This document shows, piece by piece, positions 1-64,000 of a stretch of 64,000 nucleotides of DNA (the first letter of the stretch is position 1; every line of letters starts with the position of its first letter). The translations under genes were made by a program, and so were the position numbers. A model generated the notes under the pieces. That model searched no databases. It had not been told where the DNA came from and was given only the letters and a program-made list of their open reading frames with translations. This stretch comes from Desulfuromonas sp. (lineage in GTDB: Bacteria > Desulfobacterota > Desulfuromonadia > Desulfuromonadales > UBA2294): assembly GCA_002869615.1 (NCBI GenBank), contig PKUH01000106.1:70158-134157 (forward strand), in the 5' to 3' direction.

Positions 1-410
1 CGTTGCCGGGCAGCGATCAGCATCGCTTCGATCAGATAGGTAACGGTCGTCTTGCCGTTGGTCCCGGTCACCCCTACGACACGCATCGTCCGGGTCGGCT
101 GACCGAAAAAAAGAGCGGAAGCTTCTGCCAGTGCCTGGCGGGCATTAGCGACGACGATACCGGTTGCACCCTTTACCGGATGCGGCTCTTCCATGACCAC
201 TAACTCGGCACCACGGTCAACCGCATCGGCAATAAACTGATGACCATCATCACTGATTCCGCGCAGGGCAAAAAAGGCACACCCCGGCCCGGCTTTCCTC
301 GAGTCGTACACCAGATCCCGGATAACGCCCTGGCTGTTGCCGGCAACATCCAATGGATGCATGCTGGCAATCAACTGGTCGGTACCTATTTTAGACGTTG
401 TTATCATCAT
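1..410 (-). CDS. murE: UDP-N-acetylmuramyl-tripeptide synthetase MurE (N-terminal part, runs off window)
   Basis: Only the first ~136 codons are present; the rest lies beyond base 1. MurE is the cytoplasmic ligase that adds the third stem-peptide amino acid (usually meso-diaminopimelate) to UDP-MurNAc-L-Ala-D-Glu using ATP. The visible part has the N-terminal Mur domain (DLVYDSRKAGPG, ALRGISDDGHQFI) and the P-loop VTGTNGKTT typical of Mur ligases. Two tandem ATG codons (410 and 407) follow an AGGA about 7 nt upstream, and the gene begins 9 nt after the ftsI stop, so it is translated as part of the dcw operon. MurE is preferred over MurF or MurC because of position after ftsI and the VYDSRK motif. 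Specificity for DAP cannot be judged from this fragment. Confidence 0.93.
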   Translation of the reverse strand, partial: MMITTSKIGTDQLIASMHPLDVAGNSQGVIRDLVYDSRKAGPGCAFFALRGISDDGHQFIADAVDRGAELVVMEEPHPVKGATGIVVANARQALAEASALFFGQPTRTMRVVGVTGTNGKTTVTYLIEAMLIAARQ

Positions 411-419
411 CCATATATC

Positions 420-2387
420 CTAGCTGGCCGGTGCCAGCTTCACCCAGATTTCATTGCCATAGCTGATTGGCCGGCCCGGATCCGGTGATTGAGCTATCAC
501 CCGCCCGGTCCCCTTCAACTTGATATTGAGCCCAGACTTCTGCATCACCTGCATCACCTGACGATAACTCATGCCGAAAAAATCGGGCATTTGCGGCATC
601 TCGACTCCCGACACCCGGATATCGTAGATTGGCGGCTGGATCGGAGCTTCAATCAAATCGGCAATCGTGTTCAGCACCGGTACCGTCGCTTTTTCCGTCG
701 GCATGACCTTCAGGTATCGGAGCGACTGGTTGGCGATCCGTGAAAACACCGGTGCCGCGACCAGACCACCATAAGCTTTACCCTGCGGTTCATCGATCAA
801 CACCAGGATAACCAGCCTCGGATCATCGGCCGGAACGAAACCGACAAAGGAAGAAACCGATTTATCGACAGAATATCCGCCGGTCACCGGGTCGACTTTC
901 TGCGCGGTGCCGGTTTTTCCGGCTACCCGGTACCCGGGAACAGCCCCCAGCATGCCGGTTCCACCCTTTTCCGTGACCCTGACCATCATGTCGCGCACCT
1001 GGTCGGCAACTTCGCTGCTGATGACCTTGCGCCGGATCCGCGGCTGCTGTTTCATCGTCACCTGGCCGTAGCTGTCGACAATTTTCTCGACCACATAGGG
1101 TGCCATCAGGTAGCCACCGTTGGCGATGGCGGCAGTTGCGGTTGCCAGTTGAAGCGGTGTCACGGTTAATCCCTGACCAAATGAAATCGCCGCCAGATCG
1201 ACGTCAAACCAGCGTGTTGGCTGGTGAATCAAGCCACTGACTTCGCCGGGCAGACCGATTTCCGTTTTCTGACCAAAGCCGAAATCCCTTAAATAATTGT
1301 AGTAGCGATTTCGATCAAGAGCCCGGCCGATCTTGTATGCGCCGATATTCGAACTGAACTTTATGATTTCAGATGGCGTCAACAGTGAATACGGGCGGTG
1401 GTCATGAACGATTTTGCCACTGACCTCTATCGAGCCGTTTTCGCAGTTAATCTTTTGCCGCCTGTTTATTACCCCCTCATTCAACGCTGCCGCCATCAGG
1501 AACACCTTGATGGTTGAGCCCGGCTCAAACGAATCACAGAGTGCGCGGTTGCGCCAGTCACCCGGACGATGCTTGAAAAAGGCGTTCGGGTTGTAGTCGG
1601 GCTGACTCGACATCGCCAGCACTTCACCGGTCCGCGGATCAAGCACGACCGCTGTTCCTGACTTGGCATTCGATTCGCTGACCGCCCGCGCAAGTTCCTT
1701 CTCGGCAATGTATTGCAGGTTCTTGTCGAGCGTCATGTAAAGGTCACGCCCTTTTTCTCCGGCCTGGATCTGGTCATCGGAACTGTTGAGCAGCCCACGT
1801 CCGAGAGCATCCCGTCCCATAACGAGATAACCGCCACGACCGAGCATCAGATTGTCATATTCCAACTCAAGCCCTTCAAGACCCTTCGGGTCGAGCCCGG
1901 TAAAACCGATCACCTGGGCACCGATTTCCGAGTTCGGGTAATAACGTCGATGCTCCTTGATGAACCGAACGCCCTCGATATCAAGAGCACGAATCAGTTC
2001 GCTTTCGCGCGGTGTCACCTGTCGCTTGAGCCAGATAAAGCTTTTTTTCGCTTGTAGTTTGGCCTTGACCACCGAGCGTTTCATTGAAAGCACTTCGGCA
2101 AGAGCCTTGGCGGTCCGGGAGGTCGCGGAAACCTTGTTCGGTTCGATATAGACCGAATCGACTTCGACGCTGACGGCCATCGATTCACCGTTTCGATCGA
2201 AAATGGTTCCACGTTGAGGGGTCAGTGCAATGGTCTTCTGGTGCTGCCGGACAGCCTTCTCTGCCCAGAGATCCTGGCCGACAACCTGAAGTTGAAAAGC
2301 GCGCGCAACGATAAAGCCGAAAGCCAGAATAAAGCAGAAGCCAATCAGCCTGATTCGTACCCGCATCCATTTTTCCCGGTTTTCCAT
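420..2387 (-). CDS. ftsI: Peptidoglycan D,D-transpeptidase FtsI (PBP3) with PASTA domain
   Basis: This 655-aa septal class B penicillin-binding protein cross-links peptidoglycan at the division site. It has a short cytoplasmic tail and one membrane anchor (about residues 11-30), then the PBP dimerisation domain (R59-G60-x-I-x-D-R-N). The transpeptidase domain has all three active-site motifs: S291-T-I-K294, S345-S-N347 and K491-T-G493. A single C-terminal PASTA domain follows (about 597-652), a feature usual in spore-forming or delta-type FtsI/SpoVD proteins and absent from E. coli FtsI. Its ATG overlaps the ftsL stop in a TAATG junction, which fits translational coupling. The stop is TAG. 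Confidence 0.97.
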   Translation of the reverse strand: MENREKWMRVRIRLIGFCFILAFGFIVARAFQLQVVGQDLWAEKAVRQHQKTIALTPQRGTIFDRNGESMAVSVEVDSVYIEPNKVSATSRTAKALAEVLSMKRSVVKAKLQAKKSFIWLKRQVTPRESELIRALDIEGVRFIKEHRRYYPNSEIGAQVIGFTGLDPKGLEGLELEYDNLMLGRGGYLVMGRDALGRGLLNSSDDQIQAGEKGRDLYMTLDKNLQYIAEKELARAVSESNAKSGTAVVLDPRTGEVLAMSSQPDYNPNAFFKHRPGDWRNRALCDSFEPGSTIKVFLMAAALNEGVINRRQKINCENGSIEVSGKIVHDHRPYSLLTPSEIIKFSSNIGAYKIGRALDRNRYYNYLRDFGFGQKTEIGLPGEVSGLIHQPTRWFDVDLAAISFGQGLTVTPLQLATATAAIANGGYLMAPYVVEKIVDSYGQVTMKQQPRIRRKVISSEVADQVRDMMVRVTEKGGTGMLGAVPGYRVAGKTGTAQKVDPVTGGYSVDKSVSSFVGFVPADDPRLVILVLIDEPQGKAYGGLVAAPVFSRIANQSLRYLKVMPTEKATVPVLNTIADLIEAPIQPPIYDIRVSGVEMPQMPDFFGMSYRQVMQVMQKSGLNIKLKGTGRVIAQSPDPGRPISYGNEIWVKLAPAS

Positions 2388-2704
2388 TATCTGATCGTAA
2401 TGACCTGTTCCGGTGTTGGCATTCTGAGACCAAGCCTGGTCCGTGCCATTCGCTCAATCCGCCCGGGATTGCGCAAACTGGCTGCTTCAAGTTTCAATTG
2501 TCTCGACTCCTGTTGCAGTGAGCGGAGTCGTACTTCGTAGGTCGAGATTTCGTACTCGAGATTAACCATCTCAAGCCGCGACCAGACAAAGAACAATGAA
2601 ACAACCATCAGAACAACGACAAAAGCTATCAGTGGAAATAGCCGGGGACGCTGCAGAGCGAATCCGTTTATTTTCGGAATCGGCCTGACAACTGCATCGG
2701 ACAT
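2387..2704 (-). CDS. ftsL: Cell division protein FtsL
   Basis: A 105-aa bitopic membrane protein of the FtsQLB divisome subcomplex. It has a basic cytoplasmic N-terminus, one hydrophobic segment (about residues 25-45, FPLIAFVVVLMVVSLFFVW) and a periplasmic coiled coil rich in E, L, R and Q. It ends in the typical RIERMARTRLGLRMPTPEQV-type tail. The chosen ATG at 2704 has a strong Shine-Dalgarno sequence (GGAGGG) 4-5 nt upstream; an ATG 12 codons earlier lacks one. Identification rests on position between rsmH and ftsI, size and topology, since FtsL sequences are poorly conserved. Confidence 0.9.
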   Translation of the reverse strand: MSDAVVRPIPKINGFALQRPRLFPLIAFVVVLMVVSLFFVWSRLEMVNLEYEISTYEVRLRSLQQESRQLKLEAASLRNPGRIERMARTRLGLRMPTPEQVITIR

Positions 2705-2744
2705 GACACCCTCCCTCTGTAATATATCGACAATGTGCAATCGG

Positions 2745-3695
2745 TTAAGGCAATTTACGTATGGCCCTGACTACTGCACTGCGAGCTCTCGGGTTATGTG
2801 CGACTTCCTCCGCCGTCGGCCGCACGCCCTTTCTGGTCACAATCTCCGCCTGAGATGTCCTGCCGCAAGCGCATATCGGCACTTTTGGTGGACAGATGCA
2901 ACCCTTTGCTGCTTGTCGAAAAGCCCGTTTAACGAGCCGGTCTTCCAATGAATGAAAACTGATCACTACAAATCGGGCATCAGGATTCAGGACCTGCAAC
3001 GCCTCTTCCAGCGTTTTCGTCAAATGCCCGAGTTCATCATTAACAAAAATCCGCAGAGCCTGGAACACTCTGGTTGCCGGATGAATTTTCTGTCTGGCGC
3101 CGTGCTTCGCCGGGATCGCTTTCTTGACGACGCTGGCCAGATCAGCAGTTGTCCTGAACAGTTCTTCCTGCCGCCGCTCGGCAATCCGGTTGGCGATCCG
3201 CCCGGCAAACCTTTCTTCACCGAACTCACGGAAGATATTTCGTAGTTCCTCCGGTTTATAGCTGTTGACGACATCGGCTGCCGTCATTTCGGCGTCCGGG
3301 CCCATCCGCATATCGAGCGGCCCGTCATCGCGAAATGAAAAACCCCGCTCCGGCGTATCGAGTTGCCGGGAGGAGACCCCGAGGTCGAGCAGGATACCAT
3401 CAACTCCGTTTATATCCTGGCGAGCCAGAACCTCCGCCAGCTCACTAAAGTTGGCCTGCTCAAGGACCACCCTCGCAGCATACGGCTTAAGCATCTCCGC
3501 CGCCGCTGCCAGCGCCTCCGGGTCACGATCGAGACCGATCAATCGACCATCCGGCGCCGTTGCCTCGAGAATCAGGCGGGCATGCCCGCCGCCGCCAAGC
3601 GTCCCGTCGAGGTAAATACCACCCGGCTGCGGATTGAGCAGCTCGAGCACCTCATCCGGCATCACTGACGTGTGCCTGAATCCTTCGACTGCCAA
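2745..3695 (-). CDS. rsmH: 16S rRNA (cytosine(1402)-N4)-methyltransferase RsmH
   Basis: RsmH (MraW) N4-methylates C1402 in the ribosomal P site using S-adenosylmethionine. The protein is ~316 aa, normal for the family. It carries the SAM-binding motif DGTLGGGGHARLIL, LILDLGVSS-type motif IV (ILLDLGVSSRQLD), the family signature RGFSFRDDGPLDMRM, and the C-terminal VISFHSLEDRLVK. The cysteine cluster near the C-terminus (CICPPKVPICACG) is common in this family. The likely start is a TTG 3 nt after the mraZ stop, giving an N-terminus just before the conserved FRHTSVMPDEVL. No strong ribosome site is visible there, so translation is probably coupled to mraZ and the exact start is uncertain. Confidence 0.96.
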   Translation of the reverse strand: MAVEGFRHTSVMPDEVLELLNPQPGGIYLDGTLGGGGHARLILEATAPDGRLIGLDRDPEALAAAAEMLKPYAARVVLEQANFSELAEVLARQDINGVDGILLDLGVSSRQLDTPERGFSFRDDGPLDMRMGPDAEMTAADVVNSYKPEELRNIFREFGEERFAGRIANRIAERRQEELFRTTADLASVVKKAIPAKHGARQKIHPATRVFQALRIFVNDELGHLTKTLEEALQVLNPDARFVVISFHSLEDRLVKRAFRQAAKGCICPPKVPICACGRTSQAEIVTRKGVRPTAEEVAHNPRARSAVVRAIRKLP

Positions 3696-3698
3696 AGA

Positions 3699-4151
3699 TC
3701 AGAAACCCAGATTGGCCAGAACCTGCGGGTCATCAACAATACGCGTTTCTGCCTGCGCCTGCATCTCCGCATGCTTGGCCTTGCTCCAGATCATTATCCT
3801 GCGATCAACACCGACAACGACAATCTCGCGGATTTCACTATCGAGGCCGGCATAATCCCGATGCGCCTGCGAAAGCTGAATCCGCCCCTGCTTGTCGAAC
3901 GAGCAGGGCTTTGCCGGTGAAATTAATGCCAGATACAGTGCCTCCTTCAGCGGGCCCGGCTCCATCGCCTCAACCTTCGCCTGGTTTTTTTCCCACTCTG
4001 ACTCGGGATAGGCCGCAAGCCCACCATCCTTTTGGGTGACGACTAGGTTATCGGCCGCAAAAGAGGCCGACAGCTTCTCGCGAAACTGCGCCGGGATGCT
4101 GGCCCGCCCCTTCGGATCGATCGAATTATTGTAGACACCCTGGAAATTCAC
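3699..4151 (-). CDS. mraZ: Transcriptional regulator MraZ
   Basis: MraZ is a ring-forming, AbrB-fold DNA-binding protein that represses its own dcw operon. The 150-aa product has the two tandem SpoVT-AbrB-like domains (YNNSIDPKGRASIPAQFRE near the N-terminus; FDKQGRIQLSQAHRDYAGL in the second half). I set the start at a GTG (4151) because AAGGACG lies 6-7 nt upstream and because family members begin almost directly with the FxGxY segment. An ATG at 4169 would add six unusual residues. It is first in the operon, directly behind the promoter and repeats described separately. Confidence 0.94.
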   Translation of the reverse strand: MNFQGVYNNSIDPKGRASIPAQFREKLSASFAADNLVVTQKDGGLAAYPESEWEKNQAKVEAMEPGPLKEALYLALISPAKPCSFDKQGRIQLSQAHRDYAGLDSEIREIVVVGVDRRIMIWSKAKHAEMQAQAETRIVDDPQVLANLGF

Positions 4152-4162
4152 TTTACGTCCTT

Positions 4163-4197
4163 GTCCCAATTTGACACTTTTTTACACTATTTTGACA
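4163..4197 (-). promoter_or_regulatory. Candidate MraZ operator: 10-bp-period direct repeats
   Basis: Reading the minus strand, four pentamers TGTCA, GTGTA, GTGTC and GGGAC occur at exact 10-base spacing (4193-4197, 4183-4187, 4173-4177, 4163-4167), separated by A/T-rich pentamers. They lie between the predicted transcription start and the mraZ GTG. In other bacteria MraZ binds short G-rich direct repeats at 10-bp spacing upstream of mraZ. The spacing and location match that, but the pentamer sequence is only partly like the known TGGGN box, so the assignment is inference. Confidence 0.5.
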
Positions 4198-4198
4198 A

Positions 4199-4227
4199 AA
4201 TATAGCGGCGCGTCAACATTATGTCAA
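4199..4227 (-). promoter_or_regulatory. Sigma-70 promoter of the mraZ/dcw operon
   Basis: On the minus strand there is a perfect -35 TTGACA (4227-4222), a 17-base spacer and a -10 TATATT (4204-4199). The predicted start is near 4192, giving a leader of about 40 nt that contains the repeat operator. Confidence 0.8.
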
Positions 4228-4351
4228 GAATAATCTCCTGGAAAATTCGGGGGCAACCTCAGCAAAAAAGCGCAAATCAGCCGATGCCGCAAGCATACCC
4301 GGCGGAACAAAACCAAATACCCGGCAATGATGGAAATGGGAGGAGGAGAAT

Positions 4352-5623
4352 CTAGGTGGCGGGAGGAGGAGAATCGGGATCGGTTGTAAAATGCAGTTCG
4401 ACCTGATCGATTCGCTGGTCAATCATTTTAGCGACAACCAGGGTGACACCTTCAGCCTCACAGCGGTAACCCTCGGCAGGGATATCGTCAAGCAATTGCA
4501 TGACCAGGCCGGCAAGCGTCGTTGCATGTTCCTCGGAAAAGTTGAGAGAAAATTTCTGATTGACTGTTTTCAGAGAGGCACTGGCGTCGACGACATAATA
4601 GCCTGGCGCGACTTTCCGGAAGAGGGCCTCTTCAAGATCATATTCATCGACAATCTCGCCGAAAACCTCTTCAATAACATCTTCCAGGGTTACGATCCCT
4701 TCAACCCCGCCATGCTCATCGACGACAATAGCGAGATGAACCCGCTTTTCACGGAAAGACTGCAGCAGCGATTCGATCAGTTGCGATTCCGGGACAAAAA
4801 ACGGGGGACGCGCCACTTCGCGGATATCGAAAGCGGCCGATTGATCGACAAAGTTGAGAATATCCTTGGAGTGAATAATCCCGACAATCGAATCGAGGTT
4901 CTCTTCGTAAACGGGAAAACGCGAATGCCAGGCCGCCTGGACAAGTTGCAGAATCTCCCTGAACGGAAGTTCGGCATCGATACCGACGACCTCGGTCCGC
5001 GGAATCATCACATCCCTGACCCTGATCTGGGCGAGTTCAAAAATCCCGTGCAGCATTTTACGTTTGTCCTTATGAACAGTTCCGCTCTGCTCGCCGACGG
5101 AGATGATCGACTTGATTTCATCTTCACTGATAACCGAAGCTTCCCGATCTGACCGCAGGATTTTATTGAGCAGCATCGAGACCCCGGAAATGACCCAGAT
5201 AACCGGAGTCAAAATCCACATAAACAGAAGGATCGGCCTGATAACGAAAAAAGAGACTCGCTCGGGATTCTTGGCGGCGTATGTTTTCGGGGTTATTTCA
5301 GCAAGAATGAGCAACAGGGGGGTCATGATCAGGATGGTCAGAAGCTCTCCATGCTCACCGAAGATCTCGATCAGCAATGCTGTTGCGAAAACCGAGGCAG
5401 CGATATTGACCAGGTTGTTGCCGATCAGGATAGTTGAAAGCAGACGATCCGGAACCTCAAGCACGGTCTCGAGCCTTGCGGCGCCGGGATGACCTTTTTC
5501 AACGAGGTATTTCAGCCGCAGACGGTCCAGTGCCATCAGAGCGGTTTCGGAGCCGGAAAAAAAGGCTGACAGAAAAAAAAGAATCAACAGCCCGAAAAGA
5601 TATAATATATGTTCGTCAGTCAT
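4352..5623 (-). CDS. CorC/HlyC-type transporter with DUF21 and CBS domains
   Basis: A 423-aa inner-membrane protein of the hemolysin-C/CorC (CNNM-like) family, often linked to Mg2+ or Co2+ efflux. It has the N-terminal DUF21/CNNM membrane domain with about four hydrophobic segments ([20 protein letters not shown] near the start, then [23 protein letters not shown]). A CBS pair follows (about 200-320; [37 protein letters not shown]), and then the C-terminal CorC_HlyC domain (about 340-415). Domain order and length are typical. It lies upstream of, and in the same direction as, the dcw operon but has its own transcription unit. No clear Shine-Dalgarno precedes the ATG. The transported ion cannot be deduced; older hemolysin annotations for this family are misleading. 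Confidence 0.9.
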
Positions 5624-5692
5624 AGAGGATCAGAACCCGGATTGATAGTCTGTGCTAATTGTATCCCAATGATATTACAAAAACAATTTTAA

Positions 5693-8045
<2,353 letters not shown>

Positions 8046-8048
<3 letters not shown>

Positions 8049-8313
8049 TGTCCTGTCACGCGGCAACTGTCGATTCAGCGAGATGAGAAATGCTCAGCTG
8101 CAAGGCGCGTGAGCGCAGGACTAACAAGGTTAATTCAAGTGAACGCAACACCGCAGATGGGCGTTTCTCACCTCGCCCTGCGGGAGTCGCCCCAACACAC
8201 CAATACGGCGTTGCAGCCCTTGCCAAGGGTGACGCCATTCGCTGCGGCCTGCGCCTTGTCTTGATGCGTTTGGGCGGCTCTGAACTCGACATTTGGCGCA
8301 TGACATGACACTA
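8046..8313. mobile_element. MITE-like palindromic element with ~75-bp imperfect terminal inverted repeats
   Basis: The 268-bp segment begins TAGTGTCCTGTCACGCGG and, read from its other end on the opposite strand, begins TAGTGTCATGTCATGCGC. The match continues imperfectly for about 75 bases (for example AAGGCGCGTGAGCGCAG against AAGGCGCAGGCCGCAG). The middle is GC-rich and no convincing gene is present on either strand. The ends are TA-G-T-G-T-C, compatible with insertion at a TA dinucleotide as in Tc1/mariner-derived MITEs; that assignment is inference. It lies between convergent acyP and the response regulator and supplies the TAG stop of both. Confidence 0.75.
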
Positions 8314-8682
8314 AGCGAGCAGGTTGCTGATCGTTTCCATCAGGTCGACACTCCGGAACGGTTTCTTGATAAAACCTTGACCACCAACCCGTTGTCCCAT
8401 CTCGCGATCGGTATCTTCACCCCGCGCCGTCAGGAACACAACCGGGATATGGCTGGTCACCTCACTCTGCTTAAGCGCCTGACAAACCTTGAAACCGTCC
8501 ATCCCCGGCATCATAACATCAAGCAGGACAAGGTCCGGCTTCTCGTTTCGGGCTTTCTCCAGACCCTCCGGGCCGCTTGAAGCATAACAGACTTCATAGT
8601 TGCGGACCTTGAGAATGGCGTCAAGCAGTTTCAGAACCGAATCGTGGTCGTCAATCAGAAGAATTTTTTTACCCGTTTTCAT
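8311..8682 (-). CDS. Single-domain response regulator (REC only)
   Basis: A 123-aa receiver-domain protein without an output domain. It has the acidic pair in ILLIDDHDSV, the phospho-acceptor Asp in PDLVLLDVMMPGMDGF, the Thr of VVFLTARG and the Lys of FIKKPF, so it should be phosphorylatable. The ATG at 8682 follows GGAGGGGG with good spacing and overlaps the rsmI stop region by 14 nt, which makes coupled translation likely. A TTG one codon earlier is less likely. Its TAG stop lies at the edge of the palindromic element. No histidine kinase is nearby, so the partner and output are unknown. Confidence 0.92.
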   Translation of the reverse strand: MKTGKKILLIDDHDSVLKLLDAILKVRNYEVCYASSGPEGLEKARNEKPDLVLLDVMMPGMDGFKVCQALKQSEVTSHIPVVFLTARGEDTDREMGQRVGGQGFIKKPFRSVDLMETISNLLA

Positions 8683-9550
8683 CAACCCCCTCCATTCGGC
8701 GAATCGTCAGGCTTTCACGATAAACATCGCTTCCCGACAAACCAAAATCACGAGCGACCTGCTTTACAACCTGGCGCATCGGCATGCCGGTCTCCCCTTG
8801 TACCCGGATCAAAGCTTCACGTACCGTTTCAGTTTGCACTTTTTGTGCCGACGGCGCAATCAGAAGCACGATTTCACCACGAACCCCTTTTTCACTGAAA
8901 TACCGGCAGACATCCGCCAAATTCCCGGAGGCAACCTCTTCGTGCAGTTTGGTCAATTCGCGGACCACCGCGACTTCCCGACCGGATCCCAGCGTTTCGA
9001 TCATCAGCTCCAGGGTTTTAACCAGCCGGCGCGGGCTTTCGTAACAGACAACCGTCTGTTCAAGGTCGCATATATTCTCAATAAAAGCACGCCGCTGCGC
9101 GGATTTGGTCGGAACAAAGCCAGTAAAGAAAAACTTGTCCGACGGCAGGCCAGAGATCGAGACTGCGGCGACCAGCGCCGAAGGTCCGGGAACCGACACC
9201 ACCGGCAAGCCCTCTTCACGGCAACGCCTGACCAGTAGATACCCCGGGTCCGAAATCGCCGGTGTTCCGGCATCCGAAATCAGCGCAACCCGTTTCCCTT
9301 TTTTGAGCTCATCAACTATTTTCGCACCCTTGCCCGCTTCATTGTGGGCATAATATGACGTCAATTGCGTGTTGATCGCGTAATAATTACACAACTTACG
9401 ACTATGGCGGGTATCTTCGGCAGCAATCAGGTCAGCCTGTTGCAATACCCGCAACGCCCGAAAAGTCAGATCCTCGAGGTTGCCAATCGGGGTCGCAACA
9501 ACGTAAAGGGTTCCCGGGTCGAGCGTTTTCTCCTGGTCCGAATCAGCCAT
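8669..9550 (-). CDS. rsmI: 16S rRNA (cytidine(1402)-2'-O)-methyltransferase RsmI
   Basis: RsmI methylates the ribose of C1402 in 16S rRNA, the same nucleotide whose base is modified by RsmH in the dcw cluster of this window. The 293-aa protein has the tetrapyrrole-methylase fold: GTLYVVATPIGNLEDLTFRA at the N-terminus, AAEDTRHSRKL, LISDAGTPAISDPG and VSVPGPSA. It starts immediately after the nadE stop (TAA then ATG) and is followed by the overlapping response regulator gene. Confidence 0.97.
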   Translation of the reverse strand: MADSDQEKTLDPGTLYVVATPIGNLEDLTFRALRVLQQADLIAAEDTRHSRKLCNYYAINTQLTSYYAHNEAGKGAKIVDELKKGKRVALISDAGTPAISDPGYLLVRRCREEGLPVVSVPGPSALVAAVSISGLPSDKFFFTGFVPTKSAQRRAFIENICDLEQTVVCYESPRRLVKTLELMIETLGSGREVAVVRELTKLHEEVASGNLADVCRYFSEKGVRGEIVLLIAPSAQKVQTETVREALIRVQGETGMPMRQVVKQVARDFGLSGSDVYRESLTIRRMEGVDENG

Positions 9551-11530
9551 TTATGACTCTTGCAAACCTATTTCATCCTTGATCATGGCCAGCTCCTGCA
9601 ACCAGAGATCAGGGCTGGCGTCGCTCGGCATGCGCCAATCGCCCCGCGGCGACAAAGCCACACTGCCGATTTTCGGGCCATCCGGCAGACAGGAGCGTTT
9701 GAACTGCTGGCTGAAAAAACGGCGGTAGAAGTTTTCCAGCCATTTCATGATCGTCTCCGGGTCATAGGTCCCGGCAAACGCCCGGCTGGCGAGGAAAAAT
9801 ACCTTGCCGGGGGCGAACTGCATCCGGACAACCTGATACAGAAAAAAATCATGCAGCAGGTACGGACCGATAGTCTCCTCCGTCTTCTGTTCGATCTCAC
9901 CGTTGGCATCGGGCGGCAGCAGCTCGGGAGAGACCGGCGTTGCACAGATATCCCTGAGGATATCCGAAGCCTTGCCGCTGAAGACCTTGTCGGCGCACCA
10001 TTCAACCAGATAGCGAACCAGGGTTTTGGGGACGCCGGCGTTGACCCCGTACATCGACATGTGATCGGCGTTGTAAGTACACCAGCCGAGAGCCAGTTCG
10101 GAGAGATCGCCGGTGCCGACCACCAGGCCACCGTTCTGATTCGCCAGATCCATCAGGATCTGTGTCCGTTCACGCGCCTGGGCATTTTCAAAAACAATAT
10201 CATGCCTGTCCGGGTCGTGTCCGATGTCTTGAAAATGGGTCGTGACGGCAGCATTGATCGGGATTTCCTTCAGCGAACATCCAAGAATTCCGGCCAGTTC
10301 GGTCGCATTGTTCCGGGTTCTTTTGGTCGTTCCGAAACCGGGCATGGTCACTGCCATAATTCCATCGCGGTTCAGTTCAATTTTGTCGAAAGCGTGGGCC
10401 GTTACCAGCAGGGCGAGGGTTGAATCGAGCCCTCCGGAAACCCCGATAACGGCATTGACCGAGCCGGTATGTCGCAAGCGCTTGGCAAGCGCTGTTGTCT
10501 GCAGATCGAAAATCTCCCGACAGCGCCGACACCTCTCTTCTTCGCGTCGGGGGACAAAAGGTGTCTGCGTCAACGGCCGCCTGAGCTCATCTGCCGCAGC
10601 ATCCCGGAGGGCAAAAGAAATCATGCGTCGATGTGATTCAATCAAACCATCGGCAAACCCGTTATTTTGGCGCCGCTCATTAAGCAAGCGGCCAATATCG
10701 ATATCAGCCATGACCGAATCCGTGGCAAACGAAAACCGCTCGTTTTCGGCGAGAATCATGCCATTTTCAGCGAGCAGGGAATGCCCGGAGAAGACCAGGT
10801 CGGTACTTGACTCACCCGGCCCGGCCGACGCATAAACGTAGGCGGCCAGACATCGTCCCGATTGGGCCCTGACCAGTTCACGCCGATAATCCTCCTTGCC
10901 GAGGATCTCGGGACTTGCCGAAAGATTTGCCAGTATCGTCGCTCCCTGCAATGCCTGTTGCCCGCTTGGCGGATTGGCAACCCAGGCATCCTCGCAAATT
11001 TCGAGACCGACAATACATCCCGGCAGGTTTTCAGCCTGAAATAACAGATCGGCACCGAACGGTATCGCAACACCGTCCCAGGTCACCTGCTCGGAGATAA
11101 CGTCGAAGGCAGAGGAGAACCAGCGTTCTTCATAAAATTCACGACTGTTCGGCAGGTAGGTCTTCGGAACAATGCCAAGGATCTCGCCGGCGGCGACAAA
11201 GATAGCGCAGTTAAACAGCCGCCCATCCGACGACACGGGAGAGCCGACGACCAGCGCCATGCCAGATCCGGCACTCAGTCTGGCAATTTTCTTGACAGCG
11301 GCGCGGGCTTTAGCGAGAAGGTGTTCCTGAAAAAACAGATCGCCACAGGTGTAACCAGTGAGGCAGAGTTCGGGGAAAATGGCAAGCTGGCACCCCTGCC
11401 CGGCCAATCGGTGGATCTCGGCTTCAATCGTCGAGAGATTGAAGTCGACGTCGGCGACCCGGACTTCCGGTGAAACCACAGCAACGCGCACAAAATCAAG
11501 CTCGAGAAGATTTTTGGTGAATTGAGTCAT
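9551..11530 (-). CDS. nadE: Glutamine-dependent NAD+ synthetase
   Basis: This enzyme makes the last step of NAD+ synthesis, amidating nicotinate adenine dinucleotide with ammonia from glutamine. The 659-aa protein fuses an N-terminal nitrilase-type glutaminase (about 1-280) with Glu in [11 protein letters not shown], Lys in IVPKTYLPN and Cys in GLEICEDAW to a C-terminal N-type ATP pyrophosphatase synthetase domain (about 340-640). That domain has the P-loop [14 protein letters not shown]. Length is normal for the long, glutamine-using form. The ATG has GGAAGG about 5 nt upstream. It lies in the ffh-to-rsmI gene run, about 90 nt after yraN. Confidence 0.97.
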
Positions 11531-11618
11531 GGCGCCTTCCGGTTTCTGATCAATGGTTTCAGGAAATCACGATATTTTACCGTAATCACTGACAAAAGAA
11601 AAGAAACGAAAGAGCTCG

Positions 11619-11981
11619 CTACAACTCGAAAGCGTTCGGAAAATGCTCAATCCGGATCTTATCGTTCTCACACAGAACCGAGATGACATCAAAGCGTGGC
11701 TGCAGATTATTCGGTTTCTCCTGTTGCAAAAACCACTGCGCAGTGCGGATAATCTGCTGTTGCTTCCTTGGCCCGACCGCTTCAGCCGGTGTACCGAACT
11801 CGAGGCTGGTGCGGGTTTTTACTTCGACAAAGAGGATCTGTTTTTTCAGCCGCGCCACAATATCGATCTCACCGACCGGAGTGCGCAAATTCCTTTCAAG
11901 TATCCTGGCACCCTGGCGGCGCAGCCAACAAGCCGCCTGTTCCTCTCCCCAGGCCCCAAGTTTCAGCCGTTTTTCGGTCAT
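11619..11981 (-). CDS. YraN/UPF0102 family endonuclease-like protein
   Basis: A 120-aa member of the UPF0102 family, which has a restriction-endonuclease-like fold but no settled function. The core PVGEIDIVARLKKQILFVEV followed by KTR supplies the E-x-D ... E-V-K residues of that fold. The start at 11981 lies in an ATGA overlap with the rnhB stop, preceded by GAGGGG, and gives the usual family N-terminus (GAWGEEQAACWL). Association with rnhB is very common in bacteria and suggests a role in nucleic-acid metabolism, an inference from context. Confidence 0.92.
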   Translation of the reverse strand: MTEKRLKLGAWGEEQAACWLRRQGARILERNLRTPVGEIDIVARLKKQILFVEVKTRTSLEFGTPAEAVGPRKQQQIIRTAQWFLQQEKPNNLQPRFDVISVLCENDKIRIEHFPNAFEL

Positions 11982-12619
11982 TTCCCCTCGACAAACTCGC
12001 GGACACACCGGAAACTCTTACGGTGAATTGGCGTCGGCCCGAGCTGCTCAATTGCCTGGCGATGCTCTTTGCTGCCATAACCCTTATGTTTCGAGAATCC
12101 AAAACCCGGGTAATGACGATCATAAGCGATCATGATTCGATCACGAACGACCTTGGCGACAACCGATGCGGCTGCGATTGAAAGAGAGAGAGAATCACCT
12201 TTTTTGATTGTTTTTTGTGGAAGGGCTGACGGAATCGGTGATATGCCATCAATCAACAGGCAGTCTGCAGCTATAGGAAGCCTTGCAACAGCTTTTTGCA
12301 TACTGAGCAGAGTTGCCTGCAGAATATTGTGCTGATCAATTTCACAAGGCGTCGCCAGAGCAATGCCAACAGCAACCGCCTGTTGGCGAATCAAAGGATA
12401 GAGTTTTTCACGCGCTTTTTCGCTCAGCTTTTTGGAATCGGTCAAACCTGTAAGATCAAATGTTTCAGGGAGGATAACCGCCGCGGCGACTACCGGGCCA
12501 GCAAGAGGACCACGGCCGGCTTCGTCGATGCCGGCAACAAATCGATAACCACTTGCCCAGGCACGTTGCTCAAATACAAGTGGATTGAAATCTTCCAGGG
12601 GAAAAAGGGGTTCGGTCAT
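11978..12619 (-). CDS. rnhB: Ribonuclease HII
   Basis: RNase HII removes ribonucleotides from RNA/DNA hybrids. The 213-aa form chosen here has the GIDEAGRGPLAGPVVAAAV motif with the first catalytic acids, LTDSKKLSEKAREKL, LLIDG and SIAAASVVAKVVRDR, then HKGYGSKEH and a conserved C-terminus ending IHRKSFRCVREF. The start at 12619 gives MTEPLFPLED; in-frame codons upstream would add hydrophobic, non-conserved residues. No clear ribosome-binding site is visible, so an ATG five codons earlier (12634) is possible. It is separated from rplS by an intrinsic terminator. Confidence 0.95.
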   Translation of the reverse strand: MTEPLFPLEDFNPLVFEQRAWASGYRFVAGIDEAGRGPLAGPVVAAAVILPETFDLTGLTDSKKLSEKAREKLYPLIRQQAVAVGIALATPCEIDQHNILQATLLSMQKAVARLPIAADCLLIDGISPIPSALPQKTIKKGDSLSLSIAAASVVAKVVRDRIMIAYDRHYPGFGFSKHKGYGSKEHRQAIEQLGPTPIHRKSFRCVREFVEGK

Positions 12620-12780
12620 AACTATCCATACCATTCGGAATTTCACGAAGGATAGCACGAAAAGCGATAAAAGCCATGCCGTTCCACAAGAAAAACCGGG
12701 AGCGCGTTGATGGAACGGCAAAGAGGACGCCGATGTTCAGAAATCGGAACGGTACCCGGATAAACAGCTCCCTCTCTGGC

Positions 12781-12814
12781 AAAAAAAAGGCCCCGTCTGA
12801 ACGGGGCCTTTTTT
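12781..12814 (-). terminator. Intrinsic terminator after rplS
   Basis: A 10-bp stem (AAGGCCCCGT / ACGGGGCCTT, tetraloop between) followed on the minus strand by an uninterrupted run of T residues. It sits directly behind the rplS stop and ahead of rnhB, so it should reduce read-through from the highly expressed ribosomal operon. Confidence 0.93.
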
Positions 12815-12819
12815 GCGGA

Positions 12820-13167
12820 TCAGTTGTGCCGCTTCTCGCGGATACGTGCAGCTTTACCTTGCAGATTACGCAGATAGTAGAGCTTGGCCCGGCGTACCTG
12901 ACCAATCGACATCACCTCGATCTTTTCGATGCTTGGCGAATGCAGCGGAAAAATCCGCTCGACACCAAACCCGTTGGATATTTTCCGGACGGTAAAGGTT
13001 GAGCCGACGCCCCGGTTCACCCGTTTGATACAAACACCCTGATAAACCTGCACACGTTCCTTGTCACCTTCAATAATCCTGACATGGACACGCAGGGTAT
13101 CTCCCGCCTTGAACTGGGGAAGGCCCTTTTTCATCTGTTCCATGCCGATCTGGTCGACGATATTCAT
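12820..13167 (-). CDS. rplS: 50S ribosomal protein L19
   Basis: A 115-aa structural protein of the large subunit at the 30S-50S interface. The sequence shows the L19 pattern [50 protein letters not shown] and the C-terminal [19 protein letters not shown]. Length is normal. It has an AGGAGGACA-type ribosome site upstream of ATG 13167. It is the last ribosomal gene of the rpsP-rimM-trmD-rplS unit and is followed by a strong terminator. Confidence 0.98.
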
Positions 13168-13237
13168 AATGTCCTCCTTGCGACTGTCTATTATGCTTTC
13201 AAAGTTTCGGATTCTGTGATTTATATCTATATTCTGA

Positions 13238-13804
13238 TCAGTTATTGCCCGGGCGCCCCGCTAATCTGTCCAGGATAATAGCGGCGGCGGCCCTAACTGA
13301 CAAGTGATTGTATCGATCAACTCCCTGCACCGGTTCAAGCACAAACCATCCCCGGTCAAAAAGCTCGGGAGCCAGCCCCCACCCGGTACCGAAAAGGATC
13401 AGCCCCGGTTTTTCCTTCAACTTCTCCCGGCAGCCAGCAAAGGATCCGCCGTCGTCACGCGCTGCGCCTGTCAGCACCGGAAACGGCTCGCCGCCGGTAA
13501 CGGTTTGCCAGTCGACCAGCGCTTCCTCGATCGTCGGAAAAACCCGGATCAACTCCATCGCCTGTTGCCGCTTCGGATTGTATCCGGCACCAAACCCTTC
13601 GGTCCAGTGTGCCAGCAATTTATCGACCAGTCGCTGCTGCTCAGCCACCGGCGTAATGACATAAAACCGTTTGAGGCCATACGTTCTGGCGCTCCGCGCG
13701 ATGTCATGCAAATCGAGATTCGTGACGGCGGTCGTAACCTGGTCCCCACGCCGATCAATAACCGGCGAGTGCACCAGAGCTGCAGCGAGCGGCTGCAGAC
13801 TCAT
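13238..13804 (-). CDS. SPOUT-family RNA methyltransferase (Methyltrn_RNA_4 type)
   Basis: A 188-aa predicted SAM-dependent RNA methyltransferase found between trmD and rplS in many delta-type bacteria and Thermotogales. It begins with [20 protein letters not shown] and has [18 protein letters not shown] and the C-terminal knot segment [14 protein letters not shown] with [17 protein letters not shown], consistent with an alpha/beta-knot fold. Its ATG overlaps the trmD stop by 4 nt (ATGA), so the genes are coupled. The modified nucleotide is not known for this family. Confidence 0.87.
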
Positions 13805-14541
13805 TCTTCCTCTCCCGCTTCCTGACGAATAAATTCAAGCATCCGCCTGTCTTCGGCATCAAGATCAGTCGCTTCAAGAAGCTCGGGCCGCCGCTGATAA
13901 GTCCGCCGCAACTGCTCCTGACGACGCCAGCGGGCAATCGCTGCGTGATTGCCGGAGCGTAAAACATCGGGAACCGGCCACCCCCTGAAATCTTCCGGCC
14001 GAGTGTACTGCGGATACTCAAGCAATCCGTCCGAGAATGAATCACCGGCAGCACTGGTATCGCAACCGAGAACTCCTGGCAGCAAACGACCGATAGCATC
14101 GATCATGACCATCGCCGCCGGCTCACCACCGGTCAGGACATAATCGCCAATCGAAAATTCCTCATCGACCAGATACCGAACCCGCTCATCAAATCCTTCA
14201 TATCGACCACAGACGAAGATCAAGCCATCGTGCCCGGCAAGACGTTCGGCGTCTTCCTGCCGGAACTGCTTCCCCTGCGGCGTCATCAGTAAAACCGGTG
14301 ACCCGGATGATGAGACGCGTAAATCATCGAGCGCTCGACCGATCGGTTCCGGCTTCATCACCATGCCATCACCACCCCCGTACGGGGTATCATCGGTTAT
14401 TTTATGTTTCCCCTCGGCCCAGTCACGCAGAAAATGTGTCTGCACTTTCAGCAGCCCTCTTTGCTGCGCCTTGCCGATAATACTTTCGGAAAATGGCGAA
14501 TCAAAGAGGCCGGGGAATAAAGTCAGGATGTCAATTTTCAT
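13801..14541 (-). CDS. trmD: tRNA (guanine(37)-N1)-methyltransferase TrmD
   Basis: TrmD methylates G37 of tRNAs reading codons starting with C or G, preventing frameshifting. The 246-aa product starts MKIDILTLFPGLF and has the knot motifs MVMKPEPI, LIFVCGRYEGFDERV and YVLTGGEPAAMVMIDAIGRL, all diagnostic. The chosen ATG (14541) is within the end of rimM (11-nt overlap), the family start; an upstream in-frame extension is not conserved. Downstream it overlaps the SPOUT methyltransferase by 4 nt. Confidence 0.98.
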   Translation of the reverse strand: MKIDILTLFPGLFDSPFSESIIGKAQQRGLLKVQTHFLRDWAEGKHKITDDTPYGGGDGMVMKPEPIGRALDDLRVSSSGSPVLLMTPQGKQFRQEDAERLAGHDGLIFVCGRYEGFDERVRYLVDEEFSIGDYVLTGGEPAAMVMIDAIGRLLPGVLGCDTSAAGDSFSDGLLEYPQYTRPEDFRGWPVPDVLRSGNHAAIARWRRQEQLRRTYQRRPELLEATDLDAEDRRMLEFIRQEAGEEE

Positions 14542-15067
14542 CGGATTCAGGAACCAGACCTTCCGGCAGATCAACCATCATCCGGTTTCCGGCTATATCA
14601 ACCTCTTCAATGAATTGATCAACAACCGGTATAAGCACTTCGCCAAACGGCCCCTGAACAACATAGATGTCATGAGCAGCCGTTGTAAACTTATCTTCTA
14701 TTTGGCCCAAGGCTCCGCAGTTCCGATCAATCACCTCAAGGCCGCGGATATCCTGCCAGGAGCTGTGAATGTTTTCCTGACCGGTATTTGTCGAACGCCC
14801 CATCAGAACATCATGGCCAATAAAACGGGTGACCAGGTTGATATTTTCCTGACCCTTGAGCCGCAAAAGAATGTTGCCCTTATGAACCACCGCCCTGACC
14901 GGAGTAAAGGCCGTGACCGCACCGATTTCAGGTCTGATGAAGACCTCATCAGCATTACACAGTTCCGTCGAACCCCGAGTCAGTGGCCGGACCTTCAGGT
15001 CACCCCTGATGCCGTGGGTGCCAATGATCGTCCCGAAATGAAATAAATCGTTGTCTGAAACGCTCAT
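14531..15067 (-). CDS. rimM: Ribosome maturation factor RimM
   Basis: RimM assists assembly of the 30S head domain by binding S19. The 178-aa protein has the N-terminal RimM beta-barrel (HFGTIIGTHGIRGDLKVRPL), a linker, and the PRC-barrel C-terminal half (WQDIRGLEVID, VVQGPFGEVLIPVVDQFIEE). It starts in a TAATG overlap with khpA and overlaps trmD at its end, so khpA-rimM-trmD are translationally coupled. Confidence 0.96.
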   Translation of the reverse strand: MSVSDNDLFHFGTIIGTHGIRGDLKVRPLTRGSTELCNADEVFIRPEIGAVTAFTPVRAVVHKGNILLRLKGQENINLVTRFIGHDVLMGRSTNTGQENIHSSWQDIRGLEVIDRNCGALGQIEDKFTTAAHDIYVVQGPFGEVLIPVVDQFIEEVDIAGNRMMVDLPEGLVPESDEN

Positions 15068-15300
15068 TACTCCATGATCTGGAGGCTGGCCCTCTTGTTT
15101 TCCCGGGTAGCCTTGGCATTCAGCAAGGTTCGCATCGCCTTGGCTGTGCGGCCCTGTTTGCCGATAATGCGGCCCATATCTTCGGACGCCGCAGCCAGCT
15201 TGACAAGGATAGCCCCTTCCCCGTCTTCCTCCTGGGAGACCTGTACTGCATCGGGATTTTCCACCAGAGACTTGGCGATGAATTCGATGAGTTCTTTCAT
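15067..15300 (-). CDS. khpA: KH-domain RNA-binding protein KhpA
   Basis: A 77-aa single-KH-domain protein (formerly YlqC/UPF0109). The sequence MKELIEFIAKSLVENPD, then the G-x-x-G loop in MGRIIGKQGRTAKAMRTLL, is diagnostic. In Gram-positive bacteria KhpA pairs with KhpB/EloR and affects cell-wall synthesis; in other groups its role is poorly known. It sits in its usual place between rpsP and rimM and shares a TAATG junction with rimM. Confidence 0.96.
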   Translation of the reverse strand: MKELIEFIAKSLVENPDAVQVSQEEDGEGAILVKLAAASEDMGRIIGKQGRTAKAMRTLLNAKATRENKRASLQIME

Positions 15301-15352
15301 GGAGTCCGTCCTTCGCGTCAGGGAGGATCTCCGGGCAAACCGAAGGGGTTAG

Positions 15353-15622
15353 TTACGCTTCCTTGGGCTGCTTGAACTTGCTCCAGAGACCCTTGTCGCG
15401 CAACATTTTACGGACGGTATCGGTCGGCTGGGCGCCTTTCTGCAACCATTCAAGGGTACGATCTTCCTTCAGATTTACCATGGGAGGATCCTGTTTGGGA
15501 TCGTACTGGCCCAGATTCTCAATAAAACGACCATCACGGGGAAACCGTTCGTCGGCGACGACTACCTGGTAAAAGGGCTTCTTCTTGGCGCCACCGCGGG
15601 CCAGTCTGATTTTTACTGCCAT
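15353..15622 (-). CDS. rpsP: 30S ribosomal protein S16
   Basis: An 89-aa small-subunit protein needed for 30S assembly. The sequence [20 protein letters not shown], then [18 protein letters not shown], is diagnostic, and the C-terminus is short and basic. The ATG at 15622 is preceded by a very strong GGAGGAAAG, which excludes the 14-codon upstream extension. It lies 49 nt after ffh, the order seen in Geobacter relatives. Confidence 0.98.
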
Positions 15623-15671
15623 TTCTTTCCTCCTGCTTCCAAGCCGGCCATTCCGGCTAAGCATGTATTGT

Positions 15672-17021
15672 TTACATCGGCAAGCCGCCCCGACCGAGCA
15701 TGTTCTTCATGCCTTTCGGACCGAGCTTCTGCATTTTTTTCATCATTTTCTGGGCTTCAGTGAAGCGTTTGACCAACTGATTCACATCCTGCACCGAAGT
15801 TCCACTTCCCGAGGCAATCCGCTTGCGCCGCGAACCGTTGAGAATTTTGTGATTCCGTCTCTCCTGGCGCGTCATCGAATTGATGATCGCCTCGATTTTT
15901 CCGAGCTCCTTGTCCGGCAGCTGCATATTGCCAGCTTTTTTAAGAGCTTTACCGGCCCCCGGAATCATCTTCAGCATCGACTCCATGGACCCCATCTTCT
16001 TAACCATCTTGAGCTGGTCGCGAAACTGCTCAAGGTTAAATCCATCGCGACGGAGCGCCTGCTCCATCTTCTCGGCATCTTCCTGCTCAATCGCCGCCTC
16101 AGCCTTTTCAATCAGGGTGAGCATGTCGCCCATCCCGAGGATCCGCTGGGCCATCCTGTCCGGATGAAACGGCTCAAGTGCGTCAAGTTTTTCACCGAGA
16201 CCGATCAACTTGATCGGCTTGCCGGTAACCGCCTTGATCGAAAGGGCTGCACCCCCTCGCGCATCACCATCAAGCTTGGTCAGAATAATGCCGCTTAAAG
16301 GCAGCTGCTGATCAAAGCTTTTGGCGACGGTCACCGCGTCCTGACCGGTCATCGCATCAGCGACAAAAAGGACCTCCTGCGGATCAAGTACAGATTCAAT
16401 CCGCTGAAGTTCCTGCATCAACTCTTCATCGATATGCAACCGTCCGGCCGTATCGAGGATAAGCGTATCGTAGCCGTTCTGTCCGGCGAAAACCTGAGCA
16501 TCGCGACAGATATCGACCGGATCCTGACCGGGCTGCGTATCATATACGGCAACATCGATCTGTCGGCCAAGTGCCTTGAGCTGATCAATCGCTGCGGGAC
16601 GATAGACATCAGCCGGAACCAGTAACGGGTTCCGCTTGTCCCGGCGCAACTTGAGCGCCAGCTTGCCACAGGTCGTCGTCTTGCCGGCTCCCTGCAAGCC
16701 ACAGAGCATCAGGGCAACCGGAGGTGCAGCTTTCAGATTGAGCTCAGCGTTCTCGGCCTCACCCATCAACCGGCCAAGCTCGTCGCGAACGATTTTCACG
16801 ACCTGTTGAGCCGGGGTCAGACTTTTCAGAACATCCTGGCCAACCGCCCGAACGCGAACAGCCTCGATGAAATCCTTGACAACCCGGAAGTTTACATCTG
16901 CTTCCAGCAATGCCAGTCGAACTTCCCGAAGCGCGTCCTGAATATTTTCTTCTGTCAGACGGCCGTGGCCGCGCAGTTTACGGAATACAGAGTCAAACTT
17001 TTCCGTCAGATTATCGAACAT
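15672..17021 (-). CDS. ffh: Signal recognition particle protein Ffh
   Basis: Ffh binds signal sequences and 4.5S RNA and targets nascent membrane proteins to FtsY. The 449-aa protein has an N-terminal four-helix N domain ([20 protein letters not shown]), then the SRP-type GTPase: G1 [13 protein letters not shown] (about 105-117), [27 protein letters not shown] and [20 protein letters not shown] methionine-rich M domain follows (about 300-449, [33 protein letters not shown], ending [12 protein letters not shown]). It has its own promoter and starts the translation-related gene run. Confidence 0.98.
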
Positions 17022-17058
17022 CCTGCCTCACTAATATCCCGAAAACCGCAAGGATAGA

Positions 17059-17088
17059 AATATAGTGAAGCCGCGGTCCGATTGTCAA
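17059..17088 (-). promoter_or_regulatory. Sigma-70 promoter of ffh-rpsP-khpA-rimM-trmD-rplS
   Basis: The minus strand has TTGACA (17088-17083), an 18-base spacer and TATATT (17064-17059). The start would fall near 17051, about 30 nt ahead of the ffh ATG. Confidence 0.75.
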
Positions 17089-17112
17089 GCAAAATCCGCT
17101 ATATGCAGCCTT

Positions 17113-17376
17113 TCATTCCCCGGTTTCCAGTAAATCAAAACCTTCTTCCGTTTTCAGGTAGAGCTCCTCCGGAGGGAGGCCTTGCTCATTCAAAAAAGCC
17201 TCTATTTCCTGACGATCCGACTCCGCGTAACGGATCGCCAGGCCGCAATCCGAGGTCAGCTGTCGCGGCACCGGAATCAGCAGAATCGTAAAACGCTTCC
17301 GCTTCAACTCCTTTTCAGCCTTCATGACCTTGTGGATTGAGTGAAAGATGGCAACAATATCATGCAAACGAACCAT
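17113..17376 (-). CDS. DUF3343 protein (putative Se/S carrier-like)
   Basis: An 87-aa protein of the DUF3343 family (PF11823), small proteins related to putative selenium/sulfur carriers. The family core VPRQLTSDCGLAIRYAES contains the single conserved Cys. The N-terminus (MVRLHDIVAIFHSIHKVMKAE) and acidic C-terminus fit. There are no neighbouring sulfur-transfer or selenium genes, so a carrier role is only a family-based guess. CAGGAG lies 8-9 nt before the ATG. The gene is divergent from the membrane protein at 17508. Confidence 0.85.
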   Translation of the reverse strand: MVRLHDIVAIFHSIHKVMKAEKELKRKRFTILLIPVPRQLTSDCGLAIRYAESDRQEIEAFLNEQGLPPEELYLKTEEGFDLLETGE

Positions 17377-17423
17377 AAGCTGTTATTCTCCTGAAAAATA
17401 TTACCTCACAATACTAGGGTCCG

Positions 17424-17452
17424 TTGACACCTGCAAGACAAAGAAGTAACAT
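17424..17452 (+). promoter_or_regulatory. Promoter of the 17508 membrane-protein gene and dciA
   Basis: TTGACA (17424-17429), a 17-base spacer and TAACAT (17447-17452, 4 of 6 consensus bases). The start is expected near 17459, about 50 nt before the GTG start codon. Confidence 0.55.
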
Positions 17453-17507
17453 ACTTCTCCGGTCATAATTCACAGTCGGAACATAAACCGAACCTGAAAG
17501 GTCATAC

Positions 17508-17768
17508 GTGTTCACCAATTCACCCCTGGGGCTTTTTATTCTGCTCTCCTTCGCCCTGCTTGCAAATATCCCGCTCGGTTATCTGCGTCAAACCGCCAGA
17601 CGTTTTTCGATCAGCTGGTTTGTCTACATCCACCTGTCGATCCCGTTTATCATTGCCCTGCGCTTCGCCCTCGATTTCGGCTGGGAAGTGATCCCATTCT
17701 CGATTGCCGCTGCCGTCATCGGCCAGATGACCGGCAGTCGCTACCGGAGACATAAGCACAATGGGTAA
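17508..17768 (+). CDS. Small integral membrane protein of unknown function
   Basis: An 86-aa product not recognised as a named family. It has about three hydrophobic segments (GLFILLSFALLANIPLGYL; FVYIHLSIPFIIALRFAL; VIPFSIAAAVIGQMTG) and a basic tail (RYRRHKHNG) that should face the cytoplasm. The start is a GTG preceded by AAAGG at 6-nt spacing. It overlaps dciA by 8 nt, so the two are co-translated. GC content and codon use match the core genes, suggesting a native gene. Confidence 0.75.
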   Translation: MFTNSPLGLFILLSFALLANIPLGYLRQTARRFSISWFVYIHLSIPFIIALRFALDFGWEVIPFSIAAAVIGQMTGSRYRRHKHNG

Positions 17769-18249
17769 ACCATCCAAATCGAAGCAGGTTTTACAAATCA
17801 ACAGCCTTCTTGAACAGATCCTGGCCGATAAAGGGCTCGACAGTAAACTTAAGAAATACAAAACCTGGTCGATCTGGGATGATGTTGTCGGCCCGCAAAT
17901 AGCCAGGCACGCGCAACCACTGCGTATCCGTGATTCAGTTCTCGAGGTACGGGTTGCCCATGCCACCTGGATGCAGCAGTTACAGCTCCTGAAACCGCGA
18001 ATCCTCAAAGAACTCAATGACCGGCTCGGCGATAAAACCCTGAGCGATATTTACTGGAAGCGGGGCGACATCAGCATCGAGCAGGAACCGGTACAACCGA
18101 AACAGCGGCCGCTTCCCGAACTTTCCGGCGAGCAGAAAGAAAATATAAATCGGATCACAGCGGAAATCGATGATCGCGAGCTGCAGCACCGGCTGCGTGA
18201 GCTCCTGGCTGTCGCCTCACGCCATGAAAACAACGATTCGCAGGACTAG
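17761..18249 (+). CDS. dciA: DciA-type protein (DUF721), replicative helicase loader
   Basis: A 162-aa DUF721 protein. In bacteria lacking DnaC/DnaI, DciA interacts with DnaA and the DnaB helicase and is the ancestral helicase-loading factor. The N-terminal half has the family pattern LLEQILADKGLDSKLKKYKT, then WDDVVGPQIARHAQPLRIRDSVLEV and HATWMQQLQLLKPRILKELN. The C-terminal half is charged and variable. It overlaps the upstream membrane-protein gene and is convergent with the methylase gene 4 nt away. Confidence 0.85.
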   Translation: MGKPSKSKQVLQINSLLEQILADKGLDSKLKKYKTWSIWDDVVGPQIARHAQPLRIRDSVLEVRVAHATWMQQLQLLKPRILKELNDRLGDKTLSDIYWKRGDISIEQEPVQPKQRPLPELSGEQKENINRITAEIDDRELQHRLRELLAVASRHENNDSQD

Positions 18250-18253
18250 AGCC

Positions 18254-18982
18254 TCAGGTCATTCGGAAAATAGCTTTGACTTCATCTGAATAATCTTCTC
18301 CGGAATAAATATAGAGCGGCGGGCCAACAACAAGTCCCGGCCTGCCATTTTTGCGACATTCAATCAGCACCATCACCGACTGCTCACCAACTTTTGAATG
18401 GACAAAACGAACCCGTTTTGGTTCAAGGTGCAATACTTCCATTTTCCGCAACAGTTCGGGCAACCGCTCCGGCAGATGAATATAGTATGCACGTCCACCA
18501 CTTTTAAGGAGATAGGCTGTTGCCTTCAGGAAATCATTGATCGTTCCTTGCACCTCATGCCGGCATGTCGCCCGCTGATCATCCGGGGCAATTTTCCCAC
18601 TCCCGATTTTACGATAAGGTGGATTGCTCACGACAACATCAAAGGATTGATCCGAAATCAATTCCTCTTGTTTAATATCTCTGAGGTCCACATTCATAAT
18701 ATTGATTTTCTCCTGCAAACCATTCAGGGCAATATTCTCCCTGGCTTGATCGGACAGGTCCGGCTGAATTTCGACACCGCATACTTGATTAACATCTGTT
18801 GTTGTGGCAAGAATCAGGGGAATAATCCCGGCTGCACAGCCGAGATCAACGGCCGATTCATCCTGCTTGATTTGTGCAAAGCTACAGAGCAGAAAAGGGT
18901 CGATCGCATGGCGATAACCCTCGGCAGACTTCTTGACCTTTAATTGACCGGAAAAGATTGTTTCAATATTTTCATTGTCCAT
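18254..18982 (-). CDS. TrmN6-like tRNA1(Val) (adenine(37)-N6)-methyltransferase
   Basis: A 242-aa class I SAM methyltransferase. SAM motif I is AVDLGCAAGIIPLILAT, the acidic residue of motif II is GVEIQPDLSD, and the catalytic N6-adenine motif is N-P-P-Y in VVSNPPYRK. The N-terminal FSGQLKVKKSAEGYRHAIDP is typical of the TrmN6/YfiC family. The family can include other RNA N6-adenine methylases, so the exact target is inferred. It follows the terminator of the electron-transfer operon and has a weak ribosome site. Confidence 0.82.
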   Translation of the reverse strand: MDNENIETIFSGQLKVKKSAEGYRHAIDPFLLCSFAQIKQDESAVDLGCAAGIIPLILATTTDVNQVCGVEIQPDLSDQARENIALNGLQEKINIMNVDLRDIKQEELISDQSFDVVVSNPPYRKIGSGKIAPDDQRATCRHEVQGTINDFLKATAYLLKSGGRAYYIHLPERLPELLRKMEVLHLEPKRVRFVHSKVGEQSVMVLIECRKNGRPGLVVGPPLYIYSGEDYSDEVKAIFRMT

Positions 18983-18994
18983 ATTTATAAAACC

Positions 18995-19018
18995 AAAAAA
19001 GGCGCCGAAAGGCGCCTG
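18995..19018 (-). terminator. Intrinsic terminator of the cytochrome/barrel operon
   Basis: A GGCGCC-GAAA-GGCGCC hairpin (stable GAAA-type loop region) followed on the minus strand by six T residues. It is 25 nt after the stop of the barrel gene and insulates the TrmN6-like gene. Confidence 0.88.
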
Positions 19019-19042
19019 AAAAATAAAATGATTGGCTGTTAA

Positions 19043-21388
19043 TCAAAATGTTTTTTTGATGTTAACCTGCCAGCGCTGTTCATCGCGATCCATGACCAGA
19101 CCCAGATCATCTTCGGTTCGCATGCCGTACTCATACTCTATTCCAGCTGTCAATTTACTGAAAATAAAGTCAGAGTAAAGACCATAACCTGCTTCAAGTG
19201 TGCCAGTCTCAACATCTTGCTGCAACCGCGTCTTTGCTCCCAATCGAGACCAGATTTTTGGATAATAATTGCCAATGATTGCCAACATCCATTTTTCAGA
19301 GGTTTCACCCAATTCTGGTTCAAAAACTTCATATTTCAGGATTTGTTCAACAGAATAAAGCTTTCTGACCCGGCCATTGACTACAAATTTCTGATACAAC
19401 TGCTCCTGTTCAAGTTCATAGTGAATTCCTCCCTCATTTGCTCTATCTGAATTGACCATATCAAATATAAACTTTAAACTAGCCCCCCAGTTTCGCGAGA
19501 GAGAGTAACCGACCAGAGCACTGCTGTTCAATGCGTAGCCATCGAAATAACTACCCATTTTCTTCGTAGAATCACCTGAAAAACCAAGCATACTGGTACT
19601 TAGATTGTCGCCCATGCCCAAAACATTTAGGATCGAAACGGACATTGCCTTTTCCGAATAATCGAGACGGTGTTCGAGGCTATATTGCTCAAAATTCTCA
19701 TTGTCAAATTCGAGATATTTTGATGTGACCGCAATCCGGTTTTTCATTCGATTAACTGAAACGTGATCAACAAAAACAGTAATATCAGAACGGAACAAAC
19801 TATCGGAGATATAAAGCCCACTGCCAGAACCGCTTGAATTCCCAGTAATGCCACTTATTGATCTTGCCTTAATATAATTTACAACACCATCTGTTGTCTC
19901 GCCACTCCCGTATGAAAAGTCTGCTTCAACGCCATAGCGCAATCGACTATTCAGATCTTTTGTAAACCTGTTATCACATGTGATCTGCCAATAGCTCAAG
20001 TCCCTCAGAAGGGTTGCATTATCTTCTTCAGAAATATATGAAAAGTCGAGTTCAGTTAAAAAATGAAAATCTTTAACTATCTTTCTATTAGTTGTTACAG
20101 CCACACCCGCCTTAAACGCCGATCCATTGCCATACCAGTTGCCATTAACAGTCTCCACCTCAAGTACAGGAGATAGCTTGTATTTACCGGTCTTGTTAAG
20201 ATCGAATCTCGTAGATGAATAAAAATTATTTTCAGCCCTTTCCTGACTGATCAGGGCAAACGGCCTGTTCTCTTTCTCCATCGAACCAATCAGAGTCGTC
20301 CTAAACGAACTGTTCCGATTGATATCTCCATGTGCGAAAAAGGGTATGACAGCTTCCCTCTTCAATGAGTCGGTTTCTTCGACTCGAGTTAATGAAGAGT
20401 ACAGGTTTGATTTCCAATTTGACTGAGATGTTTTCAGGAAAAAATTCAAAGAATAAGATTTTTCGCGTTCAGAGGGCAGGTTCGGAGTAACCTGCTTCAC
20501 ATAGCTTCCGTCACTCGATATCTTAATCCAATTCGTCAGATTAACCCATTCCCTGACCATGAACTGGTTTATATTGCCGAGGACAATCATCGAACGCTCT
20601 TCATTTTCGGCGGGATTCAGCTCATCAGTGTGATCAAAGAATCTGTAGTGTAACCAATTGTGCTTTTTGTTCAGAGAAACAAAAGCCATTTCCCTGTCCT
20701 TATAATGACTAGGATTAAAAGTTTCCAGATCTTTTACATAGGTTTCTTTGTAATCGAGAAAAAGTTTAGGGAAATGTGACAGTATGTCCCTGTAGCGCCC
20801 GAGATAACTACCATTCCGGATACCAAGAACAAGTGAGACACCAGTTACGATTTGCGTTCCATCATCGGTATCCGTAACAATATCGGGCGTCAAAATTCGG
20901 CCATTCTTTTCAGTGATTATTAATTCATTGAAGCTTCCATCTGAAAAGAAGTTGTTATCATATTCAAACCGCGCTTTGTTCATGTCGCGAGAGTAAAGAT
21001 GCATACGGAAAGGCAACCCCCCTGGAGCGAATACGAAATCGCCCTCATAAAGGACCTTCGAGGTATCTACTTCAAGCTCAGATTGAATACCGGCAACTGT
21101 AATATCTGTATTAAAGTCTGTCCATTCGCCGCCAAGAGCAATTTGGTACTCACCGCCCCGACCATTGAGAATTCTTCCTTTTGAATGGAACCAAAGGGAG
21201 TACTTCTGAGAAAAATAATCTGCCTCTTCGACTGAAGCACCAGCCTCCCTTGCATCATAATGGCCAGCACTCCAATCCAGTGAACCGGACACCCTCGCAG
21301 AAGCACAAGGCGCAATAACCATCGAAATCAGAATGATTAATGACAGGGCAAAACAAATATTTAATCTATTTACAAACATCGAATCCAT
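19043..21388 (-). CDS. Outer-membrane beta-barrel protein of a putative porin-cytochrome locus
   Basis: A 781-aa exported protein with a signal peptide (hydrophobic about residues 9-27, cleavage after CASA). The mature part alternates short amphipathic strands with polar turns, lacks long hydrophobic helices and ends in ...NIKKTF, the terminal Phe typical of BAM-assembled outer-membrane proteins. Its size (about 750 aa mature) resembles porins of electron-transfer conduits (MtrB/PioB and Geobacter analogues), though I see no named family motif. It is the last gene of the operon and lies 216 nt downstream of the octaheme cytochrome gene. A role as a transmembrane sheath or exporter for the linked cytochromes is inferred from context. 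No clear ribosome site precedes the ATG. Confidence 0.78.
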   Translation of the reverse strand: MDSMFVNRLNICFALSLIILISMVIAPCASARVSGSLDWSAGHYDAREAGASVEEADYFSQKYSLWFHSKGRILNGRGGEYQIALGGEWTDFNTDITVAGIQSELEVDTSKVLYEGDFVFAPGGLPFRMHLYSRDMNKARFEYDNNFFSDGSFNELIITEKNGRILTPDIVTDTDDGTQIVTGVSLVLGIRNGSYLGRYRDILSHFPKLFLDYKETYVKDLETFNPSHYKDREMAFVSLNKKHNWLHYRFFDHTDELNPAENEERSMIVLGNINQFMVREWVNLTNWIKISSDGSYVKQVTPNLPSEREKSYSLNFFLKTSQSNWKSNLYSSLTRVEETDSLKREAVIPFFAHGDINRNSSFRTTLIGSMEKENRPFALISQERAENNFYSSTRFDLNKTGKYKLSPVLEVETVNGNWYGNGSAFKAGVAVTTNRKIVKDFHFLTELDFSYISEEDNATLLRDLSYWQITCDNRFTKDLNSRLRYGVEADFSYGSGETTDGVVNYIKARSISGITGNSSGSGSGLYISDSLFRSDITVFVDHVSVNRMKNRIAVTSKYLEFDNENFEQYSLEHRLDYSEKAMSVSILNVLGMGDNLSTSMLGFSGDSTKKMGSYFDGYALNSSALVGYSLSRNWGASLKFIFDMVNSDRANEGGIHYELEQEQLYQKFVVNGRVRKLYSVEQILKYEVFEPELGETSEKWMLAIIGNYYPKIWSRLGAKTRLQQDVETGTLEAGYGLYSDFIFSKLTAGIEYEYGMRTEDDLGLVMDRDEQRWQVNIKKTF

Positions 21389-21604
21389 TCAATATCTTGC
21401 AAAAAACTCCAGATTGAACCCTTGCCAACCCATTACGGATTGACAAACTCACGATTAACCTGCAATTATTATGCCTCCAGCTAGACCCTGCCGACTTGGT
21501 ATGCAAGACAAATCAACGCAACATTCCGGGCAAAAAATCGGCCAAATAGCACTGACCAAACAAAGTTATTTCACTGCATTTTATATTCAAGGCAATCTTA
21601 ATAT

Positions 21605-22591
21605 TTATTTAGTGTGGCACTTGGAGCAGATCATCATTCCCGATACTTTTTCGGGAAAATACTGTTGGGTCATTCCTCCATGCGGCTTGTGACAACTCAC
21701 ACAGCTTAGTTCTCTGCCACTTAATGAACTGGGATCTGGCTTACCACTAACAGGGTGCCCCTTTCCTGTCCCTTGAGTAAAGTGCTTAAGGACTTCCAGT
21801 CTTTCATGACATTTCATACACAAATCGTTGACTTCGAAATGAAGCTGAGATCGATGATCAGAGGCATGTGAATCATGACATATCAGACACATTCCGACAG
21901 CAACAGGACCATGTACAAACTCATTATCCCGAAACTCCCTTACCTTGCCTAAGTGGCACCCGTTACAAAGATCATTATCATTGTCATTCTTAACTTTGTA
22001 TTTTGCCGGTCGACTCGATTGATCATGACAGTAAACACACTGAAATACCCCGGCAGGACCATGAACATATTTCTTGGCTATAAGGTTCTTGTGACAAGAA
22101 CCGCAGGGATTTCCATCAACCGTCGAGAGTGCTAATTGATCAGGAGATGGGTTCATATTGTGGCATGGGGTACACAACTGCTCTTTTTGCGTTACATGCA
22201 TTACGAAAGGTCTATACCCATCTGGTGGCAATTCATAAGCATCTGACAATACATAAATCTCTGCGTCCACGTTATCGACCAATTTACCCTGCACATACCC
22301 CTCGACCCTGATTGAATTTTTTCCCGGCGCGTATTCGGGTTGCAAAATGAGAAAGTCCTTAAATACCGCTTTGTACTCAGAGCTTGAAATATCAATCGGA
22401 CTGCTTCGAAGGCCATTGATTTCGACAACAACTGCTTCGATCGAAGGTTGAGAGCCTCCTTTCAAGATAATATACCCGGGCCCCTTCAGAAATGTTTTAT
22501 CTTCCGGATAAATCATCACCAGAGAATGAGCCAATAAAGGCATGAACAAAAAGAAAAAGAAACCAAAAATAATTATTCTAGTTTTATACAT
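21605..22591 (-). CDS. Octaheme c-type cytochrome with N-terminal beta-sandwich-like domain
   Basis: A 328-aa exported protein with eight C-x-x-C-H haem sites (CTPCH, CGSCH, CVYCH, CNGCH, CLICH, CMKCH, CVSCH, CSKCH), all in the C-terminal half (from about residue 138). A signal peptide (about 1-23, FFFFLFMPLLAHS) is followed by ~110 residues without cysteines and rich in beta-type sequence, likely an Ig-like domain. Spacing of haem sites and extra histidines (VHGP, SHASDH) fits bis-His coordination of the doubled-CXXCH group. It lies between the NHL lipoprotein and barrel genes, suggesting a periplasmic or outer-membrane electron carrier. The exact role is inferred. Confidence 0.88.
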   Translation of the reverse strand: MYKTRIIIFGFFFFLFMPLLAHSLVMIYPEDKTFLKGPGYIILKGGSQPSIEAVVVEINGLRSSPIDISSSEYKAVFKDFLILQPEYAPGKNSIRVEGYVQGKLVDNVDAEIYVLSDAYELPPDGYRPFVMHVTQKEQLCTPCHNMNPSPDQLALSTVDGNPCGSCHKNLIAKKYVHGPAGVFQCVYCHDQSSRPAKYKVKNDNDNDLCNGCHLGKVREFRDNEFVHGPVAVGMCLICHDSHASDHRSQLHFEVNDLCMKCHERLEVLKHFTQGTGKGHPVSGKPDPSSLSGRELSCVSCHKPHGGMTQQYFPEKVSGMMICSKCHTK

Positions 22592-22637
22592 CAGAGCAAC
22601 TCCAAAAGGTCTATATACCTGGTTACCGTTCAGTCAT

Positions 22638-23741
22638 TCATTGTTGGGGTTTAAACATCTGCGGGATCACTGCCTGTCCCGGCAACACCGGATTCTCTTT
22701 CAGGTAGTCCTCAGTCAAATATTGAAAGCGATGAATCATTCTGTTTAACGTGTCAACGATCCAGATCGTTTCTTGTTTATCAACATCAACACCTTCCGGC
22801 AGATAAAATCCCCCGGGGGCTATGCCCCCCTCTTCAGCAGGGTATTTACCGCCGATAGTTGTCAGAAAAATACCGTCGTGACTAAAAACAACAATCCGGT
22901 GTGCAAGGGAGTCCGTAACATAAACATGTCCAGAGGGGCTAACGGCTATCCCTTTCGGCATCTGGAAAGAACCCAGTGCAGTACCTCTTTCACCAAATGA
23001 TCTTAGAAACTTGCCATCGGCATCAAAAACCTGGACTCGTGCATTTAATGCATCCAAAACAAACAGATTTCCATTCATGTCAAGATCAAGGTCAACCGGG
23101 AAATTAAACTCTCCTTGAGCCGTGCCTCGCCGCCCAATCTTATAAACATTTTCCCTGGTTTTTGCAGAGTAAACAAACACCTGATGGTCATCAGGCGATA
23201 CGACGTAAATCCTGCTTCTGGATTCATCGACCGCAAGATTAACCGGTCGATTGATCCCATCTAGAAACCATTCGTCAAGCAATTTTTCTTCAGAGTTATA
23301 AATGCATATTTTTTTCTTTTTGGCATCAACAACATACAATTGCCCAATGCTGTCACCAGCCAAGCCCATTGGTTGCACAAAAGACTTTATGTTTCCTTTT
23401 CTATCTCTTAATTTCTCCAATTGCCCCGTGACTAAATCGATAGCATGAACAAACCCGCCAACAGGCTCAGAGACATAAAACTTCCCACCACCGTTTGATA
23501 AGACATCGTACGGATGGGAAAAAACAGATACAGGAGCCTCTCTGCCAAAAATAGCCAATTCAATTGCACTTACAGTCTCCTTCTCAATGTCATAGTCGGA
23601 CTGATAAGAACTTATGTATTCAATCTTGGGATCATCGGACAAAAGCGGCCAGAAGTACCTTTTAGTGACTTCCTGACTGGGTGCACATCCAAAAAACAAA
23701 AACATCGGAATAGCTATAAATATCATCCTGACAAACAACAT
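22638..23741 (-). CDS. NHL-repeat beta-propeller lipoprotein
   Basis: A 367-aa predicted lipoprotein: lipobox-like FLFFGC with Cys19, then six NHL-type repeats forming a propeller. Repeat cores include FNFPVDLDLDMNGNLFVLDA, then RVQVFDADGKFLRSFGERG, PKGIAVSPSGHVYVTDSLAH and YLPEGVDVDKQETIWIVDTL. NHL propellers mediate protein-protein contacts. NHL genes accompany several multihaem cytochrome clusters in Geobacter (for example near omcS, as I recall), where they are suspected assembly or docking factors. It lies 20 nt after the large cytochrome and 46 nt before the octaheme one. Confidence 0.87.
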   Translation of the reverse strand: MLFVRMIFIAIPMFLFFGCAPSQEVTKRYFWPLLSDDPKIEYISSYQSDYDIEKETVSAIELAIFGREAPVSVFSHPYDVLSNGGGKFYVSEPVGGFVHAIDLVTGQLEKLRDRKGNIKSFVQPMGLAGDSIGQLYVVDAKKKKICIYNSEEKLLDEWFLDGINRPVNLAVDESRSRIYVVSPDDHQVFVYSAKTRENVYKIGRRGTAQGEFNFPVDLDLDMNGNLFVLDALNARVQVFDADGKFLRSFGERGTALGSFQMPKGIAVSPSGHVYVTDSLAHRIVVFSHDGIFLTTIGGKYPAEEGGIAPGGFYLPEGVDVDKQETIWIVDTLNRMIHRFQYLTEDYLKENPVLPGQAVIPQMFKPQQ

Positions 23742-23761
23742 AAATTCCTAACAATAATAGA

Positions 23762-25441
23762 CTAATCGTTCAGAACTCGACGCTCTCGATCATAATATTT
23801 CGGTTTGTGGCAACCGGCCAGACAAGCCCCCCCAGTATCTGTGTTGGTCATTTCAATCGGGATTTGCCATTTGCCGAAACCCGGGACATTGTCTAATACG
23901 AGGTGGTCTTGCTTGGCGCCGTGCACTCCATGGCAAACATTACAGGTACGCCCTTTATTCTTATTGACATGAATGAAATGCAAGTTCCGGTCGCCATTAC
24001 GGAAGTTGGTCGCTTCGGATGTCCTTTGATATTCGAAAGCATTTCGATCATGGCACTGTAAACATAGGCTGTACATTGTCGGCGAATAGGGTGCATAAAA
24101 ACCCCGGGGCCAGTTGCCGTTAAGTAGTTTCACCCGCCTCGATCCGTGCGGAGCATGACAAGCCCAACATTCAGCATCGGAAACCGGCTGATGTTGAAAC
24201 TTGTAAGCTGAAAACTCGAGGATCTTATCTTCATGACAGGAAGCACATATCTCTGTCGGTCCCATGGTGAACATATTGGTTTCACCGGTGCCATGTGCAT
24301 CATGACATGAGCTGCAACCATCCTCGAGTGCATCATGCTTGAATGGTTCACCTGTCGCCTTCAGTACTCCACCATGACAGATAAAGCAGAGCTTATCGCC
24401 CGTCTCCGGCAACATGAACTCATTCTCTTCACTATGCGGGTTATGACAATTCGCACAACCATCTTCAATTATCGGATGTACGTTCTCGCGAGTGGTCATT
24501 TCTGCCTTGCTTTCATGACACATCAGGCAGAGAGCGGTCTCTTCTTCGGGCAACTGATTTTCAGCATTTGAAGCATGCGGATCGTGGCAGATACCGCACT
24601 CACCGGCCGCAACCGGCCCGTGTACATACCTACCATCCGCCTTACTCTCGTGACATTCGTAGCAGAGTCGGCTTCCTTCAGCCGGTAGCATCAGGGCCGC
24701 GGAACCGGCATGCGGATTATGACAGGAGGTGCAACCATCCTCCAGGGCCGAGTGAACATGGGACAGCCCGGAGGTCGGGTCATCATGACATTCAAGGCAA
24801 AGGTCATTCCCCGCCGCCGGAAGCATGTTTCCGGCCGGCCCGGAATGCGGATTGTGACATGAGACACAACCATCCTCAAGGGCTGTGTGAATATGCGCCA
24901 AACCGGAGGTCGGATCATCATGACACTCAAGACAAAGAGCATTCCCCGAAACCGGAAGCATGTTTTCGGCCGGGCCGGCATGCGGATCGTGGCACGAAGT
25001 GCAGCCATCATCAAGAGCCGGATGGATATGTTCCCCTTCAGATTTTTCCTCATGACACATGAAGCAAAGATTGTCGTCGGGTTGATAAAGAAATTTTTCC
25101 TGATTACTCTGATGCGGGCTGTGGCAGCCGGCACAATCATCTTCAACGGCCGGGTGGATATGCGCCTGCCCCGCCGCAATATTATCATGACACATCAGGC
25201 AAAGTTGGCTCCCGTTCTCGGGAAAAGTGAAAGCGCCGCGGCTTTCCGGATGTTTTTTGCCGGTCGCTTCGTGGCAGCTGTCACACTCGCCGCCGGCGAC
25301 CGGATCGTGCACATACCTGGCCTTGCCCATAACAGCGTGACACGAGGACGTAACACACCCCTCGGCCATGGCCGTACCAGCAAAAAAGACCAGTTGGATA
25401 ACACCAAAAAGATAAAAAAACCTGAATGAATTTGAAATCAA
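23762..25441 (-). CDS. Large multihaem c-type cytochrome (19 CXXCH plus two variant sites)
   Basis: A 559-aa exported cytochrome with nineteen C-x-x-C-H sites. It also has a CX4CH at C29-C34-H35 right after the signal peptide and a CX3CH at C540-C544-H545, so up to 21 haems. Sites alternate in pairs with short HIHPAxEDGC links, the doubled-CXXCH pattern; two adjacent 45-residue units (residues 145-234) are nearly identical. A TTG at 25441 is the likely start: it has GGAGGG 5 nt upstream and gives a good signal peptide ending GTAMA. It is the first gene of the operon behind a sigma-54-like promoter. Haems this numerous in tandem suggest long-range electron transfer at the cell surface or across the periplasm. 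Confidence 0.9.
   Translation of the reverse strand: MISNSFRFFYLFGVIQLVFFAGTAMAEGCVTSSCHAVMGKARYVHDPVAGGECDSCHEATGKKHPESRGAFTFPENGSQLCLMCHDNIAAGQAHIHPAVEDDCAGCHSPHQSNQEKFLYQPDDNLCFMCHEEKSEGEHIHPALDDGCTSCHDPHAGPAENMLPVSGNALCLECHDDPTSGLAHIHTALEDGCVSCHNPHSGPAGNMLPAAGNDLCLECHDDPTSGLSHVHSALEDGCTSCHNPHAGSAALMLPAEGSRLCYECHESKADGRYVHGPVAAGECGICHDPHASNAENQLPEEETALCLMCHESKAEMTTRENVHPIIEDGCANCHNPHSEENEFMLPETGDKLCFICHGGVLKATGEPFKHDALEDGCSSCHDAHGTGETNMFTMGPTEICASCHEDKILEFSAYKFQHQPVSDAECWACHAPHGSRRVKLLNGNWPRGFYAPYSPTMYSLCLQCHDRNAFEYQRTSEATNFRNGDRNLHFIHVNKNKGRTCNVCHGVHGAKQDHLVLDNVPGFGKWQIPIEMTNTDTGGACLAGCHKPKYYDRERRVLND
24740..25009 (-). repeat. Two tandem 135-bp coding repeats in the large cytochrome
   Basis: Units 24875-25009 and 24740-24874 each encode 45 residues with the frame DGCxSCHxPHxGPAxNMLP followed by LCLECHDDPTSGL, and are highly similar at DNA and protein level. 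A more diverged third unit follows. This shows recent internal duplication of a two-haem module. Confidence 0.85.
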
Positions 25442-25604
25442 AGCTGCCCTCCGCGCCCCGGCACTACGGTGATTACACGAAACAGATCAAGCGCAATGCC
25501 GTATTTTGTTCCAGGACGTTATCATTGCCGCAAGTGGCAAACGACACGATGCACTGACAGACCTCAAGTAATCCGCATGAATATACTAAATCCAGAGGGA
25601 AAAT

Positions 25605-25620
25605 TGCAAAAAGCAGGCCA
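25605..25620 (-). promoter_or_regulatory. Sigma-54-type promoter of the cytochrome operon
   Basis: The minus strand reads TGGC then CTGCTTT then TTGCA, with -24 GG (25619-25618) and -12 GC (25607-25606) separated by exactly 10 bases, matching the RpoN consensus TGGCACG-N4-TTGCA at most key positions. The start would be near 25594, leaving a ~150-nt leader. An activator site was not identified. Confidence 0.65.
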
Positions 25621-25704
25621 GCATGGAAACATTAGGATCATTGAAAATACTCAAGCAACCACCACTTAAAAAATAACGGTCACAAGCGATTTTCCGAACA
25701 AAAT

Positions 25705-25737
25705 AAAACCGGCGCAGGATAATCAGGCGCCGGTTTT
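25705..25737. terminator. Intrinsic terminator after ccsA (bidirectional hairpin)
   Basis: An 11-bp perfect stem AAAACCGGCGC / GCGCCGGTTTT with a loop of about 11 bases. The A and T tracts on both sides allow function in either direction; on the minus strand it closes the resB-ccsA unit. Confidence 0.88.
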
Positions 25738-25790
25738 AAACTACTTAACAGCGGACAAAACAAAAGCCCGCCAACTGATCGAAGACCAAA

Positions 25791-26651
25791 CTAGCTGCCA
25801 CCGTAAGAGTGCAGTCCTGAGAGGACCAGATTAACGCCAAGGTAACAGAAAATGGTGGCAGCAAAACCAACTATCGAAAGGATTGCCGCACGCTTTCCGG
25901 CCCAACCGCGGGTAAAACGGGCATGCAGGAACGCTGCATAAATAAACCAGACGATCAGGCTCCAGGTCTCCTTCGGATCCCAGCTCCAGTAGGTACCCCA
26001 GGCATAGTTGGCCCAGGCGGCGCCGGTGATAATTCCGAGAGAGAGCAGCGGAAAACCGATCATGATCGATTTATAGTTGATGTCATCGAGAATTTTGGTG
26101 CTCGGGAAAAGACCAAGAATCCCCCCGGCCGGCGAATCACCTTCGCTTTTATCTTCCTTGCCCGCCTTGATCAAATACATGATCGAGACCCCGCAAGCGA
26201 CCGCAAAAGCAGCGTAACCGAGAAAACAGGTGATAACGTGATAGGTCAGCCAGTTGCTCTGCAAGGCCGGCACCAGTGGATCAATTGCATCGTTCAGGTT
26301 CAGCTGGGCCCAGGTCATGCCGAGAAAAGCAAAAGGAACGACAAAAGCACCGATTGCCTTCTGCTTGTATTTCCAATCGATCAGGATATAGACCACGATG
26401 ATCGACCAGGCAAAAAAGACAACCGACTCGTAAAGATTCGACAGGGGCGCCCGGCCGTCGGCACCGAGCAGCTGGTATGACTCATACCAGCGCAGGCCAA
26501 GGGCCGCCGTATGAACAAGCAGACCGATATAAGCGAGGATGTTGCCGCCGATTGCCACCTTGCCATTACGGGTGGCCAGATAGGCGATAAAAAGAACCAT
26601 CGAAGCGAAGTATGCGATTGTTACCAAATTAAAAAGCTGAGTACTGTCCAT
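25791..26651 (-). CDS. ccsA: Cytochrome c biogenesis protein CcsA (CcsB/ResC type, System II)
   Basis: A 286-aa polytopic membrane protein (about eight helices) that with ResB forms the System II haem exporter/ligase attaching haem to CXXCH motifs outside the membrane. The tryptophan-rich haem-handling motif is present as WGTYWSWDPKETW, and conserved His residues flank it (LVHTAAL, TYHVITC, FLHARF). It lies 23 nt after resB, the usual order, and is followed by a terminator. The multihaem proteins encoded just downstream are obvious clients. Confidence 0.95.
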   Translation of the reverse strand: MDSTQLFNLVTIAYFASMVLFIAYLATRNGKVAIGGNILAYIGLLVHTAALGLRWYESYQLLGADGRAPLSNLYESVVFFAWSIIVVYILIDWKYKQKAIGAFVVPFAFLGMTWAQLNLNDAIDPLVPALQSNWLTYHVITCFLGYAAFAVACGVSIMYLIKAGKEDKSEGDSPAGGILGLFPSTKILDDINYKSIMIGFPLLSLGIITGAAWANYAWGTYWSWDPKETWSLIVWFIYAAFLHARFTRGWAGKRAAILSIVGFAATIFCYLGVNLVLSGLHSYGGS

Positions 26652-26674
26652 AATTATTCTCCTGAAAACCCTCC

Positions 26675-28048
26675 CTAGCGGGAAAGCTCCTCTTTCAGTT
26701 TATCCCTGAATTCATCAAACCAGATAGCAAAGGCCGGTTGATTCCGGTGCGCATTGCCGGCTACCATGATTCCGACTTTATCGCCGACCGGCCGCAACGT
26801 CACCCACAGGCGCCGGTGCGAAAGGAAGAATGCGATCATGCTGCCGACAACCAGCAGGGCACACCCGAGCCAGACGACCCAGACTCCGGGGTCTTTGGCA
26901 ACCTGCAGGCCGGTATAGAAGCTCTGTTCAACCCCAAGAAGTGTGACGATATACTCGCCACCTCTTTTGGCGTCAAACTGCGGATAATTCTGCATAACAA
27001 CAAAAGGCGTACCATGCTGATGCTGGCCATCTGTTCCCTTGTCAATATTGACCTGGGCGGCCGGCCCGAAGTTCCTGAAGTTATCTACATGCTGCATCGG
27101 AATCAGGCGATTGCCTCCAGGTATCTCAATATGCCCGCCCTCTTTGCCGGTAACCTCGGCAACCTCACCGGTAGCACGTTCTTCAACCCGAAAGCGGTAA
27201 ATCTTATCAACGGCCGGGCCGTAACTCGACTGGTAAAAGGTGATTCCCTTGTAAGTCAGCGGATCATTGACCTCAATCGTTTTCTTGAGAATTTCGGTGC
27301 CGTTTTCAAGGACAACGAGATCGCTGGTAAAATCCTTGGGACGGGTACTCCCAGGATAATAAGTGACGGTAAAGTCGTCACATCGCACCTGGAAATCAAG
27401 CTTGATCGGCTCCCGGCCGGTCCGCGGCCAGACCTGATCAACAACCTGTCCTTCAGGAACATTGACATAAGCCTTATAGCCGAACCAGACACCGATAATC
27501 GCACCCAGCAGAATGATCAGGAGCGACATATGGGTGACGTAGACGCCAAAACGGGCATACGGTGCCTTTTGCGAGAAGAAATGTATCTTTTCCCCGTCTT
27601 CACTGACAACCGGTTTGGCAAAATTGCCGGAGAGAAACTCTGAGACTTTCCCGCGGACGTCCTCGATTGAATGCTCGGTGACGATCTCATCAACATTAGA
27701 AAGTGACCTGTAGAAGGGGTCATCCGGGGTCAGATTCGGCTCATTGACGATCTTCATGACTTTCGGCAGCCGCTTAATCGAACAACAAATCAGATTCATC
27801 GCGAAGATGCCGAGCAGCGAAACAAACCACCAGGAATGATACATATCGAAGAAATCGAGGGTATCAAACAGACGATACATCTTTTCGCCGTAAAGCTGCA
27901 TATACTCCTGCGGCGATTTTCCCTGCTGAATCACAGTTCCGATGATTGAAGTAACAGCCAACAGAATCAAGGTGACTATGGTCAGTTTCAGCGAACAGAA
28001 AAAATCCCACATCACAGTGACTGGGCTATCTTGATTCCTTTTACTCAA
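26675..28048 (-). CDS. resB: Cytochrome c biogenesis protein ResB (Ccs1)
   Basis: A 457-aa ResB/Ccs1 protein, partner of CcsA in System II. It has N-terminal helices (SLKLTIVTLILLAVTSIIGTV, then a second after FFDMYHSWWFVSLLGIFAMN), a third (VYVTHMSLLIILLGAIIGVW), a large periplasmic domain and a final helix near residue 400 (VWVVWLGCALLVVGSMIAF). I choose a TTG start at 28048: AGGAG is 7 nt upstream, while the intervening ATG in another frame meets a stop at once. A longer in-frame version lacks a ribosome site. It precedes ccsA. Confidence 0.93.
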   Translation of the reverse strand: MSKRNQDSPVTVMWDFFCSLKLTIVTLILLAVTSIIGTVIQQGKSPQEYMQLYGEKMYRLFDTLDFFDMYHSWWFVSLLGIFAMNLICCSIKRLPKVMKIVNEPNLTPDDPFYRSLSNVDEIVTEHSIEDVRGKVSEFLSGNFAKPVVSEDGEKIHFFSQKAPYARFGVYVTHMSLLIILLGAIIGVWFGYKAYVNVPEGQVVDQVWPRTGREPIKLDFQVRCDDFTVTYYPGSTRPKDFTSDLVVLENGTEILKKTIEVNDPLTYKGITFYQSSYGPAVDKIYRFRVEERATGEVAEVTGKEGGHIEIPGGNRLIPMQHVDNFRNFGPAAQVNIDKGTDGQHQHGTPFVVMQNYPQFDAKRGGEYIVTLLGVEQSFYTGLQVAKDPGVWVVWLGCALLVVGSMIAFFLSHRRLWVTLRPVGDKVGIMVAGNAHRNQPAFAIWFDEFRDKLKEELSR

Positions 28049-28174
28049 GTCATTTCTCCTGATGCGCCCTGGCAAAGATTACCAAAGCAGTTTTAAATTT
28101 AATTGAGGCACAACTTAAACCGAAGCTTAATTTTAGTCAATGTGCATCCGCACAGTTTTTACATTAATTCCAAA

Positions 28175-28696
28175 TCAGGCGAGACCATCTTTTTTCAGCT
28201 GCGCGGCAAGAGCTTCGGCTTTTTTCTCGACGCCGGAAGCCATCTCTCTTTTAAAATCAGCCAGCTTGCCGGCCATAACAGTATCTTCTGCACCGAGAAT
28301 CTGCGCGGCAAAAATCCCGGCGTTGCGGGCCCCGGCCTTGCCGATCGCCATGGTCGCAACCGGAATTCCGGCCGGCATCTGCACGGTGGCCATCAGGGCG
28401 TCGAGCCCTTCAAGGCACGAACTGTCGATCGGTACGCCGATCACCGGCAGGGTCGTCTCGGCGGCAACCACGCCGGCCAGATGAGCGGCTGCGCCGGCCC
28501 CGGCGATCAGCACCTTTATTCCGCGGCCACGGGCCGAACCGACAATTTCCGCGGTCCGCTCCGGAGTCCGGTGTGCGCTCGAAACCGTCATTTCAAACGG
28601 AATATTGAATTGCTTGAGGATTTTTCCTGCTTCGACCATGACCTCATAGTCATTGTCACTACCCATGAGAATGCTGACGAGGGGTTTTTCTGCCAT
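28175..28696 (-). CDS. purE: N5-carboxyaminoimidazole ribonucleotide mutase PurE
   Basis: PurE class I converts N5-CAIR to CAIR in purine synthesis. The 173-aa protein shows the active-site segments [46 protein letters not shown] and [13 protein letters not shown]. The partner PurK is not in the window. It lies 12 nt after purD and precedes resB by about 125 nt with no strong terminator between. Confidence 0.97.
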
Positions 28697-28708
28697 TTGA
28701 CAAACTCC

Positions 28709-29986
28709 TTACTTGAAATATTTCAGGGCCTTCTGGCCGATATCGTTACGGTAGTGAACCTTGTCCCAACTGATCTTTTCAACACCTTCATAGGCCTTGG
28801 TAATCGCCTGTTCAACCGTCGCGCCGAGACCGGTGACTCCGAGGACACGGCCGCCATTATTAACAACCTGGCCATCCTTCTCCGTCGTCCCGGCATGGAA
28901 TACGATCAGGTCATCAATTTCGTCAGCGGCATCAAGGCCGCCGATCGGCAGTTCCTTCTCGAAGGAACCGGGATAACCGCCCGAGGCCATGACAACACAT
29001 ACCGCCGCCTTGTCGTGCCATTCGAGCTCGGATACGTTGAGCTGCCCCCGGGCGCAGGCCTGCAGAACCGGGACGATATCGGATTTCATCCGCGCCAGTA
29101 ACGGCTGTGCTTCCGGATCACCGAAACGGGCATTAAATTCAACGACCCGGGCGACGCCGTCCTTGATCATCAGGCCGACGTAAAGGATGCCGGAATATGG
29201 GCAGCCGTCACTCGCCATGCCGGCGATGGTCGGCCTGACGATTTTGTCGATGATCTGGGCGTTGATTTCAGCATTAACCACCGGCGCCGGCGAGTAGGCC
29301 CCCATGCCGCCGGTATTAAGACCTTCATCGTTATCAAACACCCGCTTGTGGTCCTGGGACGAGTCGAGCGGCAGGATGTTCTTGCCATCGGTGAAGGCAA
29401 AGAAGGATGCTTCTTCACCCTCCATGAACTCCTCGATAACAACCGAGCTCCCGGCATCACCGAACACCGACTCAACCATGATGTCTTCGATAGCAGCAAT
29501 CGCCGTCTCCTCATCCATGGCGACGATGACCCCCTTGCCGGCGGCCAGACCGTCGGCCTTGACGACAATCGGCGCACCCTGCTCTTTGATGTAGGCAACG
29601 GCCGCATCGCGATCGGTGAAAGATTGATAGGCTGCGGTCGGGATATTATATCGCGCCATCAAATCCTTCGAGAAACCTTTACTTCCTTCGATCTGCGCCG
29701 CTGCCTTGCTCGGCCCAAAGATGTCCAGACCGGCGTTACGAAAACGGTCACAAATCCCCATGGTGAGCGGGATTTCCGGCCCGACAACGGTCAGGTCGAT
29801 AGCGTTCTCCTGCGCAAAAACGAACAGGCCATCGATATCGTCAGCTGCAATTGAAACACATTCAGCCAACTCCTTGATTCCTGGATTGCCCGGCGCACAG
29901 TAAATCTTTCCAACCAGCGGCGACTGGGAAATCTTCCAGACCAACGCATGTTCGCGGCCACCGCCGCCTACAACCAGAACCTTCAC
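28709..29986 (-). CDS. purD: Phosphoribosylamine--glycine ligase PurD
   Basis: PurD is the ATP-grasp enzyme that joins phosphoribosylamine and glycine to GAR. The 425-aa protein has the start MKVLVVGGGGREHALVWKI, VGPEIPLTMG, the ATP-grasp core APIVVKADGLAAGKGVIVA, EEFMEGEEASFFAFTDG and the metal-binding VVEFNARFGDPEAQPLLARM. It follows the TPR membrane-protein gene by about 130 nt and precedes purE. Confidence 0.98.
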   Translation of the reverse strand: MKVLVVGGGGREHALVWKISQSPLVGKIYCAPGNPGIKELAECVSIAADDIDGLFVFAQENAIDLTVVGPEIPLTMGICDRFRNAGLDIFGPSKAAAQIEGSKGFSKDLMARYNIPTAAYQSFTDRDAAVAYIKEQGAPIVVKADGLAAGKGVIVAMDEETAIAAIEDIMVESVFGDAGSSVVIEEFMEGEEASFFAFTDGKNILPLDSSQDHKRVFDNDEGLNTGGMGAYSPAPVVNAEINAQIIDKIVRPTIAGMASDGCPYSGILYVGLMIKDGVARVVEFNARFGDPEAQPLLARMKSDIVPVLQACARGQLNVSELEWHDKAAVCVVMASGGYPGSFEKELPIGGLDAADEIDDLIVFHAGTTEKDGQVVNNGGRVLGVTGLGATVEQAITKAYEGVEKISWDKVHYRNDIGQKALKYFK

Positions 29987-30117
29987 AGCTAGTTCTCCCG
30001 AAAAATTAATTTGTTGTTCTCAAAGAATTTGAAAGAATAAAACATATCTTAAATATCAACAACACTAAAGAAGCTTTTATTTTGAGTTGATAAGGCACTG
30101 GGTACCCCCTCTATTCA

Positions 30118-31722
30118 TTATTTTTCTCCATGCTGTGCTCGTCTTACTGCTGACAGGTTAGCCTCGTAAAGTCTGTTACCAGGGGCCATCTCCAGAGCCT
30201 TCTCATAATAACTGGCTGCCAGAGCATATTCGTTGAGAGCAAAAAAGTTATTGCCAATCGAATTAAAAACTTCCGGATGGTCTCCGTATTTTTCAACATA
30301 ATTCTCTAATCCTGAGATCGACTCTAAATATTCTTTACTGGAGTATTTTTCATAAGCTCTCGCCTGATAGGCAGATAAAATTCTATTCTGCAGAAACTTC
30401 CCGAGATCGGGCCTAACTTTCAGGGCTTTATCAAAAGAATCAATTGCGGGTTCATAATTCTTTTGTGCCAAATGTTCGTTGCCGAGTTGCATGATGCCGA
30501 TATCAAAGTCAGGATCAAAACGAACCAATTCCTTGAGATAGGTGACCGTATCCGTCCAATATGCGGCATTATTAACAATCGAGACGCTATTGATCACTAT
30601 CAAAAAAGCAATGGAGCAGAGAGCAATGTTCGATTTAATCCTGTACGCGCCAAAGACAAGGAAAACAGCCAGCCCGAGTGAAGAAAGATACAGTGCTTTT
30701 TCAGCATAATAATAATAAGAACCACCAACTACCGAGAGCGGCAGGACCACGAAAAACAAAACGAGCCAAAAAAACATTTGTCGATTTTTTAGAAAAAAAT
30801 ACAGGAGAACTCCGCCGACAAAAAACAATAAAAGCACTTTGAAAAGAAGGATTTGTGATGAGAATAAACTCTGGTCATAGCGATAGATAGTAACGGCATT
30901 GTCCTGCAGAAAAAAAATTTTGATGTGCCTGTAAACAACTTCGGAAGCAAGGTTCAAATACCCTAGGGCATGCAAGTCTTTCAGGGGGATCTGACCGACG
31001 AATACCGCCCTTACAAACAAATAGATGATCACAAGAGCACTAAAAGGAACCAGCCTTTTCAGAATGTTCAAATCGCAAAATTTCACATATGAATATTCAT
31101 ATGTGATCAATATAGGCAGAAGGAGAATAACAGCTTCCTGGAATAATATGCCTGCCAAGAAGACCAGGCAGGCAACAACATACCTTTTCTTGATATAAAG
31201 GATAAGTGCCAAAAGAATGAACAATGCGGCAAAGATATGAGAGTCGGAATAGGCCCAGTAGACGACCTCACCCCGGGCGGGAATAGATGCATAGAACAAA
31301 CTGGAAACGAATGCAAGCTTATTACTTTGAGTCAGTTCGCGAACCAGGAAGAATGCTGCGACAACAACGAATGAATTAAGTATGAGATTTACGAACTTAT
31401 ACCAGAATACATTGTCAGCAAAAACACTGTATTCAATATAATGAAATAGCGTGGTGAGTGGTCGATAATATTCAAGTGTTTTCACCTCTGCACCCGCATA
31501 AGTGAAATTTTCACCGATAAATTTAGAGCCGAAAAACGATTTTATTGCGGTTGAAAAGGACTTGATTTGGGCGTTATCAACGAAAACACCATTTGAGTCC
31601 CATACGAAACCATTTTTCAGGGTCAACCCGTAAATGACCAGCGAATATAGCGAAAGCAACATCACCATCAACCATAAATGATTGTTATCTCGCCCTAAAC
31701 TCTCCTTTCCCTGAAAAAACAT
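30118..31722 (-). CDS. TPR-containing polytopic membrane protein, GT-C glycosyltransferase-like
   Basis: A ~534-aa AT-rich gene between purH and purD. The N-terminal two thirds hold about ten hydrophobic helices with a loop YGLTLKNGFVWDSNGVFVDN resembling the acidic catalytic loop of TMTC/PMT-type GT-C transferases. The motif VVYWAYSDSHIFAALFIL is shared with the protein at 51568. The C-terminal ~150 residues carry TPR units (YEPAIDSFDKALKVRPDLG, YALAASYYEKALEMAPGNR). I place the start at ATG 31722; in-frame codons upstream overlap purH in its coding region. A role in glycan or protein O-glycosylation is inferred from the fold; nothing links it to purines except position. Confidence 0.8.
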   Translation of the reverse strand: MFFQGKESLGRDNNHLWLMVMLLSLYSLVIYGLTLKNGFVWDSNGVFVDNAQIKSFSTAIKSFFGSKFIGENFTYAGAEVKTLEYYRPLTTLFHYIEYSVFADNVFWYKFVNLILNSFVVVAAFFLVRELTQSNKLAFVSSLFYASIPARGEVVYWAYSDSHIFAALFILLALILYIKKRYVVACLVFLAGILFQEAVILLLPILITYEYSYVKFCDLNILKRLVPFSALVIIYLFVRAVFVGQIPLKDLHALGYLNLASEVVYRHIKIFFLQDNAVTIYRYDQSLFSSQILLFKVLLLFFVGGVLLYFFLKNRQMFFWLVLFFVVLPLSVVGGSYYYYAEKALYLSSLGLAVFLVFGAYRIKSNIALCSIAFLIVINSVSIVNNAAYWTDTVTYLKELVRFDPDFDIGIMQLGNEHLAQKNYEPAIDSFDKALKVRPDLGKFLQNRILSAYQARAYEKYSSKEYLESISGLENYVEKYGDHPEVFNSIGNNFFALNEYALAASYYEKALEMAPGNRLYEANLSAVRRAQHGEK

Positions 31723-31753
31723 TCCAATCTCTGAAAATTTCGAACAGAAAGAA

Positions 31754-33319
31754 CTAATGCCTGAAATGGCGCATCGACGTAAACACCATCGCCATGCCAT
31801 GCTCATCCGCGGCGGCAATCACTTCCTCATCCCGGATAGAGCCACCCGGCTGGATAACCGCGGCGATGCCCGCTTCGGCCGCATTGTCGATCCCATCGCG
31901 GAACGGAAAGAAGGCATCGGAGGCCATAACCGAGCCCTTGACCTCGAGCCCGGCGTGTTCCGCCTTGATCGCAGCGATGCGGGCCGAGTTGACCCGGCTC
32001 ATCTGACCGGCTCCAACGCCGACAGTCATACCGTCTTTGCCGTAGACGATGGCGTTCGATTTGACAAACTTGGCGACCCGCCAGGTGAAGAGCAAATCCT
32101 CCATCTCCTTTTCGGTCGGCTGGCGCTTGCTGACCACCTTGAGCTCGCTGTAGAGATCGAGATCGCAATCCTGAACGAGGATGCCGCCGTTGACCTTCTT
32201 GTAGTCGAACCGGGCAGCCGGTTCTTGCGGCCATTCGCCGCACGCAAGCAGCCGGACATTCTTCTTGGCGGCAACGACAGCAACCGCTTCATCCGAAACC
32301 GCGGGAGCGATAATCACCTAGACAAACTGCTGGTCGACAATCGCTTGCGCGGTTGCCGCATCGAGTTCACGATTAAAGGCGATGATCCCGCCGAAGGCCG
32401 ACTCGGTGTCGGTGCTAAAGGCCCGCTCATAGGCTTCGAGCAGAGTTGCGCCGTAGGCGACGCCGCAGGGGTTAGCGTGCTTGACGATCACGCATGCCGG
32501 CCCCTCATCGAACTGCTTGACGCATTCAAGCGCCGCATCGGTATCGGCAATATTGTTGTAGGAGAGCGCCTTGCCCTGAAGCTGCCGGGCTGTGGCAATC
32601 GAGGACTCGGAGATATCTTTCTCGACGTAAAAGGCTGCCTTCTGATGCGGATTTTCGCCGTAGCGCATCACTTCATTGCGCTTGTACTGAACGGTCAGGG
32701 TGTCGGAGAAGGTGGTCGGCTCATCTCCGGTGCGACAGCCGAGCCAGTTGGAGATGGCTCCATCATAGGCAGCGGTGTGCTGATAAACCTTGACCGCCAG
32801 CTTGAAATTGGTTTCACGCGAGACTGCCCCATCACTTGAATTCATCTCCTCGAGCACGGCCGCATAGTCGTTATGGTTAACCACAACAGTCACGTCCCTG
32901 TTATTCTTGGCAGCCGAACGAAGCATGGTCGGGCCACCGATATCGATATTCTCGATAGCATCTTCGAGGGAGCAGTCGGGATCGGCGACAGTCGCCTCGA
33001 AGGGGTAGAGATTGACCACAACCATGTCGATCGGCTCGATGCCATGTTCTTCCATCTTGGCAACATGCTCGGGATTTTCCCGCATCCCTAGCAGACCACC
33101 ATGCACCTTCGGATGCAGGGTCTTGACCCGGCCGTCGAGCATTTCCGGGAAACCGGTAAAATCAGAGACATCCTTGACGTCAAGACCGGCCTCGCGCAGC
33201 ATCCTGGCGGTTCCACCGGTCGAGAGAATTTCGATATCGAACCGGCTCAGCTCCTTTGCAAAATCGACGATACCGGCCTTGTCCGACACACTGATCAGGG
33301 CCCGTTGAATCACTGCCAT
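31754..33319 (-). pseudogene. purH: purH with in-frame amber: bifunctional AICAR transformylase/IMP cyclohydrolase
   Basis: PurH performs the last two steps of IMP synthesis. The reading is 521 codons, normal length, with the MGS-like cyclohydrolase domain ([31 protein letters not shown]) and the transformylase domain with catalytic Lys-His in [14 protein letters not shown]. At codon 334 (bases 32320-32318) a TAG interrupts the frame between DQQFV and VIIAPAVSD, where family members have Glu (one base, GAG to TAG). Everything after it stays in frame and conserved to the normal end. The next codon is GTG, so reinitiation is conceivable but would give an incomplete transformylase fragment. It could be a genuine mutation, a suppressed amber or a sequencing error. 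Confidence 0.85.
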
Positions 33320-33351
33320 CTTTTCATTCCTTTCGCTATCCGTATCTATTT

Positions 33352-33382
33352 AAAAACAGAAAATGCCGCAGTTTACGGCATT
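33352..33382 (-). terminator. Intrinsic terminator after the RACo-like gene
   Basis: A 7-bp stem AATGCCG / CGGCATT with a 7-base loop, followed on the minus strand by TTCTGTTTTT. The hairpin overlaps the stop codon of the upstream gene and precedes purH by about 30 nt. Confidence 0.7.
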
Positions 33383-34598
33383 AGAAATCGATTGCAGACA
33401 AGAATGCTTTTTCGAAGGCCGGGGTCCCGGACAGTGGGTAAGGCTTCAGCTTTTTGGCTAAATTTTCGACACGCTCGGGGCCATCATCGAGCATCAACAT
33501 CCGCTGGACCCCTTGCAGCACGCCGCCCGGCTCGAAACGCACCTTATCTATCATGTTTTCCGGCAGCATGGCAACTCTTTTCAGGGTCTTTTTCGTTAGT
33601 GAAAAACCGAAGGCTCCGGTGATGACAATATCGGCAATTTCACCCGCCTCTATTTCGGCCTTTTTCAGCAAACAGTTAACTCCGGAAAAGACAGCAGCCT
33701 TGGCCAGCTGGAAGTTGCGAATGTCTTTTTGTTCCAAGAGGATAGAAGTTTTCGCATCCCGGTAAAGCTGCAATGCTAGATTGCCATCTAGAGAGACAAT
33801 GTAACGTGACAGATTGGTCTTTACATGTTCAGGTTCAACAATACTGCCATGCCGATCGATCAAACCACTCTCAAGTGATGTCGCAATAATCTCAACCAGA
33901 CCGCTGCCACATATCCCTCTCGGGGGAATATCTCCAACGACTTCATAATCAAACCGTTCATTATTTAACCTACAACCATATATCGCGCCAGAACCATATA
34001 ACATTCCAGCGCGGATATCGCCCCCCTCGAAAGCTGGACCCGCGGCAACCGAAGTGACCCACCAATTCCCGTTGGAAAAAAGGGCAATTTCACCATTTGT
34101 TCCTATATCTATGTAGAGTGTATTTTCATTCGGCATGTCTTGCCCAAAAAGAAAAGCGACAAGGTCTCCTCCGACAAATCCATTAACCAAAGGAAAAAGG
34201 TAAAGAGGCACCGGCAGATCTAAACCTATCTCGTCTGGTTTCATCATAATTGCCGAGCAATCGATTGGTTTATAAGGTGGGGTGAGAATCGAATTAACCG
34301 ACTTATTTTGAATAAGAATGCTTACTGCCGGATTAGCGGCAGCAGCAAAAGCCGAAATCAAATCAGGCCTGATTTGAGCCTCTTCCAGCAATGTAATAAC
34401 CAGATTATTTATGCCATCGACCAATACTTTTTGAAGCTTTTCTGACTCACCATGAAGCGCAGCATCAATTCGTCGCAAAACATCACATCCAAATTGAATT
34501 TGTGGATTCAATACCTGTTTTTCAAGCAGACAACAACCACTTTCGCTTAAAACTCTTGCGGTTATTGAGGTTGTGCCAATATCCAGAGCAAGCAACAT
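33381..34598 (-). CDS. ASKHA-fold corrinoid-activator-like protein (RACo C-terminal/DUF4445 type)
   Basis: A 405-aa protein with an actin-like ATPase fold: phosphate-1 loop LALDIGTTSITARV at the N-terminus, IDIGTNGEIALFSNG in the middle, the family block AGPAFEGGDIRAGM, then ICGSGLVEIIATSLESGLID and VITGAFGFSL. It matches the ASKHA part of RACo proteins, which reductively reactivate corrinoid methyltransferases, but lacks the N-terminal 2Fe-2S and linker domains (those are ~600 aa). Short versions occur beside B12-dependent enzymes such as methionine synthase, none of which is in this window. Exact function is uncertain. Confidence 0.75.
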   Translation of the reverse strand: MLLALDIGTTSITARVLSESGCCLLEKQVLNPQIQFGCDVLRRIDAALHGESEKLQKVLVDGINNLVITLLEEAQIRPDLISAFAAAANPAVSILIQNKSVNSILTPPYKPIDCSAIMMKPDEIGLDLPVPLYLFPLVNGFVGGDLVAFLFGQDMPNENTLYIDIGTNGEIALFSNGNWWVTSVAAGPAFEGGDIRAGMLYGSGAIYGCRLNNERFDYEVVGDIPPRGICGSGLVEIIATSLESGLIDRHGSIVEPEHVKTNLSRYIVSLDGNLALQLYRDAKTSILLEQKDIRNFQLAKAAVFSGVNCLLKKAEIEAGEIADIVITGAFGFSLTKKTLKRVAMLPENMIDKVRFEPGGVLQGVQRMLMLDDGPERVENLAKKLKPYPLSGTPAFEKAFLSAIDF

Positions 34599-34652
34599 GT
34601 TTGTGTCCTTCCAGTCCTCAAAAATAACAAGAAGAAATACATTACAAGGTCA

Positions 34653-35072
34653 TTAATTTAAAAACTCTTTTTTGCGTTTATCAGCAAAAACAAAATACCT
34701 GAAAGTTATAAAAAGGAAACCAGCCACCAAAAAGATATTACAAAATTGAACGAGCTGATGAGGGAAAGAAAACATATCAACAAAGAAGAATAGTGAAGCA
34801 AGGTTCAATAAATACCCGCAAGAATGCGCTGCAACATATCTAGCAATCCCCTTTATATGCTCACCTTCATAAGAAAATGAATAGTGGGAATGGCCAATAT
34901 AAGCAATTGTTGCAGCGACAGGATACAGAATAGTTACAGCTAGTTTAGGGTCAACCCCCTGCCAAGTCACAAATAAATAGACTAAGTAACCCAACAGATT
35001 CGAAAAAAGCCCCACAGCTCCATATCGAAAAATTTGACCTAAAGGCAAACCTGAAAATTTTTCAATCAGCAT
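34653..35072 (-). CDS. GtrA family membrane protein
   Basis: A ~139-aa protein with four hydrophobic helices typical of GtrA (QIFRYGAVGLFSNLLGYLVY, LYPVAATIAYIGHSHYSF, YVAAHSCGYLLNLASLFFF, FCNIFLVAGFLFITFRYFVF). GtrA-like proteins act in flipping or handling polyprenyl-linked sugars during O-antigen or cell-surface glycan modification. The start is unclear: ATG 35072 and a TTG at 35111 both lack good ribosome sites; the ATG gives the normal family length. It belongs to the envelope region running to 46.4 kb. Confidence 0.85.
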   Translation of the reverse strand: MLIEKFSGLPLGQIFRYGAVGLFSNLLGYLVYLFVTWQGVDPKLAVTILYPVAATIAYIGHSHYSFSYEGEHIKGIARYVAAHSCGYLLNLASLFFFVDMFSFPHQLVQFCNIFLVAGFLFITFRYFVFADKRKKEFLN

Positions 35073-35133
35073 GATATTTGGAGTCGATAGACAGTTTAAG
35101 ACGTTACGCAAAAGTGCTTCATTAAATATGAAA

Positions 35134-35814
35134 TTATTTTTTTTTGCAGATTACGGTCCAAACCTTCTGATGTAAGCCCCAGAATAGATCATCACAATAA
35201 CCGACCACAATATCATTAAAGAAAGGTGAGAGGGCTTCTTTGATCTCTATTTCGGAATCAAATGCTCTGAAGATTGTCCCATTCCGCAAGCCATAAGGGT
35301 CATTGGTAATTTCATAGTGGCCGGGGTCTAGTTGTTTCGCATCTTTCAAAATGTACGACCCGGTCATTGCCAAAGAAGCTATAAATTTCCCTCCGGGTTC
35401 CAGAACACGAGAAATTTCGTCGAGGTTGGTGTCGAATGTATCTCCCTGCTCAACGTAATAACAGGCATGACATGCCAACACATAGTTAAAAAAACCGTCT
35501 TCATATGGTATATTTGCATTGGCACCTTTTTTCAAGGTCGCATTAATACCCAGAGCATCCAGGCGGTCTCTAACATGTTGGTTAATTTCGTCAGCAATTT
35601 CAATCCCGTGGATCTCCATTCCGATATTGTTCAAAAGTGGCATGTTCCGTCCATCGCCGTACCCAATATCAAGAATCTTTTTGCCTTCGAAGTTGTCGTC
35701 GTTAATACATGTTGCAGGATAGTTCCCCAGAAAAGCCCTTACAACAAATTCAACCGGATAAACTGCGGAGGTTTTGTCTTCGGCGTAACGTTTTGCGTAT
35801 TCCTTGGTAATCAT
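35134..35814 (-). CDS. Class I SAM-dependent methyltransferase
   Basis: A 226-aa methyltransferase-fold protein. SAM motif I is KKILDIGYGDGRNMPLL, the acidic end of strand 2 is IHGIEIADE, and YVLACHACYYVEQG and VLEPGGKFIASLAM follow. The ATG has AAGGAAGG close upstream. The substrate is unknown; in this context a glycan precursor or lipid-linked sugar is plausible. Confidence 0.85.
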   Translation of the reverse strand: MITKEYAKRYAEDKTSAVYPVEFVVRAFLGNYPATCINDDNFEGKKILDIGYGDGRNMPLLNNIGMEIHGIEIADEINQHVRDRLDALGINATLKKGANANIPYEDGFFNYVLACHACYYVEQGDTFDTNLDEISRVLEPGGKFIASLAMTGSYILKDAKQLDPGHYEITNDPYGLRNGTIFRAFDSEIEIKEALSPFFNDIVVGYCDDLFWGLHQKVWTVICKKK

Positions 35815-35882
35815 GGCCTTCCTTTAATTCTATTAGCTTGAATATGCGATGTTTATTTCGTCTCAGATCATTCGAGCTTTAT

Positions 35883-36788
35883 TTATTTTTGCACCAGTTC
35901 TGCCATTCCGAAACCGGTCTTGCCAAACTCATTACCACAATAAAGCATGTATCTTTTCCCCTTATGATCAAAGACCGCCGGATATTCGATCATTTCGGAG
36001 TCCCAACCCTCATCAGAAACATCAATCCCAACCAGGTCATCCATACGTTCCCACTCTAAACCATCCTTCGATTCTGCATAACCAATTCGATACTTTTGGC
36101 CTCTATAGGAATACCAGATTTTATAAATGCCGTCTTCATGCAAAACAGAGAATCGGGCGAAAGCATATTCCGATTCGTCTTTGCCTTTTATGCAAACATG
36201 ATTGGAGGTATCCCAGTGGATACCGTCACGCGATTCAGCATATTTGATAACGTGATTCATGGACTCCTTGGCTTTTCCCCACTTCAGGTTAGAACCGTAC
36301 CACATTTTGTAAGTATCCCCGACCTTCAAAATGGCCGGATAAGATATTGTGTAAAGGTCCTCTTCGGTCAGCCCCATAATCGGTCTTGTCGAATATTTGA
36401 CATACTCGTTCCTGTCGTTTTCACAAATCGCCAGCCCATTAGTATTCCTCCAGGGGACAACTACGCTCAAACACCACCCCATATAATAAAGGTACTTTTT
36501 ATTTCCGGGCATATTAACGATACAACCTATTGAGCAGCCACTATCGTCAAACAGTCCCGGATCGCCCGGGCCAAGAACCTGCACGGAGGGGTGGGAAATG
36601 ATTTCGTATTTTACGACATCAAAATCAAGGCACGTTATACTCGAGCGGTTTTCGGCATCACGGCAACTGAAATATATCCTGAAAACATCATCTTGGAGAT
36701 GTTCCGGAAATGGATTTGCACAATGGGAGACAGCCCAATCTGCAACATTTTCAAGACAATATATTCGACCCAGCTTTCTCCACTTCAT
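35883..36788 (-). CDS. Five-bladed beta-propeller glycosidase-like protein (GH43/GH32-like)
   Basis: A 301-aa cytoplasmic-looking protein (no signal peptide) with repeated propeller blades: ISYPAILKVGDTYKMWYGSN, VIKYAESRDGIHWD, RFSVLHEDGIYKIWYSYRG, then GYAESKDGLEWERMDD and EYPAVFDHKGKRYMLYCGNE. This is the pattern of the arabinanase/levansucrase/invertase superfamily and of uncharacterised relatives found in polysaccharide loci. The catalytic triad cannot be set with certainty. A non-hydrolytic role in glycan-precursor metabolism is possible given its cytoplasmic prediction. Confidence 0.72.
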   Translation of the reverse strand: MKWRKLGRIYCLENVADWAVSHCANPFPEHLQDDVFRIYFSCRDAENRSSITCLDFDVVKYEIISHPSVQVLGPGDPGLFDDSGCSIGCIVNMPGNKKYLYYMGWCLSVVVPWRNTNGLAICENDRNEYVKYSTRPIMGLTEEDLYTISYPAILKVGDTYKMWYGSNLKWGKAKESMNHVIKYAESRDGIHWDTSNHVCIKGKDESEYAFARFSVLHEDGIYKIWYSYRGQKYRIGYAESKDGLEWERMDDLVGIDVSDEGWDSEMIEYPAVFDHKGKRYMLYCGNEFGKTGFGMAELVQK

Positions 36789-36818
36789 AAATTTTCCTCT
36801 GCAATTTTCAGCTCTTTA

Positions 36819-37490
36819 TTAAACCTGATGCCCTATTTTGTCGCCGGTATATAAACCTTTGTAGAAATAGTCATCGTACCCATACTCCTGCATTTTTGAT
36901 GCAACGCGGTCTATATCGTAGTCCACTCTTTTCAAAAATACATTTTGCCCGTCATATAGTGCAAAAGCGGCCCGGGGGTCTCCGTCTCTCGGCTGACCGA
37001 CTGAACCGGGATTGCAGTATAGAGCATTGTTAAAAATCTTCAAAGTTTGAATATGGGTGTGCCCGGAAAAGTAATAACGTGATCCACGATTCTGGAAATA
37101 TTCTTCGTTGACATCCAGCATATATTCATCTAGTGGATCATCCCATCCACCATGGACAAACGAGGCAGCATCAATCCGAAAAGTTGCTACCGATCTCCGA
37201 AGCCACTCCAGATTATCTGCTCTAATAATTTTCCGTTGGGACTCAAGTAGAAGATTTGCTGAGTTCGAACGCGGACATTTTTCGTTGCAGACCAGATAGA
37301 AATCATGATTCCCCAGAACGTTCTGGACATTTTTTTCCCTGAGGATATCAATACATTCATTGATATAGCAGTAATAGCCGGCAACATCACCAAGGGAGAC
37401 AATCCGCTGGCAACCGAAATTGTCTATTTCTCCCAGAACAGCTTCTAGGGCCGGAAAATTCCCATGAACATCTGAAATAACAGCAATCAT
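36819..37490 (-). CDS. Metallophosphoesterase, YfcE/MJ0936-like
   Basis: A 223-aa calcineurin-type phosphoesterase with all metal motifs: D-x-H in VISDVHGNFPALEAVL, G-D in VSLGDVAGYY, G-N-H-D in VLGNHDFYL, H in FVHGGWDDPL and G-H-T-H in YFSGHTHIQT, followed by NPGSVGQPRDGDPRAAFA. These typify small phosphodiesterases acting on nucleotide or sugar phosphates. It shares a 4-nt ATGA overlap with the upstream ATP-grasp gene, suggesting the two work in one pathway. Confidence 0.88.
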   Translation of the reverse strand: MIAVISDVHGNFPALEAVLGEIDNFGCQRIVSLGDVAGYYCYINECIDILREKNVQNVLGNHDFYLVCNEKCPRSNSANLLLESQRKIIRADNLEWLRRSVATFRIDAASFVHGGWDDPLDEYMLDVNEEYFQNRGSRYYFSGHTHIQTLKIFNNALYCNPGSVGQPRDGDPRAAFALYDGQNVFLKRVDYDIDRVASKMQEYGYDDYFYKGLYTGDKIGHQV

Positions 37491-38491
37491 GAAAACTCAA
37501 CAACATCTTCAATATACCTGGCCGCCTTTCCTTTGGACAGCCTGGCCACCTCAGGCTTTTTACCTTCGATGAAATATTCTATACACATTTCCGGCTCATT
37601 AAACCCGAAAGCCGCACGCAATGAAAGGGAAGATGAAAAACGCGGGTTTATCTCGAGCAATAGAAACTCACCTTCGTGTTCCCTGAATTGAAAGTTGGTC
37701 GGACCGACGGGTTTGAATAAATGACACAGTTCCATGACACATTGATCGATATTTTCGTTTTCGATTGTGGCCGCTTTAACGGTCGATCCGTCCCGCCCCA
37801 ACTTTCTAACAAATGTGACAGATTGGGAAATTGACCCGTCGCCGAGACCAAAAGCACCAACCGTATATTCACTTTCAATGCTACCAACTATGCGCTGGAC
37901 CATGAAATCCTCAGCAGTTTTCCTTCTCCAGTACTCATAGTCCTCCGACGATTGAATTTCGCAAATACCTTTCGATGCGGTAGAACATCTCGGTTTCAAC
38001 AAAAACGGGGAGCCAAGTTCAGCAACGGCGTCATTATATGACCCGGAAATCCGGCTAGGAATGACCGGAAAACCTTGCGTCTGCAAATATTCATGCATAC
38101 GCCATTTGTCCTGCGACAATGTGACCAGTTGTTCGGCATTCATAACCATTTTAGCAAATTTATCGCCGAAAACCTGTCTCTCGAACATGACCCGCAAGAC
38201 TTCTTGTTCAACTCCAAAACAGACCAGGTCGATATCAAACCGGCGCATAACCTCTAACAGGAACCCGGGGTAATCCGGATCTACTGCAGGGACCGATTCT
38301 ATAAAATCGTCACACCACTGCCTACCAACAGCATCGGCAAAAACATCCATGCCGACAACCCGCACAGAATATCGACCCGCCTTCAAGGCTCGAACAATTC
38401 CGTAACCGATAATTGCACCAACGGCTGTCACCAGAACATTATAGGTTTTCACTTTGGCAGAATCGCTTTCAAAATACTCGCCACGACACAT
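37487..38491 (-). CDS. ATP-grasp ligase (CarB-like)
   Basis: A 334-aa ATP-grasp protein. The N-terminal Rossmann-like domain opens NVLVTAVGAIIGYGIVRAL; the ATP-binding core includes LGSPFLLKPRCSTASKGICE and DFMVQRIVGSIESEYTVG, and metal-binding residues lie in LLLEINPRFSSSLSLRAAFG. Relatives in surface-polysaccharide loci are thought to couple carboxylates (for example amino acids) to amino sugars; that is a family-level inference. ATG 38491 gives the longest form; a GTG 13 codons later, just before KTYNVLVTAVG, may be the real start. It overlaps the phosphoesterase by 4 nt. Confidence 0.83.
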   Translation of the reverse strand: MCRGEYFESDSAKVKTYNVLVTAVGAIIGYGIVRALKAGRYSVRVVGMDVFADAVGRQWCDDFIESVPAVDPDYPGFLLEVMRRFDIDLVCFGVEQEVLRVMFERQVFGDKFAKMVMNAEQLVTLSQDKWRMHEYLQTQGFPVIPSRISGSYNDAVAELGSPFLLKPRCSTASKGICEIQSSEDYEYWRRKTAEDFMVQRIVGSIESEYTVGAFGLGDGSISQSVTFVRKLGRDGSTVKAATIENENIDQCVMELCHLFKPVGPTNFQFREHEGEFLLLEINPRFSSSLSLRAAFGFNEPEMCIEYFIEGKKPEVARLSKGKAARYIEDVVEFS

Positions 38492-38540
38492 TTACGGCAG
38501 AGCTTGTTTAACAAAAATCTCGCAACATATATTTCGAGTT

Positions 38541-40286
38541 TCAATCAGAAAGAAGCCGTGCAAGTTTTTCCCGGTCAATCAAAGGAAACTGGTCTTCAAT
38601 GCCTCGAGGTCCTGGCGCCGGTTCCGGAATCGTTTGTGATTCCGGAGACAAAATGACTTCGATCAAGTGAGGGCTGGCGCCTTTCAACCCGTCATCAAGA
38701 AGGTTGAAATTGTCTTTGCTTTCTATTTTCGTATATTCAAGCCCGAAGGCACAAGCAACCTTACTAAAATCAGGATTTGAATAGCCGAGCGCCGTACCAT
38801 AACATTTATTATCAAAATACTTCTCATGAAAACCGCGGACCATCCCTAGCGACTGGTTGTTCATTACGATAATCTTTATCGGCAAGCCTTCCCGGGCTAT
38901 GGTTTGCAGTTCCTGAATATTCATTTGAATGCCACCATCCCCGGCTATACACACCACCTGCCTGTTTTGGTCTGCACAATAAGCTCCTATGCCTGCAGGC
39001 AAAGAATACCCCATTGCACCATGCCCACCGGAGTTGAGTAATCTCATATCTACTGTCATGTCCAAAGATTGAGCTACCCACATCATATTTTGCCCAACAT
39101 CGGAACATACGACTGCGTCTTTCGACAGTTTCGTGCTTAAATAACGGATAAAATGATTCGGATCTATATAATCTTGATCATGTGCACTCTCCGTCGCCAA
39201 TTCTTTTGCAACTAAATGGACCTGATTAATCCAATTTCCGTTATCCGGTGGCTCTGCAGGGGCCAATCCAAGAAGATCCGACAGAAAAGATTGTAAATCA
39301 GCGCAGACACAAATATCCGTGTCAACATGATGGTCCAACAGGTCAGGATCAATATCGACATGAATGACACGCGCATTTCTCGCAAACAGGTCCCTCCTGG
39401 GACCGGTTTGGCGTTCATCCAATCGGGATCCCAAAACCAACAGCAAATCGGACTTGGCTATTGCCATATTTGAATGACGATTTCCGTAAGAACCGATAAA
39501 ACCGAAGTAGTGTCTTTCGGAGTGATCAATTGCGCCAAGTCCCATCAAAGAACAAACAACAGGCAAATCAAAAGCTCGAACCATTTGCTTGAAGATTTCC
39601 CTGTCTTTTAGTGCGGCGACGCCCCCCCCGGCTAACACCAATGGCCTTTTGGCCCCTGACAACAATCCTGCAATTTCCCTAAGCACATCCGGGATCCGAC
39701 TATTTTGATTTCTGTCACAGGCCTTATATTCCTTTGAATCAAAGAAGCTATCGAGGCTTTCCGGATTGATATCGGTTGCCTGTACGTTATGTGGCAGATC
39801 AAGAAGCACGGAACCTGGACGTTCAGTAGTTGCCGTAAAAACAGCTTTTTCCAAATAGTACCGAATGGTTTGGGGATCAACGATGGTTTTGGCAAACTTG
39901 GTGATTGGCGATACAATCGAAACGATATCTGTTTCCTGAAAGCTTTGTTGTCTTATTTCTGATTTCGATTTGATAGCGTGAGTACTTACCTGCCCGGTCA
40001 GGAAAAGGCATGGGATTGAGTCGAAATAGGCATTAGCAATCCCCGTGATTAAATTAGTTGCACCCGGGCCACTTGTGGCAAGCGCAACTCCAAAATTTCT
40101 ATTAATTCTTGAATAGGCGTCAGCACAGAAAGCCGAAGCTTGTTCATGGTAATTCTGCACGTATGAAAGACCATCAATTTTGTGTAATGAATCTACAAGG
40201 TGAGTGACCGCCCCCCCCTGATAGCCAAAGACATGCATTATCCCGCGCTCATGGATAAAAGACATAACATAGTCTGAAAGTTTCAT
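38541..40286 (-). CDS. Thiamine-diphosphate-dependent enzyme, acetolactate-synthase-like
   Basis: A 581-aa protein with the three-domain ThDP architecture: N-terminal Pyr domain with catalytic Glu48 (YHEQASAFCADAYSR) and VALATSGPGATNLITG; a central domain (RPLVLAGGGVAA, RVIHVDIDPD); and a C-terminal PP domain with GDGGIQMNIQELQTI and INN-type VMNNQSLGM. It resembles the large subunit of acetolactate synthase, but there is no ilvN regulatory-subunit gene or other branched-chain gene nearby. Its place next to ATP-grasp and glycan genes suggests a paralog making an unusual acyl or keto-sugar unit. Its ThDP need is notable beside the thiamine genes at 48-54 kb. Confidence 0.82.
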   Translation of the reverse strand: MKLSDYVMSFIHERGIMHVFGYQGGAVTHLVDSLHKIDGLSYVQNYHEQASAFCADAYSRINRNFGVALATSGPGATNLITGIANAYFDSIPCLFLTGQVSTHAIKSKSEIRQQSFQETDIVSIVSPITKFAKTIVDPQTIRYYLEKAVFTATTERPGSVLLDLPHNVQATDINPESLDSFFDSKEYKACDRNQNSRIPDVLREIAGLLSGAKRPLVLAGGGVAALKDREIFKQMVRAFDLPVVCSLMGLGAIDHSERHYFGFIGSYGNRHSNMAIAKSDLLLVLGSRLDERQTGPRRDLFARNARVIHVDIDPDLLDHHVDTDICVCADLQSFLSDLLGLAPAEPPDNGNWINQVHLVAKELATESAHDQDYIDPNHFIRYLSTKLSKDAVVCSDVGQNMMWVAQSLDMTVDMRLLNSGGHGAMGYSLPAGIGAYCADQNRQVVCIAGDGGIQMNIQELQTIAREGLPIKIIVMNNQSLGMVRGFHEKYFDNKCYGTALGYSNPDFSKVACAFGLEYTKIESKDNFNLLDDGLKGASPHLIEVILSPESQTIPEPAPGPRGIEDQFPLIDREKLARLLSD

Positions 40287-40360
40287 AAAAGTTGCTCCGG
40301 AGCCTCCTTATAAACACTTACCTAAGTTTCCAGAAAGGCCATACGCCAAGCTGAGAATGA

Positions 40361-41293
40361 CTATTCTGGTCTTTTAAGACCGTAAATATTTTTCACAATG
40401 GAAATAGGTCTTTGCTTTGTTTCGATAAATACCTTCGACAAATAAATCCCAATTACACCGACAAACAAGATAATCAGGCCGCCAAGAAGCCAAATCGAAA
40501 CCATAATCGATGTCCACCCATCTACCGGGATCGAAAAAAAGAGCCTGTTTATTATCAGAAACAAGGCATACATTACTGAACCCGAAAAAATTAAAGAACC
40601 TGTAAAAAAAATAGACATTAAAGGTTTACTGCTAAATGAGGTTACAACGTTCACAAGATGGGCTAGTTTATGCACTAAACTATAGGTCGTTGCACTGGTT
40701 GATTCTTTTTGTACGAATTGCTGGTTTTGAATATACCCCGTCAAAACCCACAATCCTGACATAACGATTTCCCTTTCACGGTACAGCATAAGGGACTCTA
40801 CATAAGGTTTTTTCATAAGCCTTGCGGTAGTAATATTTTTGGGATGATCAATGTTGATCGTTCTATCAAGAACCCAGTAATAAAATGATCCGGTTAACCT
40901 TTCAAACAAACTGCCCTTCCGGCTTTCCTGAACACCATATACAACGTCACATTTTTCTTTCTCTAATTGTTCATCAAAGCTAAGCAGCCATTCGGGAGAT
41001 TCCTCCAGGTCACTGTCTATAAGAAACACCTTATCTCCTCTCGCATAAGACAAGCCAGTCATCATTGCTTTATGATGGCCAAAGTTCCTCGAGAGATCAA
41101 CAACGACGACATGTTGGTCCTGCCTTGATATTTATATGGCCAATTCAATACTGTTATCGGGTGAGCCATCGTTTACAAATACCAGTTCAAAATCTTCACC
41201 AACCAGTTCCTTGGCCGCAGCGGTTGCTCTTTGATAGAAGTCACTAATGTGGTTAGCTGAGCAATATAAAGTCGTAACAATTGATAGTTTCAT
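40361..41293 (-). pseudogene. GT2 glycosyltransferase (DPM1/GtrB-like) with in-frame ochre codon
   Basis: The reading is 310 codons, normal for GtrB-like polyprenyl-phosphate glycosyltransferases: N-terminal GT-A domain (MKLSIVTTLYCSANHISDFY, VFVNDGSPDNSIELA), D-x-S in KVFLIDSDLEESPEWL, then two C-terminal membrane helices (LMSIFFTGSLIFSGSVMYAL; VSIWLLGGLIILFVGVIGIY). Codon 54 (41134-41132) is TAA, directly after SIELAI. The frame continues without shift through HVVVVDLSRNFGHHKAMMTG, a strongly conserved segment, to the normal end. A single substitution explains it. The remaining frame shows no further decay, so the event is recent, or the base is an error. An internal ATG at 41065 would lack the nucleotide-binding start. 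Confidence 0.85.
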
Positions 41294-41502
41294 GTAAATA
41301 AAAACCTTTATGGAAGTGACTTCACTATTTATTTCCGTATTCTGATTTTGGCTGAGATGAGTGTTTGCAATTATTAATCGCCAATTCAACTTTGAACTGA
41401 CACAGTTGCGCGATCAGGATACCACGTATTTTATTGAAGCCCAGCTTAACTACTGTGGTTAAAAAATCTTCCACAACGTTTCCTGATGGTTATAGATCTC
41501 TG

Positions 41503-41859
41503 CTATGGTTCTCTTTCAGACAGCTGCTCAATGCGCTCACCTAGAAGAGCATTTTCCTGGGCAAGGTTTTTGACTTTGTCTGACAGCTCCGAGAGCTTGA
41601 TCGAAAACTGGACCGAAATCAATAAGAGGAAGATGATTGAAAACACAAAGAGCGTGGTTGTTGGCAAAACCGCTCCTATCAAATTGGTAATTGAAACAAG
41701 CCAATCATACCTGACAACCATTAGAAGCATGACTACTGCCGTCAATAACCATAAAACAGCATATTCTTCTCGTACTTTTCGCCGGCGGACAAGCTCAATG
41801 ACAAAAACAAAAATAAGGATCGAAACAATAAATGCGAATACTTTCTGATCAGGAGTCAT
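41503..41859 (-). CDS. DUF2304 family membrane protein
   Basis: A 118-aa protein with three hydrophobic helices (VFAFIVSILIFVFVIELV; YAVLWLLTAVVMLLMVV; TLFVFSIIFLLLISVQFSI) and a C-terminal coiled coil (LSELSDKVKNLAQENALLGE). The RRRKVREEYAVLWLL segment is the DUF2304 signature. These proteins are nearly always paired with a GT2 glycosyltransferase, as here: its start overlaps the end of the upstream GT2 gene by 11 nt. Biochemical function is unknown. Confidence 0.85.
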   Translation of the reverse strand: MTPDQKVFAFIVSILIFVFVIELVRRRKVREEYAVLWLLTAVVMLLMVVRYDWLVSITNLIGAVLPTTTLFVFSIIFLLLISVQFSIKLSELSDKVKNLAQENALLGERIEQLSEREP

Positions 41860-42601
41860 TCTTTTCTCCCCGATAAAATGTTCGGCTTCTTAACAGAACT
41901 ACCAAGATTGAGAGAAGCATTTTAAATGTATAATACAGTGGGCTAAGTCCGCTATGCATAGATCTCCCTTGAGTGTTCTCATGCATTTCCACGGCAACTT
42001 CCTTTATCTTAAAACCAGCCCTGTGGAGACTGATCAAAACATCTGCGTCCGGATAATCGCAGGGGAAGATATCCTTCACAAAAAACAACATAACATGCCG
42101 ATTAAAAGCCAGAAACCCGGAGGTGCAATCACTGATACGTTTCCTGATAATAATTGAAACGATTTTCCTGAAAACAAACATGCCGATCTTGCGGGAAAAT
42201 GAAGGTACATAACACTTGGTTCCCAGGAATCTTGAGCCGAGAGCAAAATCAGCCTCACCAAGGATAACCGGATGAAGAACATCCAGAATCGAATCAGGTT
42301 CATGTTGCCCATCACCGTCAACCTGAACAACATATTCGTAATTATTCATCAAGGCATATTTGTAACCGGTCTGAATTGCTACTCCGTATCCCATATTAAA
42401 GGGATGCGAAACCACTCTTGCTCCGGCGCTACGAGCCAACTCGGCCGTATCGTCCTGGGAGCCATCATCAATGACCAGAATATCGGCCGTTCCGATGGTT
42501 GTCTTAACTCCAGCAACGACCCGACTGATGTTCAGCGCTTCATTAAAAGCCGGGATGATGACGAGTACACGTTCGTTCTTTAAAGACCCTTCTCTTTGCA
42601 A
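41849..42601 (-). CDS. GT2 glycosyltransferase, dolichol-phosphate-mannose-synthase-like
   Basis: A 250-aa GT-A glycosyltransferase: RVLVIIPAFNEALNISRVV, ILVIDDGSQDDTAELA, NMGYGVAIQTGYKYA and the D-x-D-like VVQVDGDGQHEPDSILD, with FALGSRFLG. The C-terminal tail lacks long membrane helices, and the partner DUF2304 may provide membrane attachment. It probably makes a polyprenyl-phosphate sugar that GT-C transferases such as those in this window use as donor. Donor sugar is unknown. Confidence 0.9.
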   Translation of the reverse strand: MQREGSLKNERVLVIIPAFNEALNISRVVAGVKTTIGTADILVIDDGSQDDTAELARSAGARVVSHPFNMGYGVAIQTGYKYALMNNYEYVVQVDGDGQHEPDSILDVLHPVILGEADFALGSRFLGTKCYVPSFSRKIGMFVFRKIVSIIIRKRISDCTSGFLAFNRHVMLFFVKDIFPCDYPDADVLISLHRAGFKIKEVAVEMHENTQGRSMHSGLSPLYYTFKMLLSILVVLLRSRTFYRGEKNDS

Positions 42602-42626
42602 TTAATACCTCACAAAAATCCACAAA

Positions 42627-44060
42627 CTATAAATTCTTGGTATTCGACGACCTGACACTTGACCATAAAGACCAGAACCCGGAAAAGACCACCCCAAATA
42701 ATCTCGGATTACTAATCAGTCGGCCCAGATAATCAAAAAAAACACGGGGACGCAGATAAAAACGCCGGAGCATCTCCCGTTGCGCAGCATTCAAATCTCG
42801 CGCCTCAAGACCGTACGGAACAAACACTGTATTCAACAAATTCATCTTTTCCCAATCCCCGGAAAACTTTCCGAACTCTTCAACACGCGCTTCAATTTCA
42901 GTCCCCGGGAAAGGAGTCAACATGGCAACACTAATGTCATTGAGTGGTAAAGCCAACATCAAAGAGAGAGTCTGTTGAAGTGTTTGACGCGTTTCTCCAG
43001 GATTTCCAACGATAAAAAATCCTTTCGCGTTCAGGCCTTCTTTTCGAGTCAACTCCACCGCACTTCTTATCTGGCTGAGGTTTATGTTTTTATTTATAAT
43101 TCTGAGTATTTCATCCCTACCACTTTCAATGCCATAACTTATTTGCCAGCAGCCGGCTTTTTTCATCAATCTCAAACCTTCGCTGGTCACATGATCCACC
43201 CGTCCAAGACAAGACCACGAAATATCTAAGTTCAAAGCAATAAGTTTATGGCAAATTTCAAACAATCTTTTTTTAAAGGTTATAAACGTATCATCTTCGA
43301 AACTGAACTCGCGAACCCCAAACTCAACATACAGGTACTCTATTAAATGGACAATATATTCTGCGGAATAAGCATGGCAGCTTTTCCCGAAAACAGATCT
43401 ATCACAAAAAATACATTCATTCGGACATCCCCTTGAACTGACCAGTGAGACGGATGGCTTTTTTCGAACCTTGAAAGCCGGAGATGTGTACTTCTCAGGG
43501 AAACCCTCAAGTAGATCCCACGCCGGATAAGGTAATGAGTCAAGTTCATTGACAGGGCTGCGCGCTTTCGTTCGGATCAGGTCACCAGCTGTGTCCCTGT
43601 AAACAATCCCCTCGACGTCAGCCAACGGCTTACTCTCTTTGATAGCCTGCAAAAGACAAACAATTGTTTCCTCGCCTTCTCCGAGGACGGCAATATCGAT
43701 ATCAGGCAACCTGTTTAGAGTTAATTCAGGAACCGCGGAAACATGCGGTCCACCCAATATGATAATAATATCGGGAAACGCCTCTTTGATGATCGCTGCT
43801 AAAGATTTTGCATGACTGATAGAAAGCGTCGTAGAAGATATTCCCAGAACTTCGGGGCAAAAAGCATTGATCTCGTGCAGTGTTGCATTCAGATCCATGT
43901 TCCTTGCGGCAGCATCGATAACAGCGACTTCATGGCCAGCTTCCCTCGCGACCGCCGCAAGAAGAAGGATGCCCAATGCCGGCGCTGAACTTCCAGCTCC
44001 GGAAAGTTTCCCATAGCGCTCCCGAAACGATACCGGTGGTGTTACAAACATGGTTTTCAT
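42627..44060 (-). CDS. B12-binding radical SAM protein
   Basis: A 477-aa enzyme with an N-terminal cobalamin-binding domain (about 15-145; LGILLLAAVAREAGHEVAVI, ILGGPHVSAVPEL) and a radical-SAM core with C-x3-C-x2-C in SRGCPNECIFCD (about residue 205). Later elements are FSFEDDTFITFKKRL and ISYGIESGRDEILRIINKN. It resembles the BchE/HpnR-type class B methyltransferases and related proteins of unknown substrate that occur in polysaccharide and lipid loci. The B12 link is interesting beside the RACo-like activator at 33.4 kb, but no direct connection is shown. Confidence 0.87.
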   Translation of the reverse strand: MKTMFVTPPVSFRERYGKLSGAGSSAPALGILLLAAVAREAGHEVAVIDAAARNMDLNATLHEINAFCPEVLGISSTTLSISHAKSLAAIIKEAFPDIIIILGGPHVSAVPELTLNRLPDIDIAVLGEGEETIVCLLQAIKESKPLADVEGIVYRDTAGDLIRTKARSPVNELDSLPYPAWDLLEGFPEKYTSPAFKVRKKPSVSLVSSRGCPNECIFCDRSVFGKSCHAYSAEYIVHLIEYLYVEFGVREFSFEDDTFITFKKRLFEICHKLIALNLDISWSCLGRVDHVTSEGLRLMKKAGCWQISYGIESGRDEILRIINKNINLSQIRSAVELTRKEGLNAKGFFIVGNPGETRQTLQQTLSLMLALPLNDISVAMLTPFPGTEIEARVEEFGKFSGDWEKMNLLNTVFVPYGLEARDLNAAQREMLRRFYLRPRVFFDYLGRLISNPRLFGVVFSGFWSLWSSVRSSNTKNL

Positions 44061-44130
44061 GGATAATCAAGAAGCCTTTTGCAGCAAATCATGACAGAAC
44101 CGAAAGAAAGTTTACGTGAACCATATCACC

Positions 44131-46425
44131 CTAGAGGAACTCGAGATAAGGTGATGCAACAGGCCTCAGCTCAGGGAAGCGCTTGAAAACTATACCGAAA
44201 TATTTTCGAGCATTTTCTTTTTGGCCCATTTTAAAATATGTTTCAGCTAAATTAAAATAAGCATAAGCGAAATCCGGACGCTGTTTGATCGCATTTAAAA
44301 AAAGAGCTACTGCCTGATCATATTTTTCCATATTTTTACTCAGCAAACCATAACTATTAAGGACTCTGCTACTCTCCGGATTCAATCGTAAACTCGCTTT
44401 AAAATTCGCCTCCGCTAAATCTCGACGTTCAAGAATAGTGTATATCTGCGCATAGTTGTAATATATCTGCCAATTCTCGCCGAAATGACGTTCAAGCAAA
44501 CCATACTGCTCAATCGCTTTGTCATAGAAGCCCAACTGCTGCAAAAGAACAGCATACTCACCTCTTCTTGTTGGATTGTTCGGTTCAGCATCTGCCCTGA
44601 TTCGAGCTTTTGCCCGTATCCCCTCCAATTCGGGAAGCAGGCTTTCGTATTCTGCTTTTGCCACATCGACATATTCCCTACAACTGTCCAGCAGTATAAT
44701 TGGACAAGACTTCTCTCTGGATACCTTGTTAAAGCTGGCAGCAGCCTCGATAAGTCGTCCACGACTTCGAAGTATTTTACCCTTGAAAAGAATAAAACGA
44801 ATATTGCCTGGATTTTTTCTGAGCGCTGTTTCGATTAGCTCTTGAGCTCGATCCATATCCGATTGATCGTATGCAATTTTACTTTTATAAAATTCGACGG
44901 TTGCATCCCCCGGGGACTTTTTTTGAGCTTCGGTCATCAGGTCAAGCGCCTTGCCATGAAGTCCTAGTTGCAAATATGCCTCACTAAGAATATGCAGAGG
45001 GAACAGGTTGTTCTCATCCAAAAAAACAGTTTCAGCCGGTTGCAGTAGTTCGACAATTTTTGCGAATTGATTGTTTTTCAGATATTCCCGGGCCAACCAG
45101 TACCTGGCTCGGGAAGAGGTTGGCACTTTTGAAACATTATCCTGCCATAGCCTCTCGGCATTAGCCCAGAGGGAAACTCTATCAAGAGTCAGGATCGAAC
45201 ATACGATCAGAAGCGTTAAAAATATGCCGGCAAGAAGCCTGCTCATGGCAAAGGTCTCGATAAATCCGAGAACGGCAATGATTAGACCGAAACTCGGCAA
45301 ATACATCCGATGCTCGTAAATAGTATCGAGAGGAATAACTGTCGATTCGGTGGCAAGCAACAGAAAAAAAGAAATAATCCCTAAAAATACCAGAGGTTTT
45401 TTCCGGTGCAGAGCCGCACCCAACCCAAACAGGAAAGAGAGGAAAAGAAACCCGAAAAGAGCCCTTGAATCATAAATCGTTTCAATGAGGGGCATGGCAT
45501 ATTCAAATACCTGCCCCACGGGTAGAAAAAAAAGCTTTATATATTTTGTAACGACCCAGAATTGAGTCAACAGGTATTTAAAGTGAACCATATCAACTGA
45601 ATGGACGATCCGGCTGACAACTTCCCCTTCTGCGACCGGTAGAAAGAAATCGACTACCCCACCCTTGATATCTGACACAGTACTGCCAGCGGACAGGAAC
45701 TGATTGACCCCGACAGAAACCGGTAAAAGCATGTACGGCGCTATTGATTTTATGGTTTCGCGGAAGTTCCACTTTTCACCTCTAAAGAGGGCATAATCAA
45801 AGAGAATCAGGAAAAATGGCAAAACGACTGTATTCTCTTTGCTGAACACGGATAAAAAACCGCAGAGGAGCGAAATGACTAGCCAGAATTTGCGCGCACT
45901 GAAAAAGCCATCTCGGCCATTTAACATGGTGCGATATTGAATATAAAAAACCAGTGAAAGCAAGAAGAAGAGACTGCTCAGCAGGGCCATTCTTTGAACA
46001 ACATACATGACAGCCTGACTTTGCAACGGATGAAGTGCAAAAAGACCGGCACCAAAAAATGTCAGCCAGGGTTTCTCTTTGAAAAGGACTCGCAAAAGAC
46101 GGTGCACAAGCAGAACGTTGCAAGCATGTATGATGATATTAACGAAATGGAACCACTTGGGATTCATTCCGAAAAGTTCATAATCCACGAAAAAAGAGAG
46201 GTAGGCGATCCCGCGGGGGTCAAAAACATGACGCAATGCATAACCCAGATCGCCAATCCAGATATTATTGACAATCCTCGCATAGTCATCAAGATACCAG
46301 CCTGCATTCAGCCCTTGGGAATACAATAATAGAACCAGTAGAAAAAGCGACACAGGCGCTATTAATCGTGTGTGCTTAGACTCAGGGGAAAGAAAATATC
46401 GACCGGACTGCTGCTTAGACCTCAT
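44131..46425 (-). CDS. TPR-rich polytopic membrane protein, TMTC/PMT-like GT-C glycosyltransferase
   Basis: A 764-aa protein with an N-terminal ~420-residue membrane region. The first loop contains the acidic pair GWYLDDYARIVNN, typical of TMTC/PMT-type O-mannosyltransferases, and later LFALHPLQSQAVMYVVQRMA and TIYEHRMYLPSFGLIIAVLG are shared with that family. About eight TPR motifs follow (for example YDQAVALFLNAIKQRPDFA, YAYFNLAETYFKMGQKENAR). Its ATG overlaps the end of alr by 11 nt, so it is probably co-translated with alanine racemase. Donor and acceptor are unknown; protein or glycan O-glycosylation in the periplasm is the family-based guess. Confidence 0.83.
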   Translation of the reverse strand: MRSKQQSGRYFLSPESKHTRLIAPVSLFLLVLLLYSQGLNAGWYLDDYARIVNNIWIGDLGYALRHVFDPRGIAYLSFFVDYELFGMNPKWFHFVNIIIHACNVLLVHRLLRVLFKEKPWLTFFGAGLFALHPLQSQAVMYVVQRMALLSSLFFLLSLVFYIQYRTMLNGRDGFFSARKFWLVISLLCGFLSVFSKENTVVLPFFLILFDYALFRGEKWNFRETIKSIAPYMLLPVSVGVNQFLSAGSTVSDIKGGVVDFFLPVAEGEVVSRIVHSVDMVHFKYLLTQFWVVTKYIKLFFLPVGQVFEYAMPLIETIYDSRALFGFLFLSFLFGLGAALHRKKPLVFLGIISFFLLLATESTVIPLDTIYEHRMYLPSFGLIIAVLGFIETFAMSRLLAGIFLTLLIVCSILTLDRVSLWANAERLWQDNVSKVPTSSRARYWLAREYLKNNQFAKIVELLQPAETVFLDENNLFPLHILSEAYLQLGLHGKALDLMTEAQKKSPGDATVEFYKSKIAYDQSDMDRAQELIETALRKNPGNIRFILFKGKILRSRGRLIEAAASFNKVSREKSCPIILLDSCREYVDVAKAEYESLLPELEGIRAKARIRADAEPNNPTRRGEYAVLLQQLGFYDKAIEQYGLLERHFGENWQIYYNYAQIYTILERRDLAEANFKASLRLNPESSRVLNSYGLLSKNMEKYDQAVALFLNAIKQRPDFAYAYFNLAETYFKMGQKENARKYFGIVFKRFPELRPVASPYLEFL

Positions 46426-47542
46426 CTACAATTCGCCTCGGCACTCTTTTGCTGATACCACAGAAAACTTCATAATTGATCGTTTTGATTTTCTCGGCCC
46501 ACTCCTCAGCTCTAATAACATTGCCATTGCCGTCATTACCAAGCAGGGTTACTTCATCACCAACATCGACTCCATCAACATCAGTAACGTCGAGCATGAT
46601 CCAGTCCATGCAGACGGTGCCGACAACTGGTACCCGCTGACCACGAATAAGGGCCTCTCCCCGGCCGGTCAGTAGCCGGCTATAGCCATCGGCATAACCA
46701 ATCGGCAGCGTCGCGATCCGGGTCTCCCTGGCAGTAACAAATTTATGGCCGTAAGAAATCCCGGTTCCGCAGGGTACTATTTTAAGCTGCACAATCCGCG
46801 TCCGCAAACTCATGGCCGGACATAAGTCAAGGTGCTTAAAATGGTCCGATGGCCAGCCACCATAAAGTGCAATCCCCGGTCTTGCCAGATTACACTCGGG
46901 CAGTTGGTGGGTTAAGATGCCGGCGCTGTTGGCTGCATGGATATATCGAGGTTCGAACCCTACCTTCGCGACCTGCTCTTTGACCAGTTCGAATCTCCCT
47001 ATCTGCTCATCTGTCAGATCCTCGGCCGGCTCATCAGCCCGTGCAAAATGAGTCATCAAGCCGGCCATCCGCATGTTTGTCAACTTCGATAAAGCATGCA
47101 GGGTCGGTTCCATATCTTCCAGCGGGATACCGATCCGTCCCATGCCGGTATCAACCTTGAGATGATAGTGACAGACCTGACCAGCAGCTGTATAGGCGCG
47201 AGAAAGCCGCTCCGCCGTCTCCGGATCGAAAATATATGGCGCCAGCTCATGCTTGATATAGGCCTTCTCGCTGCCCGGACTGACCGCTCCCATCACCAGG
47301 ATTGGAAGCCCGATACCAGCCTGGCGCAGCTCGATTCCCTCTTCAACCATTGCGACGGCAAGAAGGGAGGCTCCCTCTTCGATCAAAACGCGAGCCGACA
47401 CAACAGCACCATGGCCATAAGCATCAGCCTTAACGACAGCAAGCAGTTGCGTCCCCTCTCCGGCAGCTGCCTTGAGCAACCGGTAATTATGGCGCAGGGC
47501 ACTCAGGTTGATTTCGGCATATGTCGGTCTGATTGTGGTCAT
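46415..47542 (-). CDS. alr: Alanine racemase
   Basis: A PLP enzyme making D-alanine for peptidoglycan. The 375-aa product has the PLP-lysine motif LLAVVKADAYGHGAV (Lys near residue 39), KVDTGMGRIGI, MTHFARADEPAE, NSAGILTHQ and the second catalytic region ISYGHKF...LPIGYADGYSRLL, with VCMDWIMLDVT. I choose ATG 47542, giving MTTIRPTYAEINL; an upstream TTG adds 18 non-conserved residues. Downstream it overlaps the TPR membrane-protein gene. Confidence 0.97.
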   Translation of the reverse strand: MTTIRPTYAEINLSALRHNYRLLKAAAGEGTQLLAVVKADAYGHGAVVSARVLIEEGASLLAVAMVEEGIELRQAGIGLPILVMGAVSPGSEKAYIKHELAPYIFDPETAERLSRAYTAAGQVCHYHLKVDTGMGRIGIPLEDMEPTLHALSKLTNMRMAGLMTHFARADEPAEDLTDEQIGRFELVKEQVAKVGFEPRYIHAANSAGILTHQLPECNLARPGIALYGGWPSDHFKHLDLCPAMSLRTRIVQLKIVPCGTGISYGHKFVTARETRIATLPIGYADGYSRLLTGRGEALIRGQRVPVVGTVCMDWIMLDVTDVDGVDVGDEVTLLGNDGNGNVIRAEEWAEKIKTINYEVFCGISKRVPRRIVDEV

Positions 47543-47650
47543 CTCAGTATTGTCGAATTGGCGGATATCATGAGCAAAAGTCTTAGCATGCGGCAATTAA
47601 AACTGTAAAGGAGAAAGCGCTATTTTCTGTGGGCTAAAACCGATATTCAG

Positions 47651-47680
47651 TTGACACCGATTGAAAATTTCCGATAGGCT
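47651..47680 (+). promoter_or_regulatory. Candidate promoter of cooT
   Basis: TTGACA at 47651-47656, an 18-base spacer and TAGGCT at 47675-47680 (weak -10). The start would be near 47687, 24 nt before the cooT ATG. As no other promoter is evident before the TPP riboswitch, it may drive the thiamine unit too. Confidence 0.45.
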
Positions 47681-47710
47681 GTTATGCATTCTTTTCGGAG
47701 GAAACTTTTT

Positions 47711-47896
47711 ATGTGCTTCAACGACGGATCCTTTTTACTGGTTCAGGGTGACAACGAATCATCGCTCGATAATATTGCCACAATCATTCCGGGAAAAAAC
47801 TCCCTGAAGATGATTGACATCTACGGTAAAAAAAATGAAATCACCGGAACCATTGAAGAGATAGATTTTCTCAACAACCGGATCGTTCTCAGCTAA
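47711..47896 (+). CDS. cooT: CooT family nickel-binding protein
   Basis: A 61-aa protein matching CooT, a small homodimeric Ni2+-binding protein first known from CO-dehydrogenase maturation. The family pattern is an N-terminal Met-Cys (Cys2 is the nickel ligand; here MCFNDGSF), a middle basic/acidic stretch (NSLKMIDIYGKKNEITG) and the ending IEEIDFLNNRIVLS. The ATG at 47711 is preceded by GGAGGAAA, which fixes the Met-Cys start; an ATG nine codons earlier would bury the Cys. No CO dehydrogenase or nickel enzyme gene is in the window, so its client is unknown. Confidence 0.85.
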   Translation: MCFNDGSFLLVQGDNESSLDNIATIIPGKNSLKMIDIYGKKNEITGTIEEIDFLNNRIVLS

Positions 47897-47923
47897 CTGA
47901 AGAGAGTCGCTGACTAAAATAAA

Positions 47924-48009
47924 CCGCTAGGGGAGTGTTTCACTGAGAGATCTGCTTACGCAGACGACCCTTTGAACCTGATCCGGGTGATACCGGCGTA
48001 GGGAAGCGG
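47924..48009 (+). ncRNA. TPP riboswitch (THI element)
   Basis: A thiamine pyrophosphate aptamer with all conserved parts: P1 strands CCGCT (47924-47928) and AGCGG (48005-48009), the CTGAGA box (47943-47948), and ACCCTTTGAACCTGATCCGG followed by GTGATACCGGCGTAGGGA. It lies between cooT and a GT-C-like gene and is followed by a terminator hairpin, so TPP binding should cause premature termination. The controlled unit contains thiED and probably thiC. Confidence 0.97.
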
Positions 48010-48032
48010 CGAAAAAGCTTGCAACCTATTTC

Positions 48033-48061
48033 GCCACATCCCCTTAAGGGTGTGGCTTTTT
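48033..48061 (+). terminator. Riboswitch expression-platform terminator
   Basis: The stem GCCACA-TCCCC / GGG-TGTGGC with a TTAA loop (one bulge) is followed by a T tract (48057-48061). It sits 24 nt after the aptamer, as expected for transcription-attenuating TPP riboswitches. Confidence 0.9.
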
Positions 48062-48085
48062 CGTTTCTTTATAATTTTTTAATCG

Positions 48086-49750
48086 ATGAAACCAGGCATC
48101 AAAAATAATCGCTTCCAACTTGCGCAGCAGGCAATCATCCTGCTTTCAATATTTATCTCTGTTTATATTATCTGCGCCATTCCAATCAACTCCCATGACT
48201 TCTGGTGGCACCTGAATACCGGCGACTACATTCTCGAGCAGACACAACTCCCTGGGAGTGAAGATCCGTACACCTTTTCAGTCATCAATTCTGACGAATA
48301 CAACACGAAACGTGCTGAATTTATCAACAAACAATACTGGATCTCTCAGGTCATTTTTTCTTTCGCTAACAGCGCCATGGGTTTACAGGGTATCATTTAT
48401 CTGCGCGTCGCACTGTTCAGTGTCATTATGTTTGCAGCATACTTTTATGTTCGTAAACGCACAACAATTCTGGCGGCCTGCATATTTCTGCCACTTTTCA
48501 TATTGACAATGGCGATTGTTCTGGAGGATACGGATCGACCGCAAAACTTCGGGTTTCTCTATGCTTTCTTGACTGTAATGATTGTTGAGTTTGCAATTCA
48601 CAAGGCGAAGAGAAACTATCTTCTTCTATGTCTACCGGTCATCCTGCTCTATGCGAATTCTCATGCGGGTGCTGCAGTATCAATCTGCTATCTAGGCGTT
48701 TATGTGTTCTTCTCTTTCTTTGAAAAGCGACTTATCCCTTATAGGGGGGTACTGGCAGTCTGTTTTGCTCTAACCTTTATAGCGATAGGATTAAACCCAA
48801 ACGGCTACCAGGTTTTCACACAAATTTTAGGCACGAATCAATCATACGTTGCGAGCGTGACTTCCGAGTTCAGGTCCCCGTTTTCAATCTTCCACCCATC
48901 GTTGGCATATCCTGGCTGGACTGCGTTCTGGATTCTTACACTGATCGCACCGTTGACGGCGGTTTACCTGCTGGTTAAAAAAGAGTTTTCAGCAGCCTTT
49001 ATTCTGTGTGCGACCCTTGTCATGGCCCTTATCTCAATGCGATATATTTTCTTTTTTACTCCGCTAGCATTTTATTTTACTGCCTGTTTTACTGGCAGTT
49101 TTCTTGACAAAAGAAAACCAAATATCACTCGGCACGAAGGAGTCGCAGCAACATTTATTATTTTTACGTTCGCGCTGATTCTCTTTTTATCACACCAGAA
49201 CATGCAATTTTATTCGTTCAATAATGGCTTACCGCGAACATCTCCATTAATCAGGCAGGATATTTATCCAATTACAGCGACTCAATTTCTAAAGGAGAAT
49301 GATTTAGGCCGGAATATCTTTAACCTTGAGGCATGGGGAGGATATCTGGAATACCATCTATATCCACAATACCGATTTTTTACTGATACGAGGAATCTTG
49401 ATGAAAACAGAATAAAGCAACATTTCTCAATTCTCGCATACAACCAACAGGGAAAAAAACTCTTAAGTGAATACAATATTTCAACTGTTATCATTCCACC
49501 AATCGACTACCGCTCCGGTGCGATCTACAATATCATTCGCGAGTTTTACAGGTCCGACGAGTGGCAGTTGATCTTCTATGGGAAAAACGCGATGGTTTTC
49601 AGTAAGGATCAACGCTCCACCACGATCAGTAAAAGTATGATTTATTTACACGTATTATCTCAATTGAATTACTGGGGGCAAATCTACCCAATAACACCCG
49701 CTTATATAAAAAGCCTGCAGGAAGCAAAATATTTCCTGGCGCGGAGATAA
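48086..49750 (+). CDS. Polytopic membrane protein, GT-C-like, first gene behind the TPP riboswitch
   Basis: A 554-aa AT-rich gene with about eleven hydrophobic helices and a C-terminal soluble domain (from about 390). The first extracytoplasmic loop has NSHDFWWHLNTGDYILE, closely matching DFDTFWHLANGTAML in the protein at 60323, so the two are relatives. The Asp/Trp/His motif is reminiscent of GT-C catalytic loops. Not recognised as a named family, and no similarity to thiamine transporters is apparent. The ATG has no Shine-Dalgarno sequence. It lies 25 nt after the riboswitch terminator and 4 nt before thiED, so it should be thiamine-regulated whatever its role. Confidence 0.75.
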   Translation: MKPGIKNNRFQLAQQAIILLSIFISVYIICAIPINSHDFWWHLNTGDYILEQTQLPGSEDPYTFSVINSDEYNTKRAEFINKQYWISQVIFSFANSAMGLQGIIYLRVALFSVIMFAAYFYVRKRTTILAACIFLPLFILTMAIVLEDTDRPQNFGFLYAFLTVMIVEFAIHKAKRNYLLLCLPVILLYANSHAGAAVSICYLGVYVFFSFFEKRLIPYRGVLAVCFALTFIAIGLNPNGYQVFTQILGTNQSYVASVTSEFRSPFSIFHPSLAYPGWTAFWILTLIAPLTAVYLLVKKEFSAAFILCATLVMALISMRYIFFFTPLAFYFTACFTGSFLDKRKPNITRHEGVAATFIIFTFALILFLSHQNMQFYSFNNGLPRTSPLIRQDIYPITATQFLKENDLGRNIFNLEAWGGYLEYHLYPQYRFFTDTRNLDENRIKQHFSILAYNQQGKKLLSEYNISTVIIPPIDYRSGAIYNIIREFYRSDEWQLIFYGKNAMVFSKDQRSTTISKSMIYLHVLSQLNYWGQIYPITPAYIKSLQEAKYFLARR

Positions 49751-49754
49751 AAAG

Positions 49755-51173
49755 ATGGAAGGCGTCTACCTGATCACCGACAGCACACCGGATGGCTTGT
49801 TTGAGCGCACAGAGGCTGCACTAAAAGGAGGCACCAAGACGCTCCAATATCGAGATAAACAATCACCATTCGAGCAAAAGGTCTCGATGGCAAAAGAGAT
49901 GAAAGAGCTCTGCCGCCGCTACGATGTTTGTTTTATTATAAATGACTCTCCTGAGTTGGCTGTGGCTGTCGAAGCAGATGGATTACACCTCGGGCAGCAG
50001 GATATGCCAATCAGCGACGCAAGAAAGATCCTCGGCCATAGTAAAATTATCGGGATATCAACCCGCACCATTGAGCAGGCACACAAAGCAGAACGGGATG
50101 GAGCTGACTACATCGCCGTCGGTAGTATGTTCACGACCGGCAGCAAAGCAGATGCTGAGTTGGTCGGACCTGAACGTCTCCGCGAAATCAGGAAGGCTGT
50201 CGACAAACCAATAGTTGCTATCGGCGGCATCGACCGTAGCAATGTCAGTCGGGTTATCGATGCCGGTGCCGATGCCGTGGCCATCATCTCGGCCGTTATG
50301 GAAGACTCGAATCCGGCCCTGGCAGCGCGGGAAATCAATCTGGCATTCAACCGCAACAAACCGTACCCGAACGGGAAAGTCCTGACCATCGCCGGCTCCG
50401 ATTCCGGTGGTGGCGCCGGCATCCAGGCCGACCTGAAAACTATCACCCTGTTCGGCGGTTATGGCATGTCGGCCATCACCGCCCTGACCTCCCAGAACAG
50501 CCTTGGCGTCAACGGAATCCACCCCTGCCCGCCCGGTTTCGTCGCAGACCAGATTAATGTTGTACTGGATGACTTCGGAGCCGATACGATCAAGACGGGA
50601 ATGCTTTTTTCGTCTGAGATTGTTGAACTGGTTGCCAACCATTTACGTGATTCGGCAATTCCAGCGGTTGTTGACCCGGTAATGATCGCCAAGGGAGGCG
50701 CCCCCCTGCTCAAACCGGCGGCAATCGCAGCGGTTAAGAATCAGCTTATTCCGGTCACATATCTACTGACACCGAACCTGCCCGAGACGGAGGCTTTGGT
50801 TGGCTACAAGGTTAATGACCAGGACGGGATGGAACAGGCGGCAAAGGATCTTCAGCAAATGGGCGCGCGCCATGTCCTGATCAAAGGTGGGCACCTTGAA
50901 GAGACCGCGGACGATCTCCTCCTGGCCGGCAGCCGGTTTTTCTATCTCCCCTCGCAACGGCTCGAGACGAATCACACGCACGGCACCGGATGCAGCTATT
51001 CGGCCGCTATCACAACCCTGCTTGCGCAAGGGAACACGATTGAAATAGCCGTTAAATCAGCCAAGCATTTTATCCATGAAGCAATCCGTACTGCACCCGG
51101 TTTTGGCTCAGGCCATGGGCCAATAAATCATTGGTGCGCGAAGAAATTCGTCGAAGTTCGACAAAAGGGATAA
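49755..51173 (+). CDS. thiED: ThiE-ThiD fusion: thiamine phosphate synthase / HMP(-P) kinase
   Basis: A 472-aa bifunctional enzyme. Residues ~1-200 are ThiE, which couples HMP-PP and thiazole phosphate (GVYLITD, KTLQYRDKQSP, GLHLGQQDMPI, ADYIAVGSMFTTGSK, PIVAIGGIDRSN). Residues ~210-465 are ThiD, which phosphorylates hydroxymethylpyrimidine (LTIAGSDSGGGAGIQADLKT, VVDPVMIAKGGAPLL, TPNLPETEALVG and the catalytic HGTGCSYSAAI). The join is short (NRNKPYPNGK). The GC-rich composition matches core genes, in contrast with both neighbours. CGGAG is about 8 nt before the ATG. ThiG, ThiS and ThiH are not in the window. Confidence 0.96.
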   Translation: MEGVYLITDSTPDGLFERTEAALKGGTKTLQYRDKQSPFEQKVSMAKEMKELCRRYDVCFIINDSPELAVAVEADGLHLGQQDMPISDARKILGHSKIIGISTRTIEQAHKAERDGADYIAVGSMFTTGSKADAELVGPERLREIRKAVDKPIVAIGGIDRSNVSRVIDAGADAVAIISAVMEDSNPALAAREINLAFNRNKPYPNGKVLTIAGSDSGGGAGIQADLKTITLFGGYGMSAITALTSQNSLGVNGIHPCPPGFVADQINVVLDDFGADTIKTGMLFSSEIVELVANHLRDSAIPAVVDPVMIAKGGAPLLKPAAIAAVKNQLIPVTYLLTPNLPETEALVGYKVNDQDGMEQAAKDLQQMGARHVLIKGGHLEETADDLLLAGSRFFYLPSQRLETNHTHGTGCSYSAAITTLLAQGNTIEIAVKSAKHFIHEAIRTAPGFGSGHGPINHWCAKKFVEVRQKG

Positions 51174-51241
51174 AAAGATGATTATGACCAGGAAATGCTA
51201 TGCTGTAAAAAACCAAAACTTCGTGAATCATTAAGTTCACA

Positions 51242-51544
51242 ATGTATTGTATGCAACAAAACATCTATAAAAATAAAATCAACTGGATACTTGCATGCAC
51301 ACTATTTGCTCTAAGCTTCTTGGTTTTTTCAAACACACTGACCAATGATTTTGTCCTGGACACAAAAACAGTCCTTATAAAAGAACAGCGAATAGAGTCA
51401 TTCGAATCTGCGGTAAAGTTTTTCACAGAGAGGTATCATCATTCAGATGACCAGCCCCAGCAAGGGCTCGCTGCCGAATATAAATATATCGATTACCATT
51501 TGGCACTCAATGAATTGGTCGACAACCTATTATTCATTATCTGA
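51242..51544 (+). pseudogene. Truncated N-terminal relic of a TPR GT-C membrane-protein gene
   Basis: A 100-codon reading whose start resembles the next gene at 51568: one N-terminal helix (WILACTLFALSFLVFSNTL), then DFVLDTKTVLIKEQRIESFE (compare EFVWDAEVVILQEPRISSK) and a loop ending EYKYIDYHLALNELVDNLLF. It then stops, where the homolog continues into membrane helices. There is no ribosome site and composition is AT-rich. Most likely a leftover of a paralog lost by deletion after tandem duplication; a functional small protein is less likely. Confidence 0.7.
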
Positions 51545-51567
51545 AGAACAAATTATAAAATAAAGAC

Positions 51568-53262
51568 ATGAGATTGCTGAACTATCAAAAACCTATACCT
51601 GACCGCCAAGTGATATTGATAAGTGTCATTTTTTTATTCTTATTTTCAGTAACTATTTTTGGTCAAACAGTCAAAAATGAATTCGTTTGGGATGCAGAGG
51701 TCGTAATTCTTCAAGAACCTCGCATTTCATCCAAAGATGATGTTTTTGACTTTTTCACTGAACCCTATTTGCCTGAGCATAATAATCCTACTGACGGGGT
51801 CAGAATTGAAAGACTTAAATATTACAGGCCCCTTGTCGGTTTCTGGCACGCACTTATGGTTAATTCATTTGGGAAATCCGCTCTCCCGTTCAAAATTTCA
51901 AATCTGATACTTAACGCATTACTGTCTATTCTCGCTTATTTACTCGTTCGTTCAATTACAAAAAACCAACTTGTTTCTTTTCTTTCGGCAGTACTCTTTG
52001 CCGCAAACCCAACAAAGGCTGAAATTGTCTATTGGGTCTATTCTGATTCACATATTCTCGTAGCAATTTTTTCTTTATTGACCATATTTTCTTATGTCCA
52101 TAAAAAACAAACCGCAGTATTGATATTTTTTATCGCAGCGCTTTTGTCTCAAGAAAACGCAATACTGATTCCTTTTATTTTAATCAGTTACGAATACTTA
52201 ATCCGTCGCTCCAAGACTAAGGACATCGTCATTAAAATTTGGCCATTATTACCTCTTATGATTATCTATTTTTATATCCGGAATCTGGCTGTTGGCAGCA
52301 TCCCTTTAGAGACACCTCAATTTCCCGAACTTTTCAATACAGTTTCAATAACAACTCTGAAATATTTCAAAATATTCTTCCTTACTGATAGCTTAGCTAC
52401 ATTTTATTTGGCAGACCATAACTTTCTTTCGCAAATTGGCGCGAAAGCTGTTGGCGCATACATTTTCTGTTTATTTCTGATCGGGTTGTCAATTTATTTA
52501 TTCAAGATGAACAAAGCTCTTTTTTTCTGGCTGCTTTGGGTCTTTTTTTGGCTTTCGATATATACCAACATAAATTCAAATACTGAGTTCCTAATGGCTG
52601 AAAAACCCCTATATATTGCTTCATTGGGTCTTTGTGTCTTTATCGTTCTTTCTTGCGTCAGAATGATCAAATCCAAACGTTTTGTAATCGGACTTGTGTT
52701 ATTAATTACAACCTTCCACAGCTTCGATGCTTATTCCAGGGCGGACGCATGGAAGGACTCTGAGACGTACATAGAAGAGCTAATAGAATTTGAACCAAAT
52801 GCAGCTTCTTTATACTATCACCTCGCAACAGAGTATAACGAAACCGGAAGGTACCAAGAATCTATTCAACTTTACAACACACTGAAATCACTGAAAAAGC
52901 AAACACTTCAGTCAAAAGGATATTACCGTCTCGGTATGGCAGAGACCTATTATGCTATTGGGAAGAATAACCTGGCAAAAACAGACTACAACGAAGCAAT
53001 TTCAAACTTCACAAAGTCTTTAAACTTAGTTCCAGCACGTGCAAAAGTATATTTTAGATTGGGAACCGCATATTTCGAAGTAAAAAAGTATGTTCTGGCA
53101 ATTAAATCTTATAAAAAATCAATAAGATTAGACCCAAACCTGGTCAATGCATATTACAATTTGGCACTGACCTACAAAAAAGCTGGAGATTTACAATCTG
53201 CTGAGCGATATTTAGGGATATATAAGAACGTTCAAAAAAAGAATATTCTACCAACAAAATAG
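51568..53262 (+). CDS. TPR-containing polytopic membrane protein, GT-C-like (relative of the pur-locus gene)
   Basis: A 564-aa AT-rich gene. The membrane region (about 1-390) has the motif KNEFVWDAEVVILQEP after helix 1, LKYYRPLVGFWHALMVN and AEIVYWVYSDSHILVAIFSL. All three have close equivalents in the protein at 30118 (GFVWDSNGVFV, LEYYRPLTTLFHYI, GEVVYWAYSDSHIF). The C-terminal ~150 residues hold TPR units (YQESIQLYNTLKSLKK; YVLAIKSYKKSIRLDPNLV; then YYNLALTYKKAGDLQSAERY). It lies between thiED and thiC, 10 nt before the thiC start. Glycosyltransferase activity is inferred from topology only. Confidence 0.8.
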   Translation: MRLLNYQKPIPDRQVILISVIFLFLFSVTIFGQTVKNEFVWDAEVVILQEPRISSKDDVFDFFTEPYLPEHNNPTDGVRIERLKYYRPLVGFWHALMVNSFGKSALPFKISNLILNALLSILAYLLVRSITKNQLVSFLSAVLFAANPTKAEIVYWVYSDSHILVAIFSLLTIFSYVHKKQTAVLIFFIAALLSQENAILIPFILISYEYLIRRSKTKDIVIKIWPLLPLMIIYFYIRNLAVGSIPLETPQFPELFNTVSITTLKYFKIFFLTDSLATFYLADHNFLSQIGAKAVGAYIFCLFLIGLSIYLFKMNKALFFWLLWVFFWLSIYTNINSNTEFLMAEKPLYIASLGLCVFIVLSCVRMIKSKRFVIGLVLLITTFHSFDAYSRADAWKDSETYIEELIEFEPNAASLYYHLATEYNETGRYQESIQLYNTLKSLKKQTLQSKGYYRLGMAETYYAIGKNNLAKTDYNEAISNFTKSLNLVPARAKVYFRLGTAYFEVKKYVLAIKSYKKSIRLDPNLVNAYYNLALTYKKAGDLQSAERYLGIYKNVQKKNILPTK

Positions 53263-53272
53263 CAGAGGAATA

Positions 53273-54565
53273 ATGACTCTCATTGAAAAAGCCCGTGCAG
53301 GCACAATTACCGAGGACATGAAACTGGCCGCGGCCGAAGAAAATGTCGACGCAGAACTTCTGCGCGAGAAAATCGCCAACGGAACAGCCATCATTTGCAA
53401 AAACCGGAAACGTGATAACGGCAAACCGCTGGCGGTCGGTGCCGGACTGCGCACCAAAGTCAACGCCAACATCGGCACCAGTAAGGACGACATCGGCATC
53501 GACAAGGAGTTGGAAAAAGCAAGGGTTGCCGTTGCTGCTGGCGCCGATGCAATCATGGACCTGTCGACCGGCGGACCAATTGATGAAATCCGTGCTGCCA
53601 TCATTTCCGAAACCGAGGCCTGTATCGGTAGCGTGCCGCTTTACCAGGCGGCTGTTGACACAGTCGTCCGCAAGAACAAGGCGATGGTCGACATGACCGC
53701 CGACGAGATCTTCGAAGGTATCGAAAAACATCTTGATGACGGCGTTGACTTCATCACTGTCCATTGCGGCGTCACCCGTTCTACCGTCGAGAGGATGGAG
53801 AACGAAGGACGGATCATGGAAGTGGTGTCGCGTGGGGGCTCATTTACGGTCGAATGGATGACCCACAACGATGCCGAGAACCCTCTGTTCGAACAATTCG
53901 ATCGACTGATTGAACTTGTTCGCCCCTACGATGCAACCCTCTCCCTCGGTGATGGTTTCCGTCCCGGTTGTCTGGCCGACGCCACCGACCGGGCGCAAGT
54001 CCACGAGCTGATCCTGCTTGGTGAGTTGACCCAGCGCGCCTGGAAGGCCGGAGTTCAAGTAATGATTGAGGGACCGGGTCATGTACCGCTCAATCAAATC
54101 GAAGCGAACATCCAGCTACAGAAGCGACTCTGCCACGGAGCTCCGTTCTATGTTCTCGGACCGCTGGTGACCGACATTGCGCCCGGCTACGACCATATTA
54201 CCTGTGCTATCGGCGGCACGGTTGCCGCTGCAGCTGGTGCCGATTTCCTCTGCTACGTTACCGCTAGTGAGCACTTGCGCCTGCCGACGATCGAGGATGT
54301 CCATGAAGGGGTAATGGCTTGCCGTGTCGCCGCTCATGCAGGCGACATTGTCAAAAAAGTACCAGGCGCCATCGAAAAAGATATCGCTATGGCCAAGTGC
54401 CGCAAGGTACTAGACTGGGAAGGCCAGTTCAATCTGGCACTTGATCCGGAAAAAGCACGACGGATAAGAGCCGAATCCGGCGTTGACGAATCCCACGGGG
54501 CCTGTACAATGTGCGGTGAATTCTGTGCTTATAAAGTGATGAATGATAGAAAGACCATTATTTAA
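53273..54565 (+). CDS. thiC: Phosphomethylpyrimidine synthase ThiC
   Basis: ThiC is the radical SAM enzyme that rearranges aminoimidazole ribotide (AIR) into HMP phosphate. The 430-aa short form has VNANIGTSKDDIGIDKEL, AGADAIMDLSTGGPIDEI, FITVHCGVTRSTVERM, SRGGSFTVEWM, MIEGPGHVPLNQIEANI and GPLVTDIAPGYDHIT. The unusual C-terminal cluster motif C-x2-C-x4-C is CTMCGEFCAYKVM. The ribosome site AGAGGA precedes the ATG. Composition is GC-rich like thiED, although the gene between them is AT-rich. Its substrate AIR is also the branch-point intermediate consumed by the PurE/PurK step of the pur genes in this window. Confidence 0.98.
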   Translation: MTLIEKARAGTITEDMKLAAAEENVDAELLREKIANGTAIICKNRKRDNGKPLAVGAGLRTKVNANIGTSKDDIGIDKELEKARVAVAAGADAIMDLSTGGPIDEIRAAIISETEACIGSVPLYQAAVDTVVRKNKAMVDMTADEIFEGIEKHLDDGVDFITVHCGVTRSTVERMENEGRIMEVVSRGGSFTVEWMTHNDAENPLFEQFDRLIELVRPYDATLSLGDGFRPGCLADATDRAQVHELILLGELTQRAWKAGVQVMIEGPGHVPLNQIEANIQLQKRLCHGAPFYVLGPLVTDIAPGYDHITCAIGGTVAAAAGADFLCYVTASEHLRLPTIEDVHEGVMACRVAAHAGDIVKKVPGAIEKDIAMAKCRKVLDWEGQFNLALDPEKARRIRAESGVDESHGACTMCGEFCAYKVMNDRKTII

Positions 54566-54566
54566 A

Positions 54567-55262
54567 ATGAAAGTAGCAATTTCTCAATCTAACTATATCC
54601 CCTGGAAGGGTTACTTCGACATGATTAACTGTGTCGATATTTTTGTAGTTTTTGATGAAGTTCAGTTTACTAGGAGAGATTGGCGTAATAGAAATAAAAT
54701 AAAATCTCCAAATGGCACAAACTGGCTAACTATCCCGGTTGAATCAAAAGGGAAATATTATCAAAAAATCTCAGAAACCCTAGTCAGTGATCACTCTTGG
54801 GCACAAAAGCATTGGCAGTCTATAAGTAACTTTTACCGAAAAGCGAAATATTTCAAAAAATACTCCTCACAACTGAGAGATACTTACGAAAAAGCCTCAA
54901 CTGAAAATCATCTATCAAAAATAAACATGCTATTTATTGAAATGATCAACGATATTCTTGGTATCGGAACTGAAATTCGTCAATCAAGTGAGTTCGAACT
55001 TGTCAATGACCAAACAGGTCGATTATTGAATATATGTAAAGACTTAAACGCCGATTATTATCTAAGTGGACCAGCTGCAAAAGGTTATCTAGATGTCAAT
55101 CAATTTTCTGATGAAAAAATTAAAGTTGATTGGATGGAATATTCCAGCTATCCAGAATATTCTCAATTGTTCGGGCAGTTTGAACACGCAGTATCAATTC
55201 TCGACATGATTTTCAATATAGGTCCCGAAACTCCGAAGTATATGAAAAGCTTCCAAAAATAA
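54567..55262 (+). CDS. WbqC-like family protein
   Basis: A ~231-aa protein with the WbqC signature at the N-terminus (VAISQSNYIPWKGYFDMIN, FVVFDEVQFTRRDWRNRNKI) followed by TNWLTIPVESKGKYYQ and DADYYLSGPAAKGYL-type sequence (NADYYLSGPAAKGYLD). WbqC proteins occur in O-antigen and capsule loci; they are suspected acyl- or aminoacyl-transfer enzymes but unproven. The ATG at 54567 is one base past the thiC stop; an ATG at 54543 overlapping thiC would add eight residues. AT-rich; pairs with wecE downstream. Confidence 0.85.
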   Translation: MKVAISQSNYIPWKGYFDMINCVDIFVVFDEVQFTRRDWRNRNKIKSPNGTNWLTIPVESKGKYYQKISETLVSDHSWAQKHWQSISNFYRKAKYFKKYSSQLRDTYEKASTENHLSKINMLFIEMINDILGIGTEIRQSSEFELVNDQTGRLLNICKDLNADYYLSGPAAKGYLDVNQFSDEKIKVDWMEYSSYPEYSQLFGQFEHAVSILDMIFNIGPETPKYMKSFQK

Positions 55263-55343
55263 TGACGATAAAATGTTCACTAGGACTCTTTTTCTTTAAC
55301 GAATGTTCCCATTCACATGCGTAGAAAAAAATGAGCTTATATT

Positions 55344-56468
55344 ATGATCATTCCATTCAATAAACCATTTTTAACGGGCAAGGAGCTTCATTACATCAGT
55401 CAGGCTCATCAGAAAATGGCATTAGCTGGCGATGGTAGTTTCACAAAGCGTTGTCATCAATGGCTTAAAAATAAAACTGGAAGCAAAAAGGCACTTTTGA
55501 CACATTCGTGTACTGCAGCATTGGAAATGAGTGCCATTTTGGCCAACATTGAACCAGGCGACGAAGTGATCATGCCTTCATACACCTTTGTATCGACAGC
55601 TAATGCTTTTGTATTACGCGGCGGCATTCCGGTTTTCGTCGATATTAGGGAAGATACGCTCAATCTCAATGAGAATATTATTGAAGAAGCGGTTACGGAT
55701 AAGACAAAAGCAATTATTCCAGTTCACTACGCCGGAGTCGGTTGTGAAATGGACACTATCCTGCAAATTGCTAAATCACATAAGTTGGTGGTCATTGAAG
55801 ATGCTGCCCAGGGGCTTATGGCAACCTACAAGGGAACCCCCCTTGGCAGCATGGGGACATTTGGAACTTTGAGCTTTCATGAAACCAAAAATGTTATCTC
55901 CGGCGAAGGCGGGGCATTATTGGTAAATGACCCGAATTATACTGAGCGAGCTGAAATTATTCGTGAAAAAGGGACCAACCGAAGTCAATTTTTCCGAGGC
56001 GAGGTCGACAAATACACTTGGCAGGATATAGGCTCATCATTTCTACCCGGAGAAATAGTAGCGGCATTTCTTTTTGCCCAACTCGAACAAGCGAACGAGA
56101 TTACCGCCGAAAGAATCTCGCAATGGAATGCATACCATAACGGTTTTGAAACACTTGAGAAAGCCGGATGCTTAAGACGTCCAATTATTCCCAGTCATTG
56201 CAAACACAACGCGCACATGTATTACATACTTGTAGGCAGTCTAAAACAAAGAACCGAATTAATAGAATATCTAGGCCTTAATGGGATCAATTCTGTTTTT
56301 CACTACATTCCACTCCACGACTCACCTGCGGGGAAAAAGTTCTGCAAGCAACATGGGGACCTCAATTCAACAACAGAGATAAGTGAGAGGATTGTACGGC
56401 TTCCTCTTTGGCCAACATTTAATGATCACAAAAAAGTAATTGATATTGTCACCAACTTCTTCAATTAA
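55344..56468 (+). CDS. wecE: dTDP-4-amino-4,6-dideoxygalactose transaminase (WecE/RffA)
   Basis: A 374-aa DegT/DnrJ/EryC1-type PLP enzyme that transaminates dTDP-4-keto-6-deoxyglucose to dTDP-Fuc4N. It matches WecE throughout: PSYTFVSTANAFVLRGG, IIPVHYAGVGCEMDTI, the PLP-lysine in LSFHETKNVISGEGGALL, REKGTNRSQFFRGEVDKYTW and FHYIPLHDSPAGKKF. This predicts a Fuc4N-type or related amino sugar in a surface glycan. RmlA/RmlB for the precursor are not in the window. It follows WbqC and precedes a GT-C-like gene, a likely glycan unit. Confidence 0.93.
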   Translation: MIIPFNKPFLTGKELHYISQAHQKMALAGDGSFTKRCHQWLKNKTGSKKALLTHSCTAALEMSAILANIEPGDEVIMPSYTFVSTANAFVLRGGIPVFVDIREDTLNLNENIIEEAVTDKTKAIIPVHYAGVGCEMDTILQIAKSHKLVVIEDAAQGLMATYKGTPLGSMGTFGTLSFHETKNVISGEGGALLVNDPNYTERAEIIREKGTNRSQFFRGEVDKYTWQDIGSSFLPGEIVAAFLFAQLEQANEITAERISQWNAYHNGFETLEKAGCLRRPIIPSHCKHNAHMYYILVGSLKQRTELIEYLGLNGINSVFHYIPLHDSPAGKKFCKQHGDLNSTTEISERIVRLPLWPTFNDHKKVIDIVTNFFN

Positions 56469-56473
56469 ATAAA

Positions 56474-58156
56474 ATGAATAAATTTAGTTCAGAAAATATC
56501 AGAAGGACAATTCAAAACCCCTTATTTGGATCATCCCTTTCCTGCCTCTTTTTCATAATTATAGTCTTGGTTTTCATTACTCCTATATTCGAAACAAATG
56601 ATGACGCCAGTTTCATGTTGATGCTAAGTGGAAAGGTCTTATCAGGTACCCCCGAGCCACAGGTATATTTTATAAATATCGTCCTTTCCACCATCCTCGC
56701 AAGCCTGTACCGCCTTGCACCCGATTTTCAGTGGTACGGGTATTTCCATCTGATCATCCTCTTCATATGTGTTTGGGCAATCAGTTTTTCAGTTCTTTCA
56801 AGAAGGATGAGTGTTGCCACCTACTCTCTTCTTGGATTTTTTCTGTTAAATGTTTTCATGGTGAATCTGCTTTTTTTACAATTCACCAGAACCGCCTACA
56901 TCGCTGGACAAGCCGGGATTCTTCTTGCGATTATTATTTTTTCTGAGAGCAAGGTTCAAACTTCTAAAACCTTTCCATTCCTCGTTATCTCTGGATTTTT
57001 ACTACTGATTTCCTTGACATTAAGAATTGAAAGCTTTGCTCTTGCAATTTTGCTGAATATTCCAATACTGTTTTTCTTAAAAATAGACAAAAAAAAGATA
57101 CGCTCAATGCTTGTCTTTTCTACAACATTCATCCTTCTTGCCACGACTCTTTGGCTGACACATCAATATCACTATAATCAAAATGGTTGGGGAAAGTTCT
57201 CTGAACTTAACAAGGCCAAAAGCTCTTTTAACGAAGACCGTTGGTCTAAAATCGATGCGAACCAAAATATTTTAAATAAAATCGGCTGGAGCAAAAACGA
57301 TTTTTATTTCTTATGGAACTGGGGATATGTAAACAAAAAAATATTTTCTAAGGAAAAAATTATACATTTTGCAAAACTAAACAAAACGTTTCCCGGGGAG
57401 GATACCCCATTAAGCTACAAATTCAAATTATTCAAGGACAGCGTTCTAAAGTATGACCAGACATGGTGGATAGCACTTACTCTTCTCCCAATAATTATAA
57501 TTTCTGGGCGGCAAAACTGGAAACCTGTACTTTTCTTTTTGTTACTCACTTTAATTACCTTGGTAGCAATCTTGGTCTGGATGAAATTACCTTCTCGAAT
57601 TTTTTATCCTGTTTTTACTGGTGTTTTTATAATGTCATTGATTTCCGCAGGAACTGAACCATTTTTTAAAAATTCGAAATTGGGACTAACCACTTCGAGT
57701 GTGTGTCTTTCATTATTGTTATTCTTATTTATTATCTTTAATACACCTCAAAAGCTTGCTCGACAATCCCGAGAGATACAGAACATCAATAAAAGTTTCA
57801 GATTAAACCTAAAAGCCTTGTCTCCCAAAAAAGAACAAACTTTTATTGTTTGGGGTGGAGGATTCCCCTATGAGCTTATTCTTCCCCTCGAGGAGAAATC
57901 ATATTTAGAAACATTTAAAGTCTTCTCAATCGGTGTCTTGAATCAATCACCATTTCAGTTAAAAAAAATGAAGGAGATGGGAATTGAAGATCCTTTTCTG
58001 GCCGCACTAAATAATAAAAACATTTTTTTATCTCTCAAACAATGGACCAAACCGTTACTTAAAAAATATTTATATGAGCACTACAGAATCATAACTAATC
58101 TTCAACCACATTTCAGTTCAAATTTCTTCACGTTTTATGAAGTTCATTCTCCATAA
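56474..58156 (+). CDS. Polytopic membrane protein, GT-C-like, with soluble C-terminal domain
   Basis: A 560-aa strongly AT-rich gene with about eleven hydrophobic helices and a C-terminal soluble part (from about 430). The first loop has the acidic pair FETNDDASFMLMLSGK, placed like the catalytic Asp of GT-C transferases, and a basic/aromatic loop follows (NGWGKFSELNKAK). No named family recognised. It starts 5 nt after wecE, so it is probably translated with it, and no Shine-Dalgarno is visible. A lipid-linked-sugar transferase is the best guess from topology and context. Confidence 0.7.
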   Translation: MNKFSSENIRRTIQNPLFGSSLSCLFFIIIVLVFITPIFETNDDASFMLMLSGKVLSGTPEPQVYFINIVLSTILASLYRLAPDFQWYGYFHLIILFICVWAISFSVLSRRMSVATYSLLGFFLLNVFMVNLLFLQFTRTAYIAGQAGILLAIIIFSESKVQTSKTFPFLVISGFLLLISLTLRIESFALAILLNIPILFFLKIDKKKIRSMLVFSTTFILLATTLWLTHQYHYNQNGWGKFSELNKAKSSFNEDRWSKIDANQNILNKIGWSKNDFYFLWNWGYVNKKIFSKEKIIHFAKLNKTFPGEDTPLSYKFKLFKDSVLKYDQTWWIALTLLPIIIISGRQNWKPVLFFLLLTLITLVAILVWMKLPSRIFYPVFTGVFIMSLISAGTEPFFKNSKLGLTTSSVCLSLLLFLFIIFNTPQKLARQSREIQNINKSFRLNLKALSPKKEQTFIVWGGGFPYELILPLEEKSYLETFKVFSIGVLNQSPFQLKKMKEMGIEDPFLAALNNKNIFLSLKQWTKPLLKKYLYEHYRIITNLQPHFSSNFFTFYEVHSP

Positions 58157-58254
58157 TAAAATCAAATAAGAAAGCTTTTTATAAGCTAAAAAATATGATC
58201 TAATGCGCGTCGGCCTTGGTCATTATCAAAAACATCCTAGTTGGGGAGGTGCCT

Positions 58255-59055
58255 ATGAGCCCCAAAAAAAACATTCGCAACAACAAAAACCGGCGTCCCC
58301 GTAAGAAGCTAAAGCTCCAAGGTTTCAACAACCTGACCAAGACGCTCTCCTTCAATATTTACGATATCTGTTATGCCAGGCGCCCGCAAGCCCGCAAGGA
58401 GTACCTGGAGTATATCGACGAAGAGTACAATTCCGATCGCCTGACCAGGATCCTGACCGAGGTCTCCGACATTATTGGTGCCAACATCCTCAATATCTCG
58501 AGCCAGGACTACGATCCGATGGGCGCCAGCGTCACCATCCTGATCGCCGAAGGGCCCCTAACTGCGCAATCAGAACAGGTTCTGGCCCACCTCGACAAAA
58601 GCCACCTCTGCATCCATACTTACCCTGAAAGTGACCAGAAATCAGGGATATCAACATTCCGCGTCGATGTCGACATCTCAACCTGCGGCGAGATCAGTCC
58701 GCTGAAGGCGCTGAATCATTTGATCGGCTCGTTCGATTCCGATATCGTATTGATGGACTACAAGGTTCGCGGCTTTACCCGCGACACCCGCGGCCGGAAA
58801 CATTACATGGACCATCGCATCCACTCGATCCAGGATTTCATCCACAAAAAGGTTCTTGACCGGTATCAGTGTGTCGATATCAATATCTATCAGGAGAATC
58901 TCTTTCACACCAAGATGTTGCTGAAGGATTTCAGTCTCGACAATTACCTGTTTGCCAGAACAGCCGATGACCTCCCGGAAGAGGAACGGACGATGATTCA
59001 TAAGGTTCTCGAACGCGAGATGATCGAGATTTTTTATTCGAAAAACATTTACTGA
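58255..59055 (+). CDS. speD: S-adenosylmethionine decarboxylase proenzyme (SpeD)
   Basis: SpeD makes decarboxylated SAM, the aminopropyl donor for spermidine. The 266-aa protein is of the E. coli type (long form). The self-cleavage site is K115-S116 in [13 protein letters not shown], generating the pyruvoyl group. [19 protein letters not shown] and [20 protein letters not shown] support the family. The start at 58255 is preceded by GGGGAGG at good spacing. GC-rich between two AT-rich blocks; speE is not in the window. Confidence 0.96.
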
Positions 59056-59069
59056 TACCAGGAGCTCCC

Positions 59070-60293
59070 TTGATTAAGAATCGATTGATTATCCTGTTTT
59101 CTTTCCTGACTTCGCTGGGCGCAAGCGCCTGCAGTGGCCCCGGGCTGATCGGAAATCCGCAGATGCCTTATCCGCTATCTGCTCCGGCCGAAGTCGGCCA
59201 GATCGTTCATATGCCGACCGGGATTCTCGTCTCGGAAGACGAAATGCTCGACATTGCCAGCCGCAACCGGATTGTTTACGTCGGTGAAACCCATGACAAC
59301 CCGGCCTCGCACCGGCTGCAGCTCAAGGTTCTGAAGGCGATGACAGATCGCTACCCGGGCAAGGTCGCAGTCGGTATGGAAATGTTCACTCCCGCCCAGA
59401 ACGAAGCGCTGGAGCAGTGGATCAACGGTGACCTCTCGGAAAAGGAATTCCTGCGTGCTGCCGGCTGGTTCACGGTCTGGAAGGGTGATTACGAATACTA
59501 CCGGGCCCTGCTCAACTTCGCCCGCGAAAAGAAAATTCCGGTGATCGGCTTGAATGCAGAAAAGAAAGCGGTCCGCCTCGTCGTCGCCGATAAGACCGAA
59601 GAATTGACGGAAGCAGAGAAGCAGATTGTCGCAAAGATGGATCTGGATGACCCCTACCAGCGCGGCCTGGTCGAAGGGATCTACGGCGGCCATGTCAAAA
59701 GCGAAGGGATGCTCGACGGTTTCCACAGGGCGCAGACTCTCTGGGACGAAACGATGGCCGAATCGGTTGCTTCTTTCCTGAATCAGGAGGAACACCGGGA
59801 TTTCCACATGGTCGTGATTGCCGGCGGCAATCACATCCGCTACGGATTCGGCATTCCGCGCCGGGTGTTCCGCCGCCTGCCGTCAACATATACCCTTATT
59901 GGCGGCAAGGAGATCGAAATCCCGGAAAGCAAGCGGGACAAATTGATGGATGTTACCCTGCCGCAATTCCCGATGGTCCCGTATGACTTCATGGTCTTTA
60001 CCCGCTATGAAGAGCTTGAGAAAAAAGGAGTCAAACTGGGAGTCATGTTTAGCGATACGGAGGATCAGGTCTCCATCAAAATGGTTGCTCCGGGATCAAA
60101 TGCTGAACGGGCCGGTATTGAAGAGGGCGACACCGTCATCGCTATCGATGGTGAAAAGATTGTCGATAAGTTTGATGTATTCTACTCGATCGGGCAGAAG
60201 ATGATTGGCGACAGAAGCACAGTAACGATAAAGCGAGATGACAAAATCATGGAACTTGATGTTTCCTTTTCATCAAAACCCGAAAACGAATAA
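59070..60293 (+). CDS. ChaN-type (Tiki/haem-binding) lipoprotein fused to a PDZ domain
   Basis: A 407-aa predicted lipoprotein: LTSLGASAC gives a lipobox Cys21. The ChaN/EreA-like domain (about 50-290) has the metal/haem-binding G-E-T-H in RIVYVGETHDNPASHRLQL, the VAVGMEMFTPAQNEALEQWI helix and MVVIAGGNHIRYGFGIPRRV. C-terminally there is a PDZ domain (about 315-400; VAPGSNAERAGIEEGDTVIA). ChaN proteins were linked to haem or iron handling; the Tiki relatives are metalloproteases. The start is a TTG with AGGAG 5 nt upstream, 14 nt after speD, so co-transcribed. Function here is uncertain. Confidence 0.84.
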   Translation: MIKNRLIILFSFLTSLGASACSGPGLIGNPQMPYPLSAPAEVGQIVHMPTGILVSEDEMLDIASRNRIVYVGETHDNPASHRLQLKVLKAMTDRYPGKVAVGMEMFTPAQNEALEQWINGDLSEKEFLRAAGWFTVWKGDYEYYRALLNFAREKKIPVIGLNAEKKAVRLVVADKTEELTEAEKQIVAKMDLDDPYQRGLVEGIYGGHVKSEGMLDGFHRAQTLWDETMAESVASFLNQEEHRDFHMVVIAGGNHIRYGFGIPRRVFRRLPSTYTLIGGKEIEIPESKRDKLMDVTLPQFPMVPYDFMVFTRYEELEKKGVKLGVMFSDTEDQVSIKMVAPGSNAERAGIEEGDTVIAIDGEKIVDKFDVFYSIGQKMIGDRSTVTIKRDDKIMELDVSFSSKPENE

Positions 60294-60322
60294 AAGTCTG
60301 TCTCCTTTGTTCAGGAATAATA

Positions 60323-62086
60323 ATGATTGATAGCCACTCTCCATCCAAATGGACCAGCCTGCAAAAGCTTGTTTTTCTAACATTTTTCTCCTGTGCAGTC
60401 TGGCTTGTCATTTTCCCAATAAAGGATTTCGACACATTCTGGCATCTTGCTAATGGTACCGCCATGCTGGACCAGAAAAGGATTATCAATGAAGAGATTT
60501 TTTCGTATTCAGTATACGGAAAACCGTTTATCAATCACTCCTGGCTTGCTCAAATAATAATGTCAACAATTCACCAGATCGGTGGCATAATTCTCCTGAT
60601 CGCGACAAAGGCAGTAATCACCTCTTTTATCTTCTTGATTATCTTCAAATCATCCCGAATCCTTAGGGCAAGCATACCTTTGGCAGCATTTTCAGGGTAT
60701 GCGGCAATTCTTGCCGGACTGTCCCGCTATGTTGTCCGCCCACAATTATTCAGTTACGCTGCCCTCGCATTCCTGTTCTGGTTTCTCAACAAATATCTTA
60801 AAGAAGGATTTGACAGAAAACTTTTCATCATCCTTCCTGTTTTGATGATTCTCTGGGATTACATGCACGGACCGGCAGTTTTTGGGTTTTCCCTCTGGAT
60901 CGGAATTGCCTTTGGTGAATTAGGTAAATATATTATCGCACGAAAAATGAGTGTCATCGATTATCATGGCATCAAAAAGATTAAAACAATCTGGTTCTGG
61001 CTCTTCATTTCACTTCTCATGGTTTTAACAAAACCTCTCGGCCTCGATCTTTACACCGCAACTTTTAAAATCATGGATAACAACTTCATAATCGCGATGA
61101 CTGGCGAATTCATGCCTACAGATTGGCAGATGCTGTTTATCCCTTTCTGGTTACTCCTCGGCGCTACGAGCCTGACAATATTATTCCGGTTGAAGCATAT
61201 CGATATTACTCACCTGGTCATACTGATTCCGTTTTCATATCTCGGAATCAGGTATAACAGAGGCGTTGGTGTATATGCCATTGTTGCAGCACCTCTTTTT
61301 GCCTTCTATGCAAGTCAGTTATGGCATTCTTCAGAGATCATACAACGCACAAAAAAAGCAATAGTCGGCCTTGCATATGTTTTTTTCATCGCTGTTATCG
61401 CCTGGACGATTCACTTGAAAGGACTCCCCGTTAAAAGTGGTGAATTTGACCCCAGTGGTCTCAGGACCGGGCTAGGAATCAATAACGTCTTTCTCCCTAT
61501 GGGAACCGTGAACTTTATCAAAAAGGTCGGTCCTAAAGGGAATATGTACAATAACGATCGCCTCGGAGGATTATTTTCATATTACCTATACCCGGAAAAT
61601 AAAATTTTCCATTACAATCATCCGCTATTATTCCAGGATATCTACGGTTATCTCCACAACCCGGCATTGCGAAAGCAATGGAACCACAACTACGCAGTTT
61701 TATCTACTGAAGATGAAATCAGGATGTTTAGACGCGAAAATTGGGTCACAGTATACAGGGACGCGGTCGCTTATATCATGGTGAAACCAACGATACAGAA
61801 CAAATCAATCATTGATCGCTACAAGGTTACATTCTTTACGCCGTTGCTACCCGACAGCAGAATAATAAAAATATTTAAAAGGCCGGCATTGGCCGGCACC
61901 TTATTAAGAGAAATGTCAAACTACTTGAGCTTCAATAATGACCAAAGAATTGGTTCCTTGTTCGCAAAAGGTGTTGCACTGAATCAACAAAACTATAGCA
62001 ACGCTAAACTGAATGAACTCATAAAAAATGCAACGACTATGAACCCCCAGATCAAGAACTTGCTTCCTGTTGGCAATTACAACTAA
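60323..62086 (+). CDS. Polytopic membrane protein, GT-C-like (relative of the riboswitch-linked gene)
   Basis: A 587-aa AT-rich gene with about ten to twelve helices. The loop DFDTFWHLANGTAMLDQKRI, then GKPFINHSWLAQIIMSTI, parallels DFWWHLNTGDYILEQ and NKQYWISQVIFSFANSAM in the protein at 48086, including helix order and a C-terminal soluble domain (YNNDRLGGLFSYYLYPENKI against NLEAWGGYLEYHLYPQYRF). This defines a conserved pair within the window. AGGAATAATA precedes the ATG. Family name and substrate are unknown. Confidence 0.75.
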   Translation: MIDSHSPSKWTSLQKLVFLTFFSCAVWLVIFPIKDFDTFWHLANGTAMLDQKRIINEEIFSYSVYGKPFINHSWLAQIIMSTIHQIGGIILLIATKAVITSFIFLIIFKSSRILRASIPLAAFSGYAAILAGLSRYVVRPQLFSYAALAFLFWFLNKYLKEGFDRKLFIILPVLMILWDYMHGPAVFGFSLWIGIAFGELGKYIIARKMSVIDYHGIKKIKTIWFWLFISLLMVLTKPLGLDLYTATFKIMDNNFIIAMTGEFMPTDWQMLFIPFWLLLGATSLTILFRLKHIDITHLVILIPFSYLGIRYNRGVGVYAIVAAPLFAFYASQLWHSSEIIQRTKKAIVGLAYVFFIAVIAWTIHLKGLPVKSGEFDPSGLRTGLGINNVFLPMGTVNFIKKVGPKGNMYNNDRLGGLFSYYLYPENKIFHYNHPLLFQDIYGYLHNPALRKQWNHNYAVLSTEDEIRMFRRENWVTVYRDAVAYIMVKPTIQNKSIIDRYKVTFFTPLLPDSRIIKIFKRPALAGTLLREMSNYLSFNNDQRIGSLFAKGVALNQQNYSNAKLNELIKNATTMNPQIKNLLPVGNYN

Positions 62087-62100
62087 ATCTCCATGCATAA

Positions 62101-63372
62101 ATGACGAAGCTATTTAAAAAACTGAAGATCAGTGAAAGGCAATATGCGATTTCAGGTTTAATTGCGGCTGCTTTTATAAACATTGCTCTGCATATTCCCT
62201 CATTTTTCAGGGAGCAGTTTAAAGGGGACGAGCATGTGTTCTTTGCCCTGGCAAGACAAATGGGATGGGATTTGTCAAATTTCTCTACCATGGGAGACCC
62301 TATTATATCAAACTGGCCTAATACGATTTACAGACAACCATTATTTCACCATGGTCCAGTATTCCCCTATATCTTAAAGTTCGGAAATCTTATTAATGAG
62401 GGTCCTCTTTTTGGCCTTCTTTTCACAAATTCCATCATTATTCTTTTCTTTGTACATGTATGGGTATTATTCAAGCGCCTCGAAATTCCAGGGCGTATCC
62501 AGGCTGTCTCTTATCTGTTCATTGCAGTTAGTCCTTTGATCGTATTTTCCACAACCCGCCTGCATATCGATGCCATTTCGGGGCTGATATTGGCCTGCGG
62601 TCTGATTGCTTTTATCGAGGCAATAGAAAAAAAATCGCCGAAGTGGCTCATTTGGGCAAGTATTGCATTCAGCATCTCACTAAACCTGAATTTTTCGTCA
62701 ATTCTGATACTACCGATAATCCCTGTATTGATATTATTTGGTTATCGATCACAAAAGACATTTTACTCAGAGAATGAAACTTCAAAACCAGCCGCACATC
62801 TATCCTTCTTTTTTCAAATCAGCTGGCACTACTGGGCTGTTTCGTTATTAATCATGGTATTATTCGGGCTACACCATCATGCTCGGCTGATTCTAACCTA
62901 TGGAACGATAATTCCCGGACAATTCATTGCAAATGACCCGGGGCCATGGACAGAGTATTTGGCGACAAGAACTCGCCCACGCATGTTCACCAACCTGTTG
63001 CTGACTACCCCAATATTATTATTCCTGTTTTTCCCATCCTCGTGGGAAACAATCAAACATGGGTTAAGAGCTTTCTCTTGGCCGATCATTTTCCTAGGAA
63101 CTTTTCTCTTCTTTTTCTTAATGAAAATCTTGTTCACGTATCATGAAATGCGCTATTTTTCTTCTGCCACACCATTTTTTCTTTGTCTTTTCCCGTGGCT
63201 TTTAATGCATATCAGAAAAAAACATTTTTCATTTTACTATCCGTTTCTTATCCTTGTTTTTACGTCAATGTCCTACGCATCATTCCGGGAAGTTTTTTTG
63301 CGCCCCAACGAGGTTTATAAAATCATCCCCCCGCTATATGAAGTAATACCGTCGCTGCTGCAATTCTGGTAA
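62101..63372 (+). CDS. Polytopic membrane protein, PMT_2/ArnT-like GT-C glycosyltransferase
   Basis: A 423-aa AT-rich gene with about nine to ten helices. The first loop carries FREQFKGDEHVFFALARQMG, the Asp-Glu motif at the place of the catalytic acid in GT39/GT83-type (PMT_2, ArnT) transferases, and a later DNA-binding-free aromatic loop (TYGTIIPGQFIANDPGPWTE). These enzymes transfer sugars from polyprenyl phosphates to proteins, lipids or glycans outside the membrane. It starts 14 nt after the previous gene and ends just before a bidirectional terminator. No Shine-Dalgarno evident. Confidence 0.78.
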   Translation: MTKLFKKLKISERQYAISGLIAAAFINIALHIPSFFREQFKGDEHVFFALARQMGWDLSNFSTMGDPIISNWPNTIYRQPLFHHGPVFPYILKFGNLINEGPLFGLLFTNSIIILFFVHVWVLFKRLEIPGRIQAVSYLFIAVSPLIVFSTTRLHIDAISGLILACGLIAFIEAIEKKSPKWLIWASIAFSISLNLNFSSILILPIIPVLILFGYRSQKTFYSENETSKPAAHLSFFFQISWHYWAVSLLIMVLFGLHHHARLILTYGTIIPGQFIANDPGPWTEYLATRTRPRMFTNLLLTTPILLFLFFPSSWETIKHGLRAFSWPIIFLGTFLFFFLMKILFTYHEMRYFSSATPFFLCLFPWLLMHIRKKHFSFYYPFLILVFTSMSYASFREVFLRPNEVYKIIPPLYEVIPSLLQFW

Positions 63373-63380
63373 GAAACTGA

Positions 63381-63408
63381 AAAAGGCCGCCCATTCGGGC
63401 GGCCTTTT
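63381..63408. terminator. Bidirectional intrinsic terminator
   Basis: A 12-bp stem AAAAGGCCGCCC / GGGCGGCCTTTT with an ATTC loop, between the convergent GT-C-like gene (plus) and fba (minus), able to serve both. Confidence 0.95.
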
Positions 63409-63431
63409 GTCATAAACAGCCTGGATAAATA

Positions 63432-64000
63432 TCACGCCTTGCCGGCACTCCCGAGAACTGCCTCATTCTTATGCTTGATCAGTTCGATCAATTCCTTGCG
63501 CGCCGCCCCGAGATACTTGCGCGGATCGAATTCGGCCGGGTTGTTGGCGAGGTATTCCCGTACCTTGGCAGTAACCGCCAGCCGGCCGTCGGAGTCGATG
63601 TTGATCTTGCAGACGGCGCTCTTGGCGGCTCTTCGCAGCTGCTCTTCCGGTACCCCGACGGCGCCGTCCATCTTGCCGCCATACCGGTTGATCAGCTCGA
63701 CATACGACTGGACCACCGATGAAGCGCCATGCAGAACAATCGGGAAACGGGGAATCCGTTTCTCGATCTCCTCGAGGATATCAAATCGGAGCGGCGGCAC
63801 CTCCTCGCCCGGTCCGAGCTTGAACTTATAGGCTCCATGGCTGGTGCCGATCGAGATCGCCAGGGAATCGACCCCGGTCCGCTCGACAAACTCCTCGACC
63901 TCTTCCGGTTTGGTGTAGGTTGATTCTTCCGCTTCAACCTCATCCTCGATACCGGCCAGAACCCCGAGTTCGCCTTCGACGGTGACATCAAACCGGTGCG
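63432..64000 (-). CDS. fba: Fructose-bisphosphate aldolase, class II (C-terminal part, runs off window)
   Basis: The last ~189 codons of a zinc-dependent aldolase of glycolysis/gluconeogenesis; the N-terminus lies beyond base 64000. Visible motifs are the FDVTVEGELGVLAGIEDEVE segment with metal-ligand acids, DSLAISIGTSHGAYKF (ligand His), PIVLHGASSVV (ligand His and substrate loop) and CKINIDSDGRLA near the C-terminus. The tail FDPRKYLGAARKELIELIKH is typical of the type found in Geobacter relatives. Composition is GC-rich. Confidence 0.94.
   Translation of the reverse strand, partial: HRFDVTVEGELGVLAGIEDEVEAEESTYTKPEEVEEFVERTGVDSLAISIGTSHGAYKFKLGPGEEVPPLRFDILEEIEKRIPRFPIVLHGASSVVQSYVELINRYGGKMDGAVGVPEEQLRRAAKSAVCKINIDSDGRLAVTAKVREYLANNPAEFDPRKYLGAARKELIELIKHKNEAVLGSAGKA

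Follow-up and report, generated by a model that had tools for sequence, protein, structure and literature searches.

The four-gene cytochrome unit described here forms the core of the omcE locus, a gene set that is conserved together with OmcE. In this Desulfuromonas genome the omcE operon is divided in two, with four genes in the core and two in a separate filament cassette, and the absence of omcE and its NHL partner from the operon is the unusual feature of the locus. OmcE is a tetrahaem cytochrome that forms filaments.

Layout of the unit

The window, i.e. the whole stretch of 64,000 nucleotides that was analysed, carries four open reading frames at 19043-25441, all on the minus strand and forming one unit between two terminators, as the initial annotation had described. 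The features of the unit and its neighbours were as follows:

19000..19017, minus strand: intrinsic terminator hairpin AGGCGCC-TTTC-GGCGCCT plus T run, 3' of the barrel gene
19043..21388, minus strand: 781-aa outer-membrane beta-barrel; C-terminal Phe; own family; about 34 predicted strands
21530..21544, minus strand: second sigma-54-like element TGGCCGATTTTTTGC, in the gap where relatives have NHL2 and omcE
21605..22591, minus strand: octahaem cytochrome, 328 aa; 8 CXXCH; beta-rich N-terminal domain of about 115 aa
22638..23741, minus strand: NHL beta-propeller lipoprotein (NHL1 type), 367 aa; groups with NHL1 of other omcE loci
23762..25441, minus strand: 21-haem c-type cytochrome, 559 aa; TTG start with GGAGGG ahead; signal peptide
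25606..25620, minus strand: putative sigma-54-like -24/-12 element TGGCCTGCTTTTTGC, upstream of the 21-haem gene
25701..25737, minus strand: hairpin AAAACCGGCGC / GCGCCGGTTTT with an 11-nt loop, terminator of the ResB-CcsB unit, read from the sequence
25791..26651, minus strand: CcsB/CcsA-type cytochrome c maturation protein (TIGR03144, PF01578); separate unit, conserved neighbour
26675..28075, minus strand: ResB cytochrome c maturation protein (PF05140); adjacent, conserved neighbour

A cytochrome of 19-21 haems had been proposed for the first gene, and we counted 21 (19 CXXCH, an N-terminal CX4CH and a C-terminal CX3CH, together 42 cysteines). The octahaem cytochrome does have the extra N-terminal beta domain claimed for it; this part was recognised by eye and had no Pfam match. 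The NHL protein combined the propeller with a lipoprotein-type signal, the barrel ended in Phe and had a predicted barrel fold, and the GGCGCC hairpin named as terminator is followed by its T run. Directly upstream are ResB and CcsB, which together make up the system II pair for cytochrome c maturation. Since a hairpin follows CcsB/CcsA at 25737-25701, the four genes are separate from these maturation genes; the hairpin scan missed it because its loop has 11 nt. An Rfam search found no riboswitch in the region, the only matches being sub-threshold and at chance level. Inspection of the sequences revealed no MtrC/OmcB-type surface lipoprotein cytochrome in the unit, neither of its cytochromes having a canonical lipobox. 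The absence of the usual MtrA/MtrC or OmcB/OmaB pairing, noted in the initial annotation, was thus borne out.

Conservation of the unit and its linkage to OmcE

The barrel belongs to a coherent family (A1) of proteins of about 740-815 aa with 25-35% identity to the window protein. Its loci were found with an alignment as query (40 loci); the single barrel sequence as query matched nothing. The family was present in 39 of the 136 genomes of the order and also in named Geobacter, Geotalea, Geomobilimonas, Geothermobacter and Geoalkalibacter genomes. Of the nearest relatives, whose genomes are incomplete, one (G001, 87% complete) was without the barrel, and another (G002) had only a 213-aa end of it at a contig edge. 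Every fetched locus was scanned with profiles of the locus proteins, and for counting we took the 49 distinct barrels that had 4.5 kb or more of upstream sequence. The octahaem gene was found at 49/49 of these loci, the long cytochrome at 48/49 and an adjacent omcE at 48/49, the window being the sole locus without the last. It had been considered that homologous loci might consistently lack one of the four genes; no such consistent lack was seen across the 49 distinct loci.

The common gene order was ResB, CcsB, long cytochrome, NHL1, octahaem cytochrome, NHL2, tetrahaem cytochrome and barrel. The tetrahaem neighbour matched the solved filaments 7tfs (OmcE; E 1e-31) and 9yuq (E 6e-45). On one strand the window unit likewise has an A1-family barrel, the octahaem cytochrome, a multihaem cytochrome ended by CX4CH and CX3CH, and an NHL protein. 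The resemblance to genes near Geobacter nanowire cytochromes, pointed out in the initial annotation, proved right, and the genome-neighbourhood comparison matched omcE loci. The GSU2882-2887 (omcG/omcH) cluster was the identity suspected at first, but the tetrahaem neighbour and the gene order indicated omcE.

From gene order and published tables we infer that the locus is GSU0613-0619 of G. sulfurreducens; GSU0613-0614 as ResB/CcsB, the operon GSU0615-0617 (PMC1829397) and OmcE as GSU0618 all fit this order. According to PMC2700814, GSU0613-0614 (ResB-CcsB) may serve the cytochromes encoded nearby in particular. A Geoalkalibacter locus described in PMC12016550 looks like the omcE locus found here, with two NHL proteins, an OmcE homologue and cytochromes that include an MtoA-like type. 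The omcE neighbourhood is widespread and largely uncharacterised. Of the two roles proposed in the initial annotation, a new porin-cytochrome conduit or an assembly/export module, either may hold. The unit is non-canonical, its barrel not being of the MtrB/PioB kind, and the gene set is not new in itself. Export, anchoring and electron feeding of cytochrome nanowires were stated to be unresolved in a 2025 review (PMC12307469). A gene set almost never found apart from OmcE, and a genome that keeps the core and the filament genes in separate units, offer a direct genetic handle on this question.

The displaced omcE-NHL2 cassette

The window locus shares ResB, CcsB, the multihaem and octahaem cytochromes, NHL and barrel with the omcE locus of Geobacteraceae/Desulfuromonadales, but omcE and one NHL gene are out of the operon. 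A genome profile search located omcE at C106:53472-54059 with the NHL gene directly after it; the pair spans C106:53.4-55.3k, on the same contig as the window, outside it and about 35 kb from the barrel. As omcE is not adjacent, we classed the window as a split variant of the omcE locus and not as a typical member. The displaced OmcE grouped with the OmcE of the f5 (Geothermobacter) and f8 loci (tree support 96/92), and the displaced NHL gene with NHL2 of the same loci (support 95). In four f8 loci (L048, L131, L133 and L135) the order long cytochrome-NHL1-octahaem-barrel was uninterrupted as in the window, with NHL2-omcE convergent next door, and a fifth (L044) had a window-like core followed after the barrel by omcE-NHL2 on the same strand. 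Because the displaced pair groups with the cassettes of these same-layout loci, the window arrangement is a split form of an existing layout.

The OmcE tree rejected a single clade for family f5 (AU p 5e-5), and the core tree allowed the loci that carry the second cassette type to form a single clade (AU p 0.34). This suggests that the filament cassette may have been exchanged under a constant core. Two more OmcE-like genes of the window genome belong to other paralogous groups, one on C53 with giant cytochromes and one on C24 beside secretion genes. The tree also contained OmcE-like genes with NHL partners elsewhere that have no A1 barrel, so such cytochromes do not generally need it.

Sigma-54-like elements

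The motif TGGC-N7-TTGC occurs at 25620-25606, where the initial annotation had placed a sigma-54-like promoter (TGGC-N7-TTGCA). Over the whole window its count was at chance level (3 found, 2.8 expected), with two of the three sites in the two long gaps of the unit and on the right strand. Among relatives, the motif was found no more than 300 bp upstream of omcE in 32/52 loci, where base composition predicted 0.17 and the opposite strand gave 1. It preceded the long cytochrome in 5/41 cases (0.18 expected) and the barrel in 6/53 (0.33 expected); start codons for these counts were guessed by script, and the counts are not independent because the rows take in closely related genomes. The 25620-25606 element is probably a real -24/-12 promoter, since its position is conserved in relatives and the window genome encodes rpoN. 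A site with one mismatch precedes the distant omcE.

The other element of the unit, at 21544-21530 in front of the barrel, was absent from the initial annotation. It may be the barrel's own promoter or a relic of the omcE promoter.

The barrel

Pfam, NCBIfam and PDB sequence searches with the barrel returned nothing meaningful. The initial annotation had proposed profile searches against the porin families of porin-cytochrome complexes; MtrB/PioB membership was rejected, with no match to PF11854 or TIGR03509 and a profile-comparison probability of 3%. A TonB-dependent receptor, which the initial annotation had named as an outcome that would refute its reading, was likewise rejected, as none of 25 family members had a Pfam plug or TonB receptor barrel domain. 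The sequence-profile comparison revealed no similarity to the genome's own MtrB-like barrel, and no relationship was detectable by profile comparison to the barrel-like proteins (A4) of paralogous cytochrome-NHL clusters. The AlphaFold model (mean pLDDT 85.7, pTM 0.66) showed about 34 strands by hand count from the DSSP line. Foldseek against the PDB matched it to generic outer-membrane barrels, among them SlpA, LptD, the MtrB chain 6r2q_B and BtuB, all at low TM-score.

The long cytochrome

The 21-haem protein consists of MtrA/DmsE-like repeats of about 45 aa with 2 haems each, and its gene carries a corresponding 135-bp tandem repeat (80% identity) that encodes 45 aa and two haems per unit. 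It matched TIGR03508 with 247.7 bits (cut-off 192.2), a score summed over the repeats, and the MtrA chain 6r2q_A (E 1.6e-11), and so qualifies as an MtrA/DmsE-like periplasmic cytochrome of the kind found in MtrB/PioB complexes. Its kinship to MtrA/DmsE may be overstated, as these matches rest on repeated CXXCH units. Haem numbers varied across loci (9, 10-11, 19, 21 and 25 in 45 distinct rows), with 21 in the window only; Geobacteraceae have 9-11, other relatives 9, 11, 19 or 25. The predicted structure of the protein was a failed model (pLDDT 36).

Possible functions of the core

On balance we would read the four-gene core as a trans-outer-membrane conduit linking the periplasm electrically to the OmcE filament, a reading that we hold to be just about probable. 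The barrel and the 21-haem MtrA/DmsE-like cytochrome would make up the electron conduit, the octahaem protein and the NHL lipoprotein would serve as periplasmic adaptor and scaffold, and the omcE-NHL2 pair would supply the filament and its companion. OmcE would take the place of MtrC or OmcB in the classical complexes, so that electrons would pass from the periplasm through the barrel to the filament. This reading is favoured because the core carries 29 haems in its two cytochromes, one of them MtrA/DmsE-like, and has no other surface cytochrome, and because some OmcE-type genes have an NHL partner but no A1 barrel. The near-constant presence of OmcE beside the core, and the sigma-54-like elements seen both at the core and ahead of omcE, also speak for it. 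Against it stand the lack of a detectable MtrB sequence relationship, the generic structure matches at low TM-score and the failed cytochrome model. A GSU0616 mutant showed U(VI) reduction 30% higher than wild type and kept Fe(III) reduction (PMC1829397). GSU0616 is probably the octahaem counterpart by gene order, which argues that the core is not essential in that background, where polarity or redundancy may have played a part.

The main rival, and a serious one although we consider it rather unlikely, is that the barrel, the NHL lipoprotein and the cytochromes are a machinery dedicated to exporting and assembling OmcE, in which the barrel would be the exit channel and the propellers would guide or cap the filament, as has been proposed for the osc genes of OmcS. 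The near-perfect linkage to OmcE and the constant presence of NHL propellers would fit this well. The likeness to the osc genes, the companions of omcS, is by description only and lies in a filament cytochrome having propeller and channel-like proteins as companions; OscD is reportedly a propeller, and OscE-G are channel-like. Roles in folding, secretion and morphology of OmcS have been assigned to the osc companions in published work cited in PMC13194489. Furthermore, the roughly 34 predicted strands, against 26 in MtrB (PMC12133095), could allow a folded protein to pass. However, a pure secretion channel could do without cytochromes of 21 and 8 haems, OmcE paralogues paired with NHL genes are found where there is no A1 barrel, and the locus encodes no OscH-like prolyl isomerase, the genome having one in the separate C24 locus.

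Both the OmcE linkage and the haem load would be accounted for if the barrel exported OmcE subunits and then stayed as a base feeding electrons into the growing filament. We know of no precedent for one barrel doing both, and we regard this dual role as quite improbable. Loss of omcE and NHL2 from the operon, and a barrel with a sigma-54-like element of its own, might also indicate that the core has become an OmcE-independent conduit in this organism, with the distant omcE-NHL2 working without it. This appears very unlikely to us: the window's own contig still carries the pair, with a matching promoter-like element, and the f8 relatives of the same layout keep it next door.

Like MtrCAB and OmbB-OmaB-OmcB, the conduit that we favour would combine a large outer-membrane barrel with an MtrA/DmsE-like multihaem cytochrome. 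The unit is not a canonical porin-cytochrome complex, because its barrel falls outside MtrB/PioB and it has no surface lipoprotein cytochrome; it has an NHL propeller and an octahaem cytochrome in their place. The decahaem DmsE-type cytochrome and MtrB-like (seleno)protein barrel of GSU2203-GSU2204 (NF041027/NF041028, PF11854) have a counterpart in the window genome at C103, but this type has no profile similarity to the window barrel. In the OetABI-type conduit of syntrophic sulfate reducers, a single cassette likewise holds a barrel with cytochromes, including filament-type ones (PMC10553843), the likeness to OetI being by description only; OetB, however, is a surface lipoprotein cytochrome, of which the window unit has none.

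We would put forward, more tentatively than the conduit itself, a modular omcE system in which a fixed four-gene conduit with an expandable periplasmic wire (9-25 haems, two per repeat) is the socket for an exchangeable OmcE-NHL cassette. If this is true, filament cytochromes fill the role of the surface cytochrome in classical conduits. MtrA has 10 haems and is roughly 80 angstrom long. Packed in the same way, 21-25 haems could span much of the periplasm, and the variable haem number of the long cytochrome provides a testable prediction on its reach across this space.

A putative selenocysteine-containing conduit barrel

An electron-conduit gene pair and the selenocysteine machinery were found on two contigs of the genome studied here (G000), C103 and C106; C106 is the contig that carries the window.
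C106, 3546-8339 (L114; outside the window): tRNA-Sec, selA, selB and selD in a single run
C103, 7744-11190 (L117): decahaem GSU2203-type cytochrome, then an MtrB-like barrel

The run on C106 lies about 5 kb from the omcE gene and its NHL (beta-propeller) partner, and since it comprises tRNA-Sec, selA, selB and selD, selenocysteine insertion is available in this genome. The MtrB-like barrel gene on C103 contains an in-frame TGA within the motif CVGWYHG-U-A, and this gene, again with a single in-frame TGA, recurs in nine further genomes of the order. When eight of these nine loci were checked at codon level, seven had the TGA within that motif and one was not resolved; a hairpin was found downstream of each of these TGA-bearing genes. 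The barrel matches NF041027 of NCBIfam (GSU2204 family (seleno)protein), and its family is therefore already known. A selenocysteine in an MtrB-type conduit barrel, as predicted from the sequence, would be noteworthy although the family is known.

Other OmcE-like loci

Two further contigs of G000 carry relatives of the tetrahaem filament cytochrome OmcE.
C24, 7263-16555 (L062): PpiC-type prolyl isomerase, NHL lipoprotein, OmcE-like tetrahaem cytochrome, heptahaem cytochrome
C53, 7578-19644 (L116): in a row, 947-aa frame with an NHL-like match, OmcE paralogue, two many-haem frames

The tetrahaem cytochrome on C24 matched the OmcE structure 7tfs (E 4e-16), and the trio of NHL, OmcE-like and heptahaem genes was kept in G002, G004, G014 and G062. 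The four C24 genes lie immediately 5' of secretion genes that were classed by eye as GspF/GspE/PilM-like; the locus resembles an osc-like (omcS companion) filament locus linked with type II/IV secretion machinery. The two many-haem frames on C53 carry 36 and 21 haem motifs, and related loci were present in G001 and several other genomes.

A parallel cluster (L156, L157, L167 and L168) is present in genomes that lack the window-type barrel, or else belongs to other families. Its components are a multihaem cytochrome, an OmcE-like tetrahaem cytochrome, an NHL protein, a small multihaem lipoprotein, a 690-790-aa barrel-like frame with no detectable relationship to the window-type barrel, a further NHL protein and an OmcE-like multihaem cytochrome. 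It may represent a second filament-plus-barrel module.

Other membrane proteins in the window

Large multi-pass membrane proteins are scattered over the window.
30118-31818
44131-46425
48086-49750
51568-53262
56474-58156
60323-62086
62101-63372

By eye, they appeared glycosyltransferase- or O-antigen-ligase-like, and some of them have C-terminal TPR-like repeats.
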